A stretch of 64,000 bases of DNA, taken from Clavelina lepadiformis (taxonomy: Eukaryota > Chordata > Ascidiacea > Aplousobranchia > Clavelinidae). The notes under the pieces were generated by a model, which ran no database searches, was not told where the DNA came from, and saw only the letters and a program-made list of their open reading frames with translations. Shown piece by piece: positions 1-64,000 of this stretch (positions within the stretch are counted from its first letter, which is position 1; each line of letters begins with the position of its first letter). A program made the translations under genes and the position numbers. The stretch spans positions 875,501-939,500 of the forward strand of contig NC_135245.1 of assembly GCF_947623445.1 (NCBI RefSeq), written 5' to 3'.

Positions 1-1277
1 AAAGTAAGTAATAACTCGTAACACGCAAATGTAAAATTTATTAACGTATGATTTAAGAAAATACTTTCAAACGTCAGCGTAAATTGTCGATCGCTCTCAT
101 ATTTTCAGTTTGTTGGTCCACAGCGATTGTGCACACAAAGTGGCAGCGATGTCAATATATTTTCATGTCACTCACGAATATAAACTCGTTGTTTCAAGTT
201 GAAAGTTGTACAATTACAACTGTTACAGGTTTCCCAGCTAGCTGTATGAAGTTTAGAAAAAGTTTAGTTGTAAATGGTTATATACAGAATTTCGATACTT
301 GCCAAACGTTAAAACTTCATTTCAACAATCAATGTTGAATTATGCTTTGAACTATAACTTTTAGATTCTTTCCACCGTTTACTTAGTATTGCTTGCCGCT
401 ATTTACCAAAAACCGCTTTCATCTGACACAAAAGATTTCACGGAGAGTTGAAGTAATAAAAGCGGCTGGCCTATACTTTACTAATCTTAAAAGCATTAGT
501 TACGTATGGCTGAAAAGGTGCGTCACAAAAGAACCAGATATCTCATACGGCAATAACCGACAATAACCGACACGGCAATCAATAACCGACACGGGCTGAC
601 ATAAATAAAGAACCGCTATATTAGTTCCAACACGTCAGAATAATCGCAAAGTACATAATAATAAGAAGCCGCAAAAAAAACTAACACTAGCTCTCTAAAA
701 TACCCCACAACGTAGGACACGTTGTCAAGTTTTGCGAAGCTGTTTACTAGACAATGGGATGATCCAAGTGTGTAGGTATATCAACGCGATCCTAGGTATA
801 CGGAAGTATTACATCGTTTTGTAAAAAATCGGATTATTCGATTTTATTCGTTATTTAACAACGACGTATTTCTTTTATTACCTCACCGTAAACTTTTTCA
901 TTCGCAACAACGCATCCGAATGAAGCCCTGATATACAGTTTACAGTTTGATTTATTCGCGTATATTTGAACATTGTTCCGACGACGGATAAAAGTATGCC
1001 CGTAAATAGTTAGCCTAGAAAAGCTATGCATTCACCTGCGGTTGTATTGCTTTCAGCAAGATTGTGATATTTTATTACAGTATGTTGTTTATCAAGTATA
1101 ACCACATTTATGACGTTTGCAGGGGCGTTAATTTACGTGTGATGGTGGGCCAGCCAATCAAACTGGAAATTTTACCCAGCCATGCAAGTGAGATCAACAA
1201 ATCAAATGTGACGTCATAATGTTTTCAATTTTGAAAGTTCAATTAAATCGCGAACCAAGATATTTTGACATTTTCAG
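1..1277. other. Gene-free leader before the NXPE exon
   Basis: No exon with a recognisable product is visible here. The missing 5' exons of the NXPE gene should lie here or left of the window. A short imperfect tandem repeat built on the unit caataaccgacacgg sits at about 549-598. The stretch ends with the splice acceptor ttttcag that opens the NXPE exon. Confidence 0.5.
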
Positions 1278-2113
1278 CCAATCAGAAGTTAGCTCCCTGC
1301 CGGCTGCCAGAGGTTGACTCTCTACCGCCACGTCCCGGTGGGTACTTTTTCAAAGACGAGTGGAACTCCTTCCATTGCCGGGCACGACATTTTACAACTT
1401 CTCAGGACGAATCCAGCTGCGTGGAGGGCAAGACAATCTACTTTCTCGGCGATTCGACGATTCGACAATGGTACTCTTATTACGTACCCCTCGGCCTCCC
1501 CTCGTTGATACCAAAGCTTAAGTCGGGGCTTCGTAGTTTCTTGGGGCTCAACCCTGGGGTCACGATTTCGGAAAAAGGCCCTGTGACAAATCTGTGGGAA
1601 CCCCGCCAGGCAACGGACCCGATCAACAACATCACACTTCACTTTTCCGCGCATGGGCCTCCGCTTCAAAATGGGGGTTCCCCGTACACGATGCCGTATA
1701 TCGCTGATAGACTTGATGGGGTGAAAGGGGGGGCTGGGACGGCTGTGGTAGTGACGATAGGACCCCACCTGCTCCTGTATCACCCAAGCGTGTTTATAAC
1801 CAGACTGAGAGGGATTCTTCGCGCGATGCGGCGCCTCCTGGACCGGGCACCGAGTACTCAAATCTTTTTCAAAGGCTTCAACGTGTACAAAATGGACGAG
1901 CTTGGATCGAACCAGTGCTGTCTGTTCGACTGGCTCGCTTATAGGCTGGACAGCATAGCGCGTCGAATGATCGGGGACACGCAGGGGGTAATTTACTTGG
2001 ACGCCTGGGACATGTCAGCCTCACATCACTCGACCCCAAATGGACTCCACACCCAAGCGCACGTGGTCAGGAACGAAATGCAGCTTTTCCTTTCGTTTCT
2101 ATGCCCGAAATGA
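1278..2113 (+). CDS. NXPE family protein, C-terminal exon
   Basis: This is the large last coding exon of a neurexophilin/PC-esterase (NXPE) family protein. The exon follows the acceptor ttttcag at 1271-1277 and stays open for 278 codons to TGA at 2111-2113. It carries the family's SGNH/PC-esterase-like core: the block YFLGDSTIRQWY (GDS motif), later VVVTIGPHLLLYHP and FFKGFNVYKMDELGSNQC, and near the end DAWDMSASHHSTPNGLH, the D..H end of the esterase-like site. NXPE proteins are usually type II membrane or secreted glycoproteins with a variable N-terminal half; that half is not present here, so this gene is partial. There is no ATG at the exon start, which supports an upstream exon. A broken inverted copy lies at 9540-10228. 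The product's substrate is not known to me. Confidence 0.85.
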
Positions 2114-2338
2114 TGACGATTAACGACATATTTACGAAAACATGACTCGACGTACATTAAAAGCGTAACCATGACTATATATAACATTATGACGTGATAT
2201 TAACCTAAAAGACTTTGTGACATCACACTAGAAATTGTTTGATCATTACATTTTGCCCAACTTCTCGTTAGTAATTAATTGTTGTTCATATTCATAAAAC
2301 AGTATCTATGAAAACTAAAAGACGTTTGCAACAAATGT

Positions 2339-2520
2339 CGGCTCGGTAGCGAGTGGTTCAACCGCAGACCTCGCACTGAACGCAGCTCGTGTTCTGTGTC
2401 CGATACCACGTGGTGCCATACCGTTGTAATGCACTTGGGTAAGGCTCGTTACATTTGCTCTTGCTCACTGGACTTGGTGAACAATTCTAAAATCGGGCCA
2501 TACTCTATAAAAAAAAAAAA
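2339..2520 (+). repeat. tRNA-derived SINE, copy 1
   Basis: The segment has a pol III A-box-like TAGCGAGTGG at about 2347-2356, a B-box-like tgtccgatacc at about 2397-2407, and a run of A at 2510-2520. Related copies lie at 9128-9323 and 35425-35580, both reversed. The 9.2 kb copy moved as part of the large duplication, while the 35 kb copy is an independent insertion. Confidence 0.65.
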
Positions 2521-2820
2521 TACAAATTGCGTGACACTGGTACAAGCTCGGAAAACGGGGCTCGCTTAAGTTGTGCAAAGACTTTTCTCATTCCGAGGAC
2601 AACATTATCAACATCTATGCATACACCCCTCCCTCTCTGCTACAACCAGACACTCAACTGTTTATCACTCCCCGATTTCTTGCTCAGGAAGCTCATTTCA
2701 GAATGTGTCCGACACACCATGTTGCCGCCGTCTTAGCGACAATGTAGATGCAGATAACGCAGTGAGTAGTTCGGAAGTAGTTGTGATTTCGGAAAGGTCA
2801 CAATCGACTAGATAGTAAAG

Positions 2821-4900
2821 AATAAGTATATAAAGTTATCGCTACATATCAGAAGTGAATGGTATCCAACATTATTTGATATTCTAGCCGATATTCAACA
2901 CATCCTTAGCTGTATGTATAGCACGTAGCATATGTATATATATGCTACAGCAGTAAGTCATGTAGATGATGTTTAATGATGATGACGTAGTGCTGCGGCT
3001 GAAACGCTTTCCACGATCGACGGAAAAATGTGTCACAGATCGGAACATATTGAAAATAAATGAAACCATTACATATGTATTTTGATGCTTAACTGGTAGT
3101 TTAACTGGCCAGTATGCTATATGCTGTTTGAAGTAACAGGACAAGCGTTGATAAAACCAGTCAAAATAAAACAGCGCGCTACTTTAGCCTCTATACCGCT
3201 AGACTTTTGCCTTATTGACTTTGGTAAAAAGTGTTGTCGTAAAACTTTATGTCAAGTCGCTTTATGCTACTTATTTGAAGGTTAAGGTTACTTTGTGGCC
3301 GACTGCTGGTAGCTGTCAGCAATTAAGTAATAGCGAAGGAAAAGTGTGTCGCATACTGGAATATATTGAAGATACAATAAATGAAACTATAGTGATACCA
3401 CATGTGCATTTACATGTTTAACTGCATAGACAGTGCTGTCTCCTGATGTGAGTGACGTTGATGATTTAGTAAACAAGTGATGTATAAATGGTAGAAATGA
3501 AACAGATCGCTATGGTTGACGCCTTCCTTCTACTTTCGTCTCAATGACTTTGGTAAATTGATGTCGCCGAAGAATTTTATCTCAATTTTCTTTAAGCTAC
3601 TTATGTAAAAGTCAACGGAAATTTAAGTCTTTATGGCATAGCAATCAGCAACAACGTGTAAATGCTTCTTTTTTATCGGCGGTAGAGGTTGGAATTGGTC
3701 GTTAGTTCTTGAAAACTTTAACTTATGTCTCCTTGTGTTGACATTTGTACATGAGCATAAGTAATCATCGTTGAAAGTGTAGGTGAGTGGACAAGGTTTT
3801 ATACATTCTCATGTTTTAAAGATATTTCGTAAGCGAAAAAGTTATTTAAATTCAGATACTTAATCATGTTCACTTCAAATACTTCATATATTCACCTATA
3901 TCAATAAACGATTTCGAGAAAGTTATCACCAACATTTTGCTTTGTATAAAGATTTGCTTAAACCAGCTTGTACTTAAGCGTGGTCAGATGGCCTACATAG
4001 GCCTATAAATATATAGCTTTTTTCTTATTTGTACCATATCTTACTGGGAAATCAGGTAAATAAATATACACAGTGGCTTAAATGCGGGCCAGCATGATGC
4101 ACTAGATTTAGTTAATTGTATAATTAAAGGTAGCAGAGTTGTATTTACAACATTTCTTGCCTAGTCTTAAAGTTTAAATGTGAAATCATTTGTTTATGTT
4201 CAAAAAGTATACAAGCAGAGCATGCAGCCTAAAACAACTTAAAAGTTTCGTTATTTAGGTGCACCTTTGGCAGCAGTAGCGTTTATAGCGAATGTATAAA
4301 TAACGTAAATTTGCAAGTGTAGCAGCCTGCTTGAAGCTATTTCCTATTCTTTTTTTTTTTGCTGCTTTTAACCACCCTAAAAAGACATCCTGTGAGGTAC
4401 GAATTTACTGCAAGTGCGATTAATCTTTTAGTTTTGTGGAAGCGGTCTTCTAAGCAGTAACGCTGTTCTCAGGAGACGTTTTCGTGTATTTACAGTCCAT
4501 TGCAGAAAAATTGAAAAGTGGACCCTATTGTTCGTCACCAAAGCTTGGAATACGATGATCAAACATGCCATGAACCTTGTAACAAATGAATATTTTTGAG
4601 TTTTTTCTTGGTAGTGACAATGATGTTAAAATATCTTGGTTTTATTATGACAGAATTTCGTGACTGCAATGAAACTTGCCCGCATTGTCCAGTAGGTGAA
4701 TTATAAAACTTAGTGCAACTTACATTTTGTGATGTTTAGTTTTACAGTACTTTGGAGGTAATAATTAATTAAAAACCAGTAAAATTTCCTAAAGAAATTA
4801 GTAAACTTTATTTTCAATTTATAGTAAAAAATTACAATCATTACATATGAAGTTGCTGCCAGTAATCTTCAGGCAAGTTTTACAAAATTGTTTTTAACAG
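2821..4900. other. Intergenic part of the left arm
   Basis: No convincing gene is seen between the junction block and the second exon of GGT-A. The matching stretch in the other arm is about 13921-15890, and a third partial copy lies at about 22200-22520. The similarity is nucleotide-level with no shared open frame, so it is read as duplicated flank and possible promoter DNA for the GGT copies. Confidence 0.6.
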
Positions 4901-7900
4901 TGTACATCGTAACTTCCAACTCAAAGCGGTTCACAGTCCTGAAACATTTCCAGCTACAGAAACATTTGATAATGCGGCTGTGGCAGCGGACGCGGGCAAT
5001 TGTTCCGAGATTGGAAAACAAATTCTCATGAAAGGGGGTTCAGTGGTCGACGCCGCAATAGCTGCCATGCTTTGTGTTGGAGTTTGTAATTCACAAAGGT
5101 TATTTTGTGTCTATGAATTTTGTCATGACAGCTGACCAACTTACAGTGAAAATAATTCAAGCTATCTTTTTCTGGCAATATTAGATCTCGGCAAACTTTC
5201 GCCATAGAAACATTATAAACGTTACAGCTGTGGAATCGGTGGGGGTGTTTTGATGACAATCTACAACGCCACAACAGGAAATGCCACGGTCATTGATGCC
5301 ATTGATGTGGCGCCAATCCTTGCATCACGTGATATGTATGGAAAAGATCAATCGCTTACAGAATTAGGTACCGTAAAGCGTCGTCGTGTATTTAAATCGG
5401 CGACGTCATTAAATCTACTTAGTGTGCAAAAACTTCCACTTTAGTAAAAAGCTTTAAGTCTTTAAATGGATATGAAATTTTATTGTAAAAACGATTACTA
5501 TGTATATTATACTACAAAATACTAATTCTGAAACGAAATGTGGTTTTAAGCAACTTAAATTGCAGGAACACTTGCTGTTGCTGTGCCCGGTCAAATTGCA
5601 GGATTTTGGGACGCTCATCAAAGATTCGGGAAATTGCTTTGGAAAGATCTCTTTGAACCAAGTATTAAGATTGCAGAGGAAGGTTATGTTGTGGGGAGTG
5701 CTCACGCTGCAGCCATCGCTTTGACAGCTCCTAATATGTTGGACCGGGATCTCAATTTGTGGTGGGTTGAACAGTGACCTAATTCAGTTCGAGATAGATA
5801 TCCTATAACCTTAAACTACACTCGAAAATGCGAACATAAGAAAAATAGAAAGAAATGAGAATTAAGAACAAAATTCCTTGTTTATTTTCTCTCTTTTTTT
5901 TGTTACAAGTTGTATCTTTTTTGGAACTTTTGACAAAATACTGAGTATTATCTGATCTAGAACCAGTCATTTTATATCCAGGCCTGTATTTACCAACCTT
6001 GACGGTAGCTTGAAAAAGGCGGGAGATACGATCAGGCGACCCCAGCTAGCGGCCACTTTACGAACAATCGCCGATAAAGGAGCTGACGTATTTTATCGAG
6101 GATCTCTCGCATCTGACATTGTTGCTGATTTGCGCGATGGTTATGTGTTAAAGCTGGGTGGAGAGAGCATTATGACGGAGACTGATCTCGACAATTACAG
6201 GTATTGGCCCACAGAGATTAGGAAGATCTGTCAACCAAATCATTTCGCCGTTTCTCAAGTGGTATTTATTCGTTTGTTATAAGCCTTTATGATGCCATAA
6301 AAGTACTTAGCATACAAATGCATTCTTTGCATTTGACCTTTTTTACCATAAACATTTACATTTGATTCCAATCGCTAAAAATCTTTTGCCTGGCTTCAAA
6401 AACTTGATAAAACTTTCGTAAGCTGATCGATTAGGTCATTATATCCTACACCAAACATCCTCGAACATCGTACCAGTTACACGTGTAATATGCATTTGTA
6501 CCACAATTTTGTGCATAAATTATGTGCATTTGATTTCATCACCTAATTATGAGCACCGCCTGCTTCAATGATTTGAAGAAACTTTTGAAGAAAGCTAATT
6601 ACGTCATACGTATTAGGACGAACGTAAAACCTGCGTTGAACGTGGCCGTTGGTGACTTCAGCCTCTTTGTCCCAGGACCGCCAGCCAGTGGATCAGTGCT
6701 GGCCCTTATTCTGAACATATTAGAAGGTAAGTGCATTAGCATTTGTGCTAAATGTCGCACGTTACGTCTACGGCTACGGTCACTGCTACTAATAGCATTG
6801 TTGATACTCATTTGATTTGGAAAAAGCTTTCACAACTTTTACAAGGTTACAATTTCACCCCAGAGGACATGAATGAAGACCGACAAATGCTGACCTATCA
6901 TCGCATTGTTGAAGCTTTTCGCTTCGCATACGCCAGGCGTTCGTGGTTGGGTGACGACCGGACCAACAAAAATATAAATGAGGTAAGAGAGGTAAGGTAA
7001 ATAAGAGATTGCTATGTGAAAAAGTTTTTCCATGAATATTAGCTTTCCGTAAGACTGTTTATGACATTGTAAGGTTGCAATAAACATGACTTCAAAGTTA
7101 TATGCTGAATCACTTCGCTTGAAAATCAACGACTCGTTCACTCAAGAGCCAGGATATTACGACGAACAATTCGTTCTCCCTGACGATCGAGGCACCTCCC
7201 ATCTGTGCGTTGTTGGACCGGGGGGACATGCAGTGTCAATGACCAGCTCATTAAATACGCGGTAAGTGTAGGCTTTTTGCTATTATTGTTTTGCTTTTTG
7301 TAATTTGCGTTGTTTTTTTATTGTTGCCAATTCTCTTGGCACGAAACTTGGGCTAATTGGGCTTGCCTAAGAGCACGAAACGAAGTAACCCGTAATTTGA
7401 TTCCATAAATTGGCAATAAGTAAAACCACCGTCCACTACCTTCAATTTTACTTCATCCAGCTTCGGGAGCAAAGTTCGTGGTCGAAGAACTGGAATCATT
7501 TTCAACAACGACATGAACGACTTTTCATTGCCAGACTGGCCCAATCGCCACGGTATGTGCTTAAAAGTATGATTAAAGTTTACATTTGTAATTTTAAATT
7601 TTGCTTATTTCAACGTCGTATAACAAGTTGTGAAAACAACAGGGCTACCTGAATCTCCATCGAATTACATTGTCCCGGGTAATCGGCCATTTTCAAGCAT
7701 GTGCCCATCCGTAATTACCCAGACGGATCCACAAACAGGCAAGAGAAAATTGAAAATGGTTCTAGGCGTTGCCGGTGGCCCCAAGATCACTACAACGACA
7801 GCCATGGTAGGACATAAAGTATCTGTAAAGATAAACTGAAACAAGGTCAAAGATGAAAACCGTTAAAACAAATCAAGCCCATAAGTATTTTCTACTTTCG

Positions 7901-8397
7901 TGGTTAATAACGTGAAGGTCAACAAAGGTTATGCGTAACCTGTAGATTGTTGACCCCTACAACAGATGATAAGTTTCCCCGTTGTTCGCTAATTATAACA
8001 AACAGGTCATTATCAGGTAACATCTTATCATTGTTTCAGATAATTTTGAACTCGTTATTTTTCGGTGATGACGTTGGTACCAGCGTTGCTAAGAAACGCA
8101 TTCACTACCAAGTTGCTGGCCCAGTCAAGGTTGAAAACGGGTTTGACAAGGCAAGTTGCCGTTATCGATGATCGCGTTTATGATAGAATGGGCTTTGTTA
8201 ATTTTCCTGACTGACCATGAGTTATTTACCAAGTGTTGGTTAAATAGGAAGTTGTTGATGGATTGATACAAAAAGGACACGATATAGAAGTGGAAAAAGG
8301 TTTTTTTTCCCATGTCCAGGCCATTCTCGCCAACGATGATGGAACGTTGAGTGCCACATGCGATTCCCGAAAAGGGGGACGTCCCTTTGGATTTTAG
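4901..8397 (+). CDS. GGT: Gamma-glutamyltransferase-like, GGT-A (5' exon not found)
   Basis: GGT enzymes cleave the gamma-glutamyl bond of glutathione outside the cell. Eleven exons join in phase: 4901-5098, 5228-5367, 5566-5761, 5982-6200, 6617-6726, 6846-6982, 7074-7261, 7461-7552, 7643-7806, 8040-8150 and 8248-8397. They match the other copies in length and phase. Present are [20 protein letters not shown], the nucleophile context DDRGTSHL (Thr), [13 protein letters not shown] and [10 protein letters not shown]. The intron at 8151 uses a GC donor. Two key features are missing. The membrane-anchor part of the second exon seen in GGT-C is absent, and no first exon was found. In addition, the arginine of the family motif NAREVAP, which binds substrate carboxylate (human Arg107), is isoleucine (DAIDVAP). 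It may be a secreted or inactive paralog. The polyA signal lies near 8483. Confidence 0.85.
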
Positions 8398-8524
8398 TTG
8401 ATCTTCTTAAAATGAAATATGTTTAATAATGTTCCACAAGCATTCTTACTAGGATACAAATACAGACAGACTCATGATTGCAATAAAGCCAACTACTTTC
8501 AAACATTTGATAGCCAAAGCTAAA

Positions 8525-8840
8525 TCGGAGTTAGATGTGTTGAAACCAGTGTGAAATTTCAAGTAATTTTGGATATAAATCACTACTAATGTATAAAGAT
8601 AACTTTGCATACTTATTCTTTACTATCTAGTCGATTGTAACTTTTCCAAAATCACTCAATTCTCCAGAACTACTCACTGCGTTACCTCCATCTACATTGT
8701 CGCTAAGACGGCGGCAACATGGTGTGTCGGACACATTTTGAAATGAGCTTACTGAACAAGAAATGGGGGAGTGATAAACAGTTTAGTTTCTGCTTGTGGC
8801 AGAGAGGGAGGGTGTATGCATAGATGTTGATAACGACAAC
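8525..8840 (-). repeat. Junction block, middle copy
   Basis: About 315 bp here also occur at about 2600-2910 (inverted) and 15915-16235 (same orientation). On the minus strand the block reads as a Cys/Ser-rich tail containing VSDTPCCRRL. This copy has an in-frame TAA within that tail, whereas the right copy is open. It marks the edge where the NXPE-side block and the GGT-side block were joined during duplication. Confidence 0.7.
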
Positions 8841-9127
8841 ATCATCAACTTATTACGTAGCACACTTTGAAAGCGATTCACAGCAAGATTTCCCTGAACA
8901 TATTGAGCTTTCGTTTAATACATCTGATTTATTTCTAACCCAACACATGAAGACGTTAGCGAAGCTTTTGATTTTACCCATGCAGCATATAAAGTAAATC
9001 GGGCACCAATGCTTCACTTGGACTTGGTATGGTGATACTCTTGGTTCTCGGAATGAGGAAAGTCTTTGCACGACTTAAGCAAGCCCTGGTTTCCGAGCTT
9101 GTACCAGTGTCACGCAATTTTTATTTT

Positions 9128-9323
9128 GATTTTGTTATTTTTATAGAGTATTGCCCGATTTTAGAATTGTTCACCAGGTCCAGTGAGCAAGAGAACATGT
9201 AATTAACGCTTTGCCCAAGTGCATTACAACGGTATGGCACCACTGGGTATCGGACACGGAACACGAGCTGCGTTCAGTGCGAGGTCTGCGGTTGAACCAC
9301 TCGCTACCGAGCCGACATTTGTT
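9128..9323 (-). repeat. tRNA-derived SINE, copy 2
   Basis: This is the inverted partner of the SINE at 2339-2520, with the same A-box and B-box region read on the minus strand. It lies at the same place relative to the NXPE copy, so it was carried along with the duplication. The tail is T-rich on the plus strand. Confidence 0.6.
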
Positions 9324-9539
9324 GCAAACGTCTTTTAGTTTTCATAGATACTGTTTTATGAATATGAACAACAATTAATTATTAACGAGAAGTTGGGCAA
9401 AACGTAATGATCAAACAATTTCTAGTGTGACGTCATAAAGTCTTTTACGTTTATATCACCTCATAATGTTATATATAGTCATGGTTACGCTTTTAATGTA
9501 CGTCGAGTCATGTTTTCGTAAATATGTCGTTAATCGTCA

Positions 9540-10228
9540 TCATTTCGGACATAGAAACGAAAGGAAAAGCTGCAGTTTGTTCCTGACCACGTGCCCCTGG
9601 GTGTGGAGTCCATTTGGGGTCGAGTGATGTGAGGCTGACATGTCCCAGGCGTCCAAGTAAACTACCCCCTGCGTGTCCCCGATCATTCGACGCGCTATGC
9701 TGTCCAGCCTATAAGCGAGCCAGTCGAACAGACAGCACTGGTTCGATCCAAGCTCGTCCATCTTGTACACGTTGAAGCCTTTGAAAAAGATTTGAGTGCT
9801 CGGTGCCCGGTCCAGGAGCCGGCGCATCGCGCGAAGAATCCCTCTCAGTCTGGTTATAAACACGGTTGGGTGATACAGGAGCAGGTGGGGTCCTATCGTC
9901 ACTACCACAGCCGTCCCAGCCCCCCCCCTTTCACCCCATCAAGTCTATCAGCGATATATGGCATCGTGTACGGGGAACCCCCATTTTGAAGCGGAGGCCC
10001 ATGCGCGGAAAAGTGAAATGTGATGTCGTTGATCGGGTCCGTTGCCTGGCGGGGTTCCCACAGATTTGTCACAGGGCCCTTTTCCGAAATCGTGACCCCA
10101 GGGTTGAGCCCCAAGAAACTACGAAGCCCCGACTTAAGCTTTGGTATCAACGAGGAGAGGCCGAGGGGTACGTAATAAAATTACCATTGTCGAATCGTCG
10201 GTCCCAAATCGACGAGAAAGTAGATTGT
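9540..10228 (-). pseudogene. NXPE pseudogene (inverted copy)
   Basis: This is a reversed, near-identical copy of the NXPE exon, starting inside the GDST block and ending at the same stop. Three things break it. It lacks the first 50 or so codons of the exon. A G run in the middle is nine long rather than seven, which shifts the frame. The codon after CGACAATGG reads TAA where the intact copy has TAC. The C-terminal part from VVVTIGPHLLLYHP onward is still open. It abuts the 3' end of GGT-B at about 10235. It is a duplicate that has lost function, unless a short C-terminal product is made. Confidence 0.85.
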
Positions 10229-10396
10229 ATTGTCCAATGTTCTACATTTGTTTCTGATTCAAACGTCTCTCCAATAAAACACGAAAATATTTTGAAACTG
10301 TTTAGCTTTATTGCATTCATGTGTCAGCCTGTATTTGTATCCTATTAAGAATGCTTGTGGAACATTATTAAACATATTTCATTTTAAGAAGATCAA

Positions 10397-13300
10397 CTAA
10401 AATCCAGAGGGACGTCCCCCTTTTCGGGAATCACATGCGGCGCTCAACGTTCCATCCTCGTTGGCGAGAATGGCCTGGACAATGGAGAACAAAGATTTTT
10501 CCACTTCTATATCGTGTCCTTTTTGTATCAATCCATCAACAACTTCCTATTTAACCAACACTTGGTAAATAACTCATGGTCAGTCAGGAAAATGAACAAA
10601 GCCCATCCTATCATAAACGCGATCATCGATAACGGCAACTTGCCTTGTCAAACCCGTTTTCAACCTTGACTGGGCCAGCAACTTGGTAGTGAATGCGTTT
10701 CTTAGCAACGCTGGTACCAACGTCATCACCGAAAAATAGTGAGTTCAAAATTATCTGAAACAATGATAAGATGTTACCTGATAATGACCTGTTTGTTATA
10801 ATTAGCGAACAAAGCGGAAACTGATCACCTGTTGTAGGGGTCAGCAATCTGTGGATTACGCATAACCTTTGTTGACCGTCACATGACCACGAAAGTAGAA
10901 AAACATTCAGAAAATACTTATGGGCTTGATTTGTTTTAACGGTTTTCAGCTTTTACCTTGTTTCAGTTTATCTTGGCAGGTACTTTATGTCTTACCATGG
11001 CTGTCGTTGTTGTGATCTTGGGGCCACCGGCAACGCCTAGAACCATTTTCAATTTTCTCTTGCCTGTTTGCGGATCGGTCTGGGTAATTACGGATGGGCA
11101 CATGCTTGAAAATGGCCGATTACCCGGGACAATGTAATTCGATGGAGATTCCGCGAGTTCTGTTATTTTCACATCTTGTTATACGGCGTTGAAATAAGCA
11201 AAATTTAAAACTACAAATGTAAACTTAAATGTATACTTTTAAGCACATACCGTGGCGACTTGGCATACCCGGCAATGAAAAGTCGTTCATGTTATTGTTG
11301 AAAATGATTCCAGTTCTTCGACCACGAACTTTGCTCCCGAAACTACTTAAAATAAGTGGGTGGTGGACGGTGGTTTTATTTATTGCCAATTTATGGAATC
11401 AAATTACGGGTTACTTTGTTTCGTGCTCTTAGCCAAGCTAAACGTAGCAAAGCTTCGTGCCAACAGAGATGACAACAATAACAAAATAATGCAAATTACA
11501 AAAAGCAAAATAATAATAGCAAAACTCCAACACTTACCGCGTATTTAATGAGCTGGTCATTGACACTGCATGCCCCCCCGGTCCAACAACACACAGATGG
11601 GAGGTGCCTTGATCGTCAGGGAGAACAAATTGTTCGTCGTAATATCCTGGCTCTTGAGTGAACGAGTCGTTGATTTTCAAGCGAAGTGATTCAGCATACA
11701 ACTTCGACGTCATGTTTATTGCAACCTAACAATGGCATAAACGGTCTCACGGAAAGCTAATATTTATGGAAAAACTTTTTTACATAACAGTCTCTATTAC
11801 CTCAGTTATATTTTTGTTGGTCCGGTCATCACCCAACCACGAACGCCTGGCGTATGCGAAGCGAAAGGCTTCGATCATGCGATGATAGGTCAGCATTTGT
11901 CGTTCTTCATTCATGTCCTCTGGGGTGAAATTGTAACCTTGTAAAAGTTGTGAAAGCTTTTTCCAAATCAAATGAGTAGCAACAATGCTATTAGTAGCAG
12001 TGACCGTAGCCGTAGCCGTAGCCGTAGCGTGTGACATTTAGCACTAATGTGTTTTTCACATACCATCTAATATGTTCAGAATAAGGGCCAGCACTGATCC
12101 ACTGGCTGGTGGTCCTGGAACAAAGAGGGTGAAGTCACCAACGGCCACGTTCAACGCAGGTTTTACGTTCGTCCTAATACGGATGACGTAAATAACTTTC
12201 TTTAAAAGTTTTTTCAAATCATTAAAGCAGGCGGTGCTCATAATTAGGTGATGAAATCAAATGCACATAATTTATGCACAAAATTGTGGTACAAATGCAT
12301 ATTGCACGTGTAACTGGTACGATGTTCGAGGATGTTTGGTGTTTGGTATGATGACCTAATCGATCAGCTTACGAAAGTTTTATCAAGTTATTGAAGCCAG
12401 GCAAAAGATTTTTAGCGATTGGAATCAAATGTAAATGTTTATGTTAAATAACGTCAAATGATCAGAATGCATTTGTATGCTAAGTACTTTTATGGCATCG
12501 TAAAGGCATTCATAAAGGCTTATAACAAACGAATAAATACCACTTGAGAAACGGCGAAATGATTTGGTTGACAGATCTTCCTAATCTCTGTGGGCCAATA
12601 CCTGTAATTGTCGAGATCAGTCTCCGTCATAATGCTCTCTCCACCCGGCTTTAACACATAACCATCGCGCAAATCAGCAACAATGTCAGATGCGAGAGAT
12701 CCTCGATAAAATACGTCAGCTCCTTTATCGGCGATTGTTCGTAAAGTGGCCGCTAGCTGGGGTCGCCTGATCGTATCTCCCGCCTTTTTCAAGCTACCGT
12801 CAAGGTTGGTAAATACAGGCCTGGATATAAAATGACTGGTTCTAGATCAGATAATTCTCAGTATTTTGTCAAAAGTTCCAAAAAAGATACAACTTGTAAC
12901 AAAAAAAAGAGAGAAAATAAACAAGGAATTTTGTTCTTAATTCTCATTTCTTTCTATTTTTCTTTCTTCGCATTTTCGAGTGTAGTTTAAGGTTATATGA
13001 TATCTATCTCGAACTGACTTCGGTTACATCTCAACCCACCATAAATTGAGATCCCGGTCCAACATATTAGGAGCTGTCAAAGCGATGCCTCTAGCATGAG
13101 CAGTTCCCACGACATAACCTTCCTCTGCAATCTTAATGCTTGGTTCAAAGAGATCTTTCCAAGGCAATTTCCCGAATCTTTGATGAGCTTCCCAAAATCC
13201 TGCAATTTGACCGGGCACAGCAACAGCAAGTGTTCCTGCAATTTAAGTTGTTTAAAACCACATTTCGATTCAGATTTAGTATTTTGTAGTATAATATACA

Positions 13301-13920
13301 GAGTAATCGTTTTTTACGATAAAATTTTCATATCCATTTAAGGGCTTAAAGCTTGTTGCGAAAGTGGAAGTTTTTGCACACTAAGTAGATTTAATGACGT
13401 CGCCGATTTAATTACACGACGACGCTTTACGGTACCTAATTCTGTAAGCGATTGATCTTTTCCGTACATATCACGTGATGCAAGGTTTGGCGCCATATCA
13501 ATGGCATCAATTACCGTGGCTCTTCCCGTTGTGGCGTTGTAGATTGTCATCAAAACACCCCCACCGATTCCACAGCTGTAACGTTTATAACATTTCTATG
13601 GCGAAAGTTTGCCGAGCTCTAATATTGCCAGAAAAACAAAGCTTGCTATATTTTCACTGTCAGTTGGTCAGTTGTCATGAAAAAATTCATAGACACAAGA
13701 TAACCTTTGTGAATTGTAAACTCCAACACAAAGCATGGCAGCGATTGCGGCGTCGACCACTGAACCCCCTTTCATGAGAATTTGTTTTCCAATCTCGGAA
13801 CAATTACCCGCGTCCGCTGCCACAGCCGCGTTATCAAATGTTTCTGTAGCTGGAAATGTTTCTGTAGCAGGAAATGTTTCAGGACTGTGAACCGCTTTGA
13901 GTTGGAAGTTACGGTGTACA
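10397..13920 (-). CDS. GGT: Gamma-glutamyltransferase-like, GGT-B (5' exon not found)
   Basis: This is the inverted twin of GGT-A. Exons, in transcript order, are 13705-13920, 13436-13575, 13040-13235, 12602-12820, 12064-12173, 11801-11937, 11538-11725, 11251-11342, 10996-11159, 10644-10754 and 10397-10546. Lengths match GGT-A exactly, except that the first is 18 bp longer because the PATETF codons are repeated. All joins keep phase and I see no premature stop. The nucleophile context is DDQGTSHL. Like GGT-A it lacks the membrane anchor and has isoleucine in place of the substrate-binding arginine (DAIDMAP). It shares the GC-AG intron (10547-10643). The exon 9 acceptor changed from CAG to TAG. 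Convergent to GGT-A. AATAAA lies near 10306 on the minus strand. Confidence 0.85.
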
Positions 13921-15890
13921 CTGTTAAAAACAATTTTGTAAAACTTGCCTGCAGATTACTGGCAGCAACTTCATATGCAATGATTGTAATTTTTTACTAT
14001 AAATTGAAAATAAAATTTACTAATTTATTTAGGAAATTTTACTGGTTTTTAAGTAATTATTACCTCTAAAGTACTGTAAAACTAAACACCACAAAATGTA
14101 AGTTGCACTAAGTTTTATAATTCACCTACTGGACAATGCGGGCAAGTTTCATTGCAGTCACGAAATTCTGTCATAATAAAACCAAGATATTTTAACAACA
14201 TTGACACTACCAAGAAAAAACTCAAAAATATTCATTTGTTACAAGGTTCGTGGCATGTTTGATCATCGTATTCCAAGCTTTGTGACGAACAATAAGATCC
14301 ACTTTCCAATTCTTCTGCAATGGACGTGTAAATTCACGGAAATGGCTCCTGAGAACAGCGTTACTGCTTAGAAGACCGCTTCCACAAAACTAAAAGTTTA
14401 ATCGCAATTGCAGTAAATTGGTACCTTACAGGATGTCCTTTCCGGATGGTTAAAAGCAGCAAAAGAAAAGAATGGGAAATAGCTTCAAGCAGGCTGCTAC
14501 ACTTGCAACTTTACGCTATTTATACATTCGCTATAAACGCTACTGCTGCCAAAGGTGCACCTAAATAACGAAACTTTTAAGTTGTTTTAGGCTGCATGCT
14601 CTGCTTGTAGACTTTTTGAACATAAACAAAAGATTTCACATTTGAACTTTAACACTGGGCAAGAAATGTTGTAAATACAACTCTGCTACATTTAATTATA
14701 CAATTAACTAAATCTTGAGCATCATGCTGGCCCCCATTTAAGCCACTGTGTATATTTATTTACCTGACTTCCCAGTAAGATATGGTACAAATAAGAAAAA
14801 AGCTATATATTTATAGGCCTATATAGGCCATCTGGCCACGCTTAAGTACAAGCTGGTTTAAGCAAATCTTTATACAATGCAAAATGTTGGTGATAACTTT
14901 CTCGAAATCGTTTATTGATATAGGTGAATATATGAAGTATATGAAGTGAACATGATTAAGTATCTGAATTTAAACAACTTTAACGCTTACGAAATATCTT
15001 TAAAACATGAGAATGTATAAAACTTTGTCCACTCACCTACACTTTCAACGATGATTACTTATGCTCATGTACAAATGTCAACACAAGGAGACATAAGTTA
15101 AAGTTTTCTAGAAATAACGACCAATTCCAACCTCTGCCGCCGATAAAAAAGAAGCATTTACACGTTGCCATAAAGACTTAAATTTGCGTTGACTTTTACA
15201 TAAGTAGCTTAAAGAAAATTGAGATAAATTTCATCGGCGACATCAATTTACCAAAGTCATTGAGACGAAAGTAGAAAGAAGGCGTCAACCATAGCGATCT
15301 ATTTCATTTCTACCACTTATGCATCACTTATGCATCATACATCACCTGTTTACTAAATCATCTTCACTCATATCACATCGGTAGACAGTTCTGGCTAAGC
15401 AATTAAGCATGAACATGCACATGTAGTATCACAATAGTTTCATTTATTGTATCTTCAATAATTTCCGATTTGTGACACATCTTTCCTTCGGTATTACTTA
15501 ATTGCTGACAGCTACCAGCAGTCAGCAACAAAGTAACCTTAACCTTCACATAAGTAGCATGAAACGACTTGACTTAAAATTTTCGACAAAACTATTTACC
15601 AAAGTCAATACGACAAAAGTCTAGCGGTATAGAAGCTAAAGTAGCGCGCTGTTTCATTTTGACTAGTTATATCACCGCTTGTCTTGCTACTTCAAACAGT
15701 ATAGCATACTGGCCGGTTAAACTACCAGTTAAGCATCAAAATACACATTTAGTGGTTTCATTTATCTTCAATAATTTCCTGTTTGTGACACATTTTTCCG
15801 TCGATCACGGAAAAGTGTTACAGACACAACACTATGTCATCAACATTAAACATCATCTACATGAGGTACTGCTGTAGCATATATATACCT
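13921..15890. other. Intergenic part of the right arm
   Basis: This is duplicated flank upstream of GGT-B, matching about 2910-4900 in inverted orientation. No coding exon is recognised. Confidence 0.6.
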
Positions 15891-15914
15891 ATGCTACGTG
15901 CTATATATATAGCT

Positions 15915-16265
15915 AAGGATGTGTTGAAACCCGGCTGGAATATAAAGTAATTTTGGACACAATTCACTACTAATATGTAGCGATAACTTTGCATACTTTT
16001 TCTTTACTATCTAGTCGATTGTAACTTTTCCAAAATCACTCAATTCTCCAGAACTACTCACTGTTTTACCTGAATCTACATTCTCGCTAAGACGGCGGCA
16101 ACATGGTGTGTCGGACACATTTTGAAATGAGCTTACTGAACAAGAAATGGGGGAGTGATAAACAGTTGTGTTTCTGCTTGTGGCAGAGAGGGAGGGTGTA
16201 TGCATAGATGTTGATAACGACAACATCATCAACTTATAAAGACCCCTCAACTTCACCGAAAACAA
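15915..16265 (-). repeat. Junction block, right copy, with open reading frame
   Basis: On the minus strand an open frame from 16265 to 16011 encodes about 84 residues with a Ser/Thr-rich stretch, then VSDTPCCRRLSENVD and an end in GKVTID. The same frame is partly kept in the two other copies, although the middle copy has a stop and the left copy changes frame near its end. It could be the last exon of an unrecognised gene that was duplicated with the block. I do not recognise the protein. Confidence 0.45.
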
Positions 16266-17690
16266 CCTTTTCGGGGTGTCTTTTCCCCTAGGCTATTATG
16301 CGTGACGACTTCAACTGGCAATTGTGATATTTCGTTGATTGGGACGATAGTGACGTCCACAGTGACAGAGGGTTAGGGTGAGGCGAACGAGGCCTCCAAG
16401 GGCTCCCCTATTTCTGTGCACGCGGTCTAAAAATCAAACATTGCACACGAATATTACCGTTTACTAGCCGTAATTTTTCAGGATACGAATGTTAATAAGT
16501 ACGATACGATACGAATATTACCGCTAAGTAGTCGTACATATTCAGGAGGAGAGTCATTTACTGATTCATGCTAATTAGCTGTATTAACTGTATTTAGAGT
16601 AGGGGGAAGCTGTTTAAATTGAGCCTTCGTGGGAATAGATCTCCTTCTGCTTTGAGATTACTTTCATAAAGCTTGATGCTCAAACTCTCACGTGATTTAC
16701 GACATCTTGTCAAGAGGAAGCAAAAGTTGTGTTCTCTGCTGATAGACCTCTGAGGTATTAAGCACTCGATAGCAACAGAGAAATGAAGGTTGTGAAAGTT
16801 TGGGGGCCATGGAGCAAAACTTATGGAGCTATAGGTTAAAAAGAAATGCTCAAACAAATCTCAGGCAATTTGTGTTTTCAAAGAAAAGCGAAATTTTATG
16901 CGTTTTTGACCATTTAAATTCAAAATCTTTCGGAGCAGCACGATCACCGGACCAGCCGAGGATAGATTGTTACGTCTCCCGTAACTTTAGGGCCCACAAA
17001 CTTAAGTCGAGCCGTACCTCGCCTCGGGCCGCATCATTGCGAGCCAGTGCTCCAACCATTCCGCCACCAGGCAGACAAATGTATGCTGAAAAGTCAAGTC
17101 GCCGATGTCCTAACTTTGACCCGCGCTTATAATTGCTTCTGAACTCATGACGTCTGTTCTAAGCGCCCCATAGGGAAGTGGTAAAGTTTCAGAAAGGCCG
17201 ACTGGAATAGCGTTAGTCTAATAACCAACGAACTTACTGTATTGTCACCTGGCTCTTAGCGCTCGGGAAAGACTTAACCAGAATCCTGCTGCGCCTAATA
17301 CTTGCGGTAGCATCCCATTCGGTCATGGCACCAACTCCACGCTGTGCTGGGAGTTTTGAATGAGCCTAAAAAATCCGCTAACGGTTCTTTTTTGTCTTTT
17401 TTGTCTCTGAAAAAGCAGTCAACACTCTGCTGGAGGAAAAAATGCTATAGAGCGGTGAACGAAGTCCATCAACAGCATCAGCTTTGCATAACGGGGCCGC
17501 AAGACATGGGGTACTTAAACAACCTTATTGCCCGTTAACTCATTATACTTCCGTCCTTTTCTTATCTCTGCAATTGCAATGGCAACTCAACTGGTGGAAA
17601 ATGGGACACGCGAAAGAAGGACCCACAAGACATTTAGACTTGCGGTAAAGGAAGTAACTGGTTTACGGAGAGTGACCTATTTGTGCATTT
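16266..17690. other. Non-homologous spacer between GGT-B and GGT-C units
   Basis: This stretch has no match to the duplicated arms and is visibly richer in G and C from about 16930 to 17320. It holds an imperfect direct repeat around the phrase gaatattaccg at about 16446-16482 and 16507-16548. Several open frames of 60-110 codons exist, but none has family motifs or clear splice sites. I cannot assign it. Confidence 0.4.
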
Positions 17691-17856
17691 GCTTCTGATT
17701 CAAACGTCTCTCCAATAAAAAGCGAAAGTATTTCGAAAGTAGGTGGCTTTATTGCAATCTTGTGTCAGCTTATATTTGTATCCTATTAAGAATGCTTGTG
17801 GAACATTATTATACATATGTTTGTTTATTAAACATGTTTCATTTTAAGAAGATCAA

Positions 17857-20800
17857 CTAAAATCCGGAGGGATATCCCCCTTTTCGAGAATCGCATGCGG
17901 CGCTCAACCGACCATCCTTGTCAACTAGAATGGCTTGGACGACAGCAAAGATACCCTCGTCCACTTCTACCTCGTGTCCTTTCATTTCTAATCCATCAAC
18001 GATTTCCTGTTTAACCAACACTTTGAAGATAACACTTGGTCAATTTTACCCCATATTTTAAGGGATTTCATAGCAGCAACTTGCCTTGTCAAACCCGGTT
18101 TCAACCTTGACTGGCTCGCCCAATTGGTAGTGAATACGTTTCTTAGCAACGCTGGTACCAACGTCATCACCGAAAAATAATGAGTTCATAATTACCTGAA
18201 ACAATTATAAAGTGTTACCTGATAATGACCTGTCTGTCACAATTACCCGATAAAGGAAAATTTAACGCCCGTTGCATGGGGTCAGCAAATGGTAGGTTAA
18301 ATGTTATTTATGTGATCCTTTACCTTCATAGGTTCAATGAAAAATAGAATAACGTTCAGAAAAGACTTATACCGACTTCACTGTGTTAGCATAAATTTAA
18401 GCTCTTACCAAAGCTGTCGTTGTTGTGATCTTGGGACCACCGGCGGCGCCTGCAACCATTTTCAACTCTCTCTTGCCAGTTTGCGGATCCGTCTGGGTAA
18501 TTACGGACGGACACATGCTTGAAAATGGCCGATTACCCGGGACAATGTAATTCGATGGAGATTCCGGCAGCCCTGTTGTTTTAATATCCTGTAACACTAC
18601 GTTGAAATATGCAAAATTAAAATTAATTATAAAACAGAACGGGACCTTTTAAAGCTTACCAAAGTAATTTGGCCTGGCTTAGATGCCTGGCTGGTTGGCT
18701 TATACGACGTTGAAATAAGCAAAAATTAGAACTACAAATGTAGACTTAAATGTATGCTTTTAAGCATATACCGTGGCGACTTTGCAAACCCGGCAATGAA
18801 AAGTCGTTCATGTCATTGTTGAAAATGATTCCAGTTCTTCGACCACGAACTTTGCTCCCGAAACTGGTTAAAATAAAATGATGGTGGTGGACGGTGGTTT
18901 TACTTATGTGACTAGGAGTGTTACGTGTTACTTTGAGTGCGATGTTACTTATTGCCAACATATAAAATTCATTAAATTACGTGTTAACTTGTTTCGTGCA
19001 CTCAGCCAAGCTAAAAATAACAAAGAAGAAAAACAATAACAGTCAACACATACTGTGCATTTATTGAGCTGGTCATTGACACTGCATGTCCCCCCGGTCC
19101 AACAACACACAGATGGGAGGTGCCTCGATCGTCAGAGAGGACAAACTGTTCGTCATAATATCCTGGCTCTTGAGTGAACGAGTCGTTGATTTTCAAACGA
19201 AGTGATTCAGCATATAACTTTGACGTCATGTTTATTGCAATCTAACAATGGCATGAAAGCTATTAATGCGTTAATTGTGTGGTATTCACTCTAAACGAAT
19301 TTGGTATCTTTGCTGCTAATTGGGATTGATTGATTGACAAAAAGATAAATTTCATTGCAGCAATAGCACTGTATGATATCTTGCTTGGTTTAAATCTTCT
19401 ACCTCTGTTATAGTTTTGTTGGTCCGGTCGTCGCCCAACCACGAACGTCTGACGTATGCGAAGTGGAAGGCTTCGACAAATCGATGATAGGTCAGGATTT
19501 TTTGTTCGGGCTTCATATCATTTCGGGAAAAATTATAACCTGGTAAAAGTTGTGAAAGCTTATTCCCAATCACGTCAGTAGCAATATTGCTATCAGTAGC
19601 CGTAGCGGTGACGTGTGACATTTAGCACTAATGCTAATGCACTTACCTTCTAATATGTTCAAAATAAGCGCAAGTACTGATCCACTGGCTGGTGGTCCTG
19701 GGGCAAAGAGGCTGAAGTCACCAACAGTCACGTTCAACGCAGGTTTTACGTTTGTCCTAGTACGTATGACGTAAATAGCTTTGTTTAAAAGTTTTTTCAA
19801 ATCATTGCAGCAAGCTATGCTCATAATTAGGTGATGAAATCAAATGCACAAAATTGTAATACGAATGCATATTGCACATGTAGCTGAAGTTTCTAGCAGC
19901 CATAAAGCCTTCACTTAACCTTGTAGCTTACTGCATACCAAATCAATAAAAACAATTTAAAAAATATCAACACAAGTTTGTTTGCAAAAGTGCAGTGTTC
20001 CAGCTCCAAATTGAAACGTGACGTATACAGGAATAATATAAAAAAAGGTGAGTTGTGTCGGGCACTAAAAAGCTCCGGGCTCCGTAAATGGGGCACTAGC
20101 TACCCCCCCGTTGTTGCCTCTCTGTTGGCCAATACCTGTAATTGTCGAGATCAGTCTCCGTCATAATGCTCTCTCCACCCGGCTTTAACACATAACCATC
20201 GCGTAAATCAGCAACAATGTCAGATGCGAGAGATCCTCGATAAAATACGTCAGCTCCTTTATCGGCGATTGTTCGTAAAGTGGCCGCTAGTTGGGGTCGC
20301 CTGATCGTGTCTCCTGCCTTTTTCAAGCTACCGTCAAGATTGGTAAATACAGGCCTGGATATAAAATGACCTACTGTTGACCAGGTATATCAAAGATGCC
20401 TCATTAAAAGTGCAGCAAGCAACTGGTTAGAAATGAAAGAAGACAAATAATAAAGAAAGAAGACAGATGATAATTATAGCTTTGCAAAGTCACTCCAGTA
20501 TAGACAAAAATTTTCCATTAAATTTGGAAATGTTTTATATTTTATTGAATTAGGTAAATTTTAAAGTGGAGTTGACACTTAATCATAAAAATGGAATTAG
20601 CAAATTAGTTTACATGATATCTATCTCTAACTGTATTAGGTTACATCTGTACTCACCACAAATTGAGATCCCGGTCTAAAACATTAGGAGCTATCAAAGC
20701 GATGGCTTCAGCGTGAGCGGTTCCCACAACATAACCTTTCTCTGCAATCTTAATGCTTGGTTCAAAGAGATCTTTCCAAGGCAATTTTCCGAATCTTTGA

Positions 20801-21974
20801 TGAGCTTCCCAAAATCCTGCAATTTGACCGGGCACAGCGACGGCAAGTGTTCCTGCAATTTAAGTTGTTTAAAACCACATTTCGATTCATACTTAGTATT
20901 TTGTAGTACAACATACAATTTTTTTACGATAAAAAGTCATTTTTAGCAATTTTTATATTTATTTAATTTATTTACTTATATCTATTTAAACACTTAAAGC
21001 TTTATCCTCGAAAAAAGTTTCTTTGGATACATGTAATAGATTTATAGCTTTTTAACTTTACTCTGTATAGATACCTATTTCTGAAAGCAACTCCTCTTTT
21101 CCGTACATGTCACGTGATGCAAGATTTGGCGCCACATCCCTGGCGTCTATAATCGTGGCTGTTCCTGTTGTGGCGTTGTAGATTGTCATAAAAAATCCTC
21201 CACCCAGCCCACAGCTGTGATATTTATATTAATTTCATGGTGAAAATTTTCCGCGCTTTATTATATATAAGCTTATATATATATACAGCCATAAAGAAGA
21301 GGGAGAAAGTTTAACCATTCTCTTCGCTAATTTATGAAAACAACCGAAATTAAAGAAAACGCAAAAATTCATAGACATAAAATAACCTGTGTGAATTGTA
21401 AACTCCAACACAAAGCATGGCAGCGATTGCGGCGTCGACCACCGAACCACCTTTCATGAGAATTTGTTTTCCAATCTCGGAACAATTACCCGCGTCCGCT
21501 GCCACGGCCGCATTATCAAATGTTTCTGTAGCTGGAAATGTTTCAGGACCGTTTCCAGATTTGAGACTGAAGAGCTGACCGTAGTACAAGACCACGCAAA
21601 GCAATGCAGCCAATGCAAACACAACCCAAAATATTTTCTGTATAAAATCGAATAATTGTTAATTTTACAAATGCGTTCTGTTAAAATACCAAGTATCAGG
21701 GTCACGGGAAGGTGCAGTTCTAATAAAAACTTTAATTCAAAGACGATAAATCGTTGCTATAATTGTAAGTTCGTAAATTCTAAACAGTACGTTGTTGTAA
21801 ATAGCAATTAGCATCTGATGTTATGTTACAAAATGAAAATGTCTGGGATGATGGTTTTATCATTGTACACCGAAGAACAAATATACGATATTTTTATTCA
21901 CTTACTTCCAACGATTTTACCTGACGCCTCATACCGCGGTGTTGTTTTTCGGATAAAATTGACATCTCAACCAT
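17857..21974 (-). CDS. GGT: Gamma-glutamyltransferase, membrane-anchored, GGT-C
   Basis: Twelve exons give a complete 608-residue frame: 21906-21974, 21387-21637, 21075-21214, 20657-20852, 20136-20354, 19647-19756, 19403-19539, 19054-19241, 18772-18863, 18409-18572, 18085-18195 and 17857-18006. Exon 1 encodes a basic cytosolic tail starting [13 protein letters not shown] and ends at a GTAAGT donor. Exon 2 begins with the type II anchor [19 protein letters not shown]. The substrate arginine is present (DARDVAP). The catalytic threonine, in DDRGTSHL, is near residue 415, and SSMCPS and [10 protein letters not shown] follow. The length fits human GGT1 (569) with a longer tail. A GC donor is used for the last intron (18007-18084). 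The polyA signal is near 17750. It should be an active cell-surface enzyme acting on extracellular glutathione. Confidence 0.9.
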
Positions 21975-22199
21975 GGTTCATGTTAAGCTCAATTCAGTTA
22001 TAGAAAGTGACCTGTAAAACACGATTCGAAGTCTTCAATCTACAAATGGAGTTTTACGATGTCCATGTAAACGACACCATGACGTAGGTATTGGCTGTTT
22101 TCCATCAAGAATCAAGATTGCTTCACCGACGAGCAAGAGCACTACCGCAAGCAAGAAGGTGCTGGTCTCATTACTTTATTGCGGACTCCTACTATAGCT

Positions 22200-22510
22200 G
22201 TCTATACCTCTTTTAACCTTCACATAAGTAACTTAAAACGACTTGACATAAAGTTTTGCGACAACACTTTTTACCAAAGTCAAAAATACAAAAGTCTAGC
22301 GGTATAGAGGCTAAAGTAGTGCGCTGTTTCATTTTGACTAGTTATATCACCGCTAGTCTTGTTACTTCATACAGCATGCCATATAGAATACAGGCAAGTT
22401 AAACTACCAGTTAAGCATCAAAATACATATGTAGTGGTTTCATTTATCTTCAATAATTTCCGATCTGTGACACATTTTTCCTTCGATCGCGGAAAAAGGC
22501 TACAACATTA
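22200..22510 (-). repeat. Partial third copy of GGT upstream flank
   Basis: This stretch matches about 3050-3300 of the left arm and 15540-15800 of the right arm, including tcaccgctagtcttg and tagcggtatagaggct. It shows that GGT-C arose from the same larger unit, but similarity ends near 22510. Confidence 0.7.
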
Positions 22511-22564
22511 TGTCATTCTTTGTTCGTGAAGACAGCACAGTACACAAATATTATACTTGACTAC

Positions 22565-22720
22565 ATGAGCTACTGCTGGAAGCGCTGTTTCCATCGTCTT
22601 CCAAGTTGTGTCGTTATGATTATATTTCTGCTATTTACCGCGCTATTACATAACGTCATACTTGCCAAAAGTTCAATCTCAGTTCATGGTGTAACTACAG
22701 ACTCATTGAAGAATAGTTGA
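22565..22720 (+). CDS. Small reading frame with a membrane-anchor segment
   Basis: ATG at 22565 opens 51 codons that read MSYCWKRCFHRLPSC, then a hydrophobic run VVMIIFLLFTALL, then a short Ser-rich end. A basic Cys-rich head before one hydrophobic span is what the first coding exon of a type II Golgi or surface protein looks like. The same segment recurs at about 25069-25205, where a one-base insertion changes the upstream frame and the 3' end meets a good GTAAGT donor. It could be a stray first exon of an NXPE, GGT or glycosyl/sulfotransferase gene. I do not recognise it. Confidence 0.35.
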   Translation: MSYCWKRCFHRLPSCVVMIIFLLFTALLHNVILAKSSISVHGVTTDSLKNS

Positions 22721-23080
22721 TTGACAGTTGATTGATATACTTTTTCTAAAAATAGACAATGTTGATTGACATTTGTTTCCTTTTATTGAAATTTTCTAAT
22801 TGAAATTATCACCTGACCTGTAAAACTTTGAGTATTAAAGTCCAAATCATTTCCTGTCATTGACAAACGTATTGCGCCTCAAGTTGGAATTCTGTTGCTT
22901 TATTATCTCCTTCAGCTTTTAAATGTATCATCGCATGCTATGATATTATTAGTTTTAGTATAAGTTATTAGTATTAATATTGGTATTAGTATTAGTACTA
23001 GTCTTTAATATTAAGTTCTTCAATATCCGGTTTAGAGTTTTAAAAGTTCAATGAATGAGAAGAAATAAATCGTAATAACC
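22570..23080 (+). repeat. Direct repeat, copy A
   Basis: About 510 bp here match 25069-25760 in the same orientation. The match covers the membrane-anchor frame and a following AT-rich tail with shared phrases such as acctgacctgtaaaact and gttcaatgaatgagaag. Copy B has about 215 bp more between the two parts. Confidence 0.8.
22945..23010. repeat. AT-rich microsatellite, TTAGTA type
   Basis: The stretch is built from degenerate repeats of attagt/ttagta. A weaker version lies at the matching place in copy B (about 25625-25690). Confidence 0.75.
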
Positions 23081-23099
23081 ACCACTGGTACAGCATATA

Positions 23100-26000
23100 T
23101 ATGTTCATATGTTACGTGCAATACATATAGCAATAGATGTGTTGTATTTAGTTAGCTGTGACCTCTCCAAAAGCAACTGATTTCCCAAAATGGCTACTGC
23201 GTATTGCTACTTGACCTCCATGTACCCTGTGGCAGCGCATCACACCAAGATACGGCTTCGGCGACCCTAAACGTTTCATGCTTATGTTTAATACATATTG
23301 CTGCCGTGGCGCCATCCTGTTTGTCCCCCATAGTTCATAATACGACGCTTTCAACTTGAGTTTTTTGTTTTGATCCAAGATTGCACTTGCATATTAAGAG
23401 TAGGGTCAAACTGCTTGTTTGGACTTATTCCAAATTTGTTGACAACTTGTGTAGTTTTAATAAATACCGTTTTATAAATAATTACAATCTTTATCAAGGA
23501 AAAGTTTAGCACAATTATGAAAATCTGTAATGAAATGGTTGTTTGTCGTTCCTTAACCTGTAAGGGCGACCAAATCACTACAACGTTTGTCTGTTGAATT
23601 GTTTAATGTCCTCGATGTTATATGAGTCTTCGAAGGTCGTTGTTCTGCTTTTCTTAATCTTAGAATTAATTGTTCACCTTGACAACTGTGTATTCTGATT
23701 ATATTGAAGCTTCTTTGAACGAATACATCGAGATAAAACATTGGGACAGCTATATAATGAAGTCGACCACTTTCTAGGGTTGACTTGGTAGACTATAACG
23801 CATTGAACAACTATGAATAATAAATTAATAAGTTAATAACACACACAATATAGGCATGCACGACATTTTTGTCACGACTTAATACGATAAGCAGAGAGTA
23901 ATCGATTACGTAACGCAATGCTTTGCCGATTTCCGTAAACAAGTATTCTATGCGGAATTCGATTTGCAAGCAATTTTATAATATCATCACAAATCTATTC
24001 CGTAAACTAAACCGAATGGAAGGATAATTTAAACTCCGAAAAAAAAACTGATAGTTTACACTATTCAACATAAAATGTATGAAGTCGTCGTAGAGGACGC
24101 ATTTGCATATAAACACCAGAAATAATATTGGGGTGCTGTGTGACGACGTATTGGTGAAGGCGCGCTATGCTGCCCATGTGCGGAAAAGTTCAGTGTGAAG
24201 CAAGTAAGCGCCGGTAAACCCAAATCACGGGAACATTTCATCTTATTTGCTCCTTCTCATCTAGACAAACATCCATCGTCGCCTTGGATAGCAGCAGTTT
24301 AGTGAGGTCACAATAGAATAAATATTAAGCTCTTTACACAAAGGGCCTGCAGTAAACAGCAGGTCAAATGTGGAGATTAATTAATGATTAAACCGTCCTT
24401 TGATGCCAAGCCCTACTGCCCTAATGTTTACACTAAGCTCGAATTGCTGTTCATAGGAAGAATGCGTTTGTGCGGAAGGAAACCTTTCTCTCGCAAACCC
24501 TGTGATAATATTTCTAGGAACAGGTTCTCTTGACAGCTTAGTTCACATTACAAGGCGTGGCAGGTATGCCTTCAATTTTTAACAACAGAGTTTAGCGTAG
24601 TTTGATGAGGATCGTGTAGCCATGAAAAGACAGATCCCTTAAACTATGTGCGATATTCGGTGTTAGTACTAGCTTACCATCAGACGTAGCAATCAGCCCG
24701 TGACCCACAATAGTGCAAAAGCTAGAGAAAACGTTCATTAGGTCAGAGAAAAGGTTCGTTTGTGGTAGATTGTGAAATAAAGCGACGCGCAAAGCTCGCG
24801 CTGAGCAAACTCCCGAGCAACTTAGGCTGAAGGGTTTTCTCGCTGTCACTCAGTAAGTTTCTTGCCAGATATTATTCACTTCATGAAACTGGAAGATACT
24901 TTAGTCCTGAATCTTTTTTGGTCAGGTTTTGTGTCTATTGACGGTCGTGGGAAGTTTTTGTCGAAGAAGTTTAGTTGATAAACTTGCCAAAAAAAGCAAT
25001 CAAATTCGGTCAGTTATGATATTTCTGTGTTTACTATGGGTCAAAAAATTGACCGCTGTGAGATGAAACTGGAAGACGCTGTTTCCATTGTCTTCCAAGT
25101 TGTGTCGTTATAATTATATTTCTGCTATTTACCGCGCTATTAAATAACGTCATACTTGCCATAAGTTTAATCTCAGTTCACGGTATAATTGCAAACTTAT
25201 CCAAGAATAGTAAGTAGATAGACAGTTCCTCAAACATGCTACCTACCTTGCACTTTTGAACTTATTGCACTAAGATAACTCCATAATTTTCATACTATTT
25301 TGTAAACATGATATTTACATTGCATTATGAACTTGCCGAATTCGAAATAACCCCTATGTGATTGACAACTTAATTGGTAAAAATGTTTATCTCCACGATT
25401 GACCTCGTATTAACAGCATTGTTTTTCTAAAAATAGACAATGTTGATTGACATTTGTTTCCTTTTATTGAAACTTTCTAATTGAAATTATCACCTGACCT
25501 GTAAAACTTCAAGTCTAAAAGTCCAAATGATTTCCTGTCATTGATAAACGCATTGCGCCTCAAGTTGGAATTCTGTTTCATGTTATCTCCTTCAGCTTAT
25601 AACTTTATCGTTGCATGCTATGATTTTATTAGATTATATTAGTTTAAGTATATTAGTTTTAGAATTGGTATTAGCATTAATACTAGTCTTTAATATTGGA
25701 TTCGTCAATATCCAGTTTAGCGTTTTAAAAGTTCAATGAATGAGAAGAAATAGATCGTAATTAACTCTGTTAACGAATTCCTTAAAGTCATCGTAGAATG
25801 TAGAGTGAAGCGTTTTGATTGCTAATGGGTCTATAATGATCATTTTTATATATATAAATAACAATACTGTTGTAATTTTTAGTTGTTTGAAGTAATAATG
25901 AAGAGTATTAAAACCAATATTAATCAGATTCTCAGTGTTTAAAAACTATATAAACTATTCAACTGAAGTTTAGGAATTTCTAGACAGAATTCGCAACCTT

Positions 26001-27127
26001 CTAATCGTTCTTAAGAGTCAGATTGCAATATATTAAATATCCATAGTATGGTATTTACTGTATAAAACAGTAACCACCAAAACAATACAATTGCACCTAA
26101 TAAGCATCTGTCAAGATGAAAAATATTCGGTGAATAATGCTTAAAACCACTTGTGATAATATTATAATATACAGATCGTATACAGTATAGAATTCTTATT
26201 TTCAGACATCTGCTTTACGAAAGGTGACGTTAATAATTTAATAGATAACATTGCATACCGAAAACTTCCTGTTTTCTGTTTTGAGTCGTGACAGAAATGT
26301 TGTGCCCACCTATCATGCGTTTAATATACACAGTTGTTCATTCTTCTACTAAGATAATCGCTGTAACATGGACGTTTTGATGCTGTTACTGTGCTAATGA
26401 TTAGCAGCTTTATGCTGTTGCTGTGTCAATGTTCTGTTCAAATGTAATCATTCAAAGAAGCTTCAATAACTTATAATTAGTATATACAGTTGTCGTTCCT
26501 GTCTAACCATTGTTGAATTCAATTTGAAGAAGTTCAGTGTCAAGATAGACAAATTTGTTGTCATCTTCACAAGATAATAAACCGTTAAGGTGAAAAATTA
26601 AGTCTGAGGGTGAGAAAAGCATACAACGAACTTATGAGACTCATATATCATCACCCGCAATAAACATTTCAACAAGCAATAATTGTAGTGAAGTGAGTCA
26701 ACCTGTCAAGTTCAGGTGACAAATACCCACCTTTTCATTACATACTTGTTCCTTCAAAGAAGGAATAATGCAGCCTAAGCTTTAGTGAAGATGATTGTCA
26801 CAGAGCTGGCCAGACACATTTCGCTTCTGTCTAGGATCATTTCCAATTCCTGCTGCAACTACAAATGTTGGGCTGCGTTATTCCCGCTTCGAAAGAGATT
26901 CGATTCGCGCGAATAGATGTGTCGTCGCTGTGAGTTTCTCGTTCCATGCAAAGATTGGAATTAACCAATTATAATCAGTCTTACAGATTCGGGTTTATGA
27001 ATATTACAAAACTGTCAATACTTATCTTTAAGCTTTAGAATCCCGTCGACACCGGAACAAAAATATAACTAAAGCAAATATTTTGCAGAAACATAAGTAA
27101 ATTACATAACTGTAACTGAAACCAGAG
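23100..27127. other. Gene-poor AT-rich region containing direct repeat copy B (25069-25760)
   Basis: Apart from copy B of the direct repeat I see no exon with a recognisable product. Frames at 23148-23378 and 24592-24849 lack motifs and splice context. The region probably holds flank of the GGT cluster and the distal upstream part of GGT-D. Confidence 0.45.
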
Positions 27128-27193
27128 ATGCCATCAAACGCTTTTGAGCAAAGCAGAGAGGTCGATAATGAACTTGGAACTTCAGGAAAGAAG
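27128..27193 (+). other. Candidate alternative first exon of GGT-D (A)
   Basis: ATG at 27128 opens 22 codons starting MPSNAFEQSREVDNE and ending GTSGKK, directly followed by a GTGGGT donor in phase 0. This is the phase required by GGT-D exon 2, and the KK|GTGGG end is the same as in the nearest first exon at 30186. It is inference only. Confidence 0.3.
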
Positions 27194-28559
27194 GTGGGTT
27201 TATTTTATATTTTGGATAAGTTAAAACTTTTTGTTTTTTGTCGCAACATCTAAGTGTAAAATTTCTGTAGAACTGAAAATTAAAGACGTCATATAATAAA
27301 TCTAGCAACGTTCCAGTATACGCGATAATTAGATCGTCGATGGACACAGCTTGATGCTATATGAGTTATCAATAAAAATATTTTTATGAAGTAACCAGAG
27401 CCATCATACAACAGGTTAGAGTGAGGGTGAACGAGTGGAATTTGTTCAACAGAGAGTAAAGCAATATTTGCATAAGATAAATGGCCGACATATTTCACGA
27501 TACCAGAATTACATGTCTATACTTCATGTAGGTGTAGATTACTGTAGATCCATATTTAAACTAATATTATATCACCTCTACTTTGATTTAAAGTAGCGCA
27601 AACAACGCAGAATTGAATTGTCTAGGTCTCTAGGAAGTTGATATTTTTCGTACATTTTGTGCTTTGTTGCTCTGTGTGTGTTCGTTCGATGCAGATGTTG
27701 GCGGTCGTTATAAAACTACATTAGAACACGGTTAACAAGCTTTCTTATCAATTAATCTTTAACGGACTTATGTTTACACGAATCTACTCGAGTAATGGAA
27801 GTAATGTTATGTTCTAGGTCAGCAGTAGGTTTGCTGGAGTTTTTCAAAAGAAACGTAACTACCTACTTCGTCATTTACGTTGACCGAATTCTTGTGTCTG
27901 TCTTTGTAATTAACAACTAAGTTTTTAAAAGGTGGGTTGCGACCAGTGTGTTTACAATGAATAATAAAATTGGCAGTTTGCTGATTTACACAATAGCGCT
28001 TTGTCTAACTTTTTGAATGGACCAGCGTATCTGAAAGTCATTCGACCTGCACAAAACAAGTCTCTCGAAGTTTTATTGTTTTTCTCTAATTTAGCGGAGC
28101 ATAGAAGCTGGCTAAGTTGGTAGTCTATGCTGTGTACATGCGTAGGCTACAGACGGCTGCAATTACGGTACAGCATCTCCAAGGATAAGTCGGTGTAATA
28201 GGAAACTGAGGCTTGCTAAACACCTTATCACGTCCATCATGTTTAAATGGCCGGAAGCTATCTTTAAAATAGAGTTTCTCAAAAAATAAAACTTGAATCA
28301 CAAATCGTGCAAGTCATTGTTACGCTTACATAATCATTGCACTGCTATTGCTGAATCCGCTTTGAAATTATGCTGTGTCATGATGACTGGCTTGACCAGC
28401 TGAACGGCTGACTATTGTTTACCTTAAACCACAAAAACGTAAAAAGGCATAAACGATTCTTCGAGAAAGGAAGCGAACACCTAAATACCTTCAACAGACC
28501 GTTTAAAACAGTTCGCCGACCATTTGCACTTATGCCATTTATTACGTAATACAAGAGAA

Positions 28560-28661
28560 ATGGTTAGTTTATCGACTGACAAAGCAAATCGATCAGATAC
28601 CGATTTTGTGACGAAAACCGACAAAAAGTTGCAATCTTTTAAAATACAAAGAAAGCGACGG
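28560..28661 (+). other. Candidate alternative first exon of GGT-D (B)
   Basis: ATG at 28560 opens 34 codons that end in the basic stretch FKIQRKRR before a GTAGGT donor, also phase 0. A basic cytosolic tail placed before the GGT-D hydrophobic segment would make a normal type II anchor. It is inference only; transcript data would decide. Confidence 0.3.
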
Positions 28662-30185
28662 GTAGGTTACATTTTTATAAGCTATAATTTAGTTGCCCTT
28701 TAGACTCGGATTATATTATTATTATCTACTGTGAACCAGTGTGTGCTAATAAGTAAACAGGGAAATTACCTGTTTCATTTCAACTTGAATGAAGCCGTAT
28801 ATTATATAACATATCGCGTTTATGCTTATCGAGCTAGCGGTGAATGTTCGCGACTACTGGAGGGGCATTTGCTTGCACTAAGCACTTCTAAACCCAGTTA
28901 AACACCTTCTAATGTCACGCTCTAATGACGATACGATCGTCGTTTGTTTCGCACGAAAAGGAGAATGAAATTAGAAATTAGACAACCTTCTTTGTCTTAC
29001 CCACTCTACGCTGGGATATAGACCTGTGTGAGTGTGTAGCCGGTCTATATTTCATGGCAGGATTCGCCGAGATCTCGGGTGTGCAGACCCGGTGACTTAA
29101 GTGTGCAGTTAGGCCTATTCAATCTTTCTCCAGTTCAGATCCAGGCTAATATTTGTAATTGTAACTATAAATTTATCTATCTTAACATAACACCTTATCA
29201 AAAAATCCTGTGGGCCCGATAAGTTTTCATTGAAATTTGGAGGCAGGGTCATCAACAAAAGATCGTGGGAAAACAGCAGCCTGCTGTTTTCCAATAGTGC
29301 CCTTCAACTGCTTGCTGACCCGGTAACAGACAGGCTGCTGTTCCTGACGTGATCAGAAGCAGGTTAGTAAACAGTCAATAGTAGGGTGTGATTTGAATAC
29401 AGCAGGCTTTTTTGAAACAAAAGAAATTCTCAATTTATCTCCGGGTGTGCAGCTGCCACAAAATACAGACACGGTGTCTAGAAGAGCAGTCTGCTGTTAA
29501 GCTAAAACGTATGATTGTGCAGGTGTTCAAAAACATGCATACAGTTTACAATATTTACACTTTGTGTTTTTGAATTGAAATTATGAACAAAAGTAGGACA
29601 CATTGAAATCCTGAAAGGATAAAGGGGCTGAAAAGACTGAAATTGAAAACAGTTTTTCTCAACTAGTTCTATTTTCTTCGTTTCAGCACTTCAGGATTTT
29701 AGTGAGATTCGTAAACGTTTTCTCTTGTGAAGAAAAGTGCAAAATTTAGTCTATTGCAATGGTGTGACTATATTTTCTGCGTTATTACTTTTAGTGAGTA
29801 TAGAAGTTTATTCAACAGGAGGGCAGTGCGTACATTTTGTGTCTTTAGTTTAATGTTTACAGTTGCACTGTAGGGAGGTCCAATACTAATATATGGAATG
29901 TAAGAAATTACAAGATGTTTTCAAGAAGATGTGTGATTTGTGTCCTGCAATATTCTGAAAACATAAATTGGTTGTTCGTGCATCAAAAGCTACTAAAGCA
30001 CTTCTGAGAACTTCCCATTTTGATTAAAACCTGGTATAAAATCAAAAATAAGTCTTCTTGTCAAACTTTTTTGAAATTGAAGGTAACAATTTTACCAAAC
30101 TTAAGCAACAATAATTTTTCTCCAATTCTATTCCAAGGTTTTTTATCTTCTATGTCGTAAATTTGTTGGTAAATTGTTACACAGA
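28662..30185. other. Non-coding interval before GGT-D
   Basis: No coding exon is recognised. There are several scattered repeats of the phrase cagcctgctg/cagcaggct near 29275-29490. Confidence 0.4.
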
Positions 30186-34169
<3,984 letters not shown>

Positions 34170-35155
34170 CACAAAACAATTAAGCTGTTTGGCTGGTAGA
34201 GAAAAAGAAGTTATGCTTGAGTGATTTTGAACCTATAGCCCAGAAGCTTGAAACCACATTTTAGCAGAGGATATTTTCTGTCTCTCTCGCTTATTTTAAC
34301 CACTGATACAAAGGCTCTGCGTTACAACGTAGTTCATTATGATAAGTGTTTTTAATCAAGTTTTATTTTATTTTAATCAGTACTGAAACCTATTATTGCA
34401 CTTTTATAATATTTAGGAAGTGTATCTTAACAATGTCTTTATTATGCACCTCATACTCTAATTTCTGTTTACATGCATTAATTTTTTGGAAACTTTTACC
34501 TACAATATGCTTAAGCACACATGGGCCATGTATTATCTTGTACCAAGGCTCCATTTTGTATAATTAGCTTCAACTTAGAGCTATAAATAAAATAAAATGC
34601 TTTCACCGTCAAAAGCAGCTTCTGGCAAGCTTAAGCTCACCCAGAGATTTCCTAAGTTCTTAAGAAAGGAAAATGTTCTCAGTTTACCATTTTGGCACTG
34701 ATCTATCAATCATGACTAGATAGTTGACCAAAGCAGCCAATATCAAGTAGTTAAAAAATAAAACAAATTTTCAGCAGTTTGGTTCAAATGCTAGCAGGTT
34801 TCGGTAGGTGAGAACACATATTAGAAGTCTATGCTATACAGCTTTAACACATAACACTACTAGTGTAAAAATGTACATTTATTAAACTAACTGGCAGTTT
34901 GGGATCAAATTGCAATGTTGGTGCGTTTTCCATGAACGTAAAAATCTTAACTGAGATAAAAACATTTCGAAATCAACAAAATCTAAGGCAGTTTGGCGCA
35001 CCACTGCACCCTCTGCCATACAGTAAAGGTCTTAATGTCTAAAAAGTGTCAAGCGACACAAAGATTAAGAATTCAGGATGTCTTGGGGAGCTAACAAATT
35101 TTAGTAACTGTTTTCAGATTCAGCTTCAATGTATTATCGACGTCGATGATTTATC
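34170..35155. other. 3' region of GGT-D and intergenic
   Basis: Overlapping AATAAA signals lie near 34582-34597, fitting the end of GGT-D. Nothing else is recognised before the RANBP1 3' end. Confidence 0.5.
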
Positions 35156-38100
35156 TCATTTTTCTGGAGAATCTTCCACCTCGAGCGTCTTTTTATCTTG
35201 GGCGGAACTTTCCGGTGAATTCTGCTTCTCGTCATCTTTAACTTTCAACTCCTCGAGTTTTTCTGCAACTTCTTCAGTTTCTTCAGAGCTTTCTTTTTTC
35301 TTCTCTGGAGTCGGTGCGTTTTCGTCGTCATTCAGATCATTTGCTGCAAGTGAAAATTTCATGAAATTGGCGTGTCATGAAACCAAGAAATGATCAGAAA
35401 ATATGAAATACGGCCTGAATCTGGAACTGTTCAACAGGATCACTGAACAGCAAGTGTCTTAATGCCTCCCCAACGGCATATCATTAGTAGCATCACTGGG
35501 TATCGAACACAGGCCACATTGTGAGCCCAGTGCCGTGACCAATCTGCTCGTGTCAGCTACAGTACCAATAAGTTCTTTGATATTTAAACGATTCAAAAGC
35601 AGTCTGGGTAGTGACTTCAGTGTTATCAGCAGGATGCCAATAGCAAAAAATATTTTTTGTAATTTTGGTCTGTACGCTTAACGAAACTTTTTCTATGGTC
35701 TTGTTGGTAAAATTGGATAAGAAAAATAAATGTTGTCAATCGCAGAAACCAATCAAAGAAGTTGTCGTTAGTAGTTAACGTGTTCTTGATAATAACTAGT
35801 TATTGGTTGGTTACCTTTATCAGGAGCTTCTTCCAAAATTTCTTGGCATTCTTCAAACTTTGTCTTGAATTTATTTGCATCTGCATTAACATTTGTGAAA
35901 TTAATATCCAACTAATACTCAACTGCATTATGGAGAACTTTCAAATACATCAATAAATGTTAAATAATTCGATGTATATCAAAATTTAAGTTAAACTATT
36001 CAAACGAACTTTCTGAATTTAGAAATCGAATGGCGAGGAGTTCTTTTTTTGTTTCATTGTCACAAAAATCAGCGAATGTCGTCCAGACCCATGCACGGTC
36101 GCTACTTGCATTTGGCACCAATGTCATTTCTTTCGTGACTGGAAAACAGTTTTTTTGCTGATGAAATACAAACACCATATAGACACCAACACGGTCGCAT
36201 GTTTACGTAACGAAACATAGACTCCAACGTACGGTAGTGGTTGGCACAGATTTTAAGCGTTTTGTCTCGTCTCATCAACAATCGGATTTTGGAACTGGAT
36301 TTGTGCCTGAGCAACTTCACGTCTCCGGTTCCACGTTCCTTCCACTCTGGTGGGTCGGCCTCAACAGCCCAGCGAAACAACTTTGCTCGCCTGAAGATGT
36401 AACAGGTCAAAAAAATTATACAAAATGGTATCGATGGTAAAGCTGAAGACGATGTTTCAATATTGTTCGCACGGCATTAAGTGTCATTCATAGGGTGACG
36501 GAGACAAACCAGACTATAATCTCAGCGATGTCAGATAAAGAACAGCAAAAATGGTTGATATCCACACAAAAAATTAAGAATTCTTATGCAACAAATCTTG
36601 CCTACATTACTATAGAACTTGTTTTTAAGTTGTGATAAGTTTTTGTGTTAAGTGTCTAAGTTCACTACGCCTAACTTGCCACCATTTTTCTAACCAAAAA
36701 CGAAACAATTCGCTGCCAAAGTAGTCTAAAAACTTTACCACTGCTCCTACACTGCAAGCTAAAGTATTTATCTGGTGCAACTATACTACAGGTATACTGT
36801 AGTTATATCACCTTGCTGTCTAAAGCACTTGCAAGTTAAAGATGTAACATAACCCCATTGTTCATCGCTATGTGCCTTTATAAATCCATTATTTTGTCAC
36901 TTGACATTACTTTCATCAGTTTCGGCCTCTCTTCAGTTTGCCATGTCTTCAATATCACATGAATTGTAAGAATTTATCGCAAAATGACAACTTGATTATA
37001 TACAAATATCTATGAACAAACAAGTACAATTCCAAACCGAGTAAAAATTTGAAAAAAAAGTCGTATGTTTGTATTAGTTCTTTTATTATAACAAGTTGTC
37101 CACTACTAGAAAGCTAAGCAGCAATAATATCAGCAAAGTGAATAACATGAGCAGTAGAACGTAGCCTTAGCAATGTATTGTCATGAACAACCATGTAGTG
37201 TTAGTTAAAAAATTCTAAACCAGACCTCCAAATTTGTAAAAAGCTCATGAAATATTTTCTCGTATAATTCTCACACCTAATTTTGAGACATTACACACAT
37301 TATTTTTGAGACCTTCGAGCTTTACGGTATTTTTGTCACAAAAAAAAATATATATATTTTTATATATAAACAGAAAAACCAACATAAAGGAAATAATGTT
37401 TGAAAAAATAATCTGGTTGCAGTTTACGCAAAATTGCTACTCAACTGAGAAAGCACTGCAAAAAAATCAATGGTGGGACATGGTTTAACTAAAGCCTGCC
37501 ACTAATTTCCACTTTTTACGCTAGAGTATACATTTTAGGAAAAAATTCTGGTGTTTTTGGCAAGTGCTTTCCTGGGGTGCACCAACTGGTAACCAACATG
37601 TCAGGATTGAAAACTTAACAGTCTAGCATATACTGTGCATGTGCTTTTAATATTTCACTACACTGCAAGCAAAATTACGCATAAATTTCTTTATATGTGG
37701 AAACAATTCCTTACATTTTAAACAGAACTTCTTCATCTGTTTCAAGCTCTGGAATGATTTGTTCAGGAAGTTGAACCAATGGTTTAAATTGAGGGTCGTG
37801 GCTTTGTTCTTCCTACAAAAAAAGATGTGTTATGTCAAGTAGCTTGAAGTCATCTGTAAATTATCAGTACTTTTGACAAATAGATAAATAAAACATATAT
37901 ATACATATGAAATTTTAAACTTTATACTGGTTGAAAAGAATTTAAAATTTGTTTATCTTTCGTTCCGTGGAAATACGCTGCTTTGTCAATCAATTTAATG
38001 TTTGAATCTTTCCACAATAAACAAATTTAGCAAGAAATACTATGCTAATACCACAATTTTAACCCAGATTAATAGTTTTGACTGTGATTAACAATGTGAC

Positions 38101-38244
38101 TTGATAATTTGCAACTGCGGCATCTAACACCTAATACCATCCAGCTAATGGCTAAAAAACCTTAAGGCTCTGGAAACAACAGTTAAAATCAATCAGAGAT
38201 AAAAAATTGAACCCATACTTTGTGATGGACCTTACCTCAGTCAT
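35156..38244 (-). CDS. RANBP1: Ran-binding protein 1
   Basis: RanBP1 binds Ran-GTP in the cytosol and helps RanGAP strip it from nuclear export complexes. Six exons give 215 residues in frame: 38236-38244 (MTE), 37715-37812, 36233-36390, 36010-36138, 35815-35880 and 35156-35343. The Ran-binding domain is easy to see: [67 protein letters not shown] and [20 protein letters not shown]. The C-terminal exon is acidic and Glu/Lys-rich with [15 protein letters not shown], matching the vertebrate tail. Length is close to human RanBP1 (201). Each join keeps phase. The last intron contains a SINE in the same orientation. Confidence 0.96.
35425..35580 (-). repeat. tRNA-derived SINE, copy 3, inside RANBP1 intron
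   Basis: On the plus strand it shares the phrases cactgggtatcg(g/a)acac and agc/gag-rich flanks with the SINE at 9128-9323. On the minus strand the B-box-like gtgttcgatacc is close to consensus. It lies between the last two RANBP1 exons. Confidence 0.6.
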
Positions 38245-40197
38245 TTCTTGGATTGGATTGCAACCAATTCGGACTTTTACTTTTCAACAACTTGTTTAAA
38301 TAAAATCAGATGTTTGAACCTAATATATAGTAGCTATTGAAATCAATGGCTACTGTCAATAGCAATTTTATTTAGTTTTTACAATGCATGCATACTTTTT
38401 AAAATGCTACATCTATAGAAACTAAGAAACAGAAATATGTGAGTCCTGTCGAGGACCATCGTGTGATGTATAATATAGATCTAATTAAATCCAAATCTGA
38501 GAGTTAAACATTATAACTGGAAACTATACATAGGGGACCTATCCACCAATAATTTTATGCCGAAAGTAAATGATAGTCTTCATAAGATGCACGGATAAAA
38601 AAATCTCTTGCAGAGTCGGAAAACTTTCTAACTTTTTATACTTTTGAGTTAGTCTAACAACCCGTTCATAACGGCCTAGTTTTAATTCTTATACCACAAC
38701 ATGCATCTTGTCTAACCATATCAAGCAAAGCAATTCATTGCTGTTTAAAGAAATGACCTTAGAACCTTCACCTTCCAGCTGACAACTTGGGCCTATCCTA
38801 CTTTGTATGCTTTCTGTGCTCGAAACCAACCTTTTTCATTGAATTTCGCCAACAGAAATTATTTTGAAGAAACGAATTTTCCATGACGTTGAAAAACATA
38901 ATCGTTCAGCCAGAAACAACAGGCAATTATATAGTAGTGAAACATATTATAGTTATAAATATACCTTTTTTCAATTAAGCAATTACTCTACAGAAAAATG
39001 TTTTTGTCCACCCGATAACTTTCCTAGTCTACATAAAAAACTATTATCTTTCAAAAAACCTCCGTATTTTCCTATCTTCCACATGCATTTTGCGGATTTG
39101 TTTTACCTGACGTACAATCAAGCGTAACGGGATGTGACGCAATGTTGATCCAAGAATAGTTGCTAGAAAGTGGATTAGTAATAAGACTTACAACTAAAAC
39201 ATGTCTAACAAGGCAACAAAGCAAAACAATTCTTTGAATTGTCCAGGCTTTGATTCGATTTCGTTTCAAAATAAAAAAAAAGTCAAACGCTGCAGGTTAA
39301 ACATAGCCTAGGCCTAGAGCTAGGATAAACAAATTGTCATTGCCTGACTTAGCGTTTATGGCAGGCTAGGCTACCAGTACCTATATTAAAATTACTACGC
39401 ACGAGACTGTGCAACGCTCACGCTAAACTTTTTCACATACACGCCAATTTATAAAGTATAAGTAAGATAAATATGGTTGTTTGAACGCAAAGTTATAGGC
39501 ACTGAAATGTTTTGCCCACGTGCACAGTGACGAGCCAACATCGAAATTTCTCTTCTTGCACTTGCAGTCTTGCACTTACTCACTCATCGTTTACGTCATG
39601 AATCATAGATACAGTATAAACAGATATTTACATTTTTTCTATGGAAGAAACCATACCTCTTTCACGAAAACGTTTTTCTTGCACTACAAGTTCAACGCTG
39701 TAAAGGGTGTTTTAAAAGGTTTGTGTGATTTGCGTTAAGGTATTTGAAATATTTTCAACTTTTTATTCTAACTTAGTTACAATCGTTTTTAAAAATAAAA
39801 AACAAGATACAGGTTGACACTTTGAAGTTTAACTTTCTATTTGAGTTTTCCTTACAAGCTTTCACAAACATACGCTTGCTTTTTTACGTGTACTAAGAAA
39901 ATTGCTCTTTTGATTTTATTAGTCAGGAAGTTTCATGACATTTGCAATAGTAAACCATTCAGTGGCGTTAAAAATGTTAAAAAACATTGAAAGACAAGCA
40001 ACTTGTTGTGGTTGACGATCAGAATATTGTGTCCATGACTACGGTTGCTGTTTTATGACAATGCTGTCAGTATTTTTCGTAATATTTAATATTACCACGG
40101 TCAAGGTCAAAGCCGATGAGGAGTCGTAAACAACAAATTTCTAAAAATGAAAAGAAGAGAGACGTAAAAACGTTTTTGGTCCTTACAGTGCTAATGC
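38245..40197. other. Upstream region of RANBP1, gene-free
   Basis: No coding exon is recognised. The RANBP1 promoter and 5' leader should lie at its left end. Confidence 0.45.
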
Positions 40198-40205
40198 TAT
40201 TAGAG

Positions 40206-40552
40206 CAGTGTTTCTCAAACTTTTTGCGATCGCGTACCACTCATTCGTTTTTTTGGCTACACTGCGTACCACCTGGCTCCTGAATGACTTATTTTACTCA
40301 AATGTACCGGTATTTATTAGTTATTACCGTTATTACTATACCATAACACCAATGAATAGCAAGAAAACACAATTTAATTTGATAGATGCAACTGTTTCTT
40401 CTGCACAAGCTTGTCTATCCGGGGCAACACATTACCCACAGCACATCGAAAATCATGTTCACCGGTACGCGGTACCACTTAAAAAGCTCTCGCGTACCGC
40501 TAGTGGTACGCGTACCGCTAGTGGTACGCGTACCACAGTTTGAGAACCACTG
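40206..40552. mobile_element. Non-autonomous hAT-type element 1
   Basis: Terminal inverted repeats start CAGTGTTTCTCAAACTTTTT and end in CAGTTTGAGAACCACTG. Perfect 8-bp target duplications, tattagag, flank it at 40198-40205 and 40553-40560. At 347 bp it has no coding capacity. A gtaccgctagtg unit is repeated near the right end. Eight-base duplications and CAGTG ends are typical of hAT elements. Confidence 0.93.
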
Positions 40553-41046
40553 TATTAGAGGAAGGCAGATTCACTGAAGAATATTTTGGTGTAATTTTTA
40601 GTTGTTGGCTGTTTCTATCCTTATCGGTCAAGTGATAACGAGTTCCTCATTAGCAAACCCTGTAATGCCCCACCAATTTGTTTGTTACACCAATTTGTTA
40701 CATCCTGTTTGTCCTTCCAGTCTGTAGCCGTTCAGGATTTCTGAACACGATGAGGCGAGTTGCGTGTTATTCTTGGGTAAAACGACTATTTTTTTACAGA
40801 AGCATATTGGCCAATTAACAAAAAAACTGGTAACTTTATGTACCAAAATAAACCAAACTATAATAATCGACCGTAGTAATTGATAATGTAAGTTATAGTA
40901 ATGTACCAGATAAAGTTAAAGGGGCAAGGGTATATAAAGAAAAGTAATCAACGAAGGAACGTAAATTAAGGAGCAAAACGAAAACTTTAAGGAAAATGTC
41001 CCAAGTGTTCAATTCAGAGCCATATGGTGTAACATAGACATCTAAG

Positions 41047-41274
41047 CAATGTTCCCTCTAAGCTGCGCGCGTGCGCAAATGCGCACTGCTGACACGGTCT
41101 CCGCGCACAGAAAATCTGTGCTGCGCACAAGAAAAAAATCCACCCTGAATTGAAAATAGAATAAACGCATAATAATGACCACGCGCACGTCTGATGTTGC
41201 TCACAGTGGTCCAAGGGACCGCTCAGGGAGTTAGAGTGTTTGCTCAGACTCGTGAAAAATTAGAGGGAACATTG
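41047..41274. mobile_element. Non-autonomous hAT-type element 2
   Basis: Ends are CAATGTTCCCTCTAA and TTAGAGGGAACATTG, a perfect 15-bp inverted pair. Perfect 8-bp target duplications, catctaag, lie at 41039-41046 and 41275-41282. It is 228 bp long with a GC-rich interior of gcgcgca type and no reading frame. Confidence 0.94.
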
Positions 41275-41332
41275 CATCTAAGTGTTTTGGAAGTTCAAAC
41301 TTTTGCCTTATCATGTATTCTATACTGTAGAC

Positions 41333-41678
41333 CAGGCGTGACCAACCAGTCAGAGACTAAGAGCCTCACTTCTTACTGTGTTAACCGCAAAGAGCCACAT
41401 CACACACATTATGATTTATGACGCTTTTTTTTATTACGTCATAATACTGCATCCGATATTGTTTCAGTTTCATCATCTTTATTCTGGGTCAAAATCTGAT
41501 GTAATCAGTCATTATTTAGCAAATATCAATTGAACATTACCCAGTAGAGATTACTTTTCTGTATTATTTATCTGCCTAAAATGGGTACAATGTGCTCTCT
41601 ATCAGAAGTTCAATATGAACGAAAGAGCCGCATAATACCGGGCAAAGAGCCGCATGCGGCTCGGGTTGGCCAGGCCTG
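41333..41678. mobile_element. Non-autonomous hAT-type element 3
   Basis: Ends are CAGGCGTGACCAACC and GGTTGGCCAGGCCTG, an imperfect inverted pair. Perfect 8-bp target duplications, ctgtagac, lie at 41325-41332 and 41679-41686. The interior repeats the phrase aaagagccgcat. It is 346 bp long and non-coding. Confidence 0.93.
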
Positions 41679-41689
41679 CTGTAGACCTT

Positions 41690-42503
41690 ATAATAACCTA
41701 ATGAAACGGGAATTATTTGTGATGGCAACAAAATCAAAAACTAGTCATGGGAGAATCAAAGCCAACTACGTCATTCACTGTATAAAGGACGACTAAATAG
41801 GACCTACATAGTTACAAGCTTGTTAACAGAGCCCCGAAAAGTGAGAAATGTTGAACGACATTTAGTCGTCCAAAGGCTTCTTTCGATCCAAGAATAAACA
41901 TTTCGACATTGTCTTACACCAATAACCATCATACCGTTGGACGCAGGTCATTAGAAGGTCAACAACGTGACTCAGTTAGCCTAAAGCTATTAATTACAAA
42001 ACTTGACGCTTCAAAGTAGCAGGCAAAAATAAATTCTAACTATCTGTTTGTAAGACAAAGATAGTGCACACAACACACTAAGCACGTGCAAACGCCTCAT
42101 CTTTTTACGTTGAATGTACGCAAGTGCACGGTGAGAATATTTCCTTCTGGCGCAAATAGTACAATTATTTATTCACCTGCAAAATTCTGAATCCTAAGCA
42201 AACTCTTAACAGACAAACCACCCGATGAAGAAAGAGCTCTTTGAAAGCCACAATGTTCTGTTTCCATTTATAGCTGGTGCTTTGGACTTCAAACTAAAGC
42301 CTTGGAGTGAGAACGGATGTCTGCGGATACGTAAATTATTAAGACTCAACCCTGGGAAATGACAAATGTCACTTTCAGATTCTATAAATGGATTTGGATT
42401 AAGCCATTGTGGATCAGGCTATATATAGGCCTACACGGCTTCACTTAGATGACTGTAACAGCAATTTTCAGTTTTTCAAAGAGATTTTTCTTCGGGCAGA
42501 AAA
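41690..42503. other. Intergenic, upstream of the serine protease gene
   Basis: Nothing is recognised apart from likely promoter sequence just before 42504; a TATA-like atatata lies at about 42420. Confidence 0.4.
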
Positions 42504-43676
42504 ATGTTGAATCTTTTCGTGATTCTGCTTCTGGCTGCTGGTGCGTGTGACGTCACTTTCAAATAAAAATACCGATTAGTTAACGGCGTGACCTGATTAA
42601 AGACATATCGGCGTATCTATATTTTCGTGAGACGTAAGCTACATTTTTTGCAGCGGCTTCCGCTAGCGAGCGAATAATTAACGGCAACAATGCTCCCTCT
42701 GCAACATTTGCTCCCTGGCAAGTTTCTTTGCAAAGGTACGGCAGCCATTTCTGCGGCGGATCCCTAATCAGCAAGTATTACGTCATGTCAGCATGCCATT
42801 GCCTTCAGAAAAAGTAAGTTTACTAAATAATGACGTCACTGAAAACGAAATGATGACGTGATGATTAACATAAGCACCTTTTTGTAGCAACGTGTACGTC
42901 ATAATGGGCACAACAGACTATCGGTACCCGTATCAGTCAGTTTATGCTGACAATTTCTTCTGCCACTCAAGCTATAACTCAAATACCATGGACTATGATT
43001 ATTCTATGCTTCATCTTTCTCAACAGGCCGCCACCGGCAGCACAAATAAGGTTGGTTCCTAAATTAAGGACCTGGTACTGGAGTTATAGCGCGCTGTGAA
43101 CAATGTACACTCAATCATTTGAAACTATCACTTGTTTGATTTTCATGTTTCGTAAAAGTTAACGCGTTTTGTTTTTCTCCACAAAGATTTCAACCATATA
43201 CGTGGCAGACAGGGAATACCCGTCCGGTACTCAAGCTTTGATCACAGGCTGGGGCTTAACGGTCGGCGGAGGCAATAACCTTCCAACACAACTGCAGTAT
43301 GGTTACACGAACCTTATGTCAGCAGCTAGCTGCAGGAGTTCTTGGGGTGTGGCAACCATCACTGACCGTATGCAGTGCGCCGGCGGAAGTAACGCCGTGG
43401 ACGCGTGTCAGGTATAGGAACTAAAACAAGATTTTCAAGACATAATTCTTAAATTTTTTAATACGATTTGCAACAGCAAGTAGCCTTACACTGATTTCTG
43501 ACCTTTCTTTTTAAAAGGGAGACTCAGGAGGCCCCCTAGCGGTGTACGACGGAAGTTACTGGGTGCTGGTTGGTAATACCTCCTGGGGAAGCCCCAACTG
43601 TGATACTGGAGTGCCTTCGATGTGGTCCAAAAATTACGCTGTCCGTGATTGGATTTATTACTATTCTGGTGTTTAG
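42504..43676 (+). CDS. Trypsin-like serine protease
   Basis: Five exons give a 247-residue secreted protease: 42504-42540, 42654-42813, 42888-43050, 43187-43411 and 43518-43676. Residues 1-14 form a signal peptide ([12 protein letters not shown]). A short pro-piece ends at Arg19 before IING, the activation cut. The catalytic triad is visible: His61 in SACHC, Asp103 in DYDYSMLHL, and Ser198 in CQGDSGGPL. Asp192, six residues before the serine (DACQGDSGG), predicts cleavage after Arg or Lys. The SWG and CDTG residues that line the pocket fit trypsin too. There is no extra domain, so it is a simple digestive or defence type enzyme. SACHC instead of the usual TAAHC is odd but keeps the His and Cys. 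Confidence 0.93.
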
Positions 43677-44909
43677 GGACGTGATAAATGTTATATACGC
43701 AAAACATCTAAAGCGGTTTAAGTAAAAGCAATGTTGCAAGGAATACGTGACTGTTCGGTTTAGGGATTGACTTTGGTTTTCAAGGTCATTTAAAAGGTTA
43801 AACCTTTTTCATTCGTTGCACGGCATTTCTAATCCCTGTAAGCTATCGGGCTTTCACCAGTGGTGGAAACAAGTTTTTATGGTCGTGAAACAAGTCAAGT
43901 CACTAATAGAACATGTCCAAGTCAAGTTGAGTCATTTAATTACATTTCCAAGTCATGTCCTAGTCCAAGTCTTAACACATAGGCTACTAAGTCACAAACA
44001 AGTCGCCAGTTATGATTTATTTTTCGTTTTAAATCGATAACGAATAGCTTTCAGAATACTCATAACTTAAATGTAAGAATAAAACATGATTTTATACATT
44101 TTTGGCGTATTCACACATTCAGTAGAATGTAAGCTATTGCGTGTTGGTTTTTAAATAATTTTTTTCACAAATATAAAAATCGATTCTATAACGAGTTGAA
44201 ATAATTTTGCATAAACTCTACTCGAGTCTGTCTATCTCTGGCTTCTTTCTGCAACACCAAGGCATTAATTGCAACTACCGTCATTGCTTGGATTTAATAT
44301 TAATACCTGCGTACACAACTAACACCTGTAACTAAAAATACTGAAGCCGATGCGTCTCATTTTTTGGCACACGTGCACTGTGAAAATTAGCGTATGTGCC
44401 ACACTACGTTGCAGAAAATGTTTTGTCCAAAACTAATCCAGTAGGTTACAAATAAGACCATTGCTTTTGCAAATAAGGCCATTGTTGAAAACAATAATTC
44501 AATAAGGTGTATTTTACAAAAAACAATGCAATAATGCACACGTAATATCTTAATGCCCTACTATTTAGTAGCCTATAGGCCTGCAAGTTAATATACGGTA
44601 GGGCAATTACGTATGTTAAACAATTGAAACTAAAATAATGCAGAACATTGCCACAGTGAGCCAAGCAAATGTGTGAAAAAACAAAACAGCATATTAATTT
44701 TTTATGAAAAATTGGTTGATTTTGTTGAAGCTTCTAGTCATTGACCTATTTATTACGACTCATCTCTAACCTATCTATGGACATCGTATAAAGAATTATT
44801 TATATAACATTAATCGATACGATGTCTATGAGCTTATCGATTACCCAAGTCGCGCTATTGTGTTTATTCATTTTTGATGTCAAGATCGCGAAAGAAAATT
44901 GAATAGGGA
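43677..44909. other. Intergenic, with AAGTC-rich repeat
   Basis: No gene is recognised. At about 43870-44005 the phrase caagtca(agt) recurs many times in an irregular array, the sort of low-order repeat left by an old small transposon. The rest is AT-rich. Confidence 0.45.
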
Positions 44910-46497
44910 ATGGAAAAAGACACTGGTCCGCCGTCAGCTGAAAAACGAAGAATTTGTTGGAACGCGCGTGATAATTATTTACAGTGTATCCAAGATCATA
45001 CGTTGCCCGAAGAACAAGAAAGTAACTGCGCAAAATTGAAAGAAGAGTTTGACAATTCTTGCCCTAAAGCTTGGGTAAGTCTGGAATCAACATTTCCAAT
45101 CGTTGTCAATGTTTACCTTCAAGCTACTATTAATTTTTTGATTGATTTTGGTATTGACCAGTGGTTCTCAAACTTTTTCAAAAGAAAGTACGCAACAGTC
45201 TCCTAGCAATTTTGTGAATGTCTCACCGTCCCTTAAAAATCAACACAAAACAACACGTTGGTTTTTATGGTATCAATGTGACGGGTGTACCTGCTTCTTT
45301 GCAACCAGTTCAGCAATGTTTGGTTTCGTTTTGGACAACGCAACCTTATTATCGTGAATCACATTCAACCGGTTTCGAGCTTTTGCTTTGATGGCAAGAA
45401 GTGCCGTTTTTTTGGAAGGTGCTTCGCGGTCCTAGAAAATTGTCTCGCGGACCCCAGTTTGAGAACCACTGGTGTAGACTGATAGGTCGTACTCAATATT
45501 GCTTTTCATGAGCTTCAGTGTCGCACATAAGGTGCATTATTTTGAACTTAATAACTTCGACAGAACTTCTTTGCACTCAATTTTCAATTGAATTAAAGAT
45601 AATACAAGTCTAACTGCGTACATTACTGTGTAATTGTGCACTTCCATTGCGTCATTTTTGGTTGCTTGGTGCACCCAAGATCTTACTGAAAACGACCATA
45701 CTCTGCAGTCAGGGGCTATTGATGGTATGATATTGTCTTTATCCTTGGATAGAGGGAAGTCTTTGCTCGACCTAAACCGTGCTGTATATAAATGCATCAC
45801 TTCCAGATTTTTTTGTGCTTTACATTTTTGCCCGAGACCTTGACTGGAAAGTAGAAACCTTGCGTGCAAACACGCAGATTTTGGCATGTTAGCGTGCACT
45901 GAAGTGTCAACTCTTTGTTTATTTACTATAAATTGGCGTTTAAACAAATGTTGATTAGTTTCGTGTGTTCTGGTGCCACACTTTCCACTACGGCACTAGA
46001 CAAGAAACTTTCAGGTCTAGTATACAGAAAATAAAATGATTCATTCAATAAACTTAGAACAAAATACCCACATTAACAGCATGATAGTACGTAGTGATTA
46101 AACTGAAGGATAAACCTTTTTAAAATGGATCTAGTATTCAAGTGCACAGCCACAGGATGCCTTTCTATACCAGACTCCACTTATTCAAATTGTGACGTCA
46201 TCTGGTTGTGCACTTGTATACTAGACCCCAACTTTTAATTTAATATGTTTCCACTACTATGCTCATGGTGTGAAGGGTGGCTCAGGCTATATAAGCTTGC
46301 AAACAATTACTGATAATAATAATAATAAATCAGACTGAAAAGCGCTATCTTTATGTTTGTACTAAGCTTTGGTTGCAACTGTATGTCCATACAAGACATA
46401 ACCTTATTTCTTTATCCAGGTGAAACATTTCATTCGTCAAAAAGCTTGGCAAGATTACAAAAAGGAGGTTTATAAGAAAAGGGACGAAGAAAAGTAA
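44910..46497 (+). CDS. COA6: Cytochrome c oxidase assembly factor 6
   Basis: COA6 helps deliver copper to the Cu-A site of cytochrome oxidase in the mitochondrial intermembrane space. Two exons, 44910-45074 and 46420-46497, encode 80 residues. The fold's cysteine pairs are clear: Cys16 and Cys26 (a CX9C motif, CWNARDNYLQC), then Cys40 and Cys51 (CX10C, ending FDNSCPKAW). The second exon continues VKHFIRQKAWQDYKKE, as in human COA6. The length matches the family. The 1.3-kb intron is filled by a hAT-type element, a dispersed repeat and a small palindromic element. WDR54 starts only 56 bp after the stop on the same strand. Confidence 0.94.
45159..45471. mobile_element. Non-autonomous hAT-type element 4, in COA6 intron
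   Basis: Ends are CAGTGGTTCTCAAACTTTTT and cagtttgagaaccactg, nearly the same as element 1. The flanking 8-mers gtattgac and gtgtagac agree at six of eight positions, a decayed target duplication. The element is 313 bp and shares only its ends with element 1. Confidence 0.85.
45490..45850 (+). repeat. Dispersed repeat, copy 1 (COA6 intron)
   Basis: It shares long runs with 53880-54190 in the same orientation, such as attgcttttcatgagcttca, gacagaacttct, gtacattact and ggttgcttgg followed by gcaccca. No terminal repeats or coding frame were found. The family type is unknown. Confidence 0.75.
46127..46228. mobile_element. 102-bp palindromic element, copy 1
   Basis: The two ends form a 26-bp imperfect inverted repeat (ggatctagtattcaagtgca against gggtctagtatacaagtgca read from the other end). 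A second copy of the same length lies at 53709-53810, and a related longer one at 55744-55878. It is a very small MITE of unclear superfamily. Confidence 0.75.
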
Positions 46498-46548
46498 ACG
46501 ACAACAAGCTAAATTACTTTGATTTTTTTGCACTGGGATTTCAAATTT

Positions 46549-46550
46549 AG
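46549..46550 (+). promoter_or_regulatory. Probable trans-splice acceptor of WDR54
   Basis: The sequence tttcaaatttag ends 3 bases before the WDR54 ATG, after a T-rich tract. There is no room for a cis 5' exon other than COA6, so it reads as an acceptor for a spliced leader. Confidence 0.55.
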
Positions 46551-46553
46551 ACA

Positions 46554-48766
46554 ATGTATGAAAAAGTTAAAAGTCATTTGTTGGAAGGAAGTGCGTCAAG
46601 CCTGTACAACAACCTTGATGTTTTCATTGAAGACAGTGAAAAAGGTGGAAATCATGCAATGTTGTGTAAATGGCTTACATACATGGGATTACATGACAAC
46701 AAATCCTTCAAGTTATACTAAACTACTAATTTCGCAATCATTATGCGCATTTGTGAATATGCAAAACTCATAACATGTAAATATATTTAGAAATTAGCGT
46801 TTCGAAGTTTGGTATCACTTGAAGTATTTGTTCATCCTTTGTTTTCATTCAAGTACCTAAGTGTGTAAGATATGTATAAATATTTTTCTTGTAAATCTAC
46901 TCCAAATGTGCACCTGTTTGCATTGTCTATACTCTGACCATTGAGTATTACATATCTGTCACATTGTTTATACAGATTTAAATGGGGGTTATGATAGAAT
47001 GTCGTTTGCGACTGTTTCAAAAACAAACGTGAGTCTTGTACATTATCATCGAAATGGAAAGATCACCACCTCACAGGTGACGGCTAAAAAAACCACATGT
47101 TCTGTGTTAATCGATGATTTTGAAAGAGAATCATCTTTGATTACTAGGTAACCAACACACAGTCAAAGAACTGCACAGCCCTGCAGGCACGATGGTGTAG
47201 CCTAGGACATCAAGACGTTCTGGTCGTAGCAAATTTTGAAGGATTTTTGGTACAAATTAAAGCCAAAATGTTAGAAATCCATCCCTATTTAGTTGATTAA
47301 CGAATGCAATTTTCCTTTTAAAGGTTTATGACAGCGATGGACAGTTAAAGTTATTTTGGTATTCCCCGTCAAGTGAAGAGAACTTAGCCGATGGCAAGTC
47401 TTACTGCAGGTCTGGTAGCTAGAGTGTCAGCATATTTTAACTGGAGTATAATAGTCATGGTTGATCAAGGAGCTTGTACGTTGCTTGATGAAACCAACGA
47501 CTAGTACGACTGACTTAGTGAGGAACTCAAACAAACAACTCTTATAAAAGAGCTCCTCTGTGTACCTCACAATAACATGAACACAAATATTTTAACATAG
47601 CAACAAAAAGATTGCACAGTGACACAAAGACAGTGACTGAGCCTGTTTTGTCCTGTTACAGAGCTATTACTTGCGTTAGTGGGAAATTCATCTGTGTCGG
47701 AAGGTTTGATGGCAAGGTTATGGTCATCACGGCAAACAAAAACACATTTTCTGTCTGTAAAACATTGCATGGCCACTCCACTCCAATAACTGCCACAGAT
47801 GGATTAAACAACGCAGATAATGGCGACAAGGTGATTCAATATCTATGTGAAAGAGTGCCAGTAATGGATTATAGCTTGGAAATGCAATGTTACGTAATTA
47901 CTCTAATTAGTTTAAACTTCAGTGTTGGCGGCTAATCCCAATATGTTGTTATATTTTTGCAAAGGTCGACTTCATAAGTGCTGATGACAGTGGGACAATC
48001 TGTACTTACAGAAGTAGTGATGAGTTTGAATTTGTCGCAATGATTCCGGGGTCAAGGTTAGTGGCCTTAAGATAAAACAACCGAACAACATAAATAACCT
48101 GAAGACAACATTTATTTTCAAAGTGTATTTTTTTAATATCACGCAGTGTGAAGCACTGTTTTCCAAATCAACAAACCACCGAATTGCACATCCATTTCAC
48201 ATTTTATTGCAGCGTCCCCTGCACCAGCATCAAACTCCTCTCCAATGGGCTGATAGCTGGTGGCTTTCTAACAGGGCACATTAGAATCTTCGACCCAGTT
48301 GAGGCGACAATGCTGAGTGAAATAACAGCTCACACGAGGGCAGTGTCATGTATGGATGCCACGATAGACAAAGAGGCCTCTTTGGTGAGTAGGCCATCTC
48401 ACTGCAAAGAGTTTGAGTGATTGAAAGTGTTTAATATCTCAATACTTGTCAAACAGCTGATTTGTGGAAGCGAAGACAGCTTCATAAGGGTGTGGAAAGT
48501 GACCAGAGATGATACGATTACGGTAAGTGACATTTTTCTTTTGGATTTGTTGGGCATTAAATCAGTACGTTGAACATGCCGACCATTTCATTTTAAAAAA
48601 CTGAAAAATGAATTCAAATAAAAATTTTTAGGTTACGCATGAGTGGTCTGCATCCATCCGTGACATTCAGATTTGTGGAGCCAAGTTTTGTGATCCACTT
48701 GGTCAAGCTTTCGCTGTTTCAGGCTACGACTCCAAAGAGATCATGCAATTTTCACGAGTCTATTAA
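46554..48766 (+). CDS. WDR54: WD repeat-containing protein 54
   Basis: WDR54 is a small beta-propeller scaffold. Exons in my reading: 46554-46644, 46976-47147, 47187-47249, 47325-about 47410, 47662-47830, 47965-48056, 48213-48384, 48457-48522 and 48632-48766. They line up along human WDR54: LLEGSASSLYNNLDVF at the start, ARWCSLGHQDVLVVANFEG, then GKFICVGRFDGKV, GHSTPIT, ISADDSGTICTYRS, GLIAGGFLTGHIRIFDP, AHTRAVSCMDA, LICGSEDSFIRVWKV and the family ending FCDPLGQAFAVSGYDSKEI. The ATG was chosen because it follows a splice acceptor by 3 bases. The first exon's donor is my best guess. The join between exons 2 and 3 is one base out of phase, so that junction is wrong, unusual, or hit by an indel. 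The polyA signal overlaps the stop (AATAAA near 48765). Confidence 0.88.
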
Positions 48767-48917
48767 TAAAACAAATAATTTTCGACTGTGAACTATCATA
48801 GCTTAGCTGTTTTGTCGATTTTCAATAAAATCTTTGCACTTTCAATTGACTGAGGGTTGTTTGCTGCACAATCCTGGACCAAATGTAGCTCTTTTAAGAC
48901 AAAAAAGAGACAACCGT

Positions 48918-49412
48918 TTAGTCATTCGTGCCCAGATTGGCACAACTTTGTGATGGAGTTTCACTTTTCTTGCTCAGATGCGCTTGATGCATGACCAGTT
49001 TCTTTCGAGTGTGGCAAGCGTACTCCAACTTGTAATTGGTGACAGAATCATCCATGTCAGTTGATTTTTCCTCTTTTATGCTCTCGTCTTCCAGGTCTTG
49101 AGGAGATTTGTCCTTAACTTTGAAAAAGACACAGGTCCCTGGAACTTCTTCCTTGGTTCCGACAAAGCATTTGTTATCCAACTGCATCACTGGATGCTCC
49201 TCGAACAATCCGATCAATTTCACTTTGTTCAAATCACACTCCGCCAATGCTTCTCTGCTTACCAGGCCGACCAACTCGACAAAAACATAATCCTCATCCA
49301 CCAATTCCCATTCGTCTGGGTCTAACTCTTTTGTTTCATCACAATCACTAGATTCCTTCGAAGTTTCAAATTCATCACTAGATTTCATTGTTACATCATC
49401 ATTCGATGCCAT
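48918..49412 (-). CDS. GTF3C6: General transcription factor 3C subunit 6
   Basis: This is a subunit of TFIIIC, which recruits RNA polymerase III to tRNA genes. It is a single exon of 164 codons. The conserved TFIIIC sub-6 core spans about residues 40-140: YVFVELVGLVSREAL, VKLIGLFEEHPVMQLDN, FVGTKEEVPGTCVFFKV and LEYACHTRKKLVMHQAHLS. The N-terminal 35 residues are acidic, as in human GTF3C6; the long acidic C-terminal tail of the human protein (213 residues) is absent. The start is the ATG at 49412, which lies 12 bases after a splice acceptor gttaatttcag (AG at 49425-49426), probably for spliced leader addition. The gene is convergent with WDR54, with only 151 bp between stops. Confidence 0.88.
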   Translation of the reverse strand: MASNDDVTMKSSDEFETSKESSDCDETKELDPDEWELVDEDYVFVELVGLVSREALAECDLNKVKLIGLFEEHPVMQLDNKCFVGTKEEVPGTCVFFKVKDKSPQDLEDESIKEEKSTDMDDSVTNYKLEYACHTRKKLVMHQAHLSKKSETPSQSCANLGTND

Positions 49413-49426
49413 CACAGAGTATAACT

Positions 49427-50062
49427 GAAATTAACACCTAGCCAGACCATGTATTAATAGAACTGATGCTGAAACCATTGCAGGTATACGTTATGCATTG
49501 CATGTTACTGACACACATACTCAAGCGTGAAGAAAAAACAATCATTTGCATTTCTTGGCAGAAAGCTAACCGACTTTTCTATCATGTACACAACACAACA
49601 ACAGGTAATAAGTGAATAACAATAGCACTGATCTATGCCAAGGGTTGGCAATTTATTGTGTGACTCACAGAGAGTGGTCATACAAGCTTGCGACCCAATC
49701 ATTCCATAAACAGTACAAAGTAACACAACTGTTTTAAACAAAGTTTGTGATGCACAGTGGGGTTATGTTGCATCAGCAAGCATCATAGACAAACAGGCAA
49801 AACAACTGTGCTGATGCTAGCAGATTAAAAGTTTTCAATGTATCCGCGTCATATAAATTTAAAAACTTTCTTTCCACCCAAAGTGGAAGGTCATGTGATC
49901 CAAATTTCGGTTAAAACTTATCATTTTCTGACCTTTAGTCTGTAATACCAGTTTATGAAATTTGTAAATGATGCTATGACTGACAGCAATTAGGAAGTTA
50001 TATTCAGAAATTGCATGTTCGAATGTTCAAGAGCAACAACAATGACAAACAGAAACAATGTT
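49427..50062. other. Intergenic between PTPA and GTF3C6
   Basis: No coding exon is recognised. It holds the PTPA 3' end and the GTF3C6 upstream region. Confidence 0.45.
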
Positions 50063-51043
50063 TTAAGAGTTTGGCTCAATGCTGAGAATAGAACCAAATT
50101 TAAAGTGTTGTATGACTGGAAATTTCTGAAGAACTTCAGCTTTGTACATTTTAAACAAACCCGAATTTACTTTTCCCCAGTGGGGTACAGAACCGATACT
50201 GTACAATAAACTTGAATGCTCTGCAAAGGGGCCACTCTTCACTTCATTGATGTGTTTTATGCATTCAAGAAACATGTATTCACTGTGATATTCCCTGACA
50301 ACATCTTCTTTAGCAAAGTCTTTCGGCCGAATGCTTTGGTGCATGATAAGCTGTGAGGAGCCGAGAATGAACGGAATAAATTGGAAATCATCAAGGCCCC
50401 AGACTCCCTGGCTACCGGCCGGTTCCATTCTATAAGTGCGCTGCAGCTTCCTTGCCAAGTCCAAGTACGAGTTAAATACTTTTGTTACTATGGCAACTTG
50501 GTCGTGAGGGGTGAGGACACGTAGCCTGTAAAGACAACAAAGAAACGAAGCAAATGACGCTTCATGGCCGGTGCCATAATCGATGCGCGTCTCGTTTCCG
50601 AAGCCTTGGACAAGATAGTCGGATACTTCCTCTGCTGCCCTGTGCAAGTTTACCGGTAGAATGGTTTTTGTTAAATCTACGGCCTCATCCTTAACGTGAT
50701 TTAACCAGGTACGATAACCTTTGTTTCCAAACCTCTGCGGCTGCTCCACGGGTGGTGTTTCATCAACAAGTGTTGATAACCTTCCCAACATCTCCAATAA
50801 CTTCTCGACCGGTTTTGATACAAGACAATCGACACTCAATGGTTTGCCTTTCACCGCCGTGCTCAGACAGGTTAGAAAGCCGACATAGTCGTGGTAAGCT
50901 TGCGATTTGATCCACTTTTGCATGTCCGCCACTAACTTCACCTTCACTTCCGGAATCACAAACTCGTGATTCGCAAATTGGTCATCAGGGGCAACAAACT
51001 CTGCCTCTGCTCTGTCGTCATTATTGGTTTCATTGGACATCAT
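50063..51043 (-). CDS. PTPA: Serine/threonine-protein phosphatase 2A activator
   Basis: PTPA is a peptidyl-prolyl isomerase-type chaperone that activates the PP2A catalytic subunit in an ATP-dependent way. It is a single uninterrupted exon of 326 codons, close to the usual 320-360. Family landmarks are in order: RFGNKGYRTWLNHV, ELSDY-like EEVSDYLVQGFGNETRIDYG, then TGHEASFASFLCCLYRL, GSQGVWGLDDFQFIPF, ILGSSQL, SLLYSIGSVPHWGKVNSGL and KFPVIQHFKFGSIL at the end. I start at 51043 (MMSNETNN) rather than 51073 because a splice acceptor (tttctattag, AG at 51060-51061) falls between them. An intron-less PTPA is unusual for a chordate and may reflect retroposition or intron loss. Confidence 0.95.
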   Translation of the reverse strand: MMSNETNNDDRAEAEFVAPDDQFANHEFVIPEVKVKLVADMQKWIKSQAYHDYVGFLTCLSTAVKGKPLSVDCLVSKPVEKLLEMLGRLSTLVDETPPVEQPQRFGNKGYRTWLNHVKDEAVDLTKTILPVNLHRAAEEVSDYLVQGFGNETRIDYGTGHEASFASFLCCLYRLRVLTPHDQVAIVTKVFNSYLDLARKLQRTYRMEPAGSQGVWGLDDFQFIPFILGSSQLIMHQSIRPKDFAKEDVVREYHSEYMFLECIKHINEVKSGPFAEHSSLLYSIGSVPHWGKVNSGLFKMYKAEVLQKFPVIQHFKFGSILSIEPNS

Positions 51044-51073
51044 GTAAAATATTATTCTCCTAATAGAAATCAC

Positions 51074-51953
51074 ACATTTATGCTATGATTATAAACAAGG
51101 TTTGAAAAGGTAAACCTACACATAGAAAAAAATGTAAAACATTTACCAAAGAGTTATTGATATCTAATATTTTGCCATTGGCATACACAACACAATACTG
51201 AACATTGATTATATAGAGCATAGGACATCATCTAAATTCTACAATCTAAAATGTACATAGCAGACTGCCACACAAGTCGGTAACTTGCAGACAAAAGATG
51301 ATATTATTACAATGAATAACAAGTTACCCTTGTACAAGCTTATTTGTTCAAGAATTAATGCAATTTGGAAAAATAGTCATATTAACCTTGAATGAAAATA
51401 AGCTAAAACGTTGAAATAGTTTCATAATAATAATTAGAGCTAGTATGCTGGAACATCACCAATTAAATTCAGACAAAAGTTAAAAACCAAAATGGAGGAA
51501 TTGATGGAGTGGAAGGTGGCTGAACAAACTGCACTTTAATGGAATTAATTTGCTTGAAATAGGGTTGAAAGGTTTAAAGAAACATGACAAAGAAACCACA
51601 AAATGCTCACAACGCACACAAGACAAATTTCATCAAGCATAATCAATGAACTTTCAATTCGGTTTGAAATCTTACCAAAATGACCAACCATAAAGTTCTT
51701 GATCAAAATAAAGTCACCGAAAATTTTATGCCGGTAGAAAGAAAAAAATTATAAATACAAAATCCTGACTTGAATAGGCAACAACAACAACAATTCAGGA
51801 GAGTGAAGACTACAGTTACATAATCATAATAAAATACTTGACCTCATATTTAAAGGAATAAAACATAAACTAAACATTAATAGTTTGAGTCACATAGATA
51901 TATGGATGGAACTTTTATCAATTGTTCCTCAAAGAAAAAGATCTTTTCAGCTG
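51074..51953. other. Intergenic between SMDT1 and PTPA
   Basis: It is AT-rich, and no exon is recognised. It probably contains the SMDT1 3' UTR and the PTPA outron. Confidence 0.45.
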
Positions 51954-52208
51954 TCAATCATCTTCGTCTTCAGGAACAAAAATATCATAATCTTCAAGCA
52001 AGTTTGCACCTTTCATAGAAATCATACCTCCCAAGTAAACAAAAGGGATAACAACAACCAAAAACTTTGTTAATCCGAATGAAACCTTTTCTGGTATCTG
52101 CAAAATTCCACCAGAGGCAGTCTGCCAAGTGTTTCTGACATTTCGTCGTAATGGTGATTGTTGTGATAAAATCCGTGCAAGTTTCTGACTTCGAGAGAAC
52201 AAAAACAT
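51954..52208 (-). CDS. SMDT1: Essential MCU regulator (EMRE)
   Basis: EMRE is the single-pass inner mitochondrial membrane protein that links the calcium uniporter pore MCU to its MICU gatekeepers. The single-exon frame of 84 codons has an Arg/Ser-rich mitochondrial presequence (residues 1-35), then the family core ILQIPEKVSFGLTKFL, a membrane span at about 44-66 (LVVVIPFVYLGGMISM), and the signature end LLEDYDIFVPEDEDD, whose acidic tail binds MICU1. The sequence attttaag directly precedes the ATG, and a GTAAGT lies about 55 bp upstream, so a tiny 5' UTR intron or a trans-splice site is likely. Length is a little shorter than human (107). Confidence 0.93.
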   Translation of the reverse strand: MFLFSRSQKLARILSQQSPLRRNVRNTWQTASGGILQIPEKVSFGLTKFLVVVIPFVYLGGMISMKGANLLEDYDIFVPEDEDD

Positions 52209-53700
52209 CTTAAAATTTTTACCGATGATTCAAGCAGAAGATTGTAAAATGCACTTACAGAAATTTCTAATTCTATTTGAAAACACATAAATTACTTTAT
52301 AAAAAATATACAAAAATGCCCATAGTGGAAAATGTAGCACCTGCACGCATGAGATTTATCAAAGTGCAAGCCGAAATTTTTTATCTTAATGCTGATTTAT
52401 AATTAAAATAAATAATTTATCTGGTTGTTTGAATGCCAATTTATAAAATAAACAACGAAATAATGCTTCAATGCACCCCATCACGCCAAAATTTGTGCCC
52501 TTGCATGCACAATTACTTGTCGAAAACAGTCATACATTCCAGTCAGGCTAAAGGCTGACTTCACCATTCGATTATATAATTCATTGTAAGGCCTTTATAA
52601 TGATGCAATATACTCACTACTAAATACCATCCTTAAGATGAAAAAAGTGCATATAATGCATGTGTTGTTATGACTTATAAAGTCATAAGCTTATTTATTT
52701 AATTTTAATGACAAAATAAAAAATATGATTAAACTTGACATTTTAGATTTCGAAGTGATTATTTCACTGGCGTCTGTTTAACGAAATTGCTGAATCATAC
52801 TTTAGAGACCGGCAGATTTTTGCTAATGGGTTTCTGACTCTTGTTTTGGATGAGGGGAAGAAAACGTGGTGGTGGTAGTAGTGGTGGTTAACGATGGGGC
52901 TCGTATGCTGGAGGTCTCGCGTTCGAATCTTGCTTATGTTTGACTTCTTTTTTTGTCAAAATTTATTTTTGATTTATTTTAGTCATGAGAGGTGAGAGTT
53001 CGGGCCGGAGGGGATTACTTTTAAATTAATTCAGACTTTAGACAAAATATCGTTGAAGTTGAAAAACACCGTTTATTTCAATTCGCAGCCTAGCTTAATA
53101 ATTTATTCAAGAAAAATGATTGTTTGGGTCAAAGGGGATTAGTTTTAGGTTAATTTACACTTTGAAAAAATTAGTATCATATGTTGCATTAAGTTGAAAA
53201 TTAGCATTAGCATTTCAAATCCACATTAGCATACATTTCAATTCACAGAATAGTCTAATTACTGTTTACCGTATTGATATTTTTCTACTTTGGTAAACAG
53301 TGGTTGGTAAAATAAGTGTGTATTTCACCAGACGCTGTTTATTGAAGTAAGAAAATACCAATTGAATTACCAGCTAGCAGGCTAGCCGTTTCCAGCTTTT
53401 TCCGAATTCAGTAACCGGCAGCCGGTGAAATAGACGCTGCCTTTAGATTTTACGTGACACAGATTTGTGAAAAATTGTGAAGAGAAACAGATGCACACAT
53501 AAGTGTAATTGGCGATTAGCGCAACGTACAGTGGTTGGCATGACACAGCGCATTTGAACTAGGACCTTACTAGCCTTTGTCAGTTTGTGTGTTTTTGGTC
53601 GTTATTGTATGTCATAGACAGCACGTTATCAGTCACTAAGGAACAATCAACAGCAACGTCTTATTAGTAAACAACAACCTGTTAATCAACGATAGCATTG
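52209..53700. other. Gene-free interval with a tRNA-like head
   Basis: It is AT-rich without recognised exons. It contains the tRNA-like segment described separately. Confidence 0.45.
52865..52945 (+). repeat. tRNA-derived SINE head or tRNA pseudogene
   Basis: The stretch contains an A-box-like ggtggttaacgatgg and a B-box-like cgttcgaatctt, with an anticodon-loop-like ctcgtatg between them. It is followed by a T-rich run. The acceptor stem does not pair well, so a functional tRNA is unlikely. The sequence differs from the SINE family at 2.3, 9.2 and 35.4 kb. Confidence 0.5.
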
Positions 53701-53708
53701 GCTTTTTA

Positions 53709-53810
53709 GGGTCTAGAGCAGAAGTGCACAATCACAGCATGCATTTGTATACCAGACCCCAAATACTCCAATTGTGACGTCATTTGGTTGTGTACTTTTG
53801 CACTACACCC
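53709..53810. mobile_element. 102-bp palindromic element, copy 2
   Basis: It has the same length and layout as 46127-46228, with gggtctag at the left, gtataccagacccc in the middle and attgtgacgtcat before the right arm. The two copies flank, on opposite sides, the two copies of the dispersed repeat. Confidence 0.75.
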
Positions 53811-53879
53811 GCTTTTTGATTATAACTCTGCATCATACATAAAACTAAATCCGGTATCCAGCCCTCAGGCTGCGGAGTT

Positions 53880-54190
53880 TGGCATAGGCGCATTCACTAT
53901 TGCTTTTCATGAGCTTCAGTCAGTCAGTGCCGCTCTTAAGATGCGTTATTTTGCACTTAATGCCTTGGACAGAACTTCTGAGCACTCCATTCTCAACTGT
54001 TTTAAAAGATTGAATAAGCCAAACTGTGTACATTACTTGTAATTGCGCACCTATAATAATTGCACACTTCTATTGCGTCTGAGCATTTCTGCGCACTAAA
54101 CTTGCCATTCTTGGTTGCTTGGCGCACCCAAAATCTTGATGAAAACGGCCATATTTTGCAGTCCGGCCATGCCCTGGCTCCTGCTGCCTA
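53880..54190 (+). repeat. Dispersed repeat, copy 2
   Basis: It is similar to 45490-45850 in the same orientation. It includes an internal duplication (cagtcagt) and an extra piece near 54050-54100 that is absent from copy 1. Confidence 0.75.
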
Positions 54191-54199
54191 CTTGACCAT

Positions 54200-55024
54200 T
54201 GTTTTATCGGGCCAAACTTGCCAAAGTCTCTATATTAACTTTTTGGTTAATTTCTACAACCAGACGCCCAAGTAGGCACCACCGTCATTCTCGGTCTCTC
54301 AACAAACCCTTGAGATTTCTATGATCATTGATGATTCTGGCAGAATCATAAATACTATATACACATGTTTATAAAATATCTATGAGCAGAATCCTAAAGG
54401 TGGCTGTACACAATATACGTTTTTCATCCGTTTTTTAGCAATTTTCGCTACGTGCGTAAATGGATACGCAAAGAAAATTGCGCATGTGTTTGAATTAATG
54501 TAATAACAATTCTAAGAAAAACGATTGACCAAGGGTTTGGTCAAAAATAATAGAAAACATTTTTCTGTTTACTTTGTGTTTGGTGACGCTACTCAATGGT
54601 TAACACCTCGCACTTTTAAGCTCCCGGGCTTTGCCGGTTTTTTCTCGTTTGTTGATTTTTGTAAGCATATTTCTTCTTTTTCTATGACAAGGTTAGCACC
54701 AATAATTTCGCTTTCCACAGTCAACAGCGAAAAATAAAATAAATAAATAAAGAGATTAGAGACTGTCCCGGTATGCCTTGGTATCACCAGGTGTCTAAAA
54801 AAGCGTAAGCACTTAGAATACGTATTAAATGCTTTGGTATTTAAAGAACATTGGTTTTTTTAAACATAGTTAGTTCTAGAAAAAGAAGCAATGTTTGCAA
54901 GTCAGGACGGGCAGCATTTTGGCAAAAAACAAGAAAACCAGATGGAATAATTTGTATGTTTTTTAGACATCAAATAATGTATTTTACAAAACCAAAACCT
55001 AAATACTTTTTAGTTGTCTTAATT
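54200..55024. other. Gene-free interval before the CARF-like gene
   Basis: No exon is recognised. A stretch at 54585-54650 faintly resembles a tRNA A-box (aatggttaacacc) but has no B-box. Confidence 0.4.
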
Positions 55025-55032
55025 CAGATAAC

Positions 55033-57903
55033 ATGTTTGCTCCGAAAATGTTTGAAGATTTTGAACTCAGTAAGCATGTCAACGAAAATGTAATCAAGTT
55101 ATTTACAAACTTGAGAGATGTCGATAATTTTATTAGGGAATTTGAGGACATCACCGACACAAAATTTGTGGTTTGCACAAAAGTGAAGAATTTCGGTTCA
55201 AATGGTAAGTAGCAAAATTATCGGCCAAGCTGGGCTTCTGGAATGCTTAACAAAAAATCTGCAGCTGTGAGGTGTAGGCTATATGCCACAGTAGCATATT
55301 TTTTCTCTAAATCATAGTGCACATAGACGAAAATTGCATATTAAACGTGATCGTTGCTGATTTTTTTTGTTTTAGTGAAGCCAGATGGATTAACTAAGAA
55401 CATTTTCTGGGAAAGCCAGAAGGGTGGAAGCATTCCTATTTCATTTAATGGAAATCCTCTTATGTTCTATGGCAGGAAGGTTTGTTTTTATGGTCATCTC
55501 ATATCTACACCACTATGGAGTACATATTGTTAATTAAGTACTGTCACTAGATTTCTCTCTGATATACTAGACTGCTCAGATTGGAAAGTGTGTTAATTGC
55601 ACTTATAATGGCTATTGTTTCATTTTGTTGCGCGCGGGATTTTTCACCCCCAAAAAAAACAGCAAACTTTCCAATCTGGTAGATTACTAGCGTTGCTTTT
55701 AAAAATTTGCATGCATGTAATAAGAATTCCAGGTACTCTTGCTGGGTCTCTTATACTTTTGCACTGCAACATGAAGGTTTGAATGGAAAGGAGTTAAGAA
55801 GTAATAGCAAATAAATCATGACATAATATTTCCTCAATAACCTATTTTGATAGGGGAGTGCAAAAGTAAACGAGACCCTTATTGCTTGTCCTATTCTATG
55901 TGAAAACTGTGTTGTTTTCTGTCCAACACAATTCGTTTTTGTTGAAATCAATTAGAACATGTTACTGCTGTACTGTTTTAGTTAGTGTTTAAGTGTTCGT
56001 ATGAAGGCCAAAAACGTTCATATAAAATCTTTCACATTCACAACAACTTTAACAGTTTAGTGTTTCATGCAACTCTTGTCAAACCCACATGTTTTGGTGG
56101 CCTAGAGTCAACTCAATTCTTATCATTTAACTTCAGGTTCTTGAATGCCATCTTGGAAGCGACAAAAACAAATCTTTAAAAAACAAACTACAATCGCGAA
56201 AAGAAAAGTTGAAAGTAATTCTTAGTAACTTATGTGACAAGTCAGATCAATAACAATACTATTCTGATGTAATCAACATGTATTGAAAGTTTTTGAATTT
56301 TTACACATTGGTGTTTTCTGGCTAAACGGTATTGTGTTGCCTTATTGACAACTTTGTAGGCCAGAGGCGAATATTTGAAAAGATCACGGACAGTGCGACA
56401 AGAATCTAAAAAGATGGGATGCAAAGCAAAAATTCACATCCAGCAAATACTCCGATTTTCAAGCATAATAGTGCGTAACTGTTTCTGTTTTTATACAAAG
56501 CATTCTATGGCAATTTTTCCGTTGAATTTTTTCCATGTAGATTGTGGGTAAAGACAGAAAGTCGAAAGAAGAAGGAATAAAAAACTTGGAAGATAACTTT
56601 AATGAGCACATAGGATGCGCAGAGATGGAATTCTACGTCAAATTACCGTCATTGTCAGATCACAATTGTTTTGAAGTTGGTGAAGAGGTGAACTATCTTT
56701 TATCTTAAGCTTGTTCTTATTTTTAAACATCCAGGCCTGAAGCCCATGTAAATAATTTGTTCATCAGGAAATTGGGAAACGTGAAAATATCGACGACCGT
56801 GTTAAGTTGAAGATAATGGAGCTGACGTGTGAAGGTGATTTTTCTTTCACTTTGACTAACTAACTTACCCTTAATTAATATTCAGTTGTTGTTGTCGTCA
56901 AATGCCGTACTAACAGTTTCACTTCAAACGTATTCCATTATATGTGTGGCCTTGTTATTGAGGCACAATGCCAGGTACAATGTACTCGCACAGGCATTTC
57001 AATGCTGGTAACCTAATATCCTACTTTTCGCCTTATTTTAACATATAATAGAAATTGTATGCCATGTACAATGTTTAGTAAGCCTTCCATCAATCACTCA
57101 TACTAGTTATAACCACCATCTGTAGATATGTTACTTCAACAGGTTCCACTATCGACGTCGTGAAAAAGTCGGTGGAAGATTTTGTCTTGAATGTTTTGTT
57201 TTACAACAAGACTCCGCCTTCGCGAAACAGAAGAAGGTATTTCCCAAAGCGGAGCGATTATTTTAACCTCATGCGGAAAACAAGGAAGCAACAAACTGAA
57301 CAAAACATCATCATTGAAACAGGTGAGTTGTCCCTTTCTAGTATTGCATTTTATTGTAGTATTGCAAGTATCTAGTATTGCATTCACTTTTCAACCCGAC
57401 AAGTTTGATCGTGTGATGATAGAAACTAAAGAACGGATCATTTTGAATGCAATCGTTTCCAATTAAGTTGTGCTTGACAACTTGCAGATGTTGCTGTTTC
57501 TCGTTTTTGCCTGTCGCATAATGCCACTTCGATATAGATCTGTTAACTTTCTGATGTGTTTCGTTTTATTTTCTTTCCGTTGATTAATTAGACTTATATT
57601 TACGGTTTCACTGACATTGTTCTTATATGGTGTCATGATTATTGATCGTTGGTCTGGTTTCTTGCAGGTGAACCACCGTTTGATGTCGCCCTTGAGCAAT
57701 CCAGAGCACGCTGCGTATCAAAATTAACAACGCTGCAGCAGTTTGTTGTCATTTCACAAGATCTTGACACTGTGCGAGCCGTGAATGATAAATTAGACGC
57801 TATATTGTCGTCATTATTGTGTGAGAACTTTCAAAATCCGCTACAACCATCGCGAGTCTCTACGTCAGTCAGTAAACTTCACCAATACGACCTCACTACG
57901 TAG
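55033..57903 (+). CDS. Calcium-responsive transcription factor-like (CARF/ALS2CR8 family)
   Basis: Exons joining in phase are 55033-55204, 55376-55479, 56360-56470, 56541-56687, 56768-56834, 57143-57322 and 57668-57903, giving about 338 residues. A further exon beginning at 55982 is likely, but I cannot fix its end. The family pattern is visible: GGSIPISFNGNPLMFYGRK, then a basic Cys-containing block TVRQESKKMGCKAKIHI, YVKLPSLSDHN, VKLKIMELTCEG, and the Pro/Arg segment PPSRNRRRYFPKRSDYFNLM, which in CARF-type proteins precedes the end of the domain. These features suggest a DNA-binding nuclear protein. It is much shorter than human CARF and lacks its long C-terminal part. The start ATG lies 5 bases after the acceptor cttaattcag, again a trans-splice style start. 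Confidence 0.7.
55577..55678. mobile_element. Short inverted-repeat element in CARF-like intron
   Basis: It is bounded by cagattggaaagt and actttccaatctg, a perfect 13-bp inverted pair, 102 bp in all. No clear target duplication is seen. The interior has a C/A run and gcgcgcgg. Confidence 0.5.
55744..55878. mobile_element. 135-bp inverted-repeat element in CARF-like intron
   Basis: It is bounded by gggtctcttatacttttgca and its near-perfect inverse (agtgcaaaagtaaacgagac then cc). The ends resemble those of the 102-bp palindromic elements at 46.1 and 53.7 kb, so it is probably the same superfamily. Confidence 0.7.
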
Positions 57904-59050
57904 AAGTTGGTGACAAGCCATAGATTTTCGACATGAGGTACAAAATTCTATAGTAGGCTTTCTCTCAAGGACCAGCGATGTTGTTTGTCTGCAAAACGCT
58001 GTAAACGCTTTAACAGAGTTGACAGCGTCCTTCGCACTTTTGTCTGACATCGAGACGAAATTTTGACGAAAAAACGTTTGTAGAATCTGTTTTTTGTTTT
58101 TGTCACTCCAATGTAGGCTTGGTTATGTCTTTGTCGTTTTTTCAGCGATTTCCAGCCAAGTACTGAGCTTTTCAATTATGATCTGTAGGTGGCATTTTTG
58201 TATTTATTGCAATAATTCCTTCGCTCTGTTGCAATGTCGTTTGAAAATGCAGAATTGATCACAGTTAACAAGTTGCTTTACAAAAACCTTAAGTGCACCA
58301 GAGCTTCTTTGTTTGCACAAGGTCATTTTACCGATACTGCTGCTCATGTTTTCACTATTTCGACTTGTTGTCTATCAAGGCGCTTAACACTAGAATTACC
58401 GACGTAATGAGAATCGTAATATTCTAATTACGTAATCGTAGTTAGACGTTGCTCCAACCTCTGGTGTTTATTTCAAAAGAACCCTGAGCGGCGTCAAGTC
58501 CATCTTGACGTGAACGTGTTGCAGGCATTTGATGCGTTACGTGGAACAAGTCTAGATTTGAGATAATTTTGCTTCCATGTCCGGGGAATAACCTTTTACG
58601 TTAACAAGGCAAAAGTAGCGATCTTGAAAGTGGTCTTTAGTTTGTCCTCCATATCATAGGAACATGAAAAACCATCGCCGGTGTTCGTTTGTTAGCCAAT
58701 TACTCAAGCCGCTTGAACAAGGAGTCCGTATTTGATGCCCACTGCTTGTCTTCATCTCCCAACAGACAACCGGAAATACAGTTTACATAGTTTTCTCAGA
58801 TCTGCTCTGATGGCTCGTCGTTGAGTTTTAATCGTAAAAGCTACCACAAAACTAGTCTGGACCATTTTTGCACTTTCTTGGCATGATGTGGATGGAATTG
58901 GAGCATACGCGCTATGCGGCAATCAAATGCTGTATAGCGCATATATAGCTCTGAAAAAGCTGATCGTTACTTCCGCGTTCCAATGAAACAACTAAAACTA
59001 CCGAAAATTAATAATCTAAACTAAAGCATACCACATAGGCCTGTGCCCTT
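57904..59050. other. Intergenic after the CARF-like gene
   Basis: No exon is recognised. Confidence 0.45.
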
Positions 59051-59055
59051 GACTA

Positions 59056-59385
59056 TCGTATTTTCTTGAATAGAAACCGCACGATTTGATTAAAAATAAA
59101 CAATAGAAACCGCCCTCGCATAGAAGCAGCAGAAGACAATGCTGAAATCGCTTCGGTGTAATATAAAGGCTGTCATTGAGAGCTTGCACATGCGAAAAAC
59201 AGCAGTTGTCACATTGTAGTAGTGATCAGATAGCAATAGAATAAAACCTTTTTGTCAAAAGACGGCGCAGAATTTTATTGTCATCTAATCAACACTACCG
59301 GTACTTCATGTAATAAAAATAGAAGCCGCACAAAACCTTCAAAAATAAAAAATAGTAGCCGCGGTTTCTATTCAAGAAAATACGG
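59056..59385. mobile_element. Non-autonomous element with TA duplication
   Basis: Ends are tcgtattttcttgaatagaa and its inverse (ttctattcaagaaaatacgg), about 26 bp of inverted repeat including the adjoining accgc/gcggt. TA lies on both sides (59054-59055 and 59386-59387). It is 330 bp long and non-coding. The ends and TA flanks suggest a Tc1/mariner-type relative. Confidence 0.75.
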
Positions 59386-60206
59386 TATTCAGTAAATGAC
59401 TTACAAAGCAAACAATTGGTTTTTATCAGGTCAGCCCAAGACGGAATGCCTTCTGAAACGTCAAAGCTGAATTGCAATGCATGGCAAAATCCGCAATGCC
59501 CGACTTCTTGTAATGTTGGTCAAATTCTAAAAGAGAAAAATTAAGAATATCTCAAACACCTAACGTGCTAGAAAAAAGATAATGGCATTCTTAAAATAAA
59601 CAACAGAAATGCTTTCGGAAACATATAAAGCCAACTCTGGTTAAAATTTTCTGTTGACCAGTGTAAGCTTAAACAGCTGTCAACAAAATCATCATATGCA
59701 AGAACAAAGCGACATTCACAATAATGATGCAAGTAGAAAACGAATTCGCGTTTTATTTTCCAGAAACTTGCTTAAAAGTCAACGCTGATTTCACTCCTAG
59801 CTCACAAATAAACTGCACTTTATAAAGTAATTCCGGAATGAATGTGATAGCAACAAACGCTTTTTGCGTAAATGCGAAAAATTAAACAACTTGAATTTTA
59901 GTTTACTGTAAAATGCGTTGGTTGATTTGGTAATTTACTGCTGTTTACCGTAAAATATTCCTCTTATACGTTTGTGTGTCAAGGCGTTCACAATGTCAAT
60001 GTCCACAACAAATTGATGCTCGTAAATTAACCGATCTCCTGTAGTTAATGTTAGTTTTATCTTAACCCCAGCAAAGTTGTTCGCGTCGTCCGGTATTTTT
60101 GTCAAATATGTAACAATTTTGAGTGCTTCGTAAAACGTTATTTTATTTCGGTAAAGTTTATTAAAAGGTCGCTGAACAAACAAGTTTGTTCAATGTGATA
60201 TCTCAG

Positions 60207-61038
60207 GACATAAACGTTAGTTTAGTTCGGTGCATATGTAGCATAACAATTGACAGTTATTCAACTTTGACAGAAAAATATCTAAAATTTGCAAAATATG
60301 CGTTTATTGTATTTGTGGTTGCATCACCTATACTTTGTGTGCTGTCTCCGGGCTGGGTTTACGGTTAATCTTGCTCATTTGGTTTGATGGAATATTGCTG
60401 TTCATCTGGATGTGAGACAATGCCTAATAATGCAGCGTTTGACGCCGTTAAAGCCTTCACAATAATGGGTTCAGCATAGGTAGTTCTTAGTCTTACGTGT
60501 TGTTGTGGCTACTTAATTCGAAGTCGAGAAGAAAGAAGTTCTGATGATCCGTTGCCAAAAAATGTCTACGGCTGGGTGCTGATTTTCGGAGGTAAATTTT
60601 TTCGTTTGTTTTTAGAGGAAATAAGTTGAAAGCAGCAAATCAAAAACTACTGTTTTAAAAACTGTACCGACTTGACGTACAATTAAAATTTGAGAAATTT
60701 TTTTTTCAAAGTTAGTATTCATGTAAGTTGTTTGTGAAGTCGGATTATTTGATTATTCTTGATTTATAACTATAGCTGAAGATGACAGAAATACTGCTTT
60801 TATTTTAGCGTTTACTCAGTTCATCGGCATGTCTATATTCTGGGGACAGGGTGTTCAAGTTCTTCGAAGTTACAATCTACTTACAGATTACTACTGGACA
60901 TACGGTTACGCCTTTGTTGGTGGTTGGACGTGTTGTATATTTGCCTTTATAGGGTCGTTTATTGCTTTTATGATGGCCCGTCAGACAGACAACAGTTCAA
61001 ACTCTTCTCATGAAACAACGGTCTCACACATCGTATAA
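60207..61038 (+). pseudogene. Claudin/PMP22-like four-span protein, broken or incomplete
   Basis: Two exons, 60207-60591 and 60809-61038, join in phase and encode four hydrophobic spans: YAFIVFVVASPILCVL, a span around CCCGYLI, YGWVLIFGAFTQFIGMSIF across the splice, and WTCCIFAFIGSFIAFMMA. Between spans 1 and 2 the piece FGLMEYCCSSGC resembles the claudin GLW-C-C signature. A hydrophilic tail ends VSHIV. Two in-frame stops interrupt exon 1, TAA at 60366-60368 and TAG at 60477-60479, and no in-frame ATG is seen in this exon. The rest of the frame is well kept. It may be a recently dead gene, a null allele or a read-through gene. The family call rests on topology and the short motif only. Confidence 0.5.
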
Positions 61039-63716
61039 GTTTCTCCGCGAAAATAAAGCTCGAAGCTAAATCTTTGAATGTTTTATCACGTTTTACTTCG
61101 TTATTTTACTAATTTTTCCAGCGTTCTTATGCTTATTTACATTACAACGTTAATGATGAACATAAGTGTTGAAACATAAGAGAAACGTTTTATGCAGAAT
61201 GAAATAAAGCATAAGATTTATAAAAGTTGGCAGAATTAAACAGAAAAGTAAATAAAATACAATTTCATAAAAGTTGTTTGAATTTCATATCCTTTCATCA
61301 AAGACTAGAAAAAATATGTACGGCGAAGGTTTCAGACTACCTTTTTGAAACCCTTGCTGTTTCCGTGGCAATTAACATATCAGCTTGGGCAAAAGACAGT
61401 TCAGACTCCCAAATCTTAACTTGCCTGAAGAGTTGGATGCATTCATACGTCACATTTTGCAGAGAAGAAGTAGAAATTAAAAAGTCGCAAAGTTGTTGAA
61501 AGAAAATTTTCTTTAAATTACCTTCATTCTTTAAGGTCATCTGCAGTGGCTACTTCACTTGCAACATAATATTTGGGTTGTGCTGCCACCTACCGGTAAG
61601 TTCCTTCTATCATGGTAAGTCCATTTTGTTCAGCTGAAAACTCAATACCTGCTTTCACAGAGGGCCGGGTTTCGTTTCCAAGTCCCGCGCTTTGGAAGTT
61701 AATTATTGCATTCAATTCAGATGTAAACTCAATATGTGTTGCTTATAATAATTCCTTTTTCTATGTTATTCATAAAATTTGGTCAAATTAAAAAAAAAAG
61801 ACTTTTACAAGTATATTATTATTAAGTACTGTATATAGATATTAATACGAAATAATAGAGGTTATTAACTTTTTGGAAGAAGCTAACAACTAGAATTACA
61901 CATCATGTTTCTTAGCGCTTTAGTGGGAACCTAGCGGTATCCATATTCACCTGAATAACTCTTCCTTACAAGAGATAGCAGACCAAAAAATAAAGCTTCA
62001 TGATAGTTGCAAAGTTTTCAGATAAATTGTAGAGTTCGAGTAAGTTAGTATTAAAAAGCTATTATTAAAAAAAATTAGCAAAAATTTTAGTTAAGATTGT
62101 TATTATGGAGATTTCTTATTAGAATCTGACTAATTTGCTCCCTTACTTCTTTTTATGATATGACGTCACTATCATCTTATCACAATCCTACCCTGTTTCG
62201 TCACACAATTGATGTCTGCGAAAACAATCAACGGCTGTGACTTGTGTAAAATGTTTGATGAGGAGATAAGACGAATTTTCAGAGGAAAATTTTACCTCGC
62301 ACTTGAAGCGATTCAACTTCAACTTTGCGAAAGGGCAAGTTAATATTTTACTGCAAGTTTTTAGATACTATTTATACCACTGTCTTTTAGATAGTATTTT
62401 ATTTAGTATTAGTATTTTATAATTAGTATTAGTATTTTATTAGTATTTTATAATTTAGTATTAGTATTAGTATTTTAGTATATTTTCTAGATGCTAGTAT
62501 TTATATTTAAAATCTCCGACAAAGTATTCTGAAGCGTTCCCGGCTGCCTTGCGTTGAGTGTTTCATTAATCGCCCGATTACTGGAGCTGAATAAATAACT
62601 GAAGACAAAAGTTGACGCGATTAATTCTTCACCCAGCGAGTTTATAATTTGATGGAGCGGGCACACTTCTACAACGATCTTGTGCGACAGAAAATTGTGT
62701 CGCGACTTGTTTATGACGACACAATTACTGTTAAAATAGTTACAATCATGTCTTTGTTGAAGTAATGCTGATTGGGTATAGGAGACGGACAACAAGTGGT
62801 TATGTCGTAACACAAGCAATTATTTCGTCACAACAAACCGATAGTGGGTGGTTTTCAAAATGACATTGTATGGTAAAGATTCTGTTTCATATCTTTGAAG
62901 CTTTGTTTATCCAATGTTTAATGTAAATTTTTAAACTTGCATTTCATGCCGCCAAAAATGTTCTGTGATAGCCAGAGCACAGCATAGGCTGTACCGTTCG
63001 TTGCTGCTGAAGAAGAAATATGAACTTTAAGAACTTTTTGTTTTATTTTTGCGTCTTCACATCAGCATCATTTACATTGCAATTTGTTTGCAAACATTTT
63101 CTCAATTCTCTTTGCAACCTTCGCTGAGCTGAGTGACGCCACGCTTTTGTTACGTCATAAAGAGCAGCGGTTGACGAACAATGGCATCGAAGTTGTAATC
63201 CACTTGTACTTCTTTAGATCTCTGACGCAACAAAAAGTTACAACATGGCGATGTGAGACGGCACCGACCCAAAGACGTCGCCACTTAATCGTCACTTTAT
63301 GGCGTCGTTTGCTTTTGCAAACTGGGCGCCATTGTTTCGTCACAAAGTGGACAGCATTGTGCACGCGACACTTTGGCGCTATGCCAAGTATAGGCGGACT
63401 TCACGTTTTTCTCTGACCATTTTCTTTTGCGTTAAAAAGGGCAGCTCGGGAATTAATTCGTCAATTATTTTTAGAGCGAGGCGTGTATGCTGTTACTTAT
63501 GACGTACGGTATACGTAACAGTGACAAAGGTTTAAGTTTCAGTTTAGCGGAAAAATTTTCATAGCAGGGAAATAAGTTAGAAAAATTGATCAAAAGATAA
63601 CAAAAATGTTTTTTTTGTCAAAATAAACAAGCGGCAAAAGCTTATGCGGTGGAGTTCAATGAAGCTGTTGCATTGTTTTAACGAGAAACAACTTCTATGT
63701 TTGTGAAGGTTTTGAA
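61039..63716. other. Gene-poor interval
   Basis: Nothing with family motifs is seen. A TATTAGTATT-type microsatellite lies at about 62385-62495. A 30-codon frame at 62251-62343 (MFDEEIRRIFRGKFY) has a Kozak-like ATG but no further support. Confidence 0.45.
62385..62495. repeat. AT-rich microsatellite, TATTAGTATT type
   Basis: Degenerate tandem units of tattagtattt extend over about 110 bp, similar in kind to the tract at 22945-23010. Confidence 0.8.
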
Positions 63717-64000
63717 ATGAAACTGAATTTTTCAATCGATTTTATCTTGGGAAGCTGCGGACAGAAGTCGAACCCAGATGACAGAAGGACCAGAGTACAT
63801 ACTGACGTCACCTCTGGAATAAACCGGAACTACACGGTCAAGTGGAAACCGCCAGAAAATATCATAAATCCAAAACCTGAAAAAAGTCCAATTTTCGGAC
63901 AATTTTCCTCTTCCGATGTCCCGGAATACTGTTTCCCTGGTATGACGTCACAATGCCACGTTGCGATTGATGTTAGGACGTCATGTCCTGAGGCAGGCTA
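63717..64000 (+). CDS. First exon of a gene with eh1-like repressor motif (partial)
   Basis: ATG at 63717 opens a frame without stops to the window end (94 codons). It begins MKLNFSIDFILGSCG. FSIDFILG fits the eh1 motif (F-x-I-x-x-I-L) that binds Groucho/TLE co-repressors and sits at the N terminus of many homeobox proteins such as Gsc, Hex and Not. The following residues are hydrophilic and Pro-rich (VKWKPPENIINPKPEKS), as expected before a homeodomain. No homeodomain is in view, so the family is an inference. Confidence 0.55.
   Translation, partial: MKLNFSIDFILGSCGQKSNPDDRRTRVHTDVTSGINRNYTVKWKPPENIINPKPEKSPIFGQFSSSDVPEYCFPGMTSQCHVAIDVRTSCPEAG

Follow-up and report, generated by a model that had tools for sequence, protein, structure and literature searches.

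The window analysed here, a stretch of 64,000 bases (C6:875501-939500) of a 209-Mb eukaryote assembly, carries four genes of the GGT family, GGT-A to GGT-D (Table 1). When the genome itself was searched with the profile PF01019, at least 33 stretches matched. The matches listed were the four genes in the window and one gene each on contigs C5, C1 and C55, the last being a more distant relative than the other GGT genes. Models of GGT-A, GGT-B, GGT-C and GGT-D, with 11 exons each, were obtained by spliced alignment to human GGT1. Several edges in GGT-A and GGT-B were set by hand. These were the junction of exons 4 and 5 in GGT-A and, in both genes, a GC-AG intron separating exon 10 from exon 11 (found likewise in GGT-C), the start of exon 1, placed at a candidate acceptor, and the end of exon 11, placed at the stop codon. 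For exon 1 of GGT-A two acceptors were possible, at 4901 or 4873.

Table 1. Features of the GGT locus; positions are those of the window, and motifs were located by six-frame scan.
Feature	Position	Strand	Remarks
GGT-A	4901..8397	+	11 coding exons of the core; spliced alignment, exon models, Pfam PF01019 (513.6 bits)
GGT-A exons 1-6	4901-5098, 5228-5367, 5566-5761, 5982-6200, 6617-6726, 6846-6982	+	
GGT-A exons 7-11	7074-7261, 7461-7552, 7643-7806, 8040-8150, 8248-8397	+	
GGT-B	10397..13920	-	11 coding exons of the core (13920-13705 ... 10546-10397)
GGT-C	17857..21974	-	Paralog with Arg107 and membrane anchor (start exon 21974-21921, anchor from 21637)
GGT-D	30780..34169	+	Canonical paralog; identical to human GGT1 at the twelve pocket residues listed; anchor-like stretch about 30816-30896
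A arm of inverted duplication	2605..8503	+	Partner 16217-10291, 91.8% identical
B arm of inverted duplication	10291..16217	-	
5' flank, 278 bases	3008..3285	+	Common to GGT-A, GGT-B and GGT-C (three matches listed in own genome)
Block upstream of GGT-A	3290..4900	+	92% identical to B counterpart; occupies the place of the GGT-C start and anchor exons
Candidate new first exon	4620..4695	+	One of several; frame fits acceptor 4873; counterpart in GGT-B; weakly hydrophobic
GGT-A motif DAIDVAP	5295-5315	+	
GGT-B motif DAIDMAP	13508-13488	-	
GGT-C motif DARDVAP	from 21147	-	
GGT-D motif NSRETAP	from 31421	+	
GGT-A codon ATT (Ile)	5301-5303	+	Human Arg107 position
GGT-B codon ATT (Ile)	13502-13500	-	Human Arg107 position
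GGT-C codon AGG (Arg)	21141-21139	-	Human Arg107 position

GGT-A scored 513.6 bits against a PF01019 cut-off of 27, and six of the six members of alignment A1 matched the profile. With NCBIfam TIGR00066, GGT-D (382.3) passed the cut-off of 357.85 and GGT-C (344.3), GGT-B (335.6) and GGT-A (332.2) stayed below it, a cut-off that is only a guide here because the library was built for bacteria and archaea. The small-subunit signature, in the form quoted in PMC6843540, was fitted by GGT-D and departed from by GGT-A, GGT-B and GGT-C (Cys385, His392 and Ser399; by eye). The preliminary description had stated that all reading frames were kept in GGT-A and GGT-B, and this held for the 11 shared exons. 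In the spliced models all 11 exons were open in each gene, with no stops, frameshifts or broken splice sites, and the splice sites were usable, being GT-AG throughout except for the GC-AG intron 10-11. The statement failed for the start exon and anchor coding of GGT-C, of which no homologous counterpart was found in GGT-A or GGT-B. Exon 1 of GGT-B contains an additional in-frame repeat of 18 bp (13880-13845) by which six residues (ETFPAT) are doubled immediately ahead of the conserved core; it was absent from GGT-A and GGT-C.

GGT-A and GGT-B are inverted duplicates with about 92% DNA identity and, by sequence comparison, derive recently from a GGT-C-like gene. In its layout the array resembles a tandem series of NXPE-GGT units in which one inversion has taken place. 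A gene with an NXPE4-like C-terminal domain was found in two copies, at 1265-2113 (+; PF24536, 184.8 bits) and at about 10235-9540 (-). The second copy, beside GGT-B, was without its first approximately 160 bp and needed two frames, and it looks broken. At the centre of the inverted repeat lies a 300-base stretch (2605-2904; 8534-8853; 15918-16237) that resembled the beginning of another unit.

The central claim of the preliminary description, that GGT-A and GGT-B are without the substrate-binding arginine of the family and that GGT-C and GGT-D keep it, was confirmed by the six-frame motif scan. Human GGT1 numbering was set on PDB chains and checked at nine residues, and the missing arginine corresponds to Arg107. 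Outside the window, the GGT on C5 reads DAREIAP and that on C1 reads FDFREVSS (by eye), with the arginine kept in both; the C55 model stops short of this column. Arg107 was present in 21 of 22 prokaryote loci, the remaining locus not covering the column, and this set leans to canonical GGTs because it was found with motif patterns from these proteins. Over the whole alignment, Arg107 was the sole arginine common to GGT-C and GGT-D that GGT-A or GGT-B had lost. The step from AGG (GGT-C) or AGA (GGT-D) to ATT requires two adjacent base changes. Because GGT-A and GGT-B are inverted duplicates with the same codon and the same flanks, R107I in the two genes is, as far as their sequences tell, one inherited event. 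Separate losses were ruled out by the shared codon and flanks. In GGT-A (5292-5307) the ATT codon creates a second 7-mer ATTGATG, the first copy lying 9 bases upstream, and GGT-B matches at six of the seven letters; we would guess that a single local copying mutation lies behind the Arg-to-Ile codon.

Inverted repeats are prone to misassembly and the two NXPE4-like copies differ in frame, both of which would suit an assembly or base-calling artefact such as a haplotype duplicated in error or a wrongly called codon. Nevertheless, such an artefact is extremely improbable, since the same double-base change stands in two oppositely oriented copies whose noncoding sites have diverged by 7.2%, and since GGT-A and GGT-B have sixteen other amino-acid changes in common relative to GGT-C and GGT-D.

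In the sections of PMC6949936 that we used, the glutamate is described as held in GGT by Arg107, Ser451, Ser452 and Asn401, with Glu420 as the partner of its amino group and Asp423 as the partner of Arg107. The catalytic threonine was said to be kept, and Thr381 was indeed present in GGT-A and GGT-B in the alignment to human GGT1. Compared with the human enzyme (PDB 4gdx and others), both genes also keep Asn401, Asp423, Ser451/452, the oxyanion glycines Gly473/474 and Lys562, but they differ by Arg107 to Ile, Thr399 to Ser, Tyr403 to Arg and Glu420 to Asp (GGT-A) or Asn (GGT-B), and no anchor was identified in them. GGT-D is identical to human GGT1 at positions 107, 108, 381, 385, 399, 401, 403, 420, 422, 423, 451 and 452, whereas GGT-C departs at 108, 385, 399, 403, 420 and 422. 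Beyond these changes of GGT-C, GGT-A has R107I and Arg403, and GGT-B has R107I, Arg403 and Asn420; position 420 is Asp in GGT-A and GGT-C, Asn in GGT-B and Glu in GGT-D. Read from these columns, alteration of the pocket was already under way in GGT-C before the changes of GGT-A and GGT-B.

By natural standards part of the pocket changes are mild, as judged from the aligned relatives. Ser399 occurred in 7 of the 22 prokaryote loci and Tyr403 in none, position 403 varying widely, and the C5 gene carries His403 and Ala422. Glu420 was found in 21 of the 22 loci. We take Gln430 of E. coli GGT to occupy the same position as human Glu420. Gln430 is listed in the binding pocket of the E. coli enzyme (PMC8062742, as far as covered), so Glu420 is not a strict feature of active GGT. 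Arginines were gained in both GGT-A and GGT-B at human positions 308, 403 and 565. None of them clearly takes the donor role of Arg107: as Tyr403 and Lys562 have been placed in the acceptor site (PMC6949936, same sections), Arg403, and Arg565 by its nearness in sequence, would point to the acceptor side.

Replacement of this arginine is already known in nature, since some extremophile GGTs carry Ser at the position, namely PtGGT (S68) and GtGGT (S85) (PMC8062742, in the part covered). GGT-A and GGT-B resemble them in the natural loss of the same arginine but have Ile instead of Ser, and they keep the Ser-Ser pair that GtGGT also replaces. Among the mutants in that part of PMC8062742, E. coli R114L had undetectable activity, and B. 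licheniformis R109L and R109M lost transpeptidation and retained 5% and 4% of hydrolysis, respectively. Leu, Met, Phe, Asp and Glu were the severe replacements, and Ile was absent from the portion of the mutant table covered. R109L and R109M are like GGT-A and GGT-B in placing an aliphatic or thioether residue at this position, but they were made in the laboratory from an enzyme that is canonical in other respects. B. licheniformis R109S kept 85%; with Lys, the effect ran from a two-fold gain in B. licheniformis through 93% in E. coli to a loss of 78% in B. subtilis (same source). The mildness of R109S, together with the Ser of extremophile GGTs, means that loss of the arginine alone is no proof of lost activity. 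Class IV cephalosporin acylases are, like GGT-A and GGT-B, GGT relatives with a changed donor site; their mark is Asn in place of Asp423 (PMC8062742, same part), whereas GGT-A and GGT-B keep Asp423. In grapevine, GGT candidates without key residues and a splice variant missing this arginine have been reported, for which the authors suspect mis-annotation (PMC6843540, in the portion used).

Between GGT-A and GGT-B, dS was 0.108 and dN 0.027, and divergence was 7.2% at noncoding sites and 4.3% in exons. Neutral evolution was simulated with noncoding rates, starting from the coding sequence of GGT-A itself. There were 29 amino-acid differences against 84.4 simulated (56-116), a single, in-frame indel against 9.05 expected, and no stops against about two expected per copy; both copies remained stop-free in 2% of runs. 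The coding changes comprised 40 synonymous and 34 nonsynonymous ones (constraint test, p 1.9e-7). Under codon models fitted to the tree ((A,B),C,D), omega was 0.24 for GGT-A and 0.37 for GGT-B, each below 1 (2dl 16.6 and 5.3). Constraint was weaker in the A/B clade including its stem, at 0.37 compared to 0.16 for GGT-C and GGT-D (2dl 10.9). Left free, the omega of the stem was 1.36, and 12 (the bound) when exons 1 and 4 were left out; neither value differed from 1. When one omega was fitted jointly to the A, B and C tips (0.27), the stem value of 0.54 did not differ from it (p 0.27). A burst of selection on the stem was thus rejected, its omega being distinguishable neither from 1 nor from the tips; GGT-D is saturated (dS near 2), so the division of changes between this stem and GGT-C is uncertain.

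The similarity to GGT-C was patchy. Fixed differences between the A/B pair and GGT-C amounted to 2.3% in exon 4, 1.1% in exon 8 and 20.4% in exon 11, and exons 4 and 8 were much closer to GGT-C than exons 2, 6 and 11. This pattern suggests gene conversion, which is likely between GGT-A/B and GGT-C, and conversion from a working GGT-C could feign constraint, weakening the selection signal. For the most divergent exons alone (2, 6 and 11), omega was about 0.59 and constraint was not significant (p 0.14). Where fixed difference reached 7% or more (seven exons), constraint was significant for both genes together (p 6.8e-5) and for GGT-A (0.0021) and GGT-B (0.011) alone. The statistics thus argue for purifying selection on both genes since they split. 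The view in the preliminary description of constraint rather than simple decay was upheld insofar as both copies have fewer amino-acid changes, indels and stops than neutral sequence; the constraint is weaker than in GGT-C and GGT-D, however, and has to be read beside the signs of conversion, the result for exons 2, 6 and 11 and the loss of the start and anchor exons.

DNA homology of GGT-A or GGT-B to GGT-C began only at about 21565 or 21544 of GGT-C. Neither DNA comparison nor a scan of the upstream region revealed a homolog of the GGT-C start exon or its anchor coding (21637 to about 21566). The anchor of GGT-C had a best 10-residue hydropathy of 3.15, and the anchor-like N-terminal stretch of GGT-D reached 2.63. 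Between the shared 5' flank and the core, GGT-A and GGT-B have about 1.6 kb that differ from GGT-C, parts of which are 77-79% identical to C4:15652862-15653571. A coding gene on C4 as donor of a new 5' end was rejected, the matching stretch being without a conserved frame (by eye). Scanning positions 2905-5100 and the B counterpart for start exons, with a splice-site profile from 40 introns, yielded 12 candidate start models for GGT-A and 16 for GGT-B, and 9 of the 12 had a GGT-B counterpart under a loose similarity test. The top 10-residue hydropathy among the candidates was 1.50, and no convincing anchor was present among the candidate first exons upstream of either gene. From these comparisons the membrane anchor seems to have been lost in GGT-A and GGT-B.

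The same loss could have killed the common ancestor, making GGT-A and GGT-B early pseudogenes whose frames stay open through youth and conversion from GGT-C. Start and anchor coding were not found, the similarity to GGT-C is patchy by exon, the A/B clade is less constrained than GGT-C and GGT-D, with no significant constraint in exons 2, 6 and 11, and the broken NXPE-like copy beside GGT-B indicates that the array does carry broken copies. We consider this rather unlikely, given that one in-frame indel stands where nine were expected, that neither copy contains a stop and both retain usable splice sites, and that constraint persists in the seven more divergent exons. With regard to a lost start or promoter, no counterpart of the GGT-C start exon was found, the 5' flank shared with GGT-C is retained and several candidate new starts exist.

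As judged from the sequence, GGT-A and GGT-B are probably crippled or repurposed enzymes and not simple gene wreckage. The reading we prefer, at a probability of about one half, is that they are donor-site-crippled, possibly intracellular GGT paralogs under residual selection. By their sequence both still encode a core GGT protein with the self-cleaving threonine, and they may still mature by autocleavage. The gamma-glutamyl donor site would be crippled, the arginine for the alpha-carboxylate having become Ile and the glutamate for the alpha-amino group Asp (GGT-A, as in GGT-C) or Asn (GGT-B). By analogy with the bacterial mutants, the proteins would have no useful transpeptidase activity, and their glutathione hydrolysis may not exceed a few per cent of the normal level. 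Their ancestor appears to have lost the start and anchor exons, as the missing homology suggests, so the genes are predicted to use a new first exon and to yield a protein without an anchor, which may be intracellular. Since purifying selection has acted on both copies after the split, some function at the protein level other than normal GGT catalysis is likely.

The preliminary description had proposed altered substrate choice or a pseudo-enzyme, which was supported in part; direct support for altered substrate choice was lacking, and the older pocket changes are shared with GGT-C. Ile107, Asp/Asn420, Arg403 and Arg565 might nevertheless suit a different acyl donor or acceptor, leaving active Ntn-hydrolases of new specificity. 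Retention of Thr381, Asn401, Asp423, Ser451/452 and Gly473/474 and the arginines gained in both copies at 308, 403 and 565 are compatible with this, as is the assignment of Tyr403 and Lys562 to the acceptor site (PMC6949936, as above). Altered specificity appears doubtful, however, because the A/B stem has no significant amino-acid excess (p 0.27), the pocket changes fit relaxed selection too, and position 403 varies widely among prokaryote GGTs. A further, speculative proposal, improbable as a whole, is that the anchor-exon rearrangement and the double-base change together turned a surface glutathione-degrading enzyme into an intracellular GGT-fold protein that no longer recognises gamma-glutamyl groups and whose acceptor side has been rebuilt and enriched in arginine (403, 565). 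Selection would now be keeping both copies, either as a pseudoenzyme of a new sort or as an Ntn-hydrolase of novel specificity.

For the preferred reading of donor-site-crippled paralogs, we are not aware that animal GGT pseudoenzymes with the catalytic threonine but without the substrate-binding arginine have been described as a class. A literature search of partial coverage, mostly titles and abstract openings, returned no animal GGT pseudoenzyme keeping the one and dropping the other. If translated, GGT-A and GGT-B would provide a natural test of which GGT function selection preserves, be it processing, hydrolysis, transfer or a non-catalytic role, and GGT-D, GGT-C, GGT-A and GGT-B would form a series of stepwise donor-site change within one gene cluster.

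Elsewhere in the window, we found COX6B (44910-45206, +), a WDR54-like gene (47612-48420, +) with a score under its cut-off, a TFIIIC subunit 6 domain (48918-49415, -) and PTPA (50063-51073, -) as one long open frame. Mitochondrial COX1 found no match in the assembly, which was also searched for a Ciona spliced-leader sequence followed by GT. With at most one mismatch, 857 + 705 occurrences were obtained (control 0). The leader of Ciona intestinalis in the part of PMC7986045 covered was identical to the query, which makes an ascidian source of the assembly very probable. Many of the places listed sit in tandem arrays with a 745-base unit, and one long tandem array extends at least over C6:12139467-12225578, with a spacing of mostly 745 bases.
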